DNA of 64,000 nucleotides, taken from NCBI GenBank assembly GCA_026770025.1, contig JAMXDE010000033.1:496001-560000 (forward strand). Reading direction: 5' to 3'. The stretch's first letter is position 1. Every line of letters starts with the position of its first letter. The notes beneath the pieces are model-generated. The model made no database searches, was not told the DNA's origin, and worked only from the letters and a program-made list of their open reading frames with translations. Made by a program: the position numbers and the translations under genes. This stretch comes from Craspedostauros australis. Taxonomy: Eukaryota > Bacillariophyta > Bacillariophyceae > Mastogloiales > Achnanthaceae. This document shows, in pieces, positions 1 to 64,000 of the stretch.

Positions 1-1
1 G

Positions 2-352
2 CCATCAACATCGTCGTCGTCATTACCTCGCCTCTACGACCGCCAAGTCTCGCTGCTCGTGCACGACACCGTGTTTTGCACGGCCAAATCCACGGTGCAG
101 GTCCATTCCGATGTCTGCGCGCACCTCGTGCAGAGCGGCCAAGTGGGGTTGGGACAGCTCTTTCGTCATCTCGATGTTCTGCCTGAATTCGAACTGCACA
201 GCGCTGGCTACGACGCGCAGTCGGCACTGTGGCGCAAGTACACGCTGTATCATCCCAAGTACGTCACGTGCTACATCGAAGAACGCTTTTGTCCCGACGT
301 TTGGAATGTCGTCGCGGCGGATCGTGGTGGCGGTGGCGTCGATGAGGTGTGA
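2..352 (+). CDS. 3' end of a possible DUF98 / chorismate lyase-like protein (partial)
   Basis: An open frame enters from the left edge in frame 2 and ends at a TGA at 350-352, giving about 116 residues of C-terminus. The pattern resembles the UbiC/UTRA-like fold of the DUF98 (chorismate-pyruvate lyase-like) family: an 'R-x-V-x-L' strand, an 'A-K-S' segment, 'LGQLF', then 'LWRKYTLYHP' and 'CYIEERF', which parallels the 'R-x-Y-x-l...I-x-E-x-F' ending of that family. The start lies outside the window; the GTG at 59 is internal. It converges on the NTPase gene that ends at 757. The family call comes from pattern memory only; the protein could be another UTRA-like protein. That the frame codes is fairly likely, because it keeps regular hydrophobic spacing and ends in a short low-complexity tail. 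Confidence 0.5.
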   Translation, partial: PSTSSSSLPRLYDRQVSLLVHDTVFCTAKSTVQVHSDVCAHLVQSGQVGLGQLFRHLDVLPEFELHSAGYDAQSALWRKYTLYHPKYVTCYIEERFCPDVWNVVAADRGGGGVDEV

Positions 353-756
353 GTGGGGTGGAGCAGGGTGAAGTGAAATGGAATGGAATGGAACACCTGT
401 CACAGGCTGAGTGGTGCATGTTGAATTCTTTGCGAACCAACAATATCGTGTTGCGGGCGTTGCAGACAAGCACATACCAGCCGAGCTACACGTCATACAT
501 AGCTGCAGCAATGTTACTCTTTCTAATCATATATTACCATTCATACTTTTACTCTAGTCAGTAATGAATTGCAATCCAGTCGCTTGTGTGTTGACATCGT
601 GCCTAGCCGTCCTCGTGCTAGTATGGGGCCATGTTGCAAGTGCGGAAAATGGGCTCTTTGCCACTGGGCATTTGCGCTCTGTACACCTACAAAGCCAGCA
701 TGCTGGTTGTCGACCAACACACCAAGTCGTACGTACCAGACAGACAATCAGTTACT
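353..756. other. Convergent intergenic spacer
   Basis: This lies between the 3' end of the left-edge gene and the 3' end of the NTPase gene. It contains a G-rich stretch after the stop, then AT-rich sequence around 510-560. The short overlapping frames here have no recognisable features, and I see no RNA gene. Confidence 0.5.
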
Positions 757-1125
757 CTACGATCGATCCGTCAATACAGACACGTTGTCTTCTTCTTCAT
801 CGGCAACGCCGTCGACATTGCTGCTGCCGTTTCCGTCCTTGCCGTCTCCGGATGGTCGGCTGCGGATGCTACCACCTGCCGGGTTGGAAGCGTTCAGCAT
901 GGGACCGACCGACGACAGCATGCCTGAGGAGCCTCCGATGATATCATCGGATGACATCCCGTTGTTGCCAAAATCGACCCTCGTCATACCCCTCTTGCTC
1001 ACGGTGGCTTCCTCCAGCTCGTTCAGCTTCTTCACGTTGAGGTACTGCATGCGCCGTGTCCTGAGGTCGTTCACCTTCGGCATGCAGCCCCAGGCGATGT
1101 AGTACCGCGCAGCATCCATGAAGTA
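757..1125 (-). pseudogene. 3' part of the same NTPase gene, separated by the LINE
   Basis: This frame holds the 'YFMDA' codons of the target-site duplication (1125-1111) followed by 'ARYYIAWGCMPKV', then a helical stretch and an acidic/Ser-rich tail to a stop at 757-759. 'YFMDA' is also where host sequence ends on the other side of the LINE (9475-9461), in the same codon phase. 'A-x-Y-F-x-x-A-x-x-x-Y-x-x-W-G-x-x-x-K-v' is the usual last repeat of this NTPase class. It therefore reads as the displaced C-terminal 117 residues. The upstream part of the open frame (1200-1126) is translated LINE 3' end and is not host coding. Confidence 0.75.
1111..1125 (-). repeat. Target-site duplication of LINE-1, 3' copy
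   Basis: The 15 bases read TACTTCATGGATGCT on the minus strand. They match 9461-9475 perfectly and encode YFMDA in the NTPase frame on both sides. The outermost T could alternatively belong to the element's tail. Confidence 0.9.
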
Positions 1126-1166
1126 AAATAAAATAAAAACGCAAAGATTAAACCCTCTTATGAGGC

Positions 1167-1193
1167 TGCGCCGGCGGCGCTTTTCTCCGCCTC
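1167..1193 (-). other. Conserved 3'-end stem-loop of LINE-1
   Basis: The minus strand carries GAGGCGG, a 2-nt spacer, AAAA, then a perfect hairpin GCGCC-GCC-GGCGC (1168-1180). LINE-2 has the same module at 54686-54713 with the same stem but a different loop (TTC). It sits about 41 nt from the 3' end of the element. It is a likely recognition structure for the element's own reverse transcriptase, by analogy with 3'-UTR-dependent LINEs; that role is inferred. Confidence 0.6.
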
Positions 1194-1282
1194 CTTTCAA
1201 CCTCGCGCCTGGCGCGAGGGGAGCACGGAATCTGTGTGTTGTGATTTTGTGTAGTATGCATGTCCGGTTCGCTGGAGCTGCA

Positions 1283-4200
1283 TCAACCTTGACCTAGGTC
1301 GGGGTGCGCTTGCCGGCGACATTGGAGCCACTTGAGCAGGGCGCCAGAGGCGGCCGGCTCGTGGATCGCTAACGCTGCTTGCTCTACCCATACCGCGATC
1401 AGAGGTATCGCCGCATCCTCGCCCGGCTTCGTTTTAAGAAGTCGTTGATGAAGTATCTGGTCCTGTTCGAGGCGGAGCCGAAGTGATTGCGCCCTATCTC
1501 GCAGGGACTGAATCATTTCGGCTTCGGCCGAGGTTGGACTGTCGAATTGAGCCTCGTTTCGTGACGCCCACTGATCCCACGCTATATGCCATATACGTCG
1601 CACTAGTTGCCGCGCCCACTTTGAGGCTGATCTTCTCGACTTTTGCTGCTGCAAGAATTCTTGTTGGAGAGGTATCCAGTCTTGGATTAGCAGCCCCTGC
1701 CGCAATGCGACCGGGCCGACCGATCTCTGTCTGCGCGCCGCTTCATGAAGCTGGCCGCCTTGACTTGTCGCCCAGAGATACGCCGATCCTTCAAGCTGGC
1801 TGCGCAGGATGGCCAGAATGACAGTAGTGACCCCCGGCGCTGTAGGATATCGCCTGAGCCACCTGCCAATGTCCTTCAGATGACGACGTGCGACTCCTCG
1901 GCGATCCTCTCCTGGGCATCGCCAGAAATGCTGCGCGTCCTCTCGTGCGTCGCAGCTGGGACACGCTTCTGACTGCCTGAGACCCCACCTCTTCATTCGC
2001 GACCCCATTGGAGCCTCTCCTGTGATTAGTTTGACGGTCAACAGGCGTCGGGTGAAGCTGAGCTCCCGAAGAGCTGTCCCTACCGCGTCCCACGCCACAT
2101 GTATGGCTTGATCCACCACCTTTCTGGATGCCAGCACTTGTACCGATTCCCTGAATGTTGGAGCGTGCGCCACTGTCCTGTATGCTATCCGTGTCAACTT
2201 CCTTTGGTTCGTGAACGAGACTCTTTCTCCATGTATATGGCCACCATAGACCGCCGAGGCTGGCAACGAAAGCCTCGCTGCTGCTGCCAACTTGTCCGCG
2301 ATGATGTTCATGTGCGCCCATTGGTCGAGGGAATTCCAGCTGGCTTGATCGTCCTGATGCCCCTTAACATGGCGCCCATTGACTCGGATGGATATTTCAT
2401 GGCGGAGATTTCTTACCGCCCGCAGCATATCGGCGTCAGTTGACGTGGGTGACAGGCTCCATTCCGGGTCCAGGGCATGTAGAGCTCCGACGTTGTCGCA
2501 GCCCACCACCACTGCGCCAGCGGTGATGCCGTAGACTTCACAGACCGTAGCCACTATCACGAGAACTCCATACATACCCGCAAGCTCTGCTCGATGGGAC
2601 TGCATGGTTCCGTCCGTAGCAGGTGCCAAGTTCGTTATCAGAAGCTGTGCCGTTTCGCCATTGCACTTTGCGAGGAGTACCGCGCCCGACGCGCCTGTAC
2701 CGTTGGCCACAGACCCGTCGCTGCACGCCATGAGCGTACCTCGCTGGGCTGCCTTGGCCACTGTGTCCCAGCTGCCTTGAATTTCGTATCGCCGAACTGA
2801 CCATTTCTTCGACGATGGCAGCCTCACCAACGCTTCGTCCATGCCTACCGAGTTCGCTCGGTCGGGCTGGATTCCTTGCGCTGTATTCGTGATGATGAGC
2901 TGTGCTCCCTGCCAGTAGCCGTCGGCCACATGTGATGCCTCGTCTGCGTTCCCTTCCATGAGTTCGTAGGCCCGTCGTCTGCCCCGCTGTGGCACCCGTC
3001 GAAACTGCTGCTGTGATAGCGGTAGGCTCACTCTGTCACTGGCTGGGTCCCAGAACACCTCCGGCCGTTGCGACGAGTACTCGTTCCAATCTCCCAGCGC
3101 TTGCCCCAACCTTGCCGACTGGGTGCGTGACGCTTGGAAGAGGCCTCGGATGGCTTGACTCCACAAGCGCCAACTTGCGCTGCCAATGCTTCCCACTGGC
3201 GGCCACCGCATACAAGATTGCCGAAGAGGGATGCGACCTGGCTGTTCCGCCGCTGGGTGAAGATTGCGACCGTCCGCCGTGACGATGTCCGACATCCAAA
3301 ATACTTGCTTGGATATCCTGCATAGATTGACAATTCGCTCTGCTTGTTGCCCGAGCTTGAGGGCTTTGATGCGCACCATGATTGGCGCATCACTTTCTCG
3401 TGGGGCGTGCAGTATCCGGTTCTCCCACTGCACTGTAATGCCCACCCTCTTTGTCTCCAGCCACACAGCCTTCATCCAGGATTCCGACGCGAGATGGCTC
3501 CATGCGCTAGGCTCCATGCTCATCACATCCGGTACTCCGACTTGAATTGTCATCAACTCCACCAGAGTGTGCATGAGCTTTCCCGTCAGCGTGCTCCGCA
3601 TCCAATGCCGCGCTAGGGCTTCGAGATGTTTCGTTACTTGCACATAGTACAGGTGATGCACCTCCATGCCCAGCCCTTCTGACGGCCCGAATATGATCTT
3701 TCTCGACATGTTACGCTGCAGACCTGCTGCTGGAAGTGACGCCAACAGGACCGGCCGCATGATTCGCTCACATGCCGCGTTCGTGAAGGTTGCGCTCATT
3801 AGCGGGTATTCCAGCGCCTTCCAGATGGTCGCCTTCATCGCTATCCATGCATGTATTCGGAGCATGCGACTTCGCCTCATTTTATCCGCCCACTGGTTGG
3901 CCTTCTTTGTGTAGTACTGCTCGTTATCATCCTGGATCCCATCGTGTCGCACCATTACCCCCAGCGCCTTGCGCGCTTGATCAACGTGGAGCCTCACAAG
4001 CGTCGACCGCTGCTGGCTGTCCGGTTGTCGGATGCTGATGTCACCTGGCTGCTCGGCGATACTCTTATACTGCCACGCCTGGCCGTCCCACTTGAACGCC
4101 ATGAGGTACCAATAACTTTTTCTGGGCTCGAGTGCACCTCCTGTCGCTCGCAGCATTCCCTCCCATGAATCAACCACTTGCTGAATTTCTGATATGCATG

Positions 4201-6763
4201 CTTCCGGGTCGCTTACGTCTGCTTTGATTGTGTGTATGAGATCCGTGTCGTCCACGAAGGAAAAGCATACCAATTTGGTGCTGACCGATTGGGTGGGGCT
4301 GACCGACGCGAAGCCGTATCCTTGGGCCGACATCGCCTTCATGATCGGGGAACTCATTGCCACCCATCCAGCGGGAGATATTCCGAGCCCCTGCAGCAAT
4401 CCTTGTAGCCTGGACCCGCGGTGAGGGTATGTGCGCGTAGATTTGCCAAACCCTGTGAGCACGTGATGTTGCATAGACTGTACTGCTGCCGTCACGCTGC
4501 GACCGACCACTTCTGGCACCCCTATTTGTTGCATGCTGAGCTCCAGAGGTACGTGCGCCATTCTGTCGTAGCAGCTTTTCGCATCATTGGAGCAAATGCA
4601 GCTGGAGGATGCCGTCAACCGCACGATGTCGTCCGTCATTCGATTGTTCAGACTGACCTCTGCTGCGCTGCGTTGCTTCCGGCTTCCATATTGTTCGTCT
4701 GGCAGCAGGTGATGCTTTTCCGCGTGCCTCATCATTATTTTCCCTATCCATTTCAGATTGGCATTGAAATCTCCCTCCACAAGGCTTATCGTTCGGAACC
4801 TGGAGACTCGAAAGTTGCCTGGCTCCTTTAATAAGGTGACATCGGTGCACACTAACCACCGTTGAAGGTTGTACCCAGTGCGTAGAGATATTTCCCTCAT
4901 GACAGCGTCGACATGCGCGAGCTCGTCGGACCGAGCATTTGCTTTCCATAGACCGAAGTGAAGCCCTGATGGACCTGAAGTGGTTCTTTCGCGTGCCTTC
5001 GACCACAGCCTCTGATGACTCTCCGTCGTGACGGCTAAGTCTGACTCTTCCCATGGGATGACTTCAGTCTGGCTGAGAGCTTCCAACAGTTTGGTCGTGT
5101 GTAGGTCGAGCTTTCGTTGGTGCCGCCGACTTGCTCCTTGCGCTCCGTATTTTTGCACGTCTCGCGCGACTGCCGGTTGTTGGAGAGGAGTGACATACGC
5201 CTGCCGGTACTTGGCTTCGTTGGCTCGCATGCATTGCTTGATGACTGCGTGCTCTCGATCGTACACCTGTTCTTCTCCGTCGGGATTGGTCGCGATCACC
5301 ATCGTCACTTTGCCACTCGAGTCATATTCCCCGACCGCCGCTCGTATAGCCTTGAACGTCTCCACTGTCTCCTCTCGCTTTTGTATAGAGATCAGAGCTG
5401 CTTCTGACGTTGTGTTGCCGTCTTTGGCCATCTCTGCCGCTCTGGATTGTAGGAATGTTTGTCTGTGTTTGAGGGCGTTTTTCTTGGCAGTCTTCCAACG
5501 GGAGTGCGCTCTCTTCCGCTTATCTTCCAATTCGTCCTTGCTGAGAGTTGCTGTCCGCGTGGCAATGCCTGCCTGCTTCTTTGCTCGCTCGTACCATCTG
5601 GAACTGACTTTCTTGCCGTTCCTCCTCTTCCATGCCAGATTCCAAAATTGTTTCTCCATGGCTCTTCGCTTTATCTCCGGTGAAAATGGAACTCTTCCTG
5701 TGTGGATTGGACGAGCTCCTTTCTCTGCTTGGAGCATGATTCTCGCCCTGTCTTGATCGATGGACTCCATGGTAGCCGCTTGTGCCGACGTGAGCTGATT
5801 CGATGCGCCAACTGCCTTTCGGAGCTCGTCAACGCGCCCTCGAATGTTCTTGTCGCGATAATGTGCTGACACCGCCTTTTGGTACCTCCGAACTGTGATC
5901 GGTCTGTTGAGCTGAACTCTGCGTCCCTCGAACTTCCTGGTGGGCTTGCTGGTTGTGCCAAAGATGGATTCTTGGGAGACTTCAATCCATGCAGTCCTGT
6001 GGTCCCATGGACCGAAGGCGCTGAAGCCTGATCTCACCACCTGCACCGACTCGGACACCCACAGCCCGTCGATGACTCGATTGGATCGGGCACGCACGCT
6101 AGTTGACACTCCTGGAGCATTCGGATGTCGGCTGAGTATGGACTCCTGCATGTGCTGTCTTTGCATCATGGTCGCCACCTGGGATTGCATCACCGGCATG
6201 TTGACGTCGCCGCCAACTATTATGGTTTCGCCTGCTTGTCGCCATTCTTGAAGCGCCGCCTCCAGGTCGTGGATGAGGAGTTCGATGGGCGAGCTATCAT
6301 TCCCTTGCGATTCCAGCCACGATGCCTGTTGGTTGTACACTGTGCCTGCACTTTGTCCGCCTTTGACAGGAATGTACACGCTCACGAATCGAACCGTGGA
6401 GTCCTGTCGTCCTCTGACTGCTATGCTTGACCACCTTCCCAGCCGGCGTGGGTCATTCTCCAGACTTTTATACCGTCCGGTTACGTTCCCCACGATTGTG
6501 CAAGCTGTTCCTCCCCATTGGCGTGTGCTCCCCAGCTTCTCCTTCTCATTGTATGCCAGCGCATGTCGTTCTGAGTGCATGTGTCGCTTTGCTCTTGTTT
6601 TCCATGAGTCGACCCTGCCCAGTTTCGACCAGTTGATGCCGATCTCCGTGAGTAAGGCGACGTCTATCTTCATTTGCTTCATCCACTGCCACATATCGTC
6701 ATTCTTCCAATGTTTCGACTCGGCGTGAAGGCATCCCACGTTGAGAGCAGCTATTCGTATCAT
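1283..6763 (-). CDS. LINE-1 ORF2 polyprotein: endonuclease, reverse transcriptase, RNase H, zinc finger
   Basis: The product has 1826 residues. An APE-like endonuclease occupies about 1-260: 'ALNVGCL' at the N-terminus, E40 in 'LLTEIG', 'GGDVNM' near 184-189, and the terminal 'WDHRTAW' near 253. Residues 260-580 form a basic helical linker. Reverse transcriptase spans about 590-900, with motif A 'SNDAKSCYDR' (D727), motif B 'LQGLLQGLGISP' and motif C 'FVDD' (D838, D839). RNase H is at about 1345-1495: D1349 in 'CSDGS', E1393 in 'HRAELAG', D1423 in 'GCDNVGALHAL', then 'HVKGHQDD'. A C-x2-C-x7-H-x3-C finger follows at about 1601-1616. It would nick target DNA and prime reverse transcription in the nucleus. 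All catalytic residues are present, so the protein is potentially active. The first ATG (6763) directly precedes the endonuclease. Confidence 0.95.
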   Translation of the reverse strand: MIRIAALNVGCLHAESKHWKNDDMWQWMKQMKIDVALLTEIGINWSKLGRVDSWKTRAKRHMHSERHALAYNEKEKLGSTRQWGGTACTIVGNVTGRYKSLENDPRRLGRWSSIAVRGRQDSTVRFVSVYIPVKGGQSAGTVYNQQASWLESQGNDSSPIELLIHDLEAALQEWRQAGETIIVGGDVNMPVMQSQVATMMQRQHMQESILSRHPNAPGVSTSVRARSNRVIDGLWVSESVQVVRSGFSAFGPWDHRTAWIEVSQESIFGTTSKPTRKFEGRRVQLNRPITVRRYQKAVSAHYRDKNIRGRVDELRKAVGASNQLTSAQAATMESIDQDRARIMLQAEKGARPIHTGRVPFSPEIKRRAMEKQFWNLAWKRRNGKKVSSRWYERAKKQAGIATRTATLSKDELEDKRKRAHSRWKTAKKNALKHRQTFLQSRAAEMAKDGNTTSEAALISIQKREETVETFKAIRAAVGEYDSSGKVTMVIATNPDGEEQVYDREHAVIKQCMRANEAKYRQAYVTPLQQPAVARDVQKYGAQGASRRHQRKLDLHTTKLLEALSQTEVIPWEESDLAVTTESHQRLWSKARERTTSGPSGLHFGLWKANARSDELAHVDAVMREISLRTGYNLQRWLVCTDVTLLKEPGNFRVSRFRTISLVEGDFNANLKWIGKIMMRHAEKHHLLPDEQYGSRKQRSAAEVSLNNRMTDDIVRLTASSSCICSNDAKSCYDRMAHVPLELSMQQIGVPEVVGRSVTAAVQSMQHHVLTGFGKSTRTYPHRGSRLQGLLQGLGISPAGWVAMSSPIMKAMSAQGYGFASVSPTQSVSTKLVCFSFVDDTDLIHTIKADVSDPEACISEIQQVVDSWEGMLRATGGALEPRKSYWYLMAFKWDGQAWQYKSIAEQPGDISIRQPDSQQRSTLVRLHVDQARKALGVMVRHDGIQDDNEQYYTKKANQWADKMRRSRMLRIHAWIAMKATIWKALEYPLMSATFTNAACERIMRPVLLASLPAAGLQRNMSRKIIFGPSEGLGMEVHHLYYVQVTKHLEALARHWMRSTLTGKLMHTLVELMTIQVGVPDVMSMEPSAWSHLASESWMKAVWLETKRVGITVQWENRILHAPRESDAPIMVRIKALKLGQQAERIVNLCRISKQVFWMSDIVTADGRNLHPAAEQPGRIPLRQSCMRWPPVGSIGSASWRLWSQAIRGLFQASRTQSARLGQALGDWNEYSSQRPEVFWDPASDRVSLPLSQQQFRRVPQRGRRRAYELMEGNADEASHVADGYWQGAQLIITNTAQGIQPDRANSVGMDEALVRLPSSKKWSVRRYEIQGSWDTVAKAAQRGTLMACSDGSVANGTGASGAVLLAKCNGETAQLLITNLAPATDGTMQSHRAELAGMYGVLVIVATVCEVYGITAGAVVVGCDNVGALHALDPEWSLSPTSTDADMLRAVRNLRHEISIRVNGRHVKGHQDDQASWNSLDQWAHMNIIADKLAAAARLSLPASAVYGGHIHGERVSFTNQRKLTRIAYRTVAHAPTFRESVQVLASRKVVDQAIHVAWDAVGTALRELSFTRRLLTVKLITGEAPMGSRMKRWGLRQSEACPSCDAREDAQHFWRCPGEDRRGVARRHLKDIGRWLRRYPTAPGVTTVILAILRSQLEGSAYLWATSQGGQLHEAARRQRSVGPVALRQGLLIQDWIPLQQEFLQQQKSRRSASKWARQLVRRIWHIAWDQWASRNEAQFDSPTSAEAEMIQSLRDRAQSLRLRLEQDQILHQRLLKTKPGEDAAIPLIAVWVEQAALAIHEPAASGALLKWLQCRRQAHPDLGQG

Positions 6764-6902
6764 AGTGCCACCCTTTGTTCGCGGTGAGTCGCCCCAATGC
6801 CGGTCGTGGAGGATCAGACCTTCCTGACTCCTTTCCTCCGGGTTTGCATCCGTTGGGCTTGCGGGGGTGGTTGGCGATGCTTCTCCTGCCCCCAGCCTCG
6901 CG

Positions 6903-9332
6903 TTAGTCTTGGTCCTCGCCCCTACCCTGGCTTAAGGCAGGTGGCGTGGCCGTGGACGCCTCCAGTTGGGCGCGCAGTGCCGCTATGATTGACTCTTGGT
7001 TGAGGATCTTGTTCGATTGTTCTTGCACTCGAACTCGACTGGCCGCCAGCTCTTGGGCTTCCCTCGCCATTTTCATGGCCTCTTCGATCTCTGCTTCGAT
7101 GTCATCTGCTTCTGTTTGGGATTCCGGAATGGTGTATCGTGATGAAGCTGCTGATTTGCCGTACTCTGTTCCAAAGGTTTTGAAACTCTCGTCCTCCAAT
7201 CTGGCTTTCTTTCGTTTGGGGGATGCGTTGTCGCTCTCCATGAGGTTGAGACCCTCGATGACGACATTTCCAAACCCCTCGTCCAATAAGAAGTCCATTT
7301 CTTCTTCCGTCTCCACGTCCACATAGTCTCCACTGGCGTCCTTCATCATGGTGCTGCTCATCGCTACGATGTCTTCCGAGAACCATTTGTTCGTTGACTC
7401 GTTGATTTCCGTTGAACATCTGATGCCAATTGTGTGAATCAGTCCTACCGCCTGTGCAAATCGCTCCTCGAAGGCCACGATGTGAATCGCGTCTTCCTTG
7501 CCGTCCGCCATGTGAGTAGTGCTGACGTCGTGGATGAGCGGATTGCCTTCGCTGGTTTGCTGTGACAGGAATTCTCGCAGAGTGATGGTGCCCGTTTCCG
7601 GATCCTTGGTGTCCAACGCGAAATCTCCTTTGAGTTGCTCGTATTTCAGCCTACGCACGTAGTTCTGGTGTTTCCGAATCATGGCTTGCACCTTCATCGC
7701 CGTCTTCGCTCCCATGACTGATGTGCCAGGTTTGGGCACGTATCTGTAGTTGAGTCCTTTGCGATCGCCATCTTTGGTGTTGAAGATTTTTCCGAGGAGC
7801 TTCGATGCCCTGCGCGCGTCCTTGACGTCCGCGTGCAGATGGAGCGCCATCCACGGAGAGTTGTACCAACTTCCACCGTCTTGCAGGTGCTTCGTTTTTA
7901 CTTCTTCCGATACCTTCCCCATGAATTTCACCCTGCCGCCCACTTTGAGCTTGGCTCTCTTCTCCTCCAGCAACTGGTTGATGATCCCAAGCGTTTGTTT
8001 TGCCTTGGTGAAGTTGCCCGAATATGCCATGAAGCCTATCTCTGTTGTGTGTTCGGCGTCCTTCAAATCCTGGATGTACGCGTACTCTCCTTCGTGGTAT
8101 GCTCCTTCAAGCTCTGTGTTCCAGCTCGTGAACACCTGCATTTCGATGTTCGAGGACATCAGGATCTGTAGGTATACGTCTTTGCTTTTCGATGTCGGGT
8201 TGGCCCTGCCGATGTAGTATCTGAGATCTTTCCACATGGCTGGTATGTCGGCCTCAGTGATGATGCATCCCTTTGCCTTGTTCTTCTTGTACCACGGGCT
8301 TATGACGAGACTTTGATCCATACCTTTGGCTTCGTCGTACCACTGGCGAAAGCGCTCTTGGAAATCCCGAACTGGCGTTTTCGTGCCCTTGGGGATTTTG
8401 AGCCGCATTTCGAATCTTTCGTAGTATCGTCGTCTTGGGCTTGACATTTGGGGCTGCTTCTTCTGATGCTTGGTCCATCCTTCGCCGTCTGCTTCTGGGT
8501 TAGCATTGCTCTCGTTTGCTGCCGGAGCTCGAGCTGTGCTGAGACTGCCATCCTTATCTCGCGGTGCTGGCGATGTGATCTTGGTGTTCGTTGTGTAGGC
8601 TGTCAAATTGGCCTGCTTCAGAGGCTTCTTTGTTACCAACCCCATGAGGTCGTAGCTGTCGTCGTCGCTGTCCATCTTCATTGCCTCGTCCGCTGAGTCC
8701 ACTTCAGGAGGGGGTTTCTCCGCCATGTATTGGCAACCCATGTAGGCTGTTGCTGCCGCCCACAGAATCGTCATCTGGTTGGCTATCATCGATTTGCCTC
8801 CTGGCTTGGCTTCGTCTGAGAAGCATTTGGCCGGATCTGTTAGTGACAGGTCCGCTACCAGTTGCTTGATCGCCTTTCTGTCTGGATCGTCCGACGGGAC
8901 TTTGGATTTCCCCAACTTCGTGGTTCGCCCGTCCATCACTGTTTGGAAGAATATGGTCATGTCTTTGATGCTGGGCATGGTTGCTGACACCATGGAAGTA
9001 TCTGCCTTCTCCCACATGGCTTTCTTGATGAGAGCTTTCTTCACTTGGTTGTGCATTGCGCGCCCGTCTTCGCCGTACTTCTCGCTGGACTCGAATCCCT
9101 TCGCTTGCTGTGCGATCACGTCGTTGAGTTTTTTCCACCGCGCCGCGTTCGGATCTCTCCATGTCGTCGCTACTTCTCCTCGTTTCTCCATCAATTCGTC
9201 TTCGTTGCTGCTCGGATTTGGCTTGGGAGGAGGCTTGGGTGTTGCGGTTTGCACCGCTGGCCCATGCACCTCCGACATCTCGACGTCGTCTGCTTTATCC
9301 TCCATGATTCTGACTTGCTTTGTCACCTTCAT
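6903..9332 (-). CDS. LINE-1 ORF1 protein (809 aa, unrecognised type)
   Basis: This is the first ORF of LINE-1, presumed to bind the element RNA. I see no CCHC knuckle or obvious RRM. The N-terminus is acidic and Pro-rich. A conserved block follows around 'PSDDPDRKAIKQLVADLSLTDP', then a Ser/Pro-rich linker, then a second conserved block of about 400 residues beginning 'RRYYERFEMRLKIPKG'. The C-terminal 70 residues are strongly helical and would form a coiled coil ('EIEEAMKMAREAQELAASRVRVQEQ' region), which suggests oligomerisation. Both blocks recur in the 869-residue ORF1 of LINE-2 with low identity, so the protein is under selection. The host NTPase frame overlaps its first codon at 9329-9332 only by readthrough into the leader. 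The role is inferred from position. Confidence 0.85.
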   Translation of the reverse strand: MKVTKQVRIMEDKADDVEMSEVHGPAVQTATPKPPPKPNPSSNEDELMEKRGEVATTWRDPNAARWKKLNDVIAQQAKGFESSEKYGEDGRAMHNQVKKALIKKAMWEKADTSMVSATMPSIKDMTIFFQTVMDGRTTKLGKSKVPSDDPDRKAIKQLVADLSLTDPAKCFSDEAKPGGKSMIANQMTILWAAATAYMGCQYMAEKPPPEVDSADEAMKMDSDDDSYDLMGLVTKKPLKQANLTAYTTNTKITSPAPRDKDGSLSTARAPAANESNANPEADGEGWTKHQKKQPQMSSPRRRYYERFEMRLKIPKGTKTPVRDFQERFRQWYDEAKGMDQSLVISPWYKKNKAKGCIITEADIPAMWKDLRYYIGRANPTSKSKDVYLQILMSSNIEMQVFTSWNTELEGAYHEGEYAYIQDLKDAEHTTEIGFMAYSGNFTKAKQTLGIINQLLEEKRAKLKVGGRVKFMGKVSEEVKTKHLQDGGSWYNSPWMALHLHADVKDARRASKLLGKIFNTKDGDRKGLNYRYVPKPGTSVMGAKTAMKVQAMIRKHQNYVRRLKYEQLKGDFALDTKDPETGTITLREFLSQQTSEGNPLIHDVSTTHMADGKEDAIHIVAFEERFAQAVGLIHTIGIRCSTEINESTNKWFSEDIVAMSSTMMKDASGDYVDVETEEEMDFLLDEGFGNVVIEGLNLMESDNASPKRKKARLEDESFKTFGTEYGKSAASSRYTIPESQTEADDIEAEIEEAMKMAREAQELAASRVRVQEQSNKILNQESIIAALRAQLEASTATPPALSQGRGEDQD

Positions 9333-12300
9333 CGTCGTTTTGGATCTTTCGTGTTACGTAGAATTTGCTGTAGATTTCGTACTTGATTTTGTTGATGTGT
9401 GTCGTTTTTTGCTTTTACTAGTGTTATCGTTGTTTTTGTTTTTTCGGGTTCTGGTATTATAGCATCCATGAAGTAGTCGGCGACCAGCTGCTCCTTCTTC
9501 ATGCGCAAGAATGCTTCGCCGGCCAGTTCCGAGGCGAGGGCCGCGTCATGAACGAAACCGTTCTTTCTGGCGACGAGAATCGCCGAGTCGTACGCCTGCT
9601 TCACCTTGTTGTGATGATGGCTGTGGATGGCCCGCAGCTCGGCCTTCACCAGTAGGCGCCGGTGCAGGCAATTCGTGGCGCCGAAGCGCACCATCTTGCC
9701 CAACGACTTGTCGGCAGTTTTCAGCTTCTGCAGGTGCTTGCGCTGCTTCGTCTCGCGGTAGCAACCTGCCGCAGCCAACCCGCTGAACATCGTGCGCGAT
9801 GCGACCTGGCCGTACGATGGGTCGCCCATCGTCACGAGTGCGAACCGATCCGCCATCTCGTCCGCCTTCTTGTATTCGAAGAAGTACACCAGCACCTGCA
9901 GGCGCACCCAGTATCCCGTGATCAGCTCGAGGACGCTATCTTTCTGCTGCTTCCCATCCCTCTGCACACCAAAGTGCCGGACCTCATCCCAATCGATGGG
10001 GAACTCTCCCATGAGGGACTTCATCACCTTGAAGTGGTTCTTCGCGGCAGATGTGCCCTGCGAGAACTGGTACTGAATGGCCTGGCGCGTCATCGCGTTG
10101 GCGGCCTGCACGATGCTGCGCAGGTTCTGCCCGGCGACGTAGCCATGCATGATCTGCGTGTGCCAGTTGATAAAGGCGCTATCCATGTCACCGCGTTGCA
10201 TCGAGGACTTGTAGGCGGCCTCGAAGAGGTTGAACTGCTCCTGGTACGGTTTGTCCCACCCGCAAATGAAGGCGCTATCGACGAAGTTCACCCAGGCCAG
10301 CACGTGTTTTGCGTTGGTGATCTCGACGATCCGCTTGGCCAGGTATGCGCCACGCGTGGCGGTTTCGTGGTCGTTCTTCATGCGGCCTTGCATGGCATAC
10401 GACAGCAGGACGTGCGGTGAGGACCGGCACAGTCCGTGCTTCTTGATGAGCTTCACCTGCTCACAGTACGTCACGAACCAGAGCAGCGTGCTCTGCGTGG
10501 CGAAGGCGTGCTTGGACAGATTGTTGAGCAGCTCCATCGCGGTCTCCACCACGGGATCCGTCGTGATCGGGAGGCTCAGGATCTCCTCGTCCGAGTAGTT
10601 CTTGAAGAAGTTGTACGCGCCGCGTCCGCCCTTCGCGGCATGCAGGGCGAACCACCGCTTTGGGAAGACCTGGAGCTCTTGCGCCACGCCCAGCAGCACC
10701 TTCAGTGCGGCCACATGCTGACCTTGTTGAGCAAGTGCCTTGGACATCGCGACGTACGTCGTGAGCTTCTCCTCCAGAGTGTTGGCTCTGCCGAGGACGC
10801 TTTCGAAGAGCTTCGTGGCGACTTGGTAGTTACCAAGCGCCGCCTCCGTGATGCCGCGGATCTGATGGAGGTGGATGAAGAGGTCGTAATGCTTCTCGCT
10901 CTCGCGGCCGTGAACCTTTTGAAAGCTGGCATGTGCCTTCTCCATGTACTTCGACGCCGTCGTGAGCGCGCCCTTGGAGAGAGACTTGTCACCGACCTCT
11001 AAATTCAGCTTGGTGAGGAACAGCTTGTCCTTGTTGGGGGCACTGTTCAGATGATCTGCCGCTATGAAGAGCAGGCCATCGTCACCGTCCTGACTGGAGT
11101 TGGCGTTGTCTGCCGTTCCGGCGTTGGGCCGTGAACCGTTGAAGATGTCCAGGATGCTGCGTCCGATACTCACGCGTAGCTTGTCGCGATACTCGCCTGG
11201 AGGGATGGTGTTGTAGGCCGCTTGCTGGATACGGTCATGGGCGAATCGGTAGCTCGAGGCACCGATCGTGTTGTGCAGCAATCCTTCCAGCACCGCCGTC
11301 TCGAGGAACAGCTGAATGTCAATGCCCGATCCAGGTGGCACCACATCGCTCTCATCCTTGCCCCAGCACGCGAGGTCTTTGTCATAAGAATCAACGAGAT
11401 TTTCGATGTCATCCCACACGGCCTGCAACGTCTTCACTTCGAAGTGACACTGGATGTACGAGGCCACCGTGACGAGCTGCTGCAGCGTCTTGGGCAGCCG
11501 CCTCATCTTGGCCGTGACGAGATCTTCGATGTTGTTGCTGATGGACAGGGAATGCAACGAGTGGAGATCGTTGTCGCAGCTGCCATCGCAATCAGGATTG
11601 GACGCCCATTTCCATGTGAAGAGAATCTCGTCAAAGACGATGTGCCGCTCTCGCTGCAGCTCCTGCAAGGCCTGGGACGTGTAGAATGGATTTCCAAGCG
11701 TCTTGCCATGCAGCTTGGCCGAGAGTGATTCGAGCGTCTTGGTCGGCGCATCCAGCATCGATGAAAGCCATTCCTTGACTTCGTCGACGCTCATGTTCTG
11801 CAGCCTGACCTGCGACATGGTGGGGTCGTATCCCGGCAGTTGGTGAAGCGTGTTCATCATGTCCACCATCGGATTGTCGCTGGGAAGATTGAGTGCGAAG
11901 GGGTTCGTCTCGGTTTTCGAGTCCGCGTCCAAGTCCGTTTCCGGTTCCGTCTCGTCCTGCTTGTGCTCGTCCTCCCGAATGGTTCCAAACAGCATGAAGT
12001 TATCTATGGTTGGATCGAGGAGGATACGGTTGAGCAGCGTGAGGGTGGATGACGAAGCCCATTGCAGATCATCGAGGGAGAGGACGATCAGCGGGGACTG
12101 CGACTGAGATCGCGACTCGTGCTTGCTGGAGCTACTGATAGACTCATCCGAAGCTTCCATGAGCGGCGATGAGATGATCTTGATGAGCCTCACGAAGAGG
12201 AATTGCACCCGCTTCCAGGTATCGCTGGCATTGACCATCAACCCCCTGTGGGCGGTGCTCATGGAGGCGCCTCTCGATCGCACGGACGCATCCAACGTGC

Positions 12301-13120
12301 CCTCCGTCGATTGCGCCTGGTCGGGTGCCATTTGCGATGGCAACAGGGCGATCAGCGACGGCACGATCTGGATCAGCAGCTCGATGTCATCGGTTGACAA
12401 TCCTGCCTCGAGCTTGTCTTGATAATATTTCATTGCTTCCTTCGGTTCCTGCTCGAGCTGTCGCACAAAGCCAGCGACGGCCTGCGACAGAGCGATGTAC
12501 GGATCGTTCATTCCGTTGTACTCATCGAGCTTGCCACGGAGGATATAGATGTTCTTCCTGTGCATGTTGTCATCGTCGTTTTCCTGCTGGCTGTCCAGCC
12601 GGTCCTCGAGGTTGGCGAAGAACTCTTCCATGAGCTTTGATTTTCCAGTTCCGCTGACACCTGACACGAACAATGCTGGAATGAGATGCTGATCCAAACC
12701 AACCGTCTCGTCCTTCATGCTGCGCGCTGCAGTGCCTTTCTTCGCATCGTTGTTGCTGTTATTTCCGTTGTTGTTATTATTTTCGGTCGTGGAGCCCGAT
12801 GGCTCCGTATCTGTTTCGAGCTCCTCTTCCGAGGTGGATTCAAGGACAGGTTCCAACGCATCGCCGCTGACGGTCTTGGTCCTCTGCGCTCTGAATTGCT
12901 CCTGCTTCGACAGCACTCGCCCATGCTTCGATCGCCGTTGCTCGATGATCCTTTCATAAGCATCGAAGAACTGCTTCATCTTGTCCATCCGACCGAACAT
13001 GGTGTCGGGGAGAGTGCTGGGTGCATGATCGTAGGCCGCGGTGATGCCGATCGTCTGTATTGGGATTTTGCACTTGACAGGGCTGCTGTCCGTGGCGTGG
13101 GTCGTCATCATTGCGGCCAT
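9329..13120 (-). CDS. AAA_16-type NTPase with helical-repeat region, 5' part, cut by a LINE insertion
   Basis: The open frame encodes 1263 residues. Residues 1-1220 are host sequence (down to 9461); the last 43 residues are read from the LINE 5' leader. Walker A is GVSGTGKS at 154-161 and Walker B is 'LIVLSLDDLQW' at about 344-354. This is the AAA_16/STAND-like NTPase arrangement seen in large signalling proteins. The preceding 'FGRMDKMKQFFDAYERI' is the usual lead-in of this class, here separated from the P-loop by a Ser/Glu/Asn-rich insert. A long alpha-helical, TPR-like region follows from about 600 to 1215. I see no kinase, cyclase or histidine-kinase domain. The frame resumes at 1125-757 beyond the LINE; without the insertion the protein would be about 1337 residues. 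Upstream, 13121-13150 is a (GTT/GGT)-rich 5' flank. The partner and substrate are unknown. Class call fairly sure; function unknown. Confidence 0.75.
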   Translation of the reverse strand: MAAMMTTHATDSSPVKCKIPIQTIGITAAYDHAPSTLPDTMFGRMDKMKQFFDAYERIIEQRRSKHGRVLSKQEQFRAQRTKTVSGDALEPVLESTSEEELETDTEPSGSTTENNNNNGNNSNNDAKKGTAARSMKDETVGLDQHLIPALFVSGVSGTGKSKLMEEFFANLEDRLDSQQENDDDNMHRKNIYILRGKLDEYNGMNDPYIALSQAVAGFVRQLEQEPKEAMKYYQDKLEAGLSTDDIELLIQIVPSLIALLPSQMAPDQAQSTEGTLDASVRSRGASMSTAHRGLMVNASDTWKRVQFLFVRLIKIISSPLMEASDESISSSSKHESRSQSQSPLIVLSLDDLQWASSSTLTLLNRILLDPTIDNFMLFGTIREDEHKQDETEPETDLDADSKTETNPFALNLPSDNPMVDMMNTLHQLPGYDPTMSQVRLQNMSVDEVKEWLSSMLDAPTKTLESLSAKLHGKTLGNPFYTSQALQELQRERHIVFDEILFTWKWASNPDCDGSCDNDLHSLHSLSISNNIEDLVTAKMRRLPKTLQQLVTVASYIQCHFEVKTLQAVWDDIENLVDSYDKDLACWGKDESDVVPPGSGIDIQLFLETAVLEGLLHNTIGASSYRFAHDRIQQAAYNTIPPGEYRDKLRVSIGRSILDIFNGSRPNAGTADNANSSQDGDDGLLFIAADHLNSAPNKDKLFLTKLNLEVGDKSLSKGALTTASKYMEKAHASFQKVHGRESEKHYDLFIHLHQIRGITEAALGNYQVATKLFESVLGRANTLEEKLTTYVAMSKALAQQGQHVAALKVLLGVAQELQVFPKRWFALHAAKGGRGAYNFFKNYSDEEILSLPITTDPVVETAMELLNNLSKHAFATQSTLLWFVTYCEQVKLIKKHGLCRSSPHVLLSYAMQGRMKNDHETATRGAYLAKRIVEITNAKHVLAWVNFVDSAFICGWDKPYQEQFNLFEAAYKSSMQRGDMDSAFINWHTQIMHGYVAGQNLRSIVQAANAMTRQAIQYQFSQGTSAAKNHFKVMKSLMGEFPIDWDEVRHFGVQRDGKQQKDSVLELITGYWVRLQVLVYFFEYKKADEMADRFALVTMGDPSYGQVASRTMFSGLAAAGCYRETKQRKHLQKLKTADKSLGKMVRFGATNCLHRRLLVKAELRAIHSHHHNKVKQAYDSAILVARKNGFVHDAALASELAGEAFLRMKKEQLVADYFMDAIIPEPEKTKTTITLVKAKNDTHQQNQVRNLQQILRNTKDPKRR
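9461..9475 (-). repeat. Target-site duplication of LINE-1, 5' copy
   Basis: This is the perfect partner of 1111-1125. It marks the 5' junction of the LINE; sequence below 9461 is the element's A-rich leader. Confidence 0.9.
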
Positions 13121-14787
13121 GTTGCTGTTGTTGTTGTTGTTGGTGGTGGTGGTCTACCTATAGCTGCGTTGCGTTTCGTTGCGTGTGTTGAGCTTGCTGC
13201 GTTGCCTTTCTCCTTGTTTGCGATGCGGGAAACCTAATTCGTGGGTGTGCTCTGTCCACATGCTTCCAATGGCGACGCGTTGTTGGATACGACGGAGAGC
13301 GCAGAACCGCTCGCACACAACGAGACATGTTCCCCTGTCGAACGTGGTGCACCGTTCTCTGAGTGTTCCTGTTGTCAGGTCCAGAGCGAGAGCCCTGCAC
13401 ACACGCTGGATCGATGTTGTGTGCGAACGTAACCGCGTCACTCATCTCGGCACAGTTCGCGATCGAACATGGCTGAAAATGCCAACCAATGTTATCGTGA
13501 AGTTGAGGTGGACATGTAAGGCACCCCTGCATAGTACTCAAAGGGAAGTGGAGAGCAGCGCGCATGGCAGGATCTCCGCTTTCTATGGTGTCTTTCGGCC
13601 CTCTCAGACCAGAGAGGCGATAATGTGGCGGAGCCTTTGTGTCCTGTCTCGGAACTGCCGAATGCACGAACAGATGAGAGCCGGTTGCAAGGGAGGCAGC
13701 GGCGATGAGCCTGCCTCTCATGGCGGTGGCGCCATGCAAGAGCATGTGGCGCAGCTTCCCCGCTTGTGAAAAGGCGCGGCATCGGAATCGAAGGGCATCT
13801 TGTCTGGGTTGTGTTCCACACTTGCGGAGGCGCGATGCTCCATTGTGAGCGGAACAAAGCTTCTTCGTGTTCGCGTTGGCACAAAATGTGAGCGTGTTGT
13901 TGCCTCCGCCCATCTGTTGTTCTTGATCGTGTTTCGTGGTGCCATGGTTCGCACAGCGCACCATTGGTGTACGGCACGAGCAAGATCCTTGTGGCTCCGT
14001 CGAAGTTGTGTTGTGAGCAGAGGCCGAGACTGGTCTCATGCAAGCTGCCGTACGAGCATGTGTGACAGAGACAGAATTTGGCTATTGAGGAGAATAGAGA
14101 GTGCGACACTCATGTTGTCTCATGACTTGCGTGATGCTTGGATGGCAACCACAGCACGTATAATGCCACATAAATGCGTCATAATGAGCGGTTGCATGTG
14201 GATGGTTGAAGGTTGGAGTCGATGAGTTGAATCGCGATGCCTTCAAGTCGCGTGAAAGGGGGCCTTGGGGAGTCCGTTCTGGGCGTGGTGGCGCCGCCGT
14301 TTGGGAGGTGCATGACGTATGCTGGAGTTGACTTTGGATTGGGCAGTAATCGGATGTGGTGACATGCAGAGACGTGCCAAGTGGATGGTGTCTATGATAT
14401 GTCTGTATCCAAAGCTCCCCTTGAAGCAGAACCCGATGATCTGATGGTTCGATGTCGTGTCACTGACCATAGTGGCAATACACTACGATCTATACAACAG
14501 CGTACTCGAAGATGGTCTGGAAGGCATGCCATGCGGTGCAGACCTCCATGCTCTCTCACTTTGCCGTGGGACCGCCCGTTGGATCACCCAAGAGGGTCAA
14601 AAGGTGCCTGAGACACAGCTCGCAGCGATCGCATTCGATACTTGACGCTGTCCCTCCAATGCACTCATTTGTGATCTGCGGTGGTAGTTCTCTGGCTCTC
14701 ATGGTACTTGGTGGAGTGCATTTGTCGCACTGCAAGGTACTCTATGATATAGAATACTCTATAATATAATAGTCGTAGAGTATTCGC
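13121..14787. other. Intergenic: NTPase upstream region and THOC7 3' side
   Basis: Both flanking genes are on the minus strand, so this holds the NTPase promoter and the THOC7 terminator. There is a (GTT/GGT)n stretch at 13121-13150 and an AT-rich inverted-looking stretch around 14740-14785. Three long frames overlap each other at 13158-14110 on both strands. None has domain-like sequence, and I do not accept them as genes. Confidence 0.4.
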
Positions 14788-15444
14788 TCATTTGGCTGTG
14801 TCCATGGTGGTTGTTGAGGCGATCTTGATCTTCTTCTGCTTCGGCTCCGCTTCCCCACTCTCGCCATCCTTCGCCACGCTGGCCAGCTCCGCTTCTTCGA
14901 GCTCTTCCTCCTTGATTGTCTTGCGCAGATCCATCATGTACTGCATCAGGAGCTGGAATTGCTTCTCGCGCTTTTGCAGCACGCGATCTATCTTCTTCGC
15001 CTCCGCCTGCTTGTCCTCAAGCTCCTTCTCCAACGCCTCGACCTCCTTCTCCAGCTTGGATCGATTGGGATTGCGATCCAACGCCAGCTTGGCCAAGGCA
15101 TCGTACTCCGTGCAACACTGCTGCTGCTGCCTCGCGCGCTGCGCCTGATCCTTGATTTCCTGCGTCTCATCCTGCATCGCGCGCACGGCCTCCGCGTTAT
15201 CATGCTGATCCAGCGTCCGGTACTTCAGGAACTGCTTGGCCGCGTCGAGCTGGTACAGCTTGAGCTCGTGCACCAGCGACTGCTTGTCCGCATCGGCGTC
15301 CGTCCGCAGCAACGTGCCGAAGCGCTGCGCGCATTTCGTCAACGAACCCTTCTGGCCGCCGGTCTTGCCGATGTTGCCCGTGATGAGGCGGTACTGCAGC
15401 ACGGATGGCGTCGGCGCGGCGGCGTGGGATGCGGGGATAGTCAT
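14788..15444 (-). CDS. THOC7: THO complex subunit 7 homologue
   Basis: The product has 218 residues, close to the usual length of THOC7 (about 200). The diagnostic central segment is visible: 'EYDALAKLALDRNPNRSKLEKEVEALEKELEDKQ', here at about residues 110-145, then 'REKQFQLLMQYMMDLRKTIKEEE'. This parallels human THOC7 'EYDALAKVIQ...LEALGKELE...RRKQFHVLL...L'. The protein is almost entirely coiled coil and ends in an acidic then basic tail ('EPKQKKIKI') that could be a nuclear localisation signal. In other eukaryotes THOC7 pairs with THOC5 in the nuclear THO/TREX complex, coupling transcription to mRNA export. No intron is needed to read the frame. The ATG at 15444 gives the family's usual short N-terminus, 'LQYRLITGNIGKTGGQKGSLTK'. 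Confidence 0.85.
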   Translation of the reverse strand: MTIPASHAAAPTPSVLQYRLITGNIGKTGGQKGSLTKCAQRFGTLLRTDADADKQSLVHELKLYQLDAAKQFLKYRTLDQHDNAEAVRAMQDETQEIKDQAQRARQQQQCCTEYDALAKLALDRNPNRSKLEKEVEALEKELEDKQAEAKKIDRVLQKREKQFQLLMQYMMDLRKTIKEEELEEAELASVAKDGESGEAEPKQKKIKIASTTTMDTAK

Positions 15445-17161
15445 TGTTGTTGGATGGAGAGAGAGTGTGGTACGGTGCTATCGTGTATGTGTCGGTAGTT
15501 GCAATGATTGTGGACGGCGTGGAAGGAGATCCGTCATGGTGGTCGCCATGTTTGTCGCAAAACGGATCGCCATCATGGTGTTGGTGTTTTGTGTGTTTGG
15601 TCCAACTAGTCGATCGTTTGTCTGTCTCTATCCTGGTCAGTCTACCACACTCAACTGTACCAACTACCAACGACAGTGGCAGAGAGGAGAACTCTCCGAA
15701 TTCCTCCTCTATTCTTTGGATGGAGGTGGTTGGTGGGTCTGGAATAGTTAGGACTGGCGAATGCATCGGAGTATAGCAAGGTGGAACAGCATGGTGCTCC
15801 CTTGCTCCTCATATTCTATAATAGTATTTGTTTGTCCATAGCACATTGGTTACCATCCATGATGAATGAATGTAGCGGGAATACTTTTCGGCATCAGCTC
15901 TCTGTCAATCTCTCCATGGCAGAGAGAGAGAGCGAGAGACGGCAAGCAGGTGCGCACAGCATCGAGTATTGTACCTTTTCATATTCATCCAATCTTCGAC
16001 GATGTTGGAGAGTTGAGGACGGGATGGTCGGTCCGGAACAATTGGCCATGGTGTGAGTCAGCTCTTGGCTTGTCTGTTTCAAATGAAGCATGCCCCTCTT
16101 TCTTTCCATTACTATAATATTGCATATATTAAAACTATGGAACCTGATGTTTGGCATGAGTTACATAGAGTAGACTATTCTCCATTTTTGGGTGGTGCAT
16201 CTGTGATGGTGGGAATGCTGTTGGCATCTGTTTGGCTGAGGTGATTGCTGTTTCGGATGAAGTCGAAATCACCGACGGACATGATGTGCCGAACTATTGG
16301 CCGAGGTGGCATTTCACACCGCCTGCGGTGACGGGGAGCTATTGACTTTGATACCCACACGTGAGAATACTCAGTCACAAACCGCATCAATGCAACGCGC
16401 GAAGAACAAAAGTCACCATGAGAAATCCATTTGGTGTTGCGACTTTCGACAAGAAACCTATTCCGCGTCGTCACAGATCTTCGCGGGTAAACTCCTTCGG
16501 TCTTCTTGATGTTTGTGCTCGAAGTGACGGGCTGTAAGCGTGCCTTTCCTCGCAAGAGGGTTCAGAAAGGTGTCATCTTCGTATGATATGATATTACACT
16601 TTCTGCATCTAACACCTATTCCTACCATCCTCATACCATACGTACCTACTCCACAAGTACGAGCTATGTGTCGAAGAATCAGTGAAGCAGAAAGGAGAAA
16701 ACAAGCCATCGGTGTGAGGCTTTGGAATCCAGGATTGATGCCATGTTATGCCATGGCTCGTGCTCGTGCCATTGGTCGTGAAGAACTGGCACTCACTCCT
16801 GCTGCTGTCAGCTAGAGTACGACATGCTGCATCAACAACAGATGGGTGTGAGGATGGAAGATCCCAGAGAGTTGCTCACAATTCTTCTCAATCCACAAGT
16901 GTCGCACACTCACAATAGCACTCGCAATAGCACCCACACTAGCACTCGCAATAGCACCCACACTAGCACTCGCACCAAAGGCAACTATCTCCATCCACCT
17001 ATTAGTGTCATCCAACCAACCAACCAACCATCTATCCATCCAGTAACATATACTGCAGGTAGAGTGCCATACGAAATCCGCATACCGCAAGGAACCAAAG
17101 CCATCCGAAGAACTCTCCAACTCTCTATACCCCTACCATACAACAGCAGATCTCAAACGCC
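15445..17161. other. Divergent intergenic region (THOC7 and the 17162 gene)
   Basis: This holds the promoters of two divergently transcribed genes. There is AT-rich sequence near 15800-15850 and 16100-16140, a short GA run at 15922-15938, and a 24-bp repeat array near the right-hand gene. Only short overlapping frames are present. The longest (16540-16815, +) has a basic C-terminus but no recognisable family. Confidence 0.4.
16916..16976 (+). repeat. 24-bp minisatellite (about 2.5 copies)
   Basis: Units run 16916-16939 and 16940-16963, with a half unit at 16964-16976. Each unit is two related 12-mers, TAGCACTCGCAA and TAGCACCCACAC. The array lies about 190 bp upstream of the ATG at 17162, so it is probably in the promoter or 5' UTR. 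Confidence 0.85.
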
Positions 17162-17992
17162 ATGACGACCATGACGATGACAGTGCAGATGGCACCCCCT
17201 TCCTCCATGAAGTCATCATCGCATCACCAGCATCAGCACCAGTATGATCACCACCAGCAGACCGAGGCACTCGAAAGTAAGCCCCGCCGCCGACCTCAAC
17301 GACGACCATCCCTGCGACCACAGCAAAGCCAACCGCAGCTAAACCAACCACAGCAAGAGCACCACGATGAAAGTGACAAAATGTATGCCAAACCGGAATC
17401 GCACTCTTCCCGTGAGAGTCACCAGCCGGAAGAGGAGAAGGAGAGCGATCCCTACCTCAATGCCCAGCATCAATACTATCAAGACCAGAACCAGCTACAG
17501 CACCAAAAGCAGGAGAAGTACCGCCCCAAACGCAATCGCCGACAACGACCACGCCGTCGCATCGATTTTGAAGAATTCGATGAGGTCTTCGAGATCCCCC
17601 ACATCTGCGACATGTCGCAAAGCGAGATCAATTCGGTCTGGACGGGCCGCAACGGCCTGCGCAACATCCGCAACAAGTGCATCGACATCATCGATCGCAT
17701 CCAAGGCGGCGAGCGCGGACTCTGCGTGCGCGGGTTGGAACATTACTTCGATCCTGAATCGCAGAGCTCGAAGGAGGTCAAGCGGATGCGCGGCGAGCTG
17801 CTGGCCTACGTGCAGCAGGTGGAAGATCTGAAGGGCGTCGCGATGCCGGACATGTTTGCCTCGCTGTATGCCAAGATGTCCCAGGAATCGCGGGACAGGG
17901 CGTACGTGCGGGGTCTGGAGGATGAACGCATCTGCAAGGCCGCCAGCGGCCGGCGCAAGAAGTCAAAGCCCAAGACCAGTCGTGCGGCGTGA
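17162..17992 (+). CDS. Conserved hypothetical protein with low-complexity N-terminus
   Basis: The product has 276 residues. Residues 1-130 are rich in Gln, His, Pro and Arg and look disordered. Residues 138-260 form an ordered helical core: 'RIDFEEFDEVFEIPHICDMSQSEINSVWTGRNGLRNIRNKCIDIIDRIQGG', then 'LCVRGLEHYFDPES', then helices and 'DRAYVRGLEDERI'. The pattern of 'S-x-I-x-x-x-W', a helix, then 'C-x-R-G-L-E' resembles a family I have seen in diatom genomes without assigned function. The C-terminus is basic ('GRRKKSKPK'), a possible nuclear signal. The ATG follows a 5' region with a 24-bp repeat. No catalytic motif is visible. Coding status is fairly sure; function unknown. Confidence 0.7.
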   Translation: MTTMTMTVQMAPPSSMKSSSHHQHQHQYDHHQQTEALESKPRRRPQRRPSLRPQQSQPQLNQPQQEHHDESDKMYAKPESHSSRESHQPEEEKESDPYLNAQHQYYQDQNQLQHQKQEKYRPKRNRRQRPRRRIDFEEFDEVFEIPHICDMSQSEINSVWTGRNGLRNIRNKCIDIIDRIQGGERGLCVRGLEHYFDPESQSSKEVKRMRGELLAYVQQVEDLKGVAMPDMFASLYAKMSQESRDRAYVRGLEDERICKAASGRRKKSKPKTSRAA

Positions 17993-18440
17993 ACGGCATG
18001 AGCAGGTGGGTTCCACGATCGCTTCGAACCGGTGCCGATAACCGGGGTGAGAAGATATTTTGGGTGACAGATCGATCAGCGACGATGGTCACGCCGCCGA
18101 CTGGAGCATGGGTCATTGAAACCTTTTCGGCCGCATGAAGTGATGCGGCATTATTCAACCATTGCACCATGCAGAGTAGCGCAGTGCAATGAAATGCAAA
18201 TTTGGAATACGGGCAAAGACATGGATAAGATAAGCAATAAGATTACCTTACTCGTATTCCCACACCAAGCCTGGGTACCGGAATGATCATGAATCTGGCG
18301 TGGCCGCGTTTTAGTACAGTGGATGAGAGTATTTCCATTCCCTTGCTGCTTACCTGCATTGGCTCATCCATCTCGGCGTGCTTCGCACCCCGCCTGCTTG
18401 GCACCACAGCGTACAAGTACTGCCAATCCAACACCAACGT
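17993..18440. other. Convergent intergenic spacer
   Basis: This lies between the 3' ends of the 17162-17992 gene and the glycosyltransferase gene. AT-rich sequence at 18180-18260 is a plausible shared 3'-end region. Nothing else is recognised. Confidence 0.5.
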
Positions 18441-19997
18441 TCAGTTCCGCACCTTGCTGAGTTCGCCAACTCCCTGCAGCAAGTGCCTGGCCTTTTCGAT
18501 CCCAACATCATCAACGAAATCCTGCAGCCAATCGGACGTCAAGAGCGGATCGTGAATGCTATTATCCGTGTGCTGGTTGAGAGTATCGGCGTAATGCTTG
18601 TATTGCTGCCACGTCCGCGTTCCGACACTGGTCTTGTCCGCAGCAGAATCCATGCCGATCTTGCCCGTCTCCTTGATGACCTTGCGCGGATCGTTGCGGA
18701 AGGACCATTGGTCGTACGTGCCGATGTAATGATGAATGACGAAGGGCGATGCCTTGTTGGGCGTCCAGACGTCCTGCGCCGCGCAGAGATTGTAGATGGG
18801 GCGGTGCGGATTCATCTGATCCATCGTGAGGTGCTGGTCGACGTTGATTCTGGAGACATCGACGAATCCCTTGCCGGGGCCATTGTAGGTGGCGGCATTG
18901 CGGTCGCCGGAATGGGTGTACGACAGCGTGAGGAATTGCGAATGGTTAAATTGCCATGTGGTAGTTGCGGCGGATAATGTCGATTGTTGGGTGGCGATTT
19001 GAGAGCGCTTGGGACTGATCAGCAACCGCGGCAAGATGATGCAAGGCTGTTTGAATTTGGGAAGGTAGGCGGACGCTCGCTCGAAAAGACTGTGGATGGT
19101 GGCTCGATGATTCGATGCTTCAGTACGCAGCACGCTGCTCGCATTCCAACCAAACCAGCGGAATGGATTCCATGACGAGAGCTGCGCGAAGGAATTGACG
19201 GTGATGAACTCATCCGTATCGAGGATCGCGGTCCATGTGTAACCTTCATGATGCAGCATCTTCATGCAATGCGACATGAACTTGCGCTGTCGGTACCGGT
19301 GAATTTTGAGCCGCATGTGATCCATGCCTTCGGTGGGCTCTTCCGCAAGCAAACGACGGTGCGACTGTTGCGTTTGCGAGGCATCTGGCTTGGTGGGTGC
19401 AGCATCGACACGATGGTTCTGGTTGGCCTGCCCCTTTGCAACATTGCCCGACGGAACTCGTATCTTTCGCCGCCTGGGGTTTGGCACCGCTTGCGCCACG
19501 ATACCATAGACCGAGGTGGTGGTAGCATTTGCAGATCCTTTCATTCCACTCGCATTGTCGCTTGGATACAGGAAATGCGCATCATTCCACAGCGTGATGT
19601 TGATGAGACCGTCCCATCGTTCGAGGATCTGCCTCGGCGATGTGGCGGACTTGGAGTCCACGGCCACGATGAGTCTGCGCAGCGGAAGCACGTGCCAATG
19701 GTAGGCCAGCCATTCCGGGAGGAAGTGGTTGTCGTCCATGACGAGCAGGCAGGCGCTGCAGCAGTTTTGCTGTGCATCATGATGATGAGCATAAACTTTA
19801 TTATGATAAGCATGATGATCGCTTTTGATGGTGAAGGCGACGTACAAATTGCAGGAGACAATGAGGAAGATGGAGATCGCGGTGACGCTGATGATGGCCA
19901 CCGTGGACAGCTTCATTCGGAATCCACGATGCGTGGCTGCCTGCGTTCTTCGATTGCGAGAATTCACATGGTCATGTTGGACTCGTAATTGTGCCAT
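18441..19997 (-). CDS. GT92-like (DUF23) glycosyltransferase, type II membrane protein
   Basis: The product has 518 residues. A single membrane anchor lies at about 32-52 ('VAIISVTAISIFLIVSCNLYVAF') after a basic N-terminus, which is the layout of Golgi type II glycosyltransferases. The catalytic region begins with 'ACLLVMDDNHFLPEWLAYHWHVLPLRRLIVAVD', the N-terminal signature of GT92/GT2-like enzymes. It contains the metal-binding DxD motif as 'AILDTDEFITVN'. The C-terminal part has 'FVIHHYIGTYDQWSFRNDPRK', a His/Trp motif typical of these algal proteins. A His/Asn/Thr-rich insert separates the first two parts. The donor and acceptor sugars cannot be told. Met28 is an alternative start and would also keep the anchor. 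It diverges from the GTPBP1-like gene 0.9 kb away. Confidence 0.75.
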   Translation of the reverse strand: MAQLRVQHDHVNSRNRRTQAATHRGFRMKLSTVAIISVTAISIFLIVSCNLYVAFTIKSDHHAYHNKVYAHHHDAQQNCCSACLLVMDDNHFLPEWLAYHWHVLPLRRLIVAVDSKSATSPRQILERWDGLINITLWNDAHFLYPSDNASGMKGSANATTTSVYGIVAQAVPNPRRRKIRVPSGNVAKGQANQNHRVDAAPTKPDASQTQQSHRRLLAEEPTEGMDHMRLKIHRYRQRKFMSHCMKMLHHEGYTWTAILDTDEFITVNSFAQLSSWNPFRWFGWNASSVLRTEASNHRATIHSLFERASAYLPKFKQPCIILPRLLISPKRSQIATQQSTLSAATTTWQFNHSQFLTLSYTHSGDRNAATYNGPGKGFVDVSRINVDQHLTMDQMNPHRPIYNLCAAQDVWTPNKASPFVIHHYIGTYDQWSFRNDPRKVIKETGKIGMDSAADKTSVGTRTWQQYKHYADTLNQHTDNSIHDPLLTSDWLQDFVDDVGIEKARHLLQGVGELSKVRN

Positions 19998-20917
19998 TGA
20001 TGCAAGGAGTGCTCATGCGCTCTGTGATCCTCTATTGTTTGTGTGGATGAACAACTGTATGCATGCAATGATTGAGTGGAGCATAATTTAATATTGTAAC
20101 ATAATAGAATAGTAGGACAGGCTTGTCCCAGCACGGTCGGTGTCACATGTTGCCTGCCATGGTGGTGGGAAGTGCGGCATTCCGTGTTTGTGTTTCGTTT
20201 TGGCGCCATGCGGAGATCCCTCTTCGCCTTTTCTGATGTTTTCGGTCTTTGGTCGAATCAGTCGATCAGATGTCTCGCCTGAGCTACATCTCTCGTAAAT
20301 AGACACAAAAAAAGCAGGCAAACAATTTAACGGCTGATTGATGGACAACACCCCACTATTCATGTTTTTTAGGTAACAAATTGAAATGGGCGATTTAGAC
20401 AAGAGCTTTAATATGAATCTGATGTCTCCGCAGAAAACAACAACACAGGACACAAACCCGCGACAAGGCGCCGAAACCCGTTGCAAAACAACACGAGTAG
20501 TCGTACGACTGGGGAAAACGAAGCATCGTTTCGTGGATTGATGCCATCGGGCTTCGAACACTTGCATCATTCTGGGCTGGAGAAGGGCACTTGCATCGAA
20601 TTGCAACGCATACTCTCGATCCTTACTTGCAAGAGCAACAGAGAGAGAGAGAGAGAGCGACCTCCTTCGCAGGGAAGAGAGAGGTTGTCGAAGGAAGGAA
20701 CGAAGCAAGAGCGAGGGAAGAAGAAGACGAACAGGGTCATTCTCGCGATTGGCGGATCCAACTGCTCCACCGATACTCAGGAACAATCAGCGACCGAATC
20801 TTCCATCGGCTGACTGCTCTGTACCGACTACTCTACAATTGCATTATTGCATTATTGTATTATATGATACACAACAACGATAACGACAACGACAACGATA
20901 GCAACATCATCATCATC
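19998..20917. promoter_or_regulatory. Shared divergent promoter region of the glycosyltransferase and GTPBP1-like genes
   Basis: The two genes start at 19997 (-) and 20918 (+), so 920 bp must hold both promoters and 5' UTRs. A purine-rich tract with a (GA)n core runs about 20639-20746 on the plus strand. AT-rich sequence lies at 20840-20870, just before the GTPase ATG. The regulatory role is inferred from position. Confidence 0.45.
20639..20746 (+). repeat. Purine-rich tract with (GA)n core
   Basis: It includes an uninterrupted GA run at about 20640-20658 and continues as a purine-dominated stretch to 20746. It lies about 170-280 bp before the GTPase start codon. Confidence 0.7.
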
Positions 20918-23639
20918 ATGGCCGCCAACGACAAACAGCCATCGCGCAGGTCCTCCATCGATGACAGCACCAAGCGTTCCATTCCCGTCATCGACCCTGA
21001 GAACGAGGTACGTGTGCTTTCATTCATAATGTCATGATGCTGTTGCTGCTGCAATGGCTCCATGTGCCACGCACCATCTCTTCGAAGCATGCGGATGAGC
21101 CATTTTGTTGAGGAATGTGTGCGAGCAACGCTTCATGCTCGAATGTGCAGATCGCGAAATGATTCGCCAGCCAACATCATCCGATGCTAAATCTCGTTGT
21201 CTCGCCTCATCTTACATCATGCTGCACACTCACCTTCGCTACCTCTTTCTTTTCCTCTGTTGGTATCTCCATCTCATCTGTGACCCTATCACGCAAACAT
21301 GTCAATGCGCCAATACACACACTTGTATACTATTTTGTATCTGCAGACAGGAGACACAGAATACAAGCGCCAGGTGCACCAGGCATCGGCGGCGAGATTA
21401 CGTTCCCTCGCCACACAGATGAGCTTCAGATTAGACGAAGGCCACGGACACTGCGTGTACAGGTTAGGTGTCGAGGATGATGGATGTCACTCGTTATTAG
21501 GTTACCATCAGATCGCCGAATCCGCAAAGATCCTCGAATGTTTAGTTGCGCGTCCGTTGAATGCCATCGTCGTGCAGAGGACGATCATCCAGAATGAGAT
21601 CGAGATCGTTGACAAGGAAGGTGATCAGCACAACGGCGATGGCGGTGACGATATCATCATGCGCAAGATGGACAGCAACAAGCATGGTGGACCAAGCCAG
21701 GTGGAGGAACCATCCGTGTTGGGCGATGCGCATGGCAAGATCACCAAGCCCTCCGATGACGCCATTCGGTTACAGGACTTCCCGGACAGGTTAACACGAG
21801 CAGAGATTCGCATCCAGAGGATTGAGACGCACCTGTTAGAGATTCCGAACGGACAACCAACATCCGAGATGGCTGGGCATGGGGAGAATGGCAGCAAGGA
21901 CGCAGCATCGGCCGATGCCAATGGTGGCAACCACAGCAACGGTGGAGCGAGCAAATCTGCGACGGCCAACGGCGCGACGCCAAAGACGGAGAAGCTGTCG
22001 GTCGGAGAAACGCTGTCGGCACGCAACATCCGAGTCGCCGTGGTCGGCAACGTCGACGCCGGCAAATCCACACTGATCGGAACACTGACAACGTCTGCCT
22101 TGGACGACGGCCGCGGTAGAAGCCGCACGGCCATCATGAAGCACCGTCACGAGATTGAGAGCGGCCGCACATCCACGGCGACGTCGCATCTCATGGGATT
22201 CAAATCCACGGGCCAACCCATCGTGGGACGTGATCAGCTGCGCGCCAACAAGCGCAAGAGCGAGGACGAGGTCGCACGCGAGTCCTACCGCGTCATCACG
22301 CTCATGGATTTGGCGGGGCATGAGAAGTACCTCAAGACGACGTACGTGACGCGTTTGTGTGAATGTGTGTGATGGAATGCGATGGGCGGGATTTCAATGA
22401 ATTCGCATCCGACTTGTGTCTGTGGCTTGTGGGGTTGTGTTCAGGAGGCCAATGGATCTGGATGCGTGTGGCACTGACCCTTCTACCATGAAATGATTGC
22501 GACAATATTCTACTCTTATTCCTACTCCATGTCATACTCGTGCTTACCCCTACAATTCCATTCGCCACCACCGCCAACAACAACAACGACGACGACAACA
22601 ATAATGCAGAATCCATGGTGTGTCATCGGGATTTGCAGACTACGCATTGATTCTGGTGAACAGCCGTCAACCACCGACGCACATGACGCAGCACCATCTC
22701 AACTTGTGCTGCAGCTTTGGCATCCCCGTCATCATCATCTTCACCAAGATCGACGGATGTCCCAAGCACGCTTTCAAGACTTGCCGCGAGGAGGTCACCA
22801 AGATGTTGCGTTCGCCGGAGATCAACAAGCGTGCCTTCCGCGTTAGCAACGAGGACGATGCGATGACTGTGATGGACAAGCTGCACACCTTGGCGCCCAT
22901 GATCGAGACCTCGTGCGTTACGGGCGACGGCATCGACCTGCTTCAGAAGATGCTCTTCACGTTACCGAAGAGGCGACGGCATGAGAATAAAGCAAAGCGC
23001 AACTTCGAGTTCCTCGTGGAAGACATCTTCAACGTCCCAGGAGTTGGCAGCGTGGTGTCTGGTTTCGTGAATGCCGGAGAGCTCAACGTGGGGGCCAACT
23101 GCCATGTCTTTGTGGGTCCCATGGATGACGGCAGCTTCGTCAAGACGGTTGCCAAGTCGGCGCACATTGCACGCATCAACACGAGTCACATCACGTCCGG
23201 ACAATCCGCGTGCTTGGCGTTAGCATTGAGCAAGGAGGTGAGGAAGAAGCTCCGACGTGGCATGGTGGTGCTGCGAGGATCACCCACAGCAACGAAGCAC
23301 TTTGATGCTGAGATCTGCGTGCTGAAGGGTGACACCACGACCATCCGCAAGAGCTACCAGGCCTACGTGCACATCCTCAACGTGCGCCAAAGCGCCTTCG
23401 CTCGCAACATCGAGATTGTGAATCACCATGCAGCCGGTCTGCCGCCAAGCCACGCGGCCACGATCGACGAAAGCGGCGAAGGAATCGTGCTGCGTCCCGG
23501 CAGCCGTGCGAAGGTCCGCTTCGAGTTTGCGCAACGTCCCGAGTACATCCGTGCCGGAATGCGCATGCTGTTCCGCGATGGGCGCGTCCGAGGCGTTGGC
23601 ATCATCACGGGCATCCCTGCGAAGGTGGCGGCAGCATGA
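20918..23639 (+). CDS. GTPBP1: GTPBP1/GTPBP2-family translational GTPase (three exons)
   Basis: The exons I infer are 20918-21007, 21347-22341 and 22610-23639, totalling 2115 nt (704 residues). Both introns are GT-AG (GTACGT donors; CTGCAG and ATGCAG acceptors), and splicing joins 'DPENE' to 'TGDTEYK' and restores 'YLKTTIHGVSSGFADYALIL', which matches the family. Motifs: N-terminal 'LATQMSFRLDEGHGHCVYRLGVEDDG'; G1 'GNVDAGKST'; G3 'DLAGH' followed by 'EKYLKTT'; G4 'TKID'; then EF-Tu-like domains II and III from 'FNVPGVGSVVSGFVNAGEL'. The DLAGH form in place of DTPGH is characteristic of GTPBP1/2. In animals these cytosolic GTPases act in ribosome rescue and exosome-linked mRNA decay. A Gly/Ser/Thr-rich linker of about 60 residues before G1 is low complexity. 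The ATG is preceded by (CAT)n in the 5' UTR. Confidence 0.9.
21008..21346 (+). other. Intron 1 of the GTPBP1-like gene
   Basis: This is 339 bp, GTACGT...CTGCAG, phase 0. It contains in-frame stops and pyrimidine-rich sequence around 21240-21260. A second AG at 21350 would break the frame. Confidence 0.85.
22342..22609 (+). other. Intron 2 of the GTPBP1-like gene
   Basis: This is 268 bp, GTACGT...ATGCAG, phase 2, with (ACAACGACG)-like simple sequence before the acceptor. Joining the flanks gives K-T-T-I-H-G-V, the expected family sequence. Confidence 0.85.
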
Positions 23640-24863
23640 GCAGCCATGGGGCGCGGTGGGTGGATGCGAGTGGACGCAAGATGGACAGCAGAGCAAGGGG
23701 AGTTGCCGTTGGGTGGATGCCTTGCTGCTGCTTCTGTCCAAATCGCACAGGGATGAGAAAGGGCGTCTCCACGCCGAGATGCGCGTGCGAGTAGAGAGAC
23801 AATGCGGCATTCCACCAGACGAGATCCGCACAATGCTGTCTGGTACACGCTGCTGCAAGGGAACCCATAAATTTTCGGTTGTTTGTTGTCATGATGACGA
23901 TCTACCGTCACCTTTGTCGTTGCTTTTGTTGTGGCTGTTGTCGATGCTGTTTGGGGTGACGATGGTCAATGATCATGATACTCTACTATTCTATGTGCGT
24001 CGGTTGGATGGGATATGAAAGCGCAAGGCATAGCCCCCGGTTCCTCGCTCTGTTTGGAAACGCCGTGGGAAGGTGATAGATCTGACGTACGTGTGGGTAT
24101 TGTAGAGTAGGCCGTTCGAACACAGTTGTTGCGCATGTCACCAAACATACTGTACATCACATCACCTTTCGCAGCTGGCAGCTGCTTCGTGCCAATGGAG
24201 AATTGAATTCTGGATGGCATCGGTAATCACTTCACAATTTGTGGTGTACATTTATCCACAGACACCGATCTGTGCACGTTGCTGCTTTTCTCATGCACAT
24301 CACACATGCACAATACCACATCACATGGCATGCGACTTTGGCCACCGTTCAGTCAAGCAGTTCTCAATGGTCGCCACATGAACGAGTGAAGATAAAGTGT
24401 CGAAACACAAAACCGGTAAAGATAGAGAGAAACCACCCTTCCTTGGTAAGAAGGGATGCTGAACATTTTTGGCGCCGTTCTTGACATGATGAAGAACACT
24501 TGAACAATGCTGTGCCATGCCGCACTCTGTGAGATGTTCTGGTCGAGCATTCTTTCCAGCTTCGTGATTGGGTATTCCTGCATGACGGAATTGGTTGGAG
24601 CAAAAGGACACAGACCTCCGTGGCTGTTGTGAGTGAACGGGGACAGAAGGCTCCTTCATCGCTGTTCAGTGGATTTGTGTCATTATCAATAGAACAGGGA
24701 GAGAGAACACGCGCCCAGAAGCGTCGTGCTAACGAGTGTGTTCCACCCTCTTCAGCCGATGAGAAAGAAGTGCCACTGCGTTTTTTTGGTTGTCTTTGAT
24801 AGTGTGCAGTGTTTTAGAATAGTCGTTAGAGTTCTTTGCTGTTGTAGTGTTCGAGTGTGACAA
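23640..24863. other. Convergent intergenic spacer
   Basis: This lies between the 3' ends of the GTPBP1-like and DUF6824 genes. AT-rich and T-rich patches are at 23870-23960 and 24780-24850. Short frames at 24321-24659 overlap on several frames and carry no recognisable family. Confidence 0.4.
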
Positions 24864-26543
24864 TCATCTGCGACTCATTCCCAACGACGCCTGATTCGAG
24901 GTCTGTCCATCCTGCTGCTGATGCATGCGCTCCATGTCTTCCATGGCCGCGATGAGGCGCTGCCGCCTTTGCTGCTCGGCCGCGAACATGAACGGTTGAT
25001 GCGCGATCGTGTCGATGGCTGGGGAAGGATGCGTCGCCATCAAGGCTGGGTTCAGCAGCGCGTGATGCGATGTTAGCATGGCTGGATGAGGGTACTGGAC
25101 GCGGGCGTGCGCACCGGCGAAGGCACCCGCCTGCGCCATCGGTGTGGCTGCCAGGAGCGCGCTTTGTGACAGCAGAGCGGATTCGTGTGGAAACTGCTGC
25201 TGTTGTTGTTGTTGTGCGTGACCGCGTTGCTGCTGCTGCTGGAAGAGCTGGAGTTCCTGTTGCAGGTGCATGGCTCGTTCTTCGGCCGCAGCCGCTCTGG
25301 CTCTCTGCTCCTGGCCGAATCTGAGCAGCGCCTGGATCTCAGCGGAAGACGAAGGCGTCGGCTTGCCATTCGTGGCAGCGCTGGTCGCGGACTGGTCGTT
25401 CTGCGTTGCTGCTGAAGCCGCAGAGGACACGGTTGGGACGTAGATGTGCGGTGGCAGCGGAGAGGGGGCGCTGGCGAATGCCCCAGCATGCGGAGCCAGG
25501 CGGTAGTGGGCCTGTGCGTCGAGCTTGGTGCGCTTGGTGGAGCCTGCGTGCGGCGAAGTGGAAGGACCCGCAGACGGCGTGATTGGGCGCTTGCGGTGGT
25601 TGGACACGGCCGCTGCTTCGCCACCGGTTGGTGCTGCGACGGAGCGCTTGCGCTGTTTGTTGGCGCCTGCCTTGGCAGCACCGTTGGCGGCACCGTTGGC
25701 AGCAGCAGTCGGAGACTTGTCTCTGGCGGCGAACCACTCGGCGTCGCGCTTCTTGATGAGGGCCCTCATCCTGTCGGCCTCCTCCTTGCGACGCATCTCG
25801 AAGGTCCTGTGCCTTAGGGCCTGGCTGGTCTTCTCGCGGGCCGCGATGTCGCCGATCTCGTAGTAGAGGCCATCGTGGGAGTCCTTGCGCAGGAAGCGGC
25901 CGCCCTGCTCGCGGATGCTCTGCACGATCGTCTTGGCGACGTGGGGCTTGCGGGCCTTAGTGCTCTGCTCGTAGCTGGTGCGGCTGGAGTAGATGAGGTC
26001 TCTGTAGTACCGGTTGCCCGGGTGCAGGTTGGTGCCTCCGCCGCGGCCGCTCAGCACGTCGTTCGAGTTGAAGCGGTCGAGGCCCTCCGTGGCCGGCGGC
26101 ACGATGTTCAGCCTCTTTCTGGCTCCGGAGATCTGCGAGTTCTTGCTGTCATCATCGTTGCTGTTGCTATTAGTATTGTTGTTGGTGCTCTGGTTCTTGG
26201 TTGGGGCCTTCTTGGCAGCGTCAACTGTGTCGACCGTGTTGCCGGTACTGCTGGTTCGCTCGGCTGTGCTCTGGTTCTTGGTGGGTTTAGTCTTGCTTTT
26301 GTTCTTGTTCTTCGCACTGGCCAGCTGCACCCGTCTCATTGGTGTGATTGCTCTCGTTGTAGCTTCCGTAGCTGCTGTTGCCTGTGTTGTTGCTGAAGCA
26401 GATGCAGGCTCACTCTCGCTGGAGACCGTCGAGGCTGCCTCGCTGGCCTCTGCCGCAGCAACGGCTGCTGCTGCAACAGTCATGAGCCCTGTGATGGAAG
26501 GACGTCCGAAGTGTTGCTCTCTTTGCATTGCCACGGAAAGCAT
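24864..26543 (-). CDS. DUF6824-domain protein with poly-Gln tract
   Basis: The frame is open to 26735, but the first 64 codons there are Thr/Asn/His low complexity read from GT repeats. The ATG at 26543 ('MLSVAMQREQHFG') is a better start, giving 559 residues. Numbering from that ATG, the DUF6824 domain spans about 160-255: 'NDVLSGRGGGTNLHPGNRYYRDLI', a Lys/Arg-rich helix with 'KPHVAKTIVQSIREQGGRFLRKD', and 'REKTSQALRH'. The domain is abundant in diatoms and other stramenopiles and is of unknown function; the basic, nucleic-acid-binding look and company with HMG-like proteins elsewhere hint at a nuclear role. An Ala/Thr/Ser-rich N-terminus and a Gln-rich C-terminus (about 470-500, with runs of 5 to 7 Gln) resemble transcription-factor activation regions. 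Confidence 0.8.
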   Translation of the reverse strand: MLSVAMQREQHFGRPSITGLMTVAAAAVAAAEASEAASTVSSESEPASASATTQATAATEATTRAITPMRRVQLASAKNKNKSKTKPTKNQSTAERTSSTGNTVDTVDAAKKAPTKNQSTNNNTNSNSNDDDSKNSQISGARKRLNIVPPATEGLDRFNSNDVLSGRGGGTNLHPGNRYYRDLIYSSRTSYEQSTKARKPHVAKTIVQSIREQGGRFLRKDSHDGLYYEIGDIAAREKTSQALRHRTFEMRRKEEADRMRALIKKRDAEWFAARDKSPTAAANGAANGAAKAGANKQRKRSVAAPTGGEAAAVSNHRKRPITPSAGPSTSPHAGSTKRTKLDAQAHYRLAPHAGAFASAPSPLPPHIYVPTVSSAASAATQNDQSATSAATNGKPTPSSSAEIQALLRFGQEQRARAAAAEERAMHLQQELQLFQQQQQRGHAQQQQQQQFPHESALLSQSALLAATPMAQAGAFAGAHARVQYPHPAMLTSHHALLNPALMATHPSPAIDTIAHQPFMFAAEQQRRQRLIAAMEDMERMHQQQDGQTSNQASLGMSRR

Positions 26544-26644
26544 CTGGCGTGTCTTTGTGGAGTAGACTATTGGTATAATGTTATTGTGGACTGTGCTGTT
26601 TGTGTTCCTTGCTTGAGGTGGTGCGTTGGGCAGATAGAGTGTTG

Positions 26645-26690
26645 GGAGTGAGTGAGTGAGTGTGTGTGTGTTTGTGTTTGTGTTTGCTCG
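26645..26690. repeat. (GAGT)n/(GT)n microsatellite
   Basis: A GAGT run passes into GT and GTTT repeats. It inflates the open frame of the DUF6824 gene at its 5' end. Confidence 0.8.
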
Positions 26691-28349
26691 TGTTCTGATT
26701 TTATGGGCTTGTGTGTGTTTGTGGCGTGAACTCAAACGTGATGTTGCTTTTCTTGCTGGTGTTTGTATTGTGTTTGTGTGGGGTTTGCGTGTTGTCGTGT
26801 TCGCGTGTTGTCGTGCTGGAGCACAATTCTATGATGAATGTTGTTTCGAGACTCAAAGTTCATTTAGTGTGACTTCCAAAACAGGACGTGTGCGTAAACT
26901 GCACAAAGACGCAACCACTCCACCATGTGCCCCACACGCATGCACGAAAGACACAGGCGAAATCAAAGGGACTGATGTGCGAAACAAAGGAGGCGCGCTC
27001 ATTCACGCGGTGCGGCGATGAAGCAGTTTCTCTCTTTCTCTTTGGCTCTCTCTGTGCGGTTTGTGTTTGGGACTGTTCTTGTGATGTTCTTCCCACGCAA
27101 ATGTACGCGTCGACCCACACACACATGCGCGCAAGCACGCCAGTAAGGTGAAGTCGACAATTGAACAACGCGGGGGGTTCTCTTGTTCGGGGACGAACGA
27201 GAAAGTCAATGCTTCACACGGAAAGAAGTGATGTACGTAAATCGGGTGGACGACCACATGTACCATATGTACTCTACCCGTACCTGCAGTACCGAATGCC
27301 ACGAACCGGTCACTGTTCTCACGACACAACGCCGATGTTCACTGGCCAGTAACGCGCAACAAAATTGTTGGAGAAGACTGTGAAATAACCACGCAAATTC
27401 GTTCGTGATGGTCGTGTCGGCCTTTGTGCACATGCACCTTCGTTGGACTGTCGTTGGGGAGGGGATCGCTGGAACTGTGACTGTGCGTGTGCGTGCTTGT
27501 CGCACATTGCATATGCCTGTGCGTGATACGGACAACGAACTCGAATGGCCTTCTTTTCGCTGGAGCCGCAACACATTTATACGAACCGACGAACAAGTTG
27601 ATCGCAGTCTAATGAACACGGACAGTCAACCTCACCCCAAAAAACGGTACTGAGGCTGGGATCTCAATAGAGGGGTTCGAGTGGCTATTTTTTGGCATGG
27701 CCGGCGACCCCAGCCAATCAAATGGCTTAGACTTTATCACCACCACGAGCAAGCCATCCCATTGAAGGGTGAATTGAGGGGAGATTGGGTCAATTTTCCC
27801 GAGCTTTGTTGCGCTTGGGGTTCTCATTTGGAACCGTGTGACGCAGACGATCTGTTCCCTGTCCGATCGATTCTCGTTGTGAGCGCTGACAGAGGCGGTG
27901 GGATTGCGTGGTTGGTTTCGCACGAGGAATTGTGGAACTTTGACACTTTCTAAGAAATCACGTATTGAACAAATTAAGTGTAATTATATACATGCAGTAT
28001 CTCCGTTTGAGTATCTCGAGGTGACAAACTGCATTGTCGTAACAGAACGACGATTCCGACCGATACGTTCATGATATCGTTGCGATGGTACTATCGTATG
28101 CTCAGTATTGTTGTCGTTTAATACCAGTATTACCGCAATAGTACCAATTCATACGAGAAATTGACAAAATTGTTTTCTACAAAATCCCAACAAAACAAGG
28201 ACAGAAGTGGTCCTTTGATGTGAACGGCGACACAGCAGTTGGCTGTTGAGATGCTTCTGTCGGTAGTATCCGTTTTGGTATCATGTCGTCGGCTGTGACT
28301 TTGTGAACACAGTTGTGAGTGAGATTCTGGGTCTTTGTGTGACACCAGA

Positions 28350-28390
28350 AAACAACAACAACAACTGCAACAACAACAGCAACAACATCA
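28350..28390. repeat. (CAA)n microsatellite
   Basis: Interrupted CAA repeats, with no coding frame around them. Confidence 0.75.
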
Positions 28391-28933
28391 GCATCAAGAT
28401 CGACAATGGCATTGGTGCTGTCGCCAAGTACAAGTACCCACAGGTCTGTGTTAGCTAGCAGGATGAGCTCACGCTACAAATGTACACAATACTTGGCACA
28501 CCGGTCATATGCAACACATGTGCACATCACAGCAAACCAATAACAAAATGACAATGCTGATTACAATGGCATAAACACGCTGCTGTCGGTCACAGTCACC
28601 ACTGTGGCCTGCAATATGGGTTGAATTCAGGATTGCAGCTTTGGCAACTTCACTGATGGGGCATCTGCTTTGGTGGTGGGCATGCCATATTGGCCGCAGC
28701 ACAGGACCCACCCACCCATCTATTCATCCATGAAGATCATCCATCCTTGTACCAGTTCTGGCATTGGCATCCAGGTTGGGATCTTTCCTCTACATTCAAT
28801 GGGCAGAGATCCTTTGAGAAGCATATGATTGTTGGCATTGGAAAGAGTGTTGGAGCAATGTTGTGGTGGCCTTGCGCAAGCAACAGGAAGCCTTGACACC
28901 ATTGGACTCCATTCAATCTCAAGCATCCAGCTG

Positions 28934-30544
28934 TGTCGAGATGTACATGCGTGTATATGTCAAGATGTACGTGTATATGTGCATCATTCACCTGTTATTC
29001 TCTTGTTCATGTACGGACGGTACAACTACATTCGTGTCATTTGTATACTGTGATTTGTCAGAATTACAGTGGAAATGGAACACACGAAAATGAGCAGATT
29101 TTCTGGAGGAAATTTGCAATCAACGATTTCTGAGAGAATCAGGAACATCATCCGTCCATCCATCAATGGAAACATATGGTATCGAGCGAAGCTCGATGTA
29201 CCTCCCAACTAAGCCCCAGATGATGATATCATCTGACAGACCACAGCATCACCAATTGTCGAGATGTACATGTGAGTATATGTCGAGATGTACGAGTATA
29301 TGTGCATCGTTCACCCGCTATTCTCTCATACGCACTTGGACGGTATAACTACATTCGTGTCGATAGTATGCTGTGATTCGTCAGACTTACAGGGGAAATG
29401 GAACACACGAAAAGGGGCAAGATTTCTGGAAGAAATTTGCAAATGACGATTTCTGAGAGAATTGGAAGATCGTCCGTCCATCCATCAATGGTACCAAGAG
29501 AATCTCGAGGTACTTCCCAACTAAACCTCAGATGACGATATCATCTGACAGACTACCGCATCACCAATGGAACGTGACATCTGGAGAGCAGAAGGACGCC
29601 TACTGACGTCGACAGGATGTCATCGTGTCACCACGTCGACATCTGTCTCCAAGTCAGAGCAGGAGGCGAAGATCCGATGACCGAAGGGCATCAGCATCAT
29701 GGATACAGAAGGTGAACTTCAAATGGCGAGTACTCATGGAGTAGGAGCCAGTACTGAATGAACGGAGTGTCGAATACGGAGTACGTATCGAACACGGAGT
29801 ATCGTGTGCGACGAGCACACGATGTTGAGAGAGAGAGAGAGAGAATACAGAGAGAAGCGAGAGAGCATCTCGCGTACCGACTCATAGTCGGAGACTGAAT
29901 CTACGAAACAGATTGAAGCGCCGAGAGCATCGGGCAAGAGAACGGGCGTACACCGAGAGCATCGGAGTAGCCAAGTAATGAAATAGCAAACGAACGACTA
30001 TCAACCAACACCATCTTCCACGATCGTAGGTTACCGTGAGCGGAACTTGCCAACAACCAATGGAACGTGACATCTGGAGGAACAGGAAGACGACAGCTGA
30101 CATAGACAGGATGTCATTGTGTCACCACGTCAACATCTGTCTCCATGTCAGAAGCAGAAGGTGAAGATTTGATGACCAAAGGGCATCAAGATCATGGATA
30201 CACGAGATGGAGTTCAAGTGGCAAGCACTCGTGGAGTAGAAGTCAGTAGTGAACAAATGGAGTGTCGAATGTGGAGTATGCATTGAACACGGAGTATCAT
30301 GTAGCATGAACATGCAACATTGAGAAGAGAGAGAATATGAATAGCAGCGAGAGAGCATCTCGTGTACCAACTCATAGTCGGAGACCAATCTACGAAACAC
30401 AGAGACGTGCCAAAAGCATTGGGCAAGAGAACGGAGACACAAAGAGCATTGGAGTGCTCAAGGAATGAAATAGCAAACAGAACGACTATCAACCAACACT
30501 GTCTTCCACGATCGCAAGTTATCCGTCCACAGAACTTGCCAACA
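28934..30544 (+). mobile_element. Older solo LTR of the Copia-2 family, split by a younger LTR
   Basis: Two blocks, 28934-29256 and 30062-30544, together form one diverged LTR of about 806 bp. It starts TGTCGAGATG and ends TTGCCAACA, the same ends as the Copia-2 LTR at 49364-50156 (inverted). Divergence from that LTR is plainly higher than for the younger copy inside it. No 5-bp flanking duplication is visible at its outer ends, so it is old or recombined. Confidence 0.8.
29257..30055 (+). mobile_element. Younger solo LTR of the Copia-2 family inserted in the older LTR
   Basis: This 799-bp LTR (TGTCGAG...GCCAACA) is a close inverted match to 49364-50156. It is flanked by ACCAAT at 29251-29256 and 30056-30061. 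In the uninterrupted LTR the same site reads 'CACCAATGGAACG', so the duplication fits a copia insertion of 5 bp (a sixth base could match by chance). No internal element sequence remains, so it is a solo LTR left by LTR-LTR recombination. A (GA)n run lies at about 29828-29843. Confidence 0.85.
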
Positions 30545-32402
30545 TGTGTGCTCTGTTCTATGGATACTCTGGTGTTGCAGATTTGTAGCTTGTTGGTTGT
30601 TGCTGATTGCTGATTGCTTTGCAGTAGGTTTGATGTTCAAAGCTTGATGCCTTGCCTGCTGCTGGTTGCTTTCTCCTGGATTCTTTCCATGGATTTGTTG
30701 TTTGTGGCTGCATGCTCAGCTCTCTTCTGGATATGCTTTTCTGGAATCTCTTGGTTGGGTAAACTGTGGATTCTCTGGTTGGGTCAAGTGGTGTGCTGGA
30801 TGCTCCTCCCTCTCTCTCTCTTGTAAATCCTCACTGCCAATTCACTACTGCTTGCCAAATGACATCTGGCAAGGATCACTGCTGATGCATTGATAGTTGG
30901 TGGTGGCAGAATACTCTGATCGATGCTCAGCCATGTGTGAAGTTGTTGGGTGTGATCAGAAGCTCTCCAGCTGCTGTCTGGAGCCGCCCACTCATTGTTG
31001 ATCATTGGCAGATGTTTCAGCTCCTGCCGCATGCTGTGTTCTGATTGGCAAGTTGTTTCAGAATACAGAATGCAGTCTGCATGTTGGATAATGCTGACAA
31101 ATTTATTGTACATTGGTGTCTGGCAGATGCTTCGCTGGATGCTTTGCCTGCTGTTTTTACATTGGCAATGTGTGGTCTGATGAGATGGTGAAGACAGAGC
31201 AAAGGAACAATGGATACACCATGCATGCCCACTTCAATTGTTGCAAAGGATGATGGTGTCATTGCTTAAACGATCAGTGACGTAAGCATAGCATGCCAAG
31301 TCCATGACTTGGTGCACCGCACATCTGCGACAGTCAGGAGGTTCTGCAATGAATGACAACTCTGTTGCTTTGCTACAGTGAGGAAATGTAATAGAGCCCA
31401 AACGTAATGGCTGTTGTCTTGTTGGCTGTTGATAGCTGTGGGCAGAGGCTTGATTGGCAAGCGGTCCGAACGTGAGTCTTCAGGATCACAAGTAGTCAAT
31501 TGAGAATACTAATGATGGGTGAAGAAACGTGCAGATTATGAGATTAGTGCTAAAGTTCTTCCCTGCGGGGAGGATCTCCTGTGGTGTCCTGAGTGACAGT
31601 GTGTATGGGTTGTGTAGCCCAAGTACCGTGGGTCGAGATCCCTTGGCTGAGTTCTGTGAGAGACAATGGGTGATGATGTGCGATGCTGGGGCACTGTTTC
31701 CCTGTGTCAGCGTTTTGGCGATGGTGGGTGTCAGTGGCTTGGCTATTGGAACCCTTCTGGTTCCTTGACACGGGTTCCAAAGATCTTCTTCAATGTTCTG
31801 GATCTGTCCCCAAACGTGGGGGCCGGTGAAGTATTCGTTCGATCTACTGGAATGCTGACAGGTCAGACAATTTGTAGTCTCTCTCTCTAAGGTGGCTACT
31901 AGTTTAGCTCTATTGAAATGTGTGACGGATCCCATCAGGTTGTCCACTACAGCTGGGACAGTCTTTGTTTGGTGTGATGTGAGACAGGATGGAGCATCCC
32001 CCAGGTGTTGATACTATCTATCTCTAGAGGCACATTGGCATGGCATGGCAGGGATGGATAGATGGATGGGTGTTTGTTGAATGCCAAGTCTGGCACGGCT
32101 GAGTATGAGAGGGTGGGAGACTGTTGTGTTGGAGTCTATTTGTTGTTGGGGATTGTTTGTTGGCATGGCTTGGGTTCTTGGCGTGACATGCTTCTTCTTC
32201 CACTCTCGATCCCACTTTCACATGAGCTACATACTTGCTCTGCGGATGAAGTTGAGTTGGAAGGAAGGGAGGGAGGAGGTAGTGTCAATTGGCAGTGTTG
32301 TCAATGAGTTTCTGAATGAGTTGTGTTGAGAGTTGAGCATGGATTGCCACGCAAGAAACCAACGCTCCTCCTCGTTGCCAACAACGCGAATAGACCACAG
32401 AT
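30545..32402. other. Intergenic region between the LTR nest and Copia-1
   Basis: The region is T/G-rich on the plus strand with recurring words such as GGATGCT and TTGGTTG, perhaps relics of old repeats. The longest frames (31486-31947, - and 31529-31768, +) overlap each other and show no family. No gene is supported. Confidence 0.4.
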
Positions 32403-32407
32403 CAAAG
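32403..32407. repeat. Target-site duplication of Copia-1 (left, CAAAG)
   Basis: It matches 39035-39039 exactly and directly abuts the TG of the LTR. Confidence 0.9.
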
Positions 32408-32515
32408 TGTGAGAGTCTGTGTCAGATGGAGAAACAGAGGATTTATGAGGTTGTTCTGCTGTTGTGGAGAAGGCAGACACAGCTGTGCCAGACTGACGTC
32501 GGCCAGACTATGACA
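32408..32515 (-). repeat. 3' LTR of Copia-1 (108 bp)
   Basis: It is identical to 38927-39034. It starts TGTGAGAG and ends ATGACA on the plus strand. A TGACGTC word (CRE-like) lies at 32494-32500. Confidence 0.95.
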
Positions 32516-32524
32516 CCCCCCCAC
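32516..32524 (-). other. Polypurine tract of Copia-1
   Basis: GTGGGGGGG on the minus strand abuts the 3' LTR, which is where plus-strand DNA priming occurs in LTR elements. Confidence 0.75.
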
Positions 32525-32582
32525 GGTCGCTGGGTGGAAAACCCAGTGACCGGAACAACTCGATTAAATGTATTATGTAAAA

Positions 32583-35500
32583 CTAGGCCTCAAGCCTAGC
32601 AGCAGACCACACCGGCACGAGTGCACCGGAAACGTTGTCCCAGTGCCTAAAGAACGTGGGCGGAGCCGTCTGCTTGGTGCCCATGTCGGCAGCATTCACA
32701 GTTGTGTCGATGTCCATGAACGCGATGAGTTCGTTTTCGACCCACTGCTGTACGGCAAAATGCCGAATCTCAACATGTCGCGTGCGTCTTGAGGGCTGCC
32801 CAGCATTCGCTATCATGAGGGCCCCTTGGTTGTCTTCGTACAGGACAGTTGCCCGCACTTGTGGCACACCGAGCTCTTCCAGCGTACATCGCAGGCACAG
32901 GGCCATGCGACCCGCATCAGAGGCGCAGAGCAATTCAGCCTCAGTGCTGGACATTGCCACTGTAGGCTGCACTCTCGCTTTCCACGCGACCGTGGCGCCT
33001 GCCAGCTTGAAGACGATGCTGGAAACGGACCTGCGATGCCGAGTATCGGTGGCCCAGTCGCTATCGGCGTACCCGTAGAGGACAGAAGGATCTTCATCGG
33101 GATGGCGATGAAAGACACCATCCTGAACCGCAACGGCGGCCGGCAAAGGAAGGTCCGGAAGGTCCACGACCCGCCTAGTGCGATGGTACGTGACCCCGCG
33201 ATCCATCGTGCCATGAAGATACCGGAAGATTCGCTTGACCGCCGTAAAGTGCAAAGCTGAAGGCCGTGCTGAGAACTGCGAGAGCTTGACCACGGGGAAA
33301 GTGATGTCTGGACGACAAGTCACCATGGGCCAGATAAGCTCACCAATAGCCTGCCGATATGACCCAAACTTGGCTTGTATCTTGCGAAGCTCACCAGATT
33401 CGAGTGCCTCCGCATCATCCAGAGCCTTGACATGAGCGTTGCTGGCCGCCATGGGAAGTTCAGTGTCATGCATGTCGTCCCAATCATGACGCCGGAATAC
33501 CTTGCCGAGGTAGGTGGCGTTGTGCATGGTGATATGCGTGGATGTTTGAATGATGTCGGCCCCATTGAAGTGCTGGAGTAAACCGAAACGTTTCATGGGC
33601 ACGAAGAGAAACCCATCAAGTTCATCACAGATCGCCCCAAACGTGTCAGCACTGTCGCATGCGATGGCGAAGTCGTCAACTTGTCTGAGGAACAGAACAT
33701 CGCGCCCGTTGTATGTGGCCCTGTAAAGGCACGGTGCATGCGTGGTCGGCTTGAACCCCATGCGCTGCAGTTGAGCATCGATGTGTCTTGCCCACTGTTG
33801 GGGCGCCTCAGGATGTCCTTGAAGGTTCTTGCAGATGGGAATGACATGTCCCTTCGGAATGGGTGGCTTGCCTTTCGACTTCCACCAGTTGGCGAATGGT
33901 ATGTCCACGTGCATGAAGTATCGTTGCTCACCGCAAGGGGCTTCTGCAAATGCATTGGATACATCGGCGCCGTAGATTTTCTTGTTTTCCAAAGCCGAGA
34001 TGGCCACAAAAAGTCGAAAATCCGTAGCATCCGGTGTCGCAGTGAAGGTGTGCCCAGTGACGACGGCCTTGCCTGCGCGAGGAGATCCATCGCACACTGC
34101 GCGAGCCTTGCGCCGCGTCTCAGTGGGATTCTGTTTGAGCACGTAGACCCAGACCCAATGGAACACTTGATCACCGCCCTGAGCAGCCACTGGGTTGCCG
34201 AACATGCCCTGGTCGTCGTATTGCTGGAGCTGTTGAAACTCAGATTGCTCCCAAAGCTCCCAGTCGTCTTGACCACGCAACGCTCGTCGTGTGAGCTTGA
34301 GCGCCACTCGATGACGTGAAGATGAGTCGTCACCGCCGTCGTCTTTGGCGGCACGGCACAGCGCCCGGATGTCTCGCCACTGGTCGAAGTACAGTTGTAC
34401 CAGACCACGAGCGGACAGAGTGTTGCGGATGGCGTCAAAAGCGAACGTGAAGGTGGCTTGAGTCTCACCAAGTCCTCGAGCGTCACGGACGACCGCCTCA
34501 AGTTCCGGCAGGTCGCATACTGGTAGGCCATTGACCGCTAGCAAGTATGCGCCGCGAAGCCGTGATTTCCACTGGGGTACACGCCGTGCGCGCTGCCCAG
34601 AAGAAATGTCGAAGAGTCGAAGCCTCTCACGGTGATTTTTCGAGTTCCACTCGATGCCCGCATGCGGATGGTTGCCGAATAACGGTATGTCCACGTCGAA
34701 AGACTTGTCATACGGATGGCCGGACATGTCCAGCATCATGACGTCGTTCATGGGTGGTTTGGCATGCACGGTTGCAGCAGACGCAGCCGGCGCGATGTGG
34801 AATCCATCACGGAGAGGTAGCGGAACGAAACTTGCACCTTGAATCCCAGGCAGGACTTTGAGCTTGTCCAGTGTTGGTTGAACGGCGAAAGGTGGACCAT
34901 CAACTTCTGGCTCCGCAGCCGCATCTTTGACAGGTGCCTCAACCTGTTCAGCACCCAGGTCGAAGAGAAGTTGGGCTGAGGGTGGACGATCCGTGCACAT
35001 GTAGTGCGCCTCATCGAACACCACGGAACCACCAACCTTGACAGTGCCGGAGTCCAGATCGATGTACCGAATATTGACTCCATCGCCCATGAATCCAAGG
35101 AAGATCCCGCTGTATGTGTGCACATCCAGCTTTCGGATGGCTTTGTCCGGCTTGCGAACCGTGACGCGAGATCCAAATACCCTCAAATGTGCAATATCGG
35201 GGATATTGCTGTTGAGCGCTTCGTACGGCGTTTTGCCAATGGCAGCATGCCACATGCGATTGCGCAGATACGCAGCATGTAGCAGCGCGGCCGACCAATA
35301 CTGCGGTGGCAGACCAGCCCCATACAGCATGGCACGAACCATGACCGCGTATACGCGATTGAGTCTCTCAGCCTTGCCATTTCGATGATGTACACCGGCG
35401 CCCGTTGGTTCGAGGACGTACCCAGCATCACGAATCATTTCCGCGAATGCTCGGGACGTGTACAGCTCACCACCATGGTCCACTCGAATGGCACGGTAGC

Positions 35501-36515
35501 CGTCCTTCCGACCGAACCGTTGGAGGTGCGTACGCACCACATCGACTGGAGTGCTCTTGCCTTCGGTGTTAAACACCCACGCGTATCTCGAGTATGCATC
35601 CACGATGAGTAGATATGCAGTACATCGGTCAAAGGATTCCACCACTGCCGGCATGTTCTTGACTTTGGCGTACTGAGACGAGCTCGCACGCATGTAGCCG
35701 AAGTCCATATGGAATCGGGAGCCAACTGCCAGAGCGGAAACGTCAGCAGTAGGACCTCTCGGTTGTCGCTGTGCACGGGCCTCCATGCACGTGGTGCACA
35801 TGCGGACCGGATGTTGACCGGCTGCAACCTTGGCGGGGATGCCCACAGAGTGTTGTGGAAGGTGCACCATCTGATGATGCCCAGGATGTCCGAGGCGCTG
35901 ATGCCACAGCTCGTAGGTGAGGGCCTTGTTTCCAGTAGACGCCGTCACGCTGTGTACAGAGTACAGAGCCATGAAAAAGTAGAGGTCGTTGATCCTCACC
36001 ATGGATGCGCGCTTGGAGAACTTGTTTGCGTTGCCATAGAACCTGACATGGGGGTCATGACGATCCCTGCACACCACATCGAAGGTGTCATACACCGCTG
36101 AGTGCTCACATATGAGCTGTGGAGAGAGAAGAGTGGCCGAGACGTGTTGGCAGAAGTACATCGGGATGGGAATGACATCGCCATCGTCGAGTCTGAATGG
36201 AAAGACACCACGGTGTGTGCACACCATAGCACCTGACCTGACGTCGGCGCCGGATAGGTCGAGTGGAAGGTCGAGTGGAGTCACGTCCGCAAGGACGTGT
36301 TTGGCATTGGTGACTGAGATGTTGGCACCCAAGTCGCACTGCTGGCGGGCAGCGCTGTTGAATCCGCCAACCGGTGTCACATGATGGAGCAGGGGAACGC
36401 TGTTTATGCGTTCATGACCACCGCTCGCCTCATGGGCAATGACACATGCGATTCTTGGCCCTTCAGGCACGAGCATGTGCCACTCAGTCGGCTGTGCGGG
36501 TGGCTTTGGAAGCAC
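32583..36515 (-). CDS. pol: Copia-1 pol: protease, integrase, reverse transcriptase, RNase H
   Basis: The product has 1310 residues from a GTG at 36515, but the frame stays open upstream past the gag stop (at least to about 36686), so translation probably enters from gag. Protease motif 'CDLGANIS' (D61). GAG-pre-integrase HHCC finger: 'LWHQRLGHPGHHQ' with 'CTTC'. Integrase core D-D-E: 'FHMDFG', 'RVDHGGEL', 'NGKAERLNR'. RT has 'GADVSNAFAEAP', 'NLQGHPEAPQQWARHI' and an active site 'RQVDDFAIA' in place of the usual YVDD. RNase H: 'YADSDWA', 'MSSTEAEL', 'YEDNQGALMIA', 'RTRHVEIRHFAV'. All catalytic acids are present, so the element may be active. Pol is in the -1 frame relative to gag. Confidence 0.95.
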   Translation of the reverse strand: MLPKPPAQPTEWHMLVPEGPRIACVIAHEASGGHERINSVPLLHHVTPVGGFNSAARQQCDLGANISVTNAKHVLADVTPLDLPLDLSGADVRSGAMVCTHRGVFPFRLDDGDVIPIPMYFCQHVSATLLSPQLICEHSAVYDTFDVVCRDRHDPHVRFYGNANKFSKRASMVRINDLYFFMALYSVHSVTASTGNKALTYELWHQRLGHPGHHQMVHLPQHSVGIPAKVAAGQHPVRMCTTCMEARAQRQPRGPTADVSALAVGSRFHMDFGYMRASSSQYAKVKNMPAVVESFDRCTAYLLIVDAYSRYAWVFNTEGKSTPVDVVRTHLQRFGRKDGYRAIRVDHGGELYTSRAFAEMIRDAGYVLEPTGAGVHHRNGKAERLNRVYAVMVRAMLYGAGLPPQYWSAALLHAAYLRNRMWHAAIGKTPYEALNSNIPDIAHLRVFGSRVTVRKPDKAIRKLDVHTYSGIFLGFMGDGVNIRYIDLDSGTVKVGGSVVFDEAHYMCTDRPPSAQLLFDLGAEQVEAPVKDAAAEPEVDGPPFAVQPTLDKLKVLPGIQGASFVPLPLRDGFHIAPAASAATVHAKPPMNDVMMLDMSGHPYDKSFDVDIPLFGNHPHAGIEWNSKNHRERLRLFDISSGQRARRVPQWKSRLRGAYLLAVNGLPVCDLPELEAVVRDARGLGETQATFTFAFDAIRNTLSARGLVQLYFDQWRDIRALCRAAKDDGGDDSSSRHRVALKLTRRALRGQDDWELWEQSEFQQLQQYDDQGMFGNPVAAQGGDQVFHWVWVYVLKQNPTETRRKARAVCDGSPRAGKAVVTGHTFTATPDATDFRLFVAISALENKKIYGADVSNAFAEAPCGEQRYFMHVDIPFANWWKSKGKPPIPKGHVIPICKNLQGHPEAPQQWARHIDAQLQRMGFKPTTHAPCLYRATYNGRDVLFLRQVDDFAIACDSADTFGAICDELDGFLFVPMKRFGLLQHFNGADIIQTSTHITMHNATYLGKVFRRHDWDDMHDTELPMAASNAHVKALDDAEALESGELRKIQAKFGSYRQAIGELIWPMVTCRPDITFPVVKLSQFSARPSALHFTAVKRIFRYLHGTMDRGVTYHRTRRVVDLPDLPLPAAVAVQDGVFHRHPDEDPSVLYGYADSDWATDTRHRRSVSSIVFKLAGATVAWKARVQPTVAMSSTEAELLCASDAGRMALCLRCTLEELGVPQVRATVLYEDNQGALMIANAGQPSRRTRHVEIRHFAVQQWVENELIAFMDIDTTVNAADMGTKQTAPPTFFRHWDNVSGALVPVWSAARLEA

Positions 36516-36646
36516 CTGCGAGGTCGACTGAGTACCATGGGCCTGTGATGGCGCAGGCAGTATGCCAACGGAGTTGGCTGGCCCTGAATCTACCGCGCAT
36601 TCATGTGTGATAAGCCGTTCACCAGCAGAAGGATGTGCTGGCCGGC

Positions 36647-38851
36647 TTAGGAAAAATCCTGCCCGAACTGGAGCACGGACATGAGAAGGTCGTCGTCGTC
36701 GACATCGGACCCATCATCATCATTCGCCCTGGTTTGAAGCACCCTTGCAACGGCCTTGCGCCCATCGGGCGTGGCCATCTTCATGAGGGTGTTGCCCAGC
36801 TTCTCGGCCAGCTTCATGTTCTTCTCGCGGAAGCTGGCAAGATTTTGGTGGCGAGCAAGGAACACGCAACTGGTGCTCTCGTGCCCTCCACGGCCGCAAG
36901 CGGCGCAGATGGCGCCCTTGACTGGCTTGCGGAAGTCGTCGCGGCGAGTGCGGAAGTCTTGATTGACCCCATCATCACCGTCGTCGCTCGCACGATCGCG
37001 ATTCCCGCGACCGCGGCTCTGGCCATGTGGACCGCCTTGGCGTCGCTGGGACCGAGTTACGGCATGTGCGGTCTTGGTGTCGCCCGCACTGTCAGCGAGC
37101 TTGACAGCCAGTTCCCCAACGTGTAGGGTATGAGGAAAGCTGGAGTCATCTTCGCGTGCGAGAACCAGCTCCTTGTACTGATTGACGTTGTGTCCGGCAC
37201 TCTGCATCTCATCCAAAAAATGAATGGATGCTCGACGCGGACTGAACTGATGCAGGGACCCATGTTGGTCGACGAAAGTCATGAGGGACGTCGCGAAAGA
37301 GATGACGCCTTGCTTCCCATCAAACCTTGGTGGCATGGGAATGCCTGCAGCCGCCGGCGCTGTTACCGTGCACTGTAGGACGCGATGCAGAAAGTGAAAT
37401 GCGTTGAGCATTTCAAAGCTTCGCGTCTGCAGGAAGCGCTGGTAGTGGATGGCAAGCTTCGTGTCAGGCTTGACCTCGAGCACCCCTGGTGACAGCAGCT
37501 TCATGGCGTGCGCCGCGTTGATAGCAGCGACCGTGCTGCTGGTGAGGAAGGATGGAAACACGACGCAGTCGACCCTGTAGAAGGAAAGGGGAATGATGTA
37601 CACGCCGTACTGCTCCGCCACCATCTGGTAGTGCTCATACCATGTACGGACATGGTGAGGTTCTAGACTGCTGAGAGGAGTGACATGGGCATCAAGGAAG
37701 CCTCGCTTGTCAACTTGAATGCGCGAGTTGGCTTGATATTGCCACGTGGGATGTTTCTTGAGGTCGACACCATAAGGCGCGGAATCGTGGTACCTGGCGC
37801 GGTGCGCCGAGTCTTCACGCATGATGTCGTCGAAGAAGTCGTACCCACTGGAGCCGTCCACGTGAGTGCGCGCGTCGGCAGCAGCACCACGTTGGTTGGC
37901 ACCGGTAGGAGCCCCGCGATTGCCATGGCGAGGCGTGCGGAAGTCGGGCGTGGGAATGCCACGCTCGAACATGTCCACGAGTTCGGGGTCGTCGACCACG
38001 GATCGGTCGAATGCAACGCCATCGTCATCGCGCTCGCGAGTGACGGCGTCGTTCGCAGGTGCGTCGGCATGCGTTGCAGTCCTGGACCGACTACCGCGGG
38101 CGTCAAGTCTTGGAGTAGAGTCCCGTCGTGGTGTGAGCACCACTGTAGGGTGCGTCGCGACAGGCGGACCGGCCGCAGGGCGAGCCGAAGGCGCCCCCAA
38201 CGATGGAATGTTCACGGACGTATCGGAGGCGATGGGATCACCACCCCGATAGAGAGCTGCGGAGAAGCTCGACCACTGGAAGCCATCCGGCAACGTGGAT
38301 TGTTGGTACCACTCGCGCAGTGTCTTGAGCTCGTTGAGGTCAGGCTTGCTGATGGACCCGTACAGATTGACCTGCGCGGCAGCGCGCTGGTCACTGGAGA
38401 TGCGAAGAAGATTGTGGAACCGCCCCCACACTGAAGGTTCGTCGAGGCAGTTGGTGAAGTACTTGGCCACCGTGGCGGCACCGGCTGGAGAAAGGTAAGC
38501 CACGCGAAGAATGGGTTGCACGAGTGTGCCAGGATCGAAGCTTGCTGGCAGCGCACCGTCGTCGAGCGCCGCAGTGTTGTCGTTGGCATCGCCGGTGACA
38601 CCTCCGCCGCGAACGTTGGTACTGCCCCCGTCGCCACGAGAGTCACCCACGCCGTCGCCGGGCACAGCATTGTCAGCACCAGTGCCAAGCGCGTCATCGC
38701 CAGTAAGGCTGGATTGGTGGGTGGTGGTGGAGTCGGTTGTGTTGGTCGTCATGGTGATGGACACGAATGATGTTGCGAAACGGAAAGCGAGAAAAAGTTT
38801 TGTGTGTGAAAAGCAAACTACGCGTGAAACCACGAGGAGAGAGGTCAGCAA
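36647..38851 (-). CDS. gag: Copia-1 gag (nucleocapsid/capsid protein)
   Basis: The open frame gives 734 residues. The first 33 are read from leader sequence, and the ATG at 38752 ('MTTNTTDSTTTHQ') is the likelier start (701 residues). Residues 1-300 are Ala/Asp/Thr/Gly-rich. The central capsid-like part contains 'HHVRTWYEHYQMVAEQYGVYIIPLSFYR' and further helices to about 590. A CCHC knuckle C-x2-C-x4-H-x4-C ('CAACGRGGHESTSC') lies at about residue 665, preceded by an Arg/Gly/Asp-rich stretch. The frame ends TAA at 36647-36649 just after an ATTTTTCC run. Gag forms the particle that packages the element RNA. Confidence 0.9.
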   Translation of the reverse strand: MLTSLLVVSRVVCFSHTKLFLAFRFATSFVSITMTTNTTDSTTTHQSSLTGDDALGTGADNAVPGDGVGDSRGDGGSTNVRGGGVTGDANDNTAALDDGALPASFDPGTLVQPILRVAYLSPAGAATVAKYFTNCLDEPSVWGRFHNLLRISSDQRAAAQVNLYGSISKPDLNELKTLREWYQQSTLPDGFQWSSFSAALYRGGDPIASDTSVNIPSLGAPSARPAAGPPVATHPTVVLTPRRDSTPRLDARGSRSRTATHADAPANDAVTRERDDDGVAFDRSVVDDPELVDMFERGIPTPDFRTPRHGNRGAPTGANQRGAAADARTHVDGSSGYDFFDDIMREDSAHRARYHDSAPYGVDLKKHPTWQYQANSRIQVDKRGFLDAHVTPLSSLEPHHVRTWYEHYQMVAEQYGVYIIPLSFYRVDCVVFPSFLTSSTVAAINAAHAMKLLSPGVLEVKPDTKLAIHYQRFLQTRSFEMLNAFHFLHRVLQCTVTAPAAAGIPMPPRFDGKQGVISFATSLMTFVDQHGSLHQFSPRRASIHFLDEMQSAGHNVNQYKELVLAREDDSSFPHTLHVGELAVKLADSAGDTKTAHAVTRSQRRQGGPHGQSRGRGNRDRASDDGDDGVNQDFRTRRDDFRKPVKGAICAACGRGGHESTSCVFLARHQNLASFREKNMKLAEKLGNTLMKMATPDGRKAVARVLQTRANDDDGSDVDDDDLLMSVLQFGQDFS

Positions 38852-38926
38852 TGACGCAAACTTCGTGTGTGACCGCGGCAGGGATGCGTGAAAAGATCGT
38901 GAGATCAGAAAGAAGGCTCAGAAACC

Positions 38927-39034
38927 TGTGAGAGTCTGTGTCAGATGGAGAAACAGAGGATTTATGAGGTTGTTCTGCTGTTGTGGAGAAGGCAGACACA
39001 GCTGTGCCAGACTGACGTCGGCCAGACTATGACA
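38927..39034 (-). repeat. 5' LTR of Copia-1 (108 bp)
   Basis: It is identical to the 3' LTR. The sequence just inside it on the minus strand reads GGTTTCTGAGCC. It does not clearly match the usual initiator-Met primer site (TGGTATCAGAGC), so the primer tRNA is undetermined. Confidence 0.95.
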
Positions 39035-39039
39035 CAAAG
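39035..39039. repeat. Target-site duplication of Copia-1 (right, CAAAG)
   Basis: It matches 32403-32407 exactly and directly follows the CA end of the LTR. Confidence 0.9.
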
Positions 39040-41984
39040 TACTCAAGTTTTGGCATTATCGTCCTTATTTTTTAACAGTGTGCATTGTTTTGACAGAAAT
39101 AAACAAGAAGAGACAAGAATCATGCGATGATTTGCGTACAAGAGATGCAAAAAGAGAGATCTGGACAATCGAATCAATCATTTTGGTTCAGATTGGGCAA
39201 AAATGCGAAAAACCATGTTGGTACCATGAGGAAACAAACAGTTTGACGAAACAGTGTGGGAAACAGGGAAGCAAGAAAGCAAATCGTGACGTCACATGGG
39301 CATTGCAAAGACCTAAATCCCCACGAAAGTGGCTGTCTCCACCGCGTCCAGACAAGTTTCAATAGCGGGGCTCCCCCTGGAATTCCGACAGCCCGGCGTG
39401 TCCCAGTACCCAAGTTCTGGGGCCACTCGAACCCCTCTAATTTCGCAATGACTGCTCGTCATGGCCTTCTTACATCGGTGCGACACAATTGTGCAACCAC
39501 TTCAATGCATCATTTATCAACAACTTCACCTCCAAGCAGCATCGTGACTGACGACAGCCGAACTAATTTTTGAAGTGAACAAAACTGAAACCTCCAACGC
39601 TCTCCATTTAACGGTCTGGTGCGCCGCCGTGACATCTCTCCAAGCAAACCACCAACAGAGCAATAATTTACAACTCCAGCTACGGAAGCCATGGCGCTCC
39701 GCGCGGAAGATATAACCTAAATGGCGGCGAACAAGAAACCGAAAGACAGAGGCGGAGACACCTTTCGGAGCGACAGTCGCGAGCCAACGTGTCTTGTCAC
39801 TGAACAACGACGCGAGGCATCATGGCGACGCTTGGGAACCGCGGTAAATACGTTTTCGGCGTCGTTTTCCAATGGGACTGCCTTAGTAGTCCATTTAGTC
39901 CGTGCTCTTGTCCTCACAAAACGCAAAGGTACTACTGTAGACGTGTGATCGACGTCCCGTGGGAGAGGCTATGAACACTAGGAGCTACTTCTGTTGCCAT
40001 TGATTGCCCAGTGCAGGACAGCTCGACGGGGCTTAGCCAGCGTCTGCGCCATCAATTTTTGGCTGGATGTCTTTGGACATGTTGCCACCAACCGTGTTGA
40101 GGCCAATCGCCCAGGTACGCGCTTTCTGGGCTTGATCTTCGTTGTGCAGTCTTGCTTCAACAGTGGAAACAGTGAGCGCAACCCCGAACGCAGGAAGAGG
40201 GCAAAGCCTCGCGCGTACTCTGTGGTACAGGAAGCACGTCTGTCCTGACCAGAATAGCCTGCGAGTGCGAGCAGACACATCCTGCTCGCCGAATGTGACA
40301 TGACATGTTCCGTTTGGAAACTGAGGCAAGGGCCATTGGAAGAGGAGGTGGATGGAGTTGGCGTGAACTTCGAAGCGGTATTCGCCAGCACGATGATTGA
40401 TGCACAGGGCGGCTTGGCTGTCGAAATGTCCGAAAGCGATTTCTTCATCTTGATGAGAACGAGTGTTTTGTCCTACAGCAACAGGAGATGGCGGAACAAC
40501 TATGCCTTCTGTGACGTCACAATGCAGTAGGAGTCGTCATGCGAGACCGCACCACGATCCATGCGATTAATTGTTTGACTGCGCAGATAACATGCAAGGT
40601 TAGTGGCGTCACATGACTCGAAATGATGCAGTGAGCGTACACCTGGGCGAACGATGATGCAAATTGCATCAGCCTTCACGTCGCTTTCGTAGTCACTGAT
40701 GTGGGAGCAGGTCATTCCCGCACGTCGCCCGATCACTTGTCATCTCGAGTCTGACTCACACGAATGGGGAGAAGTTCTCTTTTCGCTCAGCCTGGTTGGG
40801 GAAACGTCGGCACATCATCTGGACCGAACGAGCACAGGAAGCTGCCGGCATTCGTCGTCCACAGAAGAGTTGGGCCACAGCTATGCGCCATGCGAGACAA
40901 GTTGAACTTGTGATCATTAATTATTTGCCATGAATGCGTCAACTTCTTGTTTGTGGTGCACGATGTGAGCGACATGTCGGAAACGAGGGGCTCTCTTCCC
41001 TCACGCGGAACAGTTCACCTCGGCATGGCCCCTCTCCCAGGATCACTTGTTTCGTGTTGGGTGTTCGAGGAGATGCGCAGAGTGCAATGGTTGTGTTCGA
41101 AGTACTGCTTCGCAAGAGACACCAAGTCACTGCTTTCGCTCCTGCCAGTTGTCCTATCCGAGACACATGGCTTTGAGACACCAAGCTAGACATGCAATAG
41201 CACATGTATGCAACCACACAGATTGCAAGATGGATTGGCAACATCTTCATTTGTGCTCATTGACATCGTTGCTAGACGTGAAGAGTTGAGTTAATACTTC
41301 TGAAAACTGTACGTGCATGTTCATGTCTGACTATTCAAACACAGTAGCCTATCCTGAACGTGGATTGGCCTGACCGATGATGCACGTTTGATGGTGCTCG
41401 AATCGAGGGGGACCCGGTAGCAGACATCTTCGTGGTTGTTCTTCCGCTGGCGAGGTTGACCGCTGCATGATCGTGACGATCGGACGCGGTGCTGACTGAT
41501 TCGCCAATCTATTATTGGTTACCCGCATCCCCCAAGCTGTGTTTGTCCGTTGAGTCATTGAGAGTCACGCTCAGTACCTGGGAATGATAGCGCGTTCTTC
41601 GTCTCGGATTCCAGAGAACACGAGCGCTTTCGGCACATGTGAGTATCATGATACTATGCCCCAACACACATTGGGAGCGGTGAAACTACAGTGACCGACG
41701 TGGCGAACGCACCCGCACGTCGAAGAGGGAGGGGCAATACATGGGGGAGAACATGCTCCAATGTCCAAGCCCCGTCGGATCGGTGTTCTTCCGAAGTTTC
41801 GCACTCGCGAACGCGCATTGGCACTCGCGTAACCGTCATTGAGTATGTTAAGTGGAATGCGTTGGTAGCGACATGGTCACGATACAGGACCGACATGGGA
41901 TCCCTATGAACACGCCTTGGACACGACACGGACGTGCGACAAGCACGACATGGACATGCGACAGACACCGCGCAGGATCGGCAC

Positions 41985-42039
41985 CGACGAGCAAGCGACG
42001 AGCAAGGAACGAGCAAGCGACGAGCAAGCGACGAGCAAA
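41985..42039 (+). repeat. 11-bp minisatellite (5 units of CGACGAGCAAG)
   Basis: Five near-perfect units start at 41985, 41996, 42007, 42018 and 42029. The same unit recurs 300 bp downstream. Confidence 0.85.
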
Positions 42040-42341
42040 TTGCTCAAAATTACCGTGGTTTTGTCACGGTGACATGTCGCGAAAACGGCCATACTACGGT
42101 GTCTAATCTAGTTGTATTTTAAAGGGCGGCAGAGTGCACTTTTGAAAAATAGATTGCATGAATGTAAGCGTACTATCTATACCATGGTAGCGCACGTATT
42201 TGATCTTGATTGCAACTTCATTCTGAAACACAGTTGACAACAGAGTTTTGCATCGCAGCGTCTCCACACTGATCACCTACGATACTGTGACATCTCTCGA
42301 TAAGTAAAGTGCGGTAAGCGACATGTCGATTTTTCAGGAAT

Positions 42342-42412
42342 CGACGAGCAAGGGGACGTGCAAGTGACAAGCAAGGGGACGTGCAAGTGACGAGCAAGGG
42401 GACGAGCAAGGA
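42342..42412 (+). repeat. Second array of the same 11-12-bp unit
   Basis: Units alternate between GACGAGCAAGG and GACGTGCAAGT forms. This array is more diverged than the one at 41985-42039. Confidence 0.75.
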
Positions 42413-45400
42413 ACGCGACTTCAGCACGACGTGAGCACGACGTAGACGTGCCTCCGATGTGACAAAGGTGCAATGGATGCACGACTTGGATGCGACCCTG
42501 TCACGACTTGGACACGACATCGGTACGACTTCGCACACCAAGCTGCGCGAGGGGCGTTGCGAATGACAGTGACGCTCAACGCATGCGTGCGGAGAAACTT
42601 GTGTCCGTTGATCGGCCTGTTTCGACCCCATAAATAGGCGCCTGTGCTATCCGCAGGAAATACCCCGAGCACTGAACATCGTGACACAAAGAGGTGCAGG
42701 GGCATACATGTTGATCGTGCTTCGCTTCCATCGTTTTGTGTATGGGACTCATGCGAACATCGTTCACTTGTTGTGTAACCGCCTTTTGCGTGCTTGCTTC
42801 GCGGAGGTTCGCATCCAGGAAACGTGTTCTCGCCACGCGCGGCACTACATTTTCGCACGGAGGAAACTGCTACCGTTATCATCTCGATGTGCTCCACCGC
42901 GACTCCTCGCAGACGGACGCGTGATGACATCAGCAATAAACAGCGCAGTGAATCACATGAAAATTGGAGAGTGAAGGTCGTGTCGCATGTGCTGTCCGGC
43001 ACCCAATTGCAAGACACACAGTCTCATCTGTTCTCTCGCACTTCGCCGCGCAACCAATCATGACTGCTTCTGTCACGGTGAACACAGCGGGCGTGCGCAT
43101 CACCAAACCAAGACAAATTCTGCTCATCTCGTGTGCGTTACGATGTTGGTGTTGTGGTTCCAACCACGGGGGATGATTGCGACAGCCAGCTTGTTGCCGT
43201 GTGGCGTTTGGGGCGATTCTCCGTCTTTCGCCAGTGACTGAAACCAAAGCGAGTGCGTGACGAAGTCGTCCGCGCTGATGCTGGACGCTGTGAGGCGCCT
43301 TGTGTCTTTGCGCCAACTTGCTGTGCGGATGGGATCCTCCGCCGCTGCCTCCAACCGACAACAGTCAAATCAAGCACTCGCCATGCACACACCTGAAGCA
43401 CATTCAACACAGTAGCAACACTGACTCGAATTGAACTCTGTGATGGCTTGCCCTCGTTTGATGTTGTTCCTGTGATGCAAGAGGCATGCGACGGGTTGGC
43501 TGCCCAAACAGATGCACAGAACACACGATAACTAGCCCATCCCTTGTATAATACTAGTAACAAATAGCTCCACTGTCAAAACCACGAAACGTGATGATCG
43601 TCAATAGCTTCCTGTGTCTGTTGAGTTAGCGCGTGGTTGGTGTCCTGGTTTGAAAAGAGCAAGCAAGCAATTGCACTGATGGGGTAATCGGGAAAGCGCC
43701 ATGTTCCGTTGTTTCACGTTGTAAATACTATATTCTGAGTGTGCATCTCGGACGCACTGGACAAGCATCACGAGGAACGCAAAGCGAATTTTGTGCCCTC
43801 GTGGCAACACCCCCAAGGAAGAAGACTGCCAGACACCCACGCTTGCTGAAGGGAGTCCCACCTTGACACACGAATATCCCAGAGAATCACCAACGAGCAC
43901 CTGCGCCGCATAGCCAAACAAACGTTGGACGGGGGCGGGCTCACCACCTTCGACAACGGACACGACCACGACAGTGATCACACAACAACGTAGTGCGCAT
44001 TAATACAGGAACGTGGAGGAATGGCGCTGCTCCCGGCGCAGAGCGCGACGGTTGATGACATGAAGTTCAGTAGGCTGGTAGGACAACGGACAGCTTGTGG
44101 TTGGAGGAGCGCTCTGTGGTAATCAACGATGGTGCGAAAAGGAACCGATCGGACAAGTACGAAAGTTACCTGAACAAGGGGAGGGGAGAACACGAATGAT
44201 GATTGCAGATCAGCCACTTCTTTCCAAAGAGGGAAAGCAATTGTGTGACTGCATCGATGCCGCGTCGTGTCGTGTCGTGGGTCTGGGATGGGGATGTGTT
44301 GGGACAGACACGACAGGGTGGAACGAGAAAAGGGGACATCATCGGCATGTGCGAACAGTGCGCGACATCGCAACCACGAACGCAAATCAGCGCGACGTCA
44401 TGTCAACACGGGAAAGGCGTGCTCTAGTAGTCCCAGGAGCGCATGACTCGACAGACCCAAAAACCGCGCAACACACCCCAAGCGTGAACAAATCAAAAAT
44501 CGACGCAAAAATAGCATTTACCGCGCTTCCCTTGGTGTCGGTGAAAGAACGTTCCTGCGATGTGGCGTTTCTCCCTTTGCCGCTTTGCTGCGTCGTGACG
44601 AAGCGTGACAGTTGTACATGTTGTGCACAGGCCTTTTTGGTGGAATGTCACCGCTCTTCGCTTTTTACGACAGAGTATCTCATGCGGTCTCTGTTTCTTC
44701 TCCTTTCCTCGCGCAGATGTGCTGTTGTCTTTTTCGCTCGCACAATTGTGTGGTCAAACTGGTGCACAGGCGCCGAGCTGCCAAGTTTGAATTGTGTCCC
44801 CTGCATTCCGCACAGGCAGCGACACGAACGGTTGTACGCAACAGTGATGACAGAAGCCAATCTGTTTGCGGTAGGCAGACAAACAATCAGGTGGGATGCG
44901 CTACACTATACGAGCGCTGTCATGTCCTGCGCTCCGACTTCACCAAACACCATGCTTCTCTGGAGACGAGGTCGCCCGGTTTGCAGAAGCACAACCGCAA
45001 CCAATGCGATTTGAGTTCTACCGACGCAAGCAGAAGGGCGCGAAACCGTTTCTCCACTCGTGTGCGACTGGTTCGTTGCAACCCCTGTGCGAAGCATTTG
45101 CAAAGTCCGAGCTGCAAGTAACGTCAGAGAGTACGAGTACAGGAGAGAACTCAGTTGCGCGAAGGTCTCTGACGTGTAGTATAATAGTGACCAGCCACCA
45201 GGAAGAAGGACCGCAACGGTTCGACACAAACGAGAAAGTCTCAAAAACAAAACCGCTTGCGGTCATGATGCCGTCCTCAAGAGAGCACGGGTACACATTA
45301 TTGTAGAAGGAATCATCCATTGAGTACGCAGCTCTCACATGATTGCGTTCCCCCTTCAGATTCATGTGAATGTTCGCCCTTTGACCCAAGGCGACACCCA

Positions 45401-46788
45401 AGACGGCACTCTCATGCTCCATCATTTTCTCATCGAGGCGAACTCCCAACAGAAAAGGGGCATGTGATGGTTTCGGTATTTGAGGGAGAGTGAACGGCCT
45501 CCTTCCTGAAACGCCAACAGCACCCGATCTCATCATCGAAGAAGGGGAAGAGCCAACTCCGTGCACTTCACGCCTCCTCCTGGGTTGGATGCGCGTTTGG
45601 TGGTCTTCCTCTTCGTTTCTCTCCCTCCCTTTCCATCACCCTTTCCGTCATCTTCGGGAAGCCTGTCTGGAACGGGAGAACGATGCCGATGCGAGGTACG
45701 GAAGCTGCAGCCCAGTGCCCAAGTCACTTTGAACGGAAAGAACAGCAGATTCCTCTCCAACGCGCGGGCCGTGTGGACTTGTCCTTGCGCAACCTCTGCA
45801 AACTTGTTTCTCTCATCCTTTCGCAACCAAATCCACCGCCTCCATCACGACCTCTCAATGATGGTATCTCAGTTTGAATCTGTGATCGTGAGTGTGTGCA
45901 CGCCTTCCTCTTATTTCACCAGTTCATGAATCCATTGCTTCGTTGCCACGCGCGCTGATCATCCATTCGAATCAACTTCGCAAATTGGATCCCCAGGATA
46001 GTTGTTGCTGTTGTGGTTGTTGGTGGTGTTGTTCTGCTCGGAACAGTTTCGACGCCTCTTGGCAGGTTGTCGGATAACGTGTTTCGCCAAGTGGAAACGA
46101 CCGTGAGTGTTTCGTGCCCGTGACACAAGATCGTCACCCGTCCGACCATTTTGTGTCGGGCTGGATTAACAACAGAACGTTCCTCGCCGCTCCACGCGCG
46201 CTGAGTCAATCCCGGAAACAAGCGAGGAACAACGAAAGAACGATCCACTCAGGTACTGAATTGCCTCCTAGTCCGTGTGGTGATGTCACTCTCAATCGTC
46301 GCGCATGGCTGAGCGAAGAACTTGACATGTTAACTTGTTTGTGTCTGTCTGCATGTGTCATTTACGGTTGAGAGACGTTAAATGAGACCGTTGAGAGATA
46401 TGTGGCTGTTGTTTTATGTAGCATTTATTCAGTCTGTCCTCCACTTCATCAGTACAATCACCTTTGTGAGTTGTCTGGAAGCAATCGGACACGATCGTCC
46501 GCCCGGGACTTATCAGACATTTGCGATGTTGGCAGGTCACAAGGAACAACGAGCAATAGCCTCCACCACGTTGAAGAACATTGGCAAACATCAAATCACA
46601 ACAAGAACACAACATCTGTCATGACAGACGCAGTTCCGCCCAACGAAGACCACGGATCTATTCGACATGGGTGGAAACAGACGGAGCTGGATTTTGTAAC
46701 TGGCTGTGCTGTTGTTGTTGTCGCGCAAGGACTATTCTTGTATTAGTTGTACGCACTCTCTGGTCGAATTTGCTTTGCTCCGTTGTGT

Positions 46789-48033
46789 TTATGCCAACTT
46801 TTTGCTGTTGCCTTGGTACGAGTACATCACCACCTCAGGCTGCTGCTGCTGGCTCTTGATATCGTTGACGTTGATGTTGTTCGAGCTTGCGGCCTTGGTC
46901 GGTGCTGCCTTCTCGGCTGATTTCAAGGCTTGCGATCGGTCCTCCTTTGGCATGAAGGGGGTGCAGATGAGGTAGATCAGGTAGAGGAAGAAGATCATCA
47001 TGTAGTTCGCCAGCGGGATGCGAACGATCTCGTGCATCTTCTTCATGCGGTCCATGTACTGGTAGGTGCCGACGACGGTGATAGCGAAGGCTGTCGTGGA
47101 CAGGCGGGTGGCCCTGTCGGAAAGACCCAGGCCGTAGATCTGGGTGAGGAAGAAGATGCCCGAGAAGCCAAATCCGAACATCTGCCACTTGTTGTTTCCG
47201 TTACCGTAGGCGGTGACGACACCGTGCGGGATTACGCACATCTCGAGGAAGAGCTTCCAGCCGCGGTTCAAGTGCGCGCGGTGGAACATGAGCACGGTCT
47301 GGCTGAGCAGCAGGAACATGTACCAGAATCCGTACAGGTGGCCCGGAGTCGCTGCCATGGGGTGGTACCAGAAGGTGTAGATCAGACCCCACGAGAAGAA
47401 GTAGGAATGATAGTTTTTGGCGATGCTGAGGAACCGCTGGGGGAATGACATCTTGTATCCGAAGATGAGCCCGCGCCATGGCGATTCCATGAGGATGATG
47501 ACCTGCAGCATCATGGCGGCGGCTGCGATGGACGTGATCTCTGGCACGTCCTGCGCCAGGCCGTCGTAGAAGTAGCGCGTCTGCAGCCAGTGGGTGACGA
47601 AGCCAAACATGTGGATGCCGATCATGGCCCAATTGAACCAGCGCATCTGGGGGGAGTACCGCTTTGGCCTGTTCTGGCGCATGTAGGCGATGAGCAGCCA
47701 GGTGGCGGTCTGATGGATGGCGTATCCCGTCCAGGCCGTGGCGAACGACCACTGGGTGGGCTGCTGCAGCCTCCATGGGTACTGGAGGGCTCTGGTGTGG
47801 CCGACGATCGGGTAGGATTCCAGATGCGATGCCGTCAGCGCGATGATGGCGGTGAGGCTGCATGACAGCGTCATGATCTTTGCGTACAGTGGAAAGAGTG
47901 ACGATGATCGAGGCTTGGAGGGCATCATTGTTGGTGCGGATGCCGCTGTTGGTGATGATGTTGGTGGTGGTGGTGTTGAAGTCGATGCTGCCGATGATGG
48001 CACTGTCGAGACTGACGTCATGGTGATGGTCAT
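46789..48033 (-). CDS. Polytopic membrane protein of unknown function
   Basis: The product has 414 residues. Residues 1-45 are Ser/Thr/Pro-rich and likely cytosolic or disordered. About nine to ten hydrophobic helices follow between 47 and 365, for instance 'IMTLSCSLTAIIALTASHL', 'WAMIGIHMFGFVTHWL', 'MFLLLSQTVLMF' and 'YMMIFFLYLIYLICTPF'. Conserved-looking polar positions inside the membrane region include several His and Trp residues ('YHSYFFSWGLIYTFWYHPM', 'HRAHLNRGW'). The tail is Lys/Ala-rich then Gln-rich. I do not recognise the family; the many His and Trp residues would suit a haem- or metal-binding membrane enzyme, but no known motif supports that. Met36 or Met37 are alternative starts. 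Both flanks are repeat-rich intergenic DNA. Confidence 0.75.
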   Translation of the reverse strand: MTITMTSVSTVPSSAASTSTPPPPTSSPTAASAPTMMPSKPRSSSLFPLYAKIMTLSCSLTAIIALTASHLESYPIVGHTRALQYPWRLQQPTQWSFATAWTGYAIHQTATWLLIAYMRQNRPKRYSPQMRWFNWAMIGIHMFGFVTHWLQTRYFYDGLAQDVPEITSIAAAAMMLQVIILMESPWRGLIFGYKMSFPQRFLSIAKNYHSYFFSWGLIYTFWYHPMAATPGHLYGFWYMFLLLSQTVLMFHRAHLNRGWKLFLEMCVIPHGVVTAYGNGNNKWQMFGFGFSGIFFLTQIYGLGLSDRATRLSTTAFAITVVGTYQYMDRMKKMHEIVRIPLANYMMIFFLYLIYLICTPFMPKEDRSQALKSAEKAAPTKAASSNNINVNDIKSQQQQPEVVMYSYQGNSKKLA

Positions 48034-48561
48034 GGTGTTGATGCTCGTCTGCGTGCTTGTGTAGTATGCTGGAAGTGGTTGGGCGGTGTTTCAGGATGCT
48101 TTTGTGAAGAGGATGACGATGGAGTGATGAAGTATGTGAAGTGGAGTTGAGGTTTGATGATTTTGATGTTTTGATGTTTTGGTGAATCGATTTTGTGTCT
48201 GTCTCTGCATCATCTCCATCAAGCAGTCTCAGTGGCATCACGTTTGAGTGCAGCTGTTAGCTCCAGACGGCAGAATTTCCGCCAAGAGGTTGCAGTGGGA
48301 CAAACACGAACTTCGTAATCGGAGTCAACATATTCTTGCGTTCCCGGGTCTTTTTCGCTTTGCGCCGACTTCCCTCTTCTCCGTGTCTGGACCATGGGTC
48401 GAAACACCACTCCAGGGGACACTCGGCAGAAAGTCTGGATTCCATTCAACCTATCATACGTTAAGTAAGTTAGTATCATGACATTATCCTCCAGTCATTC
48501 AAAGTTGTTGCGTTTGGCGTCAATTACCCCCTTTACAAAACCTTGGGTCGCAACAGAGAAA

Positions 48562-48630
48562 CTCCCGACATTCCCGACAAAGCACCCGACATTCTCGACA
48601 TTCCCGACATTACCGACATTACCGACAAAG
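48562..48630 (+). repeat. 9-bp minisatellite (CCCGACATT-type)
   Basis: About seven units of the form [C/A]CCGACATT, interspersed with CCCGACAAAGCA variants. Confidence 0.85.
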
Positions 48631-48916
48631 CGCTCAATACTCGTCACAAGGCAGTCGGCGTGTTTGAGTACCTTTGCCCATCTGCTCGTGCTCGCTTGTT
48701 GGATGACGTTGATAGAGTGTGTCCCAGTGCGATCCATCAGTTGTACCCAGAACACACACCAGACACCACTCAAAGCGCTGAGGCTATTTGGATCGTTACA
48801 GTGCGTTCATTGGTTCTACCGTGGGGATTCGGACAATCAAGGGACAACCTTTTCCATTTGATGACACAACAACACCCCATTTCGCCTCGTGTCATTATGC
48901 CTCACATCATTTCGCC

Positions 48917-49008
48917 TCACATCACATCACATCACACCACACCACACCACATCACACAACATCACACAACATCACACAACATCGCACCACAACGCATCGC
49001 ATCGCGCG
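48917..49008 (+). repeat. (CATCA)n/(CACCA)n/(CATCACACAA)n compound microsatellite
   Basis: Pentamer repeats pass into three decamer units CATCACACAA and then CGCAT repeats. Confidence 0.85.
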
Positions 49009-49104
49009 AAAAAAGACAACTGATTGAGCCTGTTCTTGGTTTTGCTGATTGGTATTGAACTATAATAGGTTAATCTGGAGAGTGTTGCTTGATGGTCATT
49101 CGAC

Positions 49105-49363
49105 TCACTTGGAGCTCTTCTTCTTCGATGCTTGCTGGATGGTGAGGTAATGAATTAACTTCTGATGGCGGACCTCCTGATAAATTCGATGGCGAAACAC
49201 GTCCTTGTTAAAATGCATGTACTCCTTGTGTGTCTTTTGGAACTCGGATGGTGGCAGTTGAGTGTGTCGGTTGTTCTTGACATCATCAGCAAGCAGTGCC
49301 TTTGCCTCAGACATGTCGAATACTTGCTGTCCCATGTTGTTAGTTGATGCTCTTGGATGCATT
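49105..49363 (-). pseudogene. 3' end of a host gene interrupted by Copia-2
   Basis: The frame runs from the Copia-2 LTR edge to a stop at 49105-49107. The host part begins at 'MHPRASTNNMGQQVFDMSEAKALLADDV' and includes 'FQKTHKEYMHFNKDVFRHRIYQEVRHQKLIHYL', ending in a Lys/Ser-rich tail. The pattern 'S-E-A-K-x-L-L-x-x-D-V ... P-S-E-x-x-x-T-x-x-E-Y-x-x-F-x-x-x-V-F-R-x-x-I-Y-Q-E-x-R' resembles a repeated family of unknown function I associate with diatoms. The preceding seven residues of the open frame (49383-49364) are LTR sequence. The 5' part of the gene would lie beyond the right edge, past Copia-2. The family match is from memory; coding status is likely. Confidence 0.55.
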
Positions 49364-50156
49364 TGTTGGCAAGTTCCGCTCACGGTAACCTACGATCGTG
49401 GAAGGTGGTGTTGGTTGATAGTCGTCTGTTTGCTATTTCATTAGTTGGCTACTCCAATCCTCTCGGTGTACGCCCGTTCTCTTGCCCGATGCTCTCGGCA
49501 CTTCAATCTGTTTCATAGATTCAGTCTCCGACTATGAGTCGGTACGCGAGATGCTCTCTCGCTCCTCTCTGTATTCTCTCTCTCTCAACATCGTGTGCTC
49601 GTGCTACACGATACTCCGTGTTCGATGCGTACTCCGCATTCGACACTCCGTTCATTCAGTACTGGCTCCTACTCCATGAGTACTCGCCATTTGAAGTTCA
49701 CCTTCTGTATCCATGATGCTGATGCCCTTCGGTCATCGGATCTTCGCCTCCTGCTCTGACTTGGAGACAGATGTTGACGTGGTGACATGATGACATCCTG
49801 TCAACGTCAGTAGGCGTCCTTCTGCTCTCCAGATGTCACGTTCCATTGGTGATGCAGTGGTCTGTCAGATGATATCGTCATCTGAGGTTTAGTTGGGAAG
49901 TACCTCGAGATTCTCTTGGTACCATTGATGGATGGACGGACGATATTCCAATTCTCTCAGAAATCGTCGATTGCAAATTTCCTCCAGAAATCTTGCTCCT
50001 TTTCGTGTGTTCCGTTTCCCCTGTAATTCTGACGAATCACAGCATACTATTGACACGAGTGTAGTTATACCGTCCAAGTGCGTATGAGAGAATAGCGGGT
50101 GAACGATGCACATATACGCGTACATCTCGACATATACTCACATGTACATCTCGACA
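49364..50156 (-). repeat. 3' LTR of Copia-2 (793 bp)
   Basis: On the plus strand it starts TGTTGGCAAG and ends ATCTCGACA. It closely matches the inverted solo LTR at 29257-30055. The left flank is GCATT; its partner would be outside the window. Confidence 0.9.
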
Positions 50157-50164
50157 CCCTTCCT
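50157..50164 (-). other. Polypurine tract of Copia-2
   Basis: AGGAAGGG on the minus strand, directly inside the 3' LTR. Confidence 0.7.
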
Positions 50165-50176
50165 GTGTGCATTCGG

Positions 50177-53100
50177 TCATTCGAATGTTCTCGATGTGTC
50201 AAGGTACGACTTCTCGTGTTCACGTTGCAAGTCGGCCTTGATGTTCTTGGTGAATCCGTCGCTTGTGTTCTGCTCGGATTTGACGAAAATGATTTCGATG
50301 GTTTTGTTGATTACCATGTTCCTCACGTAGTGATGGCGCACGTCGATGTGCCGCGATCGTTGGGATGTTGATGGGTTCTTGGCAATGAAGATTGCTCCGA
50401 TGTTGTCCACGCGGACCTTGATCGGTGTCTTCACTGGGACGCCCACACTTTCGAGTAGCTGCACGACGAAGAAGATCTCCTTTGCCGCTTCAGAAAGGGC
50501 AAGGTATTCTGCTTCGGATGAGCTGAGTGTGACGGCCTTCTGTGCCTTGGATCGCCAAAGGATTGGCACCTTGCACAGGTATAGGATGAACCCTCCTACG
50601 CTGATTCTCGTGTTCTTGTCTCCTGCATATTCGCTATCGCAGAAGAGCTCCATGTCCCAGCCGTCGTCATCTGGACGTGCTGGATGGATCTTCAATCCAT
50701 AGTCCTTTGTATCGATCACATACTTGATGATCCGATACATCTCCTTCATTGCGGCCTTGGTGGGCCCGATCAATACCTTGGAGAGTTCCCTTACAGGGTT
50801 CGCGATATCAGGTCGCGAGTGCTTGATGAGGAAGAGTAGCATGCCGACGCCTCGGCGGTACTCGGCATGTTCTTCCAGTCCGACCTTCTGCAGTCCGTTA
50901 TCTTCGGATGGTCGTACGATGATTTGAACCGGGGTTCCTGGTGTCGCGTAACGTTGCATCTTCTCAACCTTGGTTCCGAACTCTTCGATGAGATGTCGGA
51001 TGAGATGTGGTTGACGCAACGTTGCTCTGGTCTTGTCATGGTTCAGTTCGATGTTGCAGCTGAGGTAGTCTCCGAGTCCGCGCTCGATTGTCACCTTGAA
51101 TTTGCTGCCTTGGATATCCCTCAGGAATGTCTCCAGTGCCTTGGAGTCTCCGCAGCAGAAGCAATCGTCCACGTAGATGGCCATGATCATGCTTCCTTCG
51201 TTCGTCTTCCTGTAGAACAGGCACGGGTCTGCTGCGCTCTGTTCGAAGTTGATATTCTTGAGGGTCGACACCAACATCTTGAACCATTGCCTGGCGCTCT
51301 GCACAAGTCCGTAGATTGGCTTGTGTAGGGTCAGGGCTTCATCTGGTTGATGATCCATCCCATTGGGACAGTTCATGTAGATCTCCTCGTCGAGGTCTCC
51401 ATGTAGGAATGCCGTTACGACATCGACGAGTGCGCAGTCCATCTTCTTGATCAGCATGATCACCATCATGACCCGATAGGTCACGTCATGGATGACGGGT
51501 GAGTAATGCTCTTGGAAGTCTACTCCTGCGATTTGTGAATAGCCACATGCAACGAGCCGCGCTCGATGTGTGCCATCACGCTTCAGCTTGAAGACCCATT
51601 TGCACTTGCAGCATCTGCGGCCGCGTGGGATGGCGTCTTGTTTGATCTTGCTGTACACCTTGCATGTATCCATGGAGTCGAACTCCTTGTTGATGGCTGC
51701 TCGATATCCCTTTCGATGGATGGGATCTGGGTGATTGAAGGCTCCATCGAATGTCGTTGGTTCAATGTGCTTCTCTGGTTCCTTGTTCTCGTCCTGCATC
51801 GACAGTCCGATGTCGATTGCTGGTGCCTCGGTGATAATTGCGTTCATCCCATATAGTCCTGTTGTGCTATGATGAGTGATCTCGATCTCTTCTTCTTCGT
51901 CTACGATTTCTTCGTCATCTGTAGTTTCGTTGTTGGACTCGTCAGTTATCTCATCGCTCAGTTCGTCACTGTCTTCGTTGGATGATGACTTGCTCTCGTA
52001 GCCTTCCTCCTTTCGACCTCGTTCGTTGAAGTCTGCGAGCTCACGCAGAGCTCTGGGAATGCTCTTTCCTGTGGTTGACTTGGGATTGGCTTCTCCCTTC
52101 CTGCCTCGTGCTTCGTGACGTCGGATTCTCTCCTTTCTAGCTACGTCACGCTTGCTTGGTTTGCTTGGTGGAGGTCTGGATGGTGTGTCATGTGTAGACC
52201 TCGCTGGTGTGTTCGGAGGAGTGACGCCTGTGTCATCTTCGGCTTCGTCGCCGGATGGTGGGATTTCGTCATCCTCATGATTAGATTCGCTCCGATCTTC
52301 CTCGTCGTTATGGATTAGTTGAGTCACTACTCCATTGTCCTCATCATCCTCATCGTCGCTGTCCGATAGGATATAGTATCTGTTGCTATCAGCGAAAGAT
52401 ACTCTCTTCGCTTCCGATGTTTGACGCGTTGCTGTCCTTGGCGTTGCTCCCTTCCGTCCGATGGTTGTGAAGCCGTCTGCGTCCGTCGTTCCTGATTCGT
52501 TGGATATGTTCGGTGCTGGTGCCCAGCCACGGAACTGTCCGTATGATTGGTTGAGCCACTTGATGTCGCGTGAGCAGATCAGTGACTTGGTCGATGGTCT
52601 GTACATGTTGTAGACCCCTGATGCGTGCTGGTGTGCATATCCGATGAACACCATCTCTTCTCCCCTATTCTTGAGCTTGGCGGTGATCCCGCCGTAGGTA
52701 GTCTTCACAACACCCACCTCTCCGAATGTACGGAGTGCATCCGCATATGGTGGATCGTTGCCGAAGAATTGGCGATATGGTGACTCCTTCTGATTCTTCG
52801 CTACGGTGATGTTGGCGATGGCGGTGGCAGTGCTCGCAGCTGCTGCCCACAGGCCATGCCTATACTCTTCGTCGAGTTGTGCTCCGTTGAGCATGGAGCG
52901 GATCTTGGTGTAGAGGTACGCGAACTTGCGTTCCACTCTACCGTTCTGTTGCGGCGTGTTCGATGCCGTGAATTCGAATTTCACATTCAGTCCTGCATCG
53001 ATGAGAGTATCCTGCGTGGATTTGTTCTCTCCGCTGTTGTCTCCTCGGAAGATGATTTGTTGATCACCAGTCTGTGATTTGATCGTCTGGACGAATCGTT

Positions 53101-54654
53101 TGATGTATCCTGGTTGGTCACTCTTGTTCTTGAGAAAGAAACTCCAGCAGTGATCTGTGCAGTCGTCCACGATCAGGGTCCAGTAGCGTTTATCTCCGAA
53201 GATTATGTGTTTAGTGTAACTAATGTCAATGAAGAGCTGTTCGCCGCGGCGAGTTGCTCTTGGAATCGTTGCCTTCGGAATGTTCTTCACTCTTGCATTC
53301 GCGACCGCGCAGTCGCGACACACCGGCATCTCGCCGATGATCTTCCATCCGTATTGGGCGGCTGTCCGCTTCATGGTTTCGAGTGGCGCATGGCCGAGCA
53401 TTCGATGCAAGTTCACCGCACTGATATCCTTGGATGGATTCTTGATGATGGCTGTGCAAGCCTTGTCATCGTCCGTTGGCATGATGGGATGCATCTGCAC
53501 TCCCGTGATGAATCCGTTGGATGTGGGGAAGACTCGATCGAACACGATCTTCGTTCCGGATCCGTTGATGATGTCCATCAGAATGCCGTTGTTACCAAGC
53601 TGGTAACCGTTGTACAGAGCCTTGTTCGTAGAGAAAAGGTTCACCGCCATTGTCGGTGTGTACTTCACATCATCAAGCCGGATGACGTGGCCAGTGTTGT
53701 CTCGTTGCTTGACCTTCAAGCGAATGGATCCCATTTTGGGAGAGTCCAGCTTCGTGCTGTCTCCCACTTGGACGAAGGACTTGATGTGCCGCACGTTGAA
53801 GAGAGCGGCGTCTGAATTGACGATGTGACACGAAGCTCCACTGTCGGCGAGCCAGGTGTCCTTGTTGACCTTGTCCTTGTGCTTGGTGCTCAGCTTGTGG
53901 AGCTGCTCCACGGCTGCTGCAGCTGTATCGGTCATGACGTTGTCTTCGTCTTCTTCGTCGATGTGGACTCCATGTTCGTTCCATGGATTCACATGATGTT
54001 CGTCGTTGGTCTCATCGGATAGCTGCGCGTAGTCCGATGGAGTCGTGTTGCTTCGGTGTGATCCTGTGACCGTGTCATACGGTGTGACGCGTGGTCGCTC
54101 GCGCAGGAGCACCTGCATGCATCCTCCGAGCACGTAGTGCAAGTCCAGTTCGGAGAGTTCGTCTTCTTCGTTTGCTTGCAGTAGTCGGTTGAGGATGGCT
54201 GCGTTTGCGAGGATCTCTTCAATCGATTTGAAGTTATCGGATAGGATGGTGCTTACCATGTTCACCCAAATGAATCGCAATGGTTCGTTAACGAACCCTG
54301 GGAACATCGGTATTGCAGCCGTTAGAACCGCGTCGTAGATGAGTTGCTTCTGCATTCGTTTTGCAGTGACCGTTGGTTCCGGGAAGGTTTGGAGTCGGGA
54401 GATGTCGTCGACTCTTCTGGGATTTGGTTCCGGTGGGAATTGGATTCGGATTGGGTAGACGACGTGCTCATAAGGATTGAACGTATCGCTTGGACGGTCC
54501 TCAGCTTCGTCGCTGTCCTCTTCGTCGAAGATGCCCGTTCTTTCATTCCGCATCGCTGGGGGAGGCGGCGCCTTGGCGCGAATCGCCCCGTCTCTGGTGA
54601 TGTCGTCGTCGTCTTCGTATGCGCCGTTCTCGTCGGCGTCTTCGTTGTCTCCGT
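50177..54654 (-). CDS. pol: Copia-2 gag-pol, main part: protease, integrase, RT, RNase H
   Basis: The open frame runs to 54667, but codons above 54654 are LINE-2 tail. In order, an acidic region and a helical block ('LIYDAVLTAAIPMFPGFVNEPLRFIW', about 109-135) precede the protease 'WLADSGAS' (D275). Integrase has a degenerate HHCC finger ('NLHRMLGH', 'CRDC') and D481 ('FIDISY'), D543 ('RGDNSG'), E579 ('NGRVERK'). RT: 'LVDVVTAFLHGDL', 'IYGLVQSARQWF' and 'IYVDDCF'. RNase H: 'FCDSEYAGD', 'LSSSEAEYLALS', 'VDNIGAIFIA', 'RHIDVRHHYV'. The acidic linker between integrase and RT (about 780-960) is unusually long. All catalytic residues are present. The start lies upstream in the gag part beyond LINE-2. 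Confidence 0.93.
54638..54654 (-). repeat. Target-site duplication of LINE-2, 3' copy (17 bp)
   Basis: ACGGAGACAACGAAGAC on the minus strand, identical to 63159-63175. Confidence 0.93.
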
Positions 54655-54685
54655 TGTTGTAACACAAGGACTATAGTTATTACTA

Positions 54686-54713
54686 TGCGCCGAAGGCGCT
54701 TTTGAGCCGCCTC
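54686..54713 (-). other. Conserved 3'-end stem-loop of LINE-2
   Basis: GAGGCGG, a 3-nt spacer, AAAA, then the hairpin GCGCC-TTC-GGCGC (54687-54699). It has the same stem as LINE-1 with a different loop and is about 31 nt from the element's 3' end. Confidence 0.6.
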
Positions 54714-54828
54714 GTTTGTTCTACATGCGTCATGCAGCGGGAACGGACTGGTGCAGCAGGGCTAGCCGTGCTGTGTGATTGTGTTGCATATTGATGTGGA
54801 GCTGGCTGACCAGACCCCGAGGGAACGA

Positions 54829-57800
54829 CTATGCCGGGTTTGTTGGTGGCACTCGCTGGTTGGAGGGCCGGCGTGTGGGGAACGAAGGCGCCGCTGGCTG
54901 GGTTGTAGATTCGTCATGGCTGGCTGCTCGACGACGCAGCCACGCCATCTGTTCGGGCGGAACAGTGGCCTGTACGTGTGGCATGCCGTGTAGCATGGAC
55001 AGAAGCCACTCGGCTTTCCGGGGCTCAGTGTCGGGAAGGTGCTGAGCCAGCTGGCGGAGGTGGCGGGGGACAGATGCCGATGGTAATTCAAGCAAGGCAT
55101 GGCAATATGAGTGCATGCGCTGCGACATCATGCTGCGCTCGCCGGCGTTGTGCAGCGCGTGGTTGCGGCTTGTCCACTGTTGGAGCGCCATGTGCCACAG
55201 CTCGTGAGTGACCTCAGCCTGCCAGAAGACCTGTCGTCGGCGGTTGGAAGATGGCTGGGGGTTTGGGCTGTGGCGGATCCACTCCACCGACCATGCACCC
55301 CACAGGAGGCCGTCCCATCCAACTCCATGCTGCGCAACTTCGATGGCCTGAGTGGCAGACCGCCGGATGCCTTGGGGTGGGGCGCCTCCTTGCCGCAGCA
55401 CGCGCAGGGCTTTGACCAGAAGTTGAGCTGCATCTCGCTTGACCCTGGGCGGCTGTATGATGTGGCGTATGCGCTGGATGCACGCGTCCCAGAGCTCTTG
55501 ACTCTCGGCGCTCTTGCACTGCATCACATGTTGGTTGGTCTCGACACATCCGCAGCGGGGGCACGCCGTCCGGACAGATTGTTGGCGCCGGCACATGTTC
55601 TTGCCCGTCGCTGCATTACCCGACGCCAGCTTGAGTATGGTGCGTTGCTTGCCGCCTCTCCATGTGGTCATCACCTTCTGGAGCGGGGCCCAGTCCACCG
55701 AATATCTGTCCAACGACCCCCACCTCTGGCGCCATTTGAGGCGCAGTCTGGCGGTCACCGTCACGTCCGATACCGCATGGTAGCTTGCTTCAGACAGCCA
55801 GTCATCCCCAGCACGTACCGCCCAACCCGCGGACTTGGGGTTGCCGCGCACCGTGCCCCATGCCCCTGCGGCGTCCGTCACTTGCCACTGCTGGCCAGCC
55901 TCGTGGTCCGCCACCACATTCAGGACTTCCCACGCCGAGATTTGGTGACCGAACTGGGAGTCGGCATGGCCTTTGACGTGTTGGACCTCGCAGCAAACCG
56001 CCGACGTCCGCAGCACGTGCTGGATCTCGCTGCGCAAATCGTAGTCGTTGTCGTCGGCTTGGAGGAGTTGTGCCCGTGTGCTTGCCCTGATCGCCTGCAT
56101 ACTGTCGCACGCTATAGTAGCGGACCCCTGCACCTGCGACCATTGTGCGAAGGCTTTCAGGAACTGCATCGTGAGGAGCACTCCCGCCGTCTCTGCGCGG
56201 TTGGAGTCCATCACACGCGAGCCTTCCGGGACTTCCGACTGGATGAGAATGCCCGCTGTAGGCTCGTCGAGCCGGTCCTGGATGACCGCGGCCGTGGACC
56301 CACGCTGGTCCTTGGCAGAGGCGTCACAGCATGCCACACACGTCCCGCGCACGATGGAGTCGGCGATAGCTCGCGCTGAACCGTAGATACGTACTTGCTG
56401 AAGCATGGCCGCTGCCAGCCCCCCAAGCTGTGCAATGTGCCCGTATAAAGAGCATGGGCGTCGCTGTGCAACTTCCGCACCCATAGACACCACCGTCGCC
56501 AGCCCCCGGTATTCGTCGACGTCCATGCCAGCCCTGCCCCCGACGCGGCGACACCGAAACTCCAATGTCTGGACCCGTTGAAGCGGAGATCCGGAGCACC
56601 GCCGCCATACCGACCCGTCAATGTCCTGTACCACCCGGAAACTCCGGAGGTGTTTCCACTTGCCAAGCGGTTTGCGCAGGATCATGCCTGGTCTGTCATC
56701 GACGAGGAGAGTGCGGACCATGTTGTCCCAGGCTGCCCACGCCTGGCGCGAAGGAGGCACCGCCGCTGGCCAGACGAGGTCTTCCTGGATCCGCGGAGCT
56801 CGACGGTGTTGGGCAACCACTGGGTGGATGCCGGTACCGGCCGCGTCGCAGATGTCTGACACCCAGAAAGCTCGAAGGTGCACACGCACTGCATTGGCCT
56901 TGCGGAGGTCACCTTCATCAGCGCCCCGTTCCCAGAAGGCCTCCATGATGGTCCCATCACGTTCGCGAGGCATTACGAGTGTCGGTGCCACCTGATGGAC
57001 GGCCAATCCGCTCTCAGTCATCATGCGGATGGTGCTTGACCACCAAGAATGGGCGGTCCAGCGTTGCCAGCGGTGCTGTTGGGCTTGCAGCTGGTCCACC
57101 GTGCCTGCCCATAGCTGGAGCTGCAGCAACGACGCGCGGAGCAGGCTGCCCGTGGTGGTCTGGGCGTCGAAGTGACGCCAGATCATCGCCAGGTGTGCCT
57201 TGCACTGGACTGTGAACAAGTGCGGGATAGCCAGGCCGTTGAGCTTCCTGGGCCCATGGACGTACTGCCTCGCGATGGTTCGGACGATCCCCATGTGCGG
57301 GAGAGCCGTCATGAGCGCCGGCCTCATGATGCTTTCGCATTGGCCCTGCGTGAGAGTCGTGGTTGCCAGGGAGTATTCGAGTGCCGGCCAAAGAACTGCC
57401 TTGAGCGCAACTTCGGTGTCTTGCTTGGAGATGCGGGCCGTCCGAATGTGCGCCGCCCACGCCTCCGCCTTCCCTTGGAGATACGCCGCATGTTCTGCCT
57501 GGCCCCCGTCCCGCCGCTGCATCATGCCAAGGTATTTGCTGGCCTGGTGGACCGGCGCATGGTGCAACACTTGGTCCTCCCCATTTGCTCCTTTCATCCG
57601 GATGTCATGTGGACGCCACGACTTGTCGTAGTTCCATCGACTGTTGCTCCATTTGAACCTGACGAGCTGCCAGAAGCTCTTCTCCGGCGCGAGGCAGCCC
57701 CCTGAGGCTGTCAGCATGGACTCCCATTGCGAAACCACCGACTGGAATTCCCGGCACTGGGACGGAACATCGCGCGACCTCAGCGTGTGGACCAGGTTTG

Positions 57801-59601
57801 TGTCATCCACATACGCAAAGCAGACGAGACGCTGCATTGCGTCCGCTGTTTCTCCGTACGTGAATCCGAACCCTTTGGCTTGCATTCGCTCTATGAGCGC
57901 CGAGCTGATTAGCAGCCACCCTGTGGGGGCCACTCCTAACCCTTGGACCAAGCCTTGGATGGGCCGCGGGAGATGAATGCCGGAGTAGCTTGTCATGGAG
58001 ACCCCCAACCCCATGCTGATCCTGTGCCGCATGTTCTGCAGGGTGCACAGAACGCTGTCAATAGGTTGCCGAGGTGTGCCTTGCCGGCGCAACGCCATCC
58101 CGAACGCCGGGTGGGAAATGCGGTCGTAGCATCCTTTGGCGTCATTGGAGCACACCGCAGCGTCGCGCCCAGAGATCCGCATGATGTCGTCGGTCAGGCA
58201 CACGTTGACCAGGACTTCTTGCGCCGTGTGCATTTGGCGGCTGCCATACTGTTCTGCAGCAATGGTTGAGTTGGTTTCTGCATGTCTGCGGGCGGTCCGC
58301 CCCAGCTGCCTCGTATTCATGTTGAAGTCTCCCTCCATCAGCCCAATGGTTCTGGTCTTGGTGACGCTAAGGTTGCCCGGCTGCTTGCGCAGCTGCACGT
58401 CGGTGCACTGCTGCCACCTGCTGAGGCTGTAGCCTGTGCGATATGGGATGGACCTCATGATGGCGTCGATCGCCGCGAGTTGGGGGTCTTTGGTGTTGGC
58501 TTTCCAGCAACCAAAGTGGATGCCTGACGGTCCGGATGATGTGCGCTCTTTGATCTTGCGCCACCCCTCCACATGGTCTTCCGTGGAGATGACGGTATCC
58601 ATTGGTGCCCACGGGGTGGCTTGGGGCGGTCTGCGTAAGGCGTGCAACAGTTCCGCTGTACCTGTTTGGACTTGCGAAGGCACTAGCCCCCCAATGATTG
58701 CGTCCGCCGCCGGGGATGTGCCGTACTTCCCGACTCTGCGGCTGACCCGTCCCACGCAGAGATCGGAGGACCATGCTGCTTGATATTTCGCGATGTTGGT
58801 TTCGCAACATGCCTTGGCCACCTCCTCAGGCTCTGTGAGCACCCGTCCATCTCCGCCAGGGCCGTCGTGGACAACCATCGTGACCTGAGAGTCGAGGGCA
58901 GAACCAGCCAGGGCGTGTTTGATGCGTCGGAACCTCGCTCGTGTCTCTTCCCTCTCCACGAGTTGCCGCTTGTACTTGTCTGGGTTGCCCCCGCTGTGCT
59001 CGACGAACTCCGCGTTGGACTGCAGGAAATCCACCCGATGCTGCGCGGCCATTTTCTTCTCATGCTTTAGTTGTTTCCACACGCGGTTGCGCTCCATTGT
59101 CATCCCAGCAATGCTCATGCCCTTCGTGCGGACTTGGCAGAGCTGCGCTTGCTTTTTGAGTCGGTCGATGGTCGATCCTTTCACTTTGTGGCCCTGTCTG
59201 CGCCGAATAGACTCTGTCCAGAACTTGTGGGCCTTCTGTATTCGTGCCACCAAAGGCGAGTAGGGGACCTTCCCCATGCGAACCTTTCGACATCCCCGCT
59301 CGGCTCGGAGCATGGCCTTGGTGCGGTCTGCGTCGATGCTTTCGATGGTCGCCGACTGATGTGCAGTGAGAGGCTGATCAGATATAGACTTCTCCAGGGC
59401 CATGGCTCTCTCCAGGAGCCGGAGTTGTTGCGCCGCCTTGGCATATTCCTCCAGATATCTGTTGACCGTCGCCGGGCTTTGTAGCTGGAGTCGGCGCCCC
59501 CGGAACGGTTGCGTTGGCGTGTTGCCCTGCCCCAGGAGATGAGTGGCTGAGAAGTCGGCCCATATCATGCGGTGGTCCCAACAGCCGTATGGCGTGGCCC
59601 C
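54829..59601 (-). pseudogene. LINE-2 ORF2, part after the internal stop: reverse transcriptase, RNase H, zinc finger
   Basis: This part is in the same frame as the endonuclease part; a single TGA (59604-59602) separates them. The first ATG after the stop is at 59568. It begins 'GATPYGCWDHRMIWADF', which holds the last catalytic Asp-His of the endonuclease. RT: 'SGPSGIHFGCWKAN', motif A 'SNDAKGCYDRI', motif B 'IQGLVQGLGVAPTGW', motif C 'AYVDDTNLVH'. RNase H: 'CCDASAKD', 'NRAETAG', 'ACDSMQAI', 'HVKGHADS'. A C-terminal finger follows, 'CPRCGCVETNQHVMQC'. All motifs match LINE-1 ORF2 in order. Apart from the stop the frame is intact, so inactivation is recent unless the stop is read through. Confidence 0.88.
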
Positions 59602-60465
59602 TCACTGCGTGGCTGTAGCTTCTTGCGAGGTCCAGATTCCGTCGATTTGCATGTTGCTGCGGTTGCGGATTTGGGTGGCCGTCGGCTTCTGGTGCTGACT
59701 CGAAAACACTTCGTGCAACCCTTCCTCCGATAGCATAGTGCTCATCTGCGACGCACGCACGTCCATGTTGATGTCCCCTCCGAGTATCACTGTCTCGCCG
59801 GCTTGACACCAGAGGTGGACTTGCTGCTGCAGTTCCTGCATGTGTAGACTGATAGGGTCTGTGTCTATGCCTTCTGCGGCTGCATTGGCCGCCAGCTGGT
59901 TGTATACCGTGCCTGGTGTCTTGGTCGACTTGTTGGCCACGTACGTCGACACCAGGCGTACCTTGATGCTGCCCTTGCCTTGCAGCAGCATGCTGATCCA
60001 TCTGCCCCAATTGTGCGTGTCAGACGTTGACGACAGTATGCGCCCTCTGGTGTTGCCTTGGATCATGATCGCAGTCCCTCCCCACTGGCGCACTCGAGTA
60101 GCATTGAGCCTGTTGTGAGACGTAGTTGTGCGCGACTGAGGGATGTTCTTTTGTACGAGCTCGTGCAGATGCATGTGCCTGGGCACCTTGCTCCAGTTGA
60201 TGCCCACCTCCGTCAGGAGCGCTATGTCCACGTGATGATGGCGAACTGTCTCCCAGAGATCCTGGTATTTGGGATCTGTGGCGTCGACGGGGAGGCCGCC
60301 GAGGTTGAGGGCTGCCACCCTTATGTGCCCTGGCGCTTTGTGTTGCGAGTCACCGCCAACTGGGGTGAATTGGTCGACCACCTCTTCCGTGCCTGGTCGA
60401 CCCATGAGTCTGTGCCTGTCGCTTTGCCGGCTGGTCTGCGCGCGGCTTGCGGTGCTTGCTAACAT
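59602..60465 (-). pseudogene. LINE-2 ORF2, part before the internal stop: APE-like endonuclease
   Basis: The product is 287 residues. A 47-residue leader is followed by the endonuclease: 'RVAALNLGGL', 'LLTEVGINWSK' (catalytic Glu), 'RQWGGTAIMI', 'LGGDINMDV' and 'MQIDGIW'. The frame stops at TGA directly after 'SQEATATQ', about 10 residues before the terminal D-H motif, so the product made here lacks the last catalytic His. The ATG at 60465-60463 overlaps the ORF1 stop in the sequence ATGTTAG. In LINE-1 the aligned position is Ser or Arg; a CGA-to-TGA change would explain the stop. Confidence 0.85.
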
Positions 60466-63068
60466 GGCGGAGGTGCCCCAGCCCCGGGGTCGGCGTTGCT
60501 TTGATGCTTCGCCAACTCTGCACGTAGTTTGTCGATTTCCGCTCGTTGGATCTCCAGCCTGGCGTTGTTGACCGACTCCTTGCGCTGGCGTTCTTGCTCC
60601 AAGGCTGCCGCCCAGGTGGCTTCTCGGCGCCGCTCGGACGCTGTCGTGGTGATAGATTCGGCATCTCCAGACCCCGGAACACCAGTGACTGCTGAATTCA
60701 TCGTCATATGCGACCTGATAGTAGTGCCGCTGCCGAACAGGCTTCGATAGTCCAGGGCTGCGGGCCTATAACTTGGCTTGTCGAGCAGTTCTGTCGGGAG
60801 ATTTGTGATCACCACACTGGCAGGAAACTCTTCTTCGAGGAGGTGCTCCAGATTGCTGTTGTCGGGAGCATTGTACTCTTTCGTCTCTGCGTCGTACGTG
60901 ACGTTGAGGTTGGCATACCAGGCGTCAGGGCTGAACCATTTCTCCGTCTTGACTCCAAGCTCGATACGTGCGATGGCTGGGAGCAGACTCATGATGGCCG
61001 ACGCTTGTGCCATACTCTCCTCGAAGACGTGTGCGATGAGCTGATCGTCGTGGGCCCTCGCCATGTCCAGGCTCTGGAAGATCTGCTTCCCGTCGGCATC
61101 CTTCATGCTCATGAGATGTGACCTGAGGGTGACGTGTTCGCGGTTGTCGCCATGGACTGGATCGTCCAGTTTGGCCACGCCTGACGTGTCGACGTATTTG
61201 AGGCTGGTCAGCACTGCTTGATGCTTTTGGATCAGCATGCCTCTGTGGCGCCGCTTCTTCTCCGTCATCTGTTCGTATCTGGCCTCGGGGAGGAACCTGA
61301 GGCGAACGCCTGCCGGCCTGTTGTCGTCCTCGTTGAGCAGGTCACACAGCCTTTCGACCGCAATGGCTGCCTGTGAACTTTCCGTTTCCACTTTGATCGC
61401 CCTCCACGGTTGCATTGTCCAGTGCTTTCCACTCTTCTGGTAGGCCTCCCTGGTTTTGTCGCACACCACCACCAAGTTCTTGAGTTTGCCACCCACTCTT
61501 GTGTTTTTGTGGCGCCTTCGAAATTCTCGGTTGAGAAGCTCCATTGTGCCTTTGACATCGTTGAATCCGCCCGAGTACAAGAGGAACCCGATTTCCTTGG
61601 TGTTCTCCACCTGAAGAGTGTTGATGTAGAGGCCCTCTTGATGTTTGTAGTAGTAGGGATTCATCTCCGCGTCTCGTTCGGCCGTGATGTTGGTGGGGTG
61701 CATGTCGGTGGTGATGCGCACGTTGGTGTAAGTCAACCCGCTTTCCATCGTTGATGCCCTGAGTCCTTTGAAAAAAGTGCGGAGCTCCTTGAGGTCGGTG
61801 GGGACTTGACCTGAATGTTGGATGTACCCTCTCTCCTCCGGAGACTCCTTCCATGGAAGTATGACTGCTGACGGATCCACGATTCGGACCTGGCTGAACC
61901 ATGCCACGATTCTGTCTCTGAGAGCCTTGGTTGTGTCTGGCTCCGTTTGGTCCGCCTTGACTTTGAACATGAACCTCGTGGTATGCTGTAGGCTGGGCTG
62001 TCCTATGAGGATCTGGCTGGTGTCTGACTCCACAGATGCCGTCTCGACGGCTGTCTCGAGGTTGGCGTTGTCGAATGTGACTCCTGCCGCTCGTGGCCTC
62101 ACAGACGGAGGTTTGGTCGCTGTCTGAGTGCCCGTTTCTGGACTGTCGCTGGTCCGGCTGTTGCCCGCTGGTTGGCGGGTTCGCGGCTGCGCTGGGGCTT
62201 CTGGTGCTGGTTGCGTCTCGGGTTCGTCGTCACTCAGCAGGGCAAACCTGTTGATGTTGGTGCCGGCGATCGCTGCCTGGCCTGTGGGCGACGAAGACAT
62301 CCTGGTGCGCTTGGTTGGTTTCGCTCCAAGTGATGGCGAGGGCGGTCCTTCGTTTGCGTCCATGCCGGCGGCGCGTGGCGTCGGGCGTTGGTCTGATGAT
62401 GCTGTGTGGTTGGATGACTCTGAGAGCGCGTCTGCTGCCGGTGCTGTGCCAATGTCGTCGTTCGTGCCGAGCACCCGTTTGGCTGCCTCCCAGGCTCGAG
62501 CTGGTCTGCTGCGCGAGCTGATGCGTCCGTCGCCATTGACCTTGAACACTTTCCTTGGGTCTGTGGATGCCAGCCGCATGATGGCCATTGACACCCGCCG
62601 GCGTCGTGGGTCGTCGGACGGCAAGCTCATGGGCCCGTACTGAGTGTGTCTGCCATTGAGAACACGGCGGAAGAACATCTCCCACTCTTTGGCGGTTGGG
62701 TTGGCTGCCGATGCCTCCGTCTCACTTCTGCCATACCACTTTGCTCTCGCACTCCACATCTGACCTGCCATGTAGTCGATGGAGTGAGGGCCGTTGGCCT
62801 TCGTAAATGGCTCGATGTCATCACCGTACTTCCTCTCCGTGGTTTTCCACGTGCTTGTTCTTGGTCGGTATTCGAGTGTGTACTCATCTGGGGTTGGTGT
62901 GCTCATTTCTGGCCCATTTGACTCCGCTCTTCTCCCTGTCACACAGCTACTATGAGGTGGTTCCTTGAGGGTTGTGAGTCCTTGCTGGTGAGTCTCGGTA
63001 TCGTCGCCATTACGGTCGGACGGCGCGCCATTTTCGAGCTCCATCATGGTCAAACCTTCGCTTGCCAT
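60459..63068 (-). CDS. LINE-2 ORF1 protein (869 aa, unrecognised type)
   Basis: This is the homologue of LINE-1 ORF1. A conserved early block, 'EWEMFFRRVLNGRHTQYGPMSLPSDDPRRRRVSMAIMRLASTDPRKVF', is at about residues 130-175. A Ser/Thr/Pro/Ala-rich linker follows (about 190-340), then a second block of about 400 residues starting 'TTRFMFKVKADQTEPD'. A helical C-terminus carries 'ERRREATWAAALEQERQRKESVNNARLEIQRAEIDKLRAELAKHQ', a strong coiled coil. No CCHC knuckle is present. The stop codon TAG overlaps the start of ORF2. Likely an RNA-binding, self-associating particle protein by position; the fold is not recognised. Confidence 0.85.
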   Translation of the reverse strand: MASEGLTMMELENGAPSDRNGDDTETHQQGLTTLKEPPHSSCVTGRRAESNGPEMSTPTPDEYTLEYRPRTSTWKTTERKYGDDIEPFTKANGPHSIDYMAGQMWSARAKWYGRSETEASAANPTAKEWEMFFRRVLNGRHTQYGPMSLPSDDPRRRRVSMAIMRLASTDPRKVFKVNGDGRISSRSRPARAWEAAKRVLGTNDDIGTAPAADALSESSNHTASSDQRPTPRAAGMDANEGPPSPSLGAKPTKRTRMSSSPTGQAAIAGTNINRFALLSDDEPETQPAPEAPAQPRTRQPAGNSRTSDSPETGTQTATKPPSVRPRAAGVTFDNANLETAVETASVESDTSQILIGQPSLQHTTRFMFKVKADQTEPDTTKALRDRIVAWFSQVRIVDPSAVILPWKESPEERGYIQHSGQVPTDLKELRTFFKGLRASTMESGLTYTNVRITTDMHPTNITAERDAEMNPYYYKHQEGLYINTLQVENTKEIGFLLYSGGFNDVKGTMELLNREFRRRHKNTRVGGKLKNLVVVCDKTREAYQKSGKHWTMQPWRAIKVETESSQAAIAVERLCDLLNEDDNRPAGVRLRFLPEARYEQMTEKKRRHRGMLIQKHQAVLTSLKYVDTSGVAKLDDPVHGDNREHVTLRSHLMSMKDADGKQIFQSLDMARAHDDQLIAHVFEESMAQASAIMSLLPAIARIELGVKTEKWFSPDAWYANLNVTYDAETKEYNAPDNSNLEHLLEEEFPASVVITNLPTELLDKPSYRPAALDYRSLFGSGTTIRSHMTMNSAVTGVPGSGDAESITTTASERRREATWAAALEQERQRKESVNNARLEIQRAEIDKLRAELAKHQSNADPGAGAPPPC

Positions 63069-63158
63069 CGTGTTTGTCGTCGTGTTGTTTGCTGTCGCTT
63101 GGTACTATTTTAGAGTTTTCTTGTTTGCTGTTTTGTTTGTCGGAATTCCGAAACTATC

Positions 63159-63175
63159 GTCTTCGTTGTCTCCGT
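63159..63175 (-). repeat. Target-site duplication of LINE-2, 5' copy (17 bp)
   Basis: Perfect partner of 54638-54654. Both copies read GDNED in the Copia-2 frame. Confidence 0.93.
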
Positions 63176-64000
63176 CTGCGCCATCCTCGTCGGCGTCTTC
63201 GTCGTCTTCGCTCATGGCCTCCTCGACGTCGATGTCAATGGCCTCGTTGCCCATCTCAGCTCCGTCGCCGTATGGACCGATCAGGTCGTGCGCGTTGAAG
63301 CAGCATTCGTAGCTCACTTCGCGTCTTGGATCCACCTCGTGGATGATGGGCTCCTCGTTGAGCCACTCCAGGACGATCTCATCGTCCTGCGCTTCGTTGT
63401 CACTCCCGATGCACTCGAAGTTATCGAAGAAGGAGTCTTCGATGTAGTCGTCGGACACCAACATGCAGAGCGGCATGTCCTTTGCCGAGAGTACCATCTC
63501 GTGTCCGCTCTTGTCGTGTCCTTCCGTTGCTGTGTTGGCCTGTTCGTCGGCCTTCTTCTTCTCATTGAACTTCTTCTTTCGGCACTCCGCCTCGCGATGT
63601 CCGAAGATGCCACAGTAGTTGTACTTGCCCTTGAAGCCGCTTCCTTTGTTACGCTTTCCGTTCATTTTGTTGTTGTTGTTGTTGTTGTTTTTCTTGTTGT
63701 CCGATTTCTTGCGTTCTGGGCAATCGGCGGATCTGTGACCATACACACCACAGTTGTGGCAGGTCCCCTTGAAGTTACCGGTGCTTGTGAAGCCGGTGTC
63801 GTTGCTCTTCGTGTTGCTATCTTGGAAATCGTCGATGTACGCCTTTCCGCCTTGATGGGTGGCGTGTGCTGTGCGGAGTACTCCTCTGATCGCATTGATG
63901 GTAACCACTTCCGGATTAAACGTGAGTTGGTGTTGGAAGTTCACGATGTGGATTCTGTACTCGCTGCTCACCGTGCTGAGGATTTGCATGATCATCTCCT
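63159..64000 (-). CDS. gag: Copia-2 gag part (continues past the window)
   Basis: This frame is cut at its 3' end by LINE-2 and continues beyond 64000; the open frame reads on into the LINE leader to 63105. It contains a CCHC knuckle 'CHNCGVYGHRSADC', then an Asn/Lys-rich linker, then a second knuckle in which the first Cys is Tyr ('YNYCGIFGHREAEC'). An acidic C-terminal stretch ends 'DADEDGADGDNED', where the 17-bp duplication lies. The upstream helical part 'QHQLTFNPEVVTINAIRGVL' belongs to the copia gag (UBN2-like) core. In the intact element this frame continues directly into the part that now ends at 54654. Confidence 0.85.

Follow-up and report, generated by a model that had tools for sequence, protein, structure and literature searches.

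The window, the whole stretch of DNA analysed in this study, comprises 64,000 nucleotides of the Craspedostauros australis genome. At its left end lies a gene for an AAA_16/TPR ATPase, referred to as the host gene, interrupted by a LINE; a second LINE lies near the right end. The features are given below with their positions in the window and the evidence for each.

9476..13120, minus strand: 5' part of the host gene with the AAA_16 domain and TPR-like repeats (open reading frame, Pfam and homologues; putative start)
9461..9475, minus strand: first copy of the target-site duplication (TSD), TACTTCATGGATGCT (maximal exact repeat)
1126..9460, minus strand: full-length LINE of 8,335 bp (5' end common to other copies; 3' tail common across subfamilies)
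9333..9460, minus strand: LINE 5' UTR of 128 nt; read in the host frame, it codes for the end of the truncated host protein
6903..9332, minus strand: ORF1, 809 aa, open (related ORF1s in other copies of the genome)
1283..6763, minus strand: ORF2, 1826 aa, open (Pfam reverse transcriptase (RT); APE-like and RNase H-like residues; CCHC motif)
1126..1282, minus strand: LINE 3' UTR; hairpins predicted, tail of the TTTA type instead of poly(A) (comparison of copies)
1111..1125, minus strand: second copy of the TSD, TACTTCATGGATGCT (maximal exact repeat)
757..1110, minus strand: severed 3' part of the host gene (117 codons plus stop), starting with the conserved last repeat ARYYIAWGCMPKV (open frame and homologues)
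54829..63068, minus strand: second LINE, a diverged member of the superfamily of the first (parts resembling ORF1, endonuclease and RT)

The 15-mer TACTTCATGGATGCT occurs on the minus strand at 1111-1125 and 9461-9475, and no third site was found in the 64-kb window at up to two mismatches; two or more sites appeared in one of 100 shuffles. The repeat is maximal at 15 bp (preceding bases C and T, following bases A and G), and its two copies bound the 8,335-bp LINE (1126-9460, minus; GC content 55%) exactly. The insertion site corresponds to host codons 1216-1220, and the LINE has the same orientation as the host gene. A preliminary description of this DNA had claimed a 15-bp duplication at both ends of the LINE, read as YFMDA on either side in the frame of the host; the first claim is confirmed by the exact, maximal repeat found nowhere else in the window, and the second by translation of both copies. 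Its remark that the duplication keeps the frame is true but carries no evidential weight and does not point to in-frame targeting: since a TSD merely duplicates codons of the gene itself, both sides read in frame whatever its length.

Analysis of the host open reading frame (9329-13120, minus) revealed an AAA_16 domain (Pfam, E 8.1e-15) and a TPR_12 match under Pfam's cut-off. Counted from the putative start codon, the 5' part and the first TSD copy make up 1220 residues. The truncated frame runs to 1263 residues, of which the last 43 are encoded by the LINE, as its translation had been taken to indicate earlier. This ending depends on phase: read in either of its other phases, the 5' UTR stops after 0 or 34 codons. 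The host stop overlaps the ORF1 start as ATGA.

When the two flanks were joined computationally, an open frame of 1337 residues was obtained. Homologues were retrieved with the truncated host protein as query, so that the 3' piece had no part in their choice, and the 120 listed of 237 were used for the analysis of the junction. The joined protein aligned over the junction by at least 10 residues in 116 of these 120 and by at least 15 residues in 112, of which 107 have the G of the WG motif; the 120 homologues are mutually related and do not amount to 120 independent tests. With 20 shuffled 3' pieces, 2-45 of the 120 homologues crossed at 15 residues or more, and with the 43 LINE-encoded residues as tail only two did so. 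The conserved last repeat supplied by the 3' piece reads Y..A...Y..WG...KV..L. Both the earlier proposal that this piece holds the missing last repeat and the expectation that uninterrupted homologues join the two parts are thus borne out. Past the junction, 83 of the 116 alignments end within 45 residues and 33 continue, to a maximum of 116 residues; the evidence concerns the last repeat, and neither confirms nor refutes the distal acidic, low-complexity tail. Compared alone with one homologue (P0005), the 3' piece gave no meaningful match (BLASTP, best E 0.10), and the similarity is visible only in the context of the whole joined protein. Judged by these alignments, which bear on the first part of the 3' piece, this piece is the end of the host gene.

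ORF1 (809 aa) and ORF2 (1826 aa) of the LINE are both open, as the preliminary description had stated. The RT in ORF2 was matched by PF00078 (E 2.6e-09, residues 654-886), and FVDD is invariant in all six aligned ORF2 proteins. The five relatives of ORF2 that were found are database proteins without a family name, 22-28% identical. Residues E40, D186, N188, D232 and H255, which we read as an APE-like endonuclease motif, are invariant in six of six proteins, as are DGS 1349-1351, D1423, N1486, D1490 and A1493, which we take to be RNase H-like, and C1601, C1604, H1612 and C1616, presumably a CCHC motif. Pfam gave neither an endonuclease nor an RNase H match for the ORF2 of this copy (P0003); PF03372 (endonuclease) was found in two of the six aligned proteins. 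A PDB search with ORF2 alone gave no match at E up to 0.01, and with the ORF2 alignment the only match was the R2 protein (E 5.6e-4, 57 profile positions). The 20 repeat families listed, of at least 60, include no long terminal direct repeat. With an RT domain and a TSD at its ends without LTRs the element is a non-LTR retrotransposon, and the APE-like residues at the N-terminus of ORF2 place it among the APE-type LINEs. ORF1 had no Pfam match, and a protein search with 6,450 candidates returned none at E <= 0.001. Three diverged copies (L030, L031 and L033) carry related open ORF1s of 807-814 aa with 47-80% identity; that of L029 is 98% identical, and in L032 only a 523-residue part was found. 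A structure model of ORF1 from a six-row alignment was unusable (mean pLDDT 38.0, pTM 0.23).

A search of the 74.8-Mb, 90-contig assembly with ORF2 found at least 27 matches in at least 26 copies (26 of 581 first-look candidates scored). This set is biased to long copies since it was retrieved by ORF2, and is uninformative on the rate of 5' truncation. Both sides were compared in 25 copies, this insertion included and L019 left out, and 21 of them have an exact TSD of 15-18 bp (15 bp in eight copies, 16 bp in eight, 17 bp in four and 18 bp in one). These 21 copies share a similar 5' start, AATACCAGAACCC or a close variant, and a similar 3' end. Beside the TTTA-type tail, 19 of the 21 TSDs begin with T and have little else in common. 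The four copies in which no TSD was found are L015, which reads N on the 3' side, L016 and L025, whose examined stretch shows no intact 3' tail, and L020, in which 801 bp revealed no 5' end. Many lineages differ from this copy by 31-47% in ORF2 protein; the exact TSDs at 21 of 25 copies, and open ORF2 frames in lineages about one third to one half apart in protein, suggest many live low-copy lineages. Copia pol frames were observed upstream of L023 (L030:1612-3714, minus) and of L025 (L032:4139-6553, minus), on the opposite strand to the LINE at L023 and on the same strand at L025, which suggests nested or neighbouring insertions.

All 21 TSD-bearing copies end in a conserved block and a T-rich, TTTA-type tail without poly(A). 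Comparison of the block revealed a stem, P2, in which 87 of 88 cells are paired across 11 distinct helix haplotypes and five pairs have changed on both sides. The observed pairing was not reached in any of 2000 column shuffles, a count that supports the stem but is not a probability, because the rows are related elements. P1b is paired in 41 of 44 cells and P3 in 51 of 55 (observed pairing reached by 342 and 361 of 2000 shuffles, respectively), neither standing out from its shuffles, and P1a is without any variation among haplotypes. An Rfam search of window positions 1000-10000 gave no match at E up to 1. A conserved 3' stem-loop followed by a short-repeat tail, a feature of stringent-type LINEs, is seen here in the covariation of P2 and in the tails of the 21 copies, and the element would belong with these. 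A search of the assembly with the 3' UTR gave 40 scored matches among 93 candidates; several are without a linked, scored ORF2 match and may represent additional copies of the LINE, or else short elements with the same tail.

Other elements and repeats were also observed in the window. The ORF1-like part of the second LINE (60459-63068) shows 25% identity over 760 aligned positions; its endonuclease part (59602-60465, 40%) and RT part (54829-59568, 32%) are in the same frame with one in-frame stop between them. An open frame with a CCHC zinc knuckle (63105-63998, minus) lies just upstream of the ORF1-like frame, and a Copia pol ORF of 1496 aa (50177-54667, minus) adjoins the element. A further Copia element (32408-39035, minus; pol at 32583-36515) carries two direct repeats of 109 bp (32408-32516 and 38927-39035) without a difference between them and is, on that account, probably young. 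Adjoining direct duplications of 81-82% identity occupy 28934-30544.

Among the copies compared with this insertion over about 7.1 kb, the nearest were L002 (2.10% different), L022 (2.41%) and L003 (7.24%). Analysis of 7,132 four-way columns revealed 59 changes private to this copy, of which 41 are synonymous, 16 nonsynonymous and two noncoding, where 23% synonymous changes are expected without selection. From this excess it follows that most private changes arose under selection in source copies, and that few can postdate the insertion. With all 16 nonsynonymous changes taken as neutral, about 21 changes (0.29%) could have followed the insertion, a rough ceiling without sampling error. The mutation rate of Phaeodactylum is given as 4.77e-10 in PMC6604790; at this rate, assumed to apply here, the ceiling corresponds to about six million generations. 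The identical TSD copies and the open 3' piece agree with a recent insertion, and the earlier suggestion that the event is recent is hence supported, with a ratio of 41:16 and a post-insertion ceiling of roughly 0.3%. The site may, as that description also proposed, vary between alleles or strains.

Overall, our analysis indicates that the event at this locus is a recent, full-length LINE insertion cutting off the end of a conserved ATPase gene, and we hold with high confidence that the element entered the gene by target-primed reverse transcription. An older, fixed insertion would have left the shortened protein with its LINE-encoded end as the functional gene now and the 3' piece as a relic. 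It would account for the open frame of 1263 residues, and a search of the assembly with the 3' piece found one match only, the filled site, with no empty allele or orthologous empty site seen; the 3' piece, however, has kept an open frame of 117 codons, no difference separates the TSD copies and neutral changes can make up no more than about 21 of the 59 private ones, so that such an age is very unlikely. Slightly harder still to credit is removal of the LINE from the transcript like an intron, by which the full-length host protein would still be made. Both host halves are still open, as this would have it, and spliced RNAs of integrated LINEs have reportedly been seen in human, which was counted in its favour; a recent insertion would likewise leave both halves open, and the TSD is without GT and without AG. 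This excludes a splice site within the TSD and leaves cryptic sites elsewhere as possible ones. An introner-like element, whose splice site is supplied by the TSD, and a TSD-borne intron were rejected on the same grounds.

Next to no credence is given to a LINE family that targets genes or reading frames. Frames at the empty sites were counted at 21 joined sites with 640-base flanks and a threshold of more than 300 codons, introns not being considered. A sense frame was found at this site and at L021 (C6), the latter read as a Copia-like RNase H frame, and antisense frames at L011, L012, L023 and L026; these would fit targeting, but 15 of the 21 sites are in no such frame and the TSDs have little in common beyond the leading T. 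In-frame targeting is without support in these counts (two of 21 sense, four of 21 antisense, 15 of 21 neither), and the argument from the TSD is tautological. The most improbable of the explanations considered, to the point of being negligible, is an assembly chimera in which LINE sequence was wrongly joined to the gene. Repeats can cause misjoins, yet a misjoin would neither place a perfect TSD of 15 bp precisely at each end of the LINE nor leave flanks that are two halves of one conserved gene.

For the insertion of the LINE by target-primed reverse transcription the following course is proposed. The element's endonuclease would nick the antisense strand at the start of the later TSD, and the RT, probably recognising its own RNA via the 3' hairpins, would prime at this nick on the TTTA-type tail and copy through to the 5' end. 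The disrupted gene would then make at most a 1263-residue protein without the last repeat and the acidic tail, predicted to end in the 43 LINE-encoded residues. The ATGA overlap makes coupled reinitiation of ORF1 after the host stop possible.

The insertion constitutes a clean natural disruption allele, with its TSD, the two ends of the LINE and uninterrupted homologues all established. Insertion of a LINE into an exon is as such ordinary; of greater interest are the LINE family and its structured 3' end, and the many lineages that seem live at low copy number merit a proper survey. We tentatively raise the possibility, which we consider doubtful as a whole, of an undescribed stringent-type LINE clade with a previously unknown ORF1, whose many lineages (with ORF2 proteins 31-47% different from that of this copy) are active together at low copy number, and which at this site could be expressed from the host promoter, the ATGA overlap permitting coupled reinitiation. 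Among the papers listed by keyword searches of an open-licence library there was no account that we recognised of this element or of a diatom LINE interrupting an ATPase gene, which does not prove absence; a whole-word search of the main text of PMC8147415 found neither 'LINE' nor 'non-LTR'.

Comparison with known systems places the host protein beside the AAA_16/TPR module of cyanobacterial and other multidomain Ser/Thr kinase-sensor ATPases, which have the same AAA_16 domain and helical repeats ending in Y..WG...KV..L; a diatom homologue with this module is present in Seminavis robusta (P0008). This homologue and a DUF6824 gene, of a family biased to diatoms, make a diatom origin of the DNA likely. 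Unlike these ATPases, the host protein showed no kinase or sensor domain in the Pfam search, is only 20-27% identical to the AAA_16/TPR relatives listed, and is interrupted before the last repeat.

RTE elements are shorter than this LINE and are not known to carry an RNase H. The LINE shares with APE-type RNase H/CCHC non-LTR elements the two ORFs, a TSD of variable length and the lack, in the search made, of long terminal repeats. PMC5348765 describes an RNase H with a downstream CCHC in RNH-bearing non-LTR elements outside the oomycete and plant L1 groups, and the order within ORF2 would be the same (endonuclease-like region, RT, RNase H-like region, CCHC). It differs from these elements in an ORF1 without a relative in the protein search and in ORF2 relatives that are 22-28% identical and bear no family name. 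Among diatoms, RTE-like elements, which are likewise non-LTR elements, are reported from Thalassiosira and Phaeodactylum in PMC2806351. Stringent-type LINEs are reported to need a 3' stem-loop, and eel UnaL2 and zebrafish ZfL2-1/2 have, according to PMC4176376, the same arrangement of conserved 3' stem-loops and a short-repeat tail without poly(A); the present LINE differs from them in its TTTA-type tail, in the lack of an Rfam match and in that recognition of its hairpins by the RT is putative.
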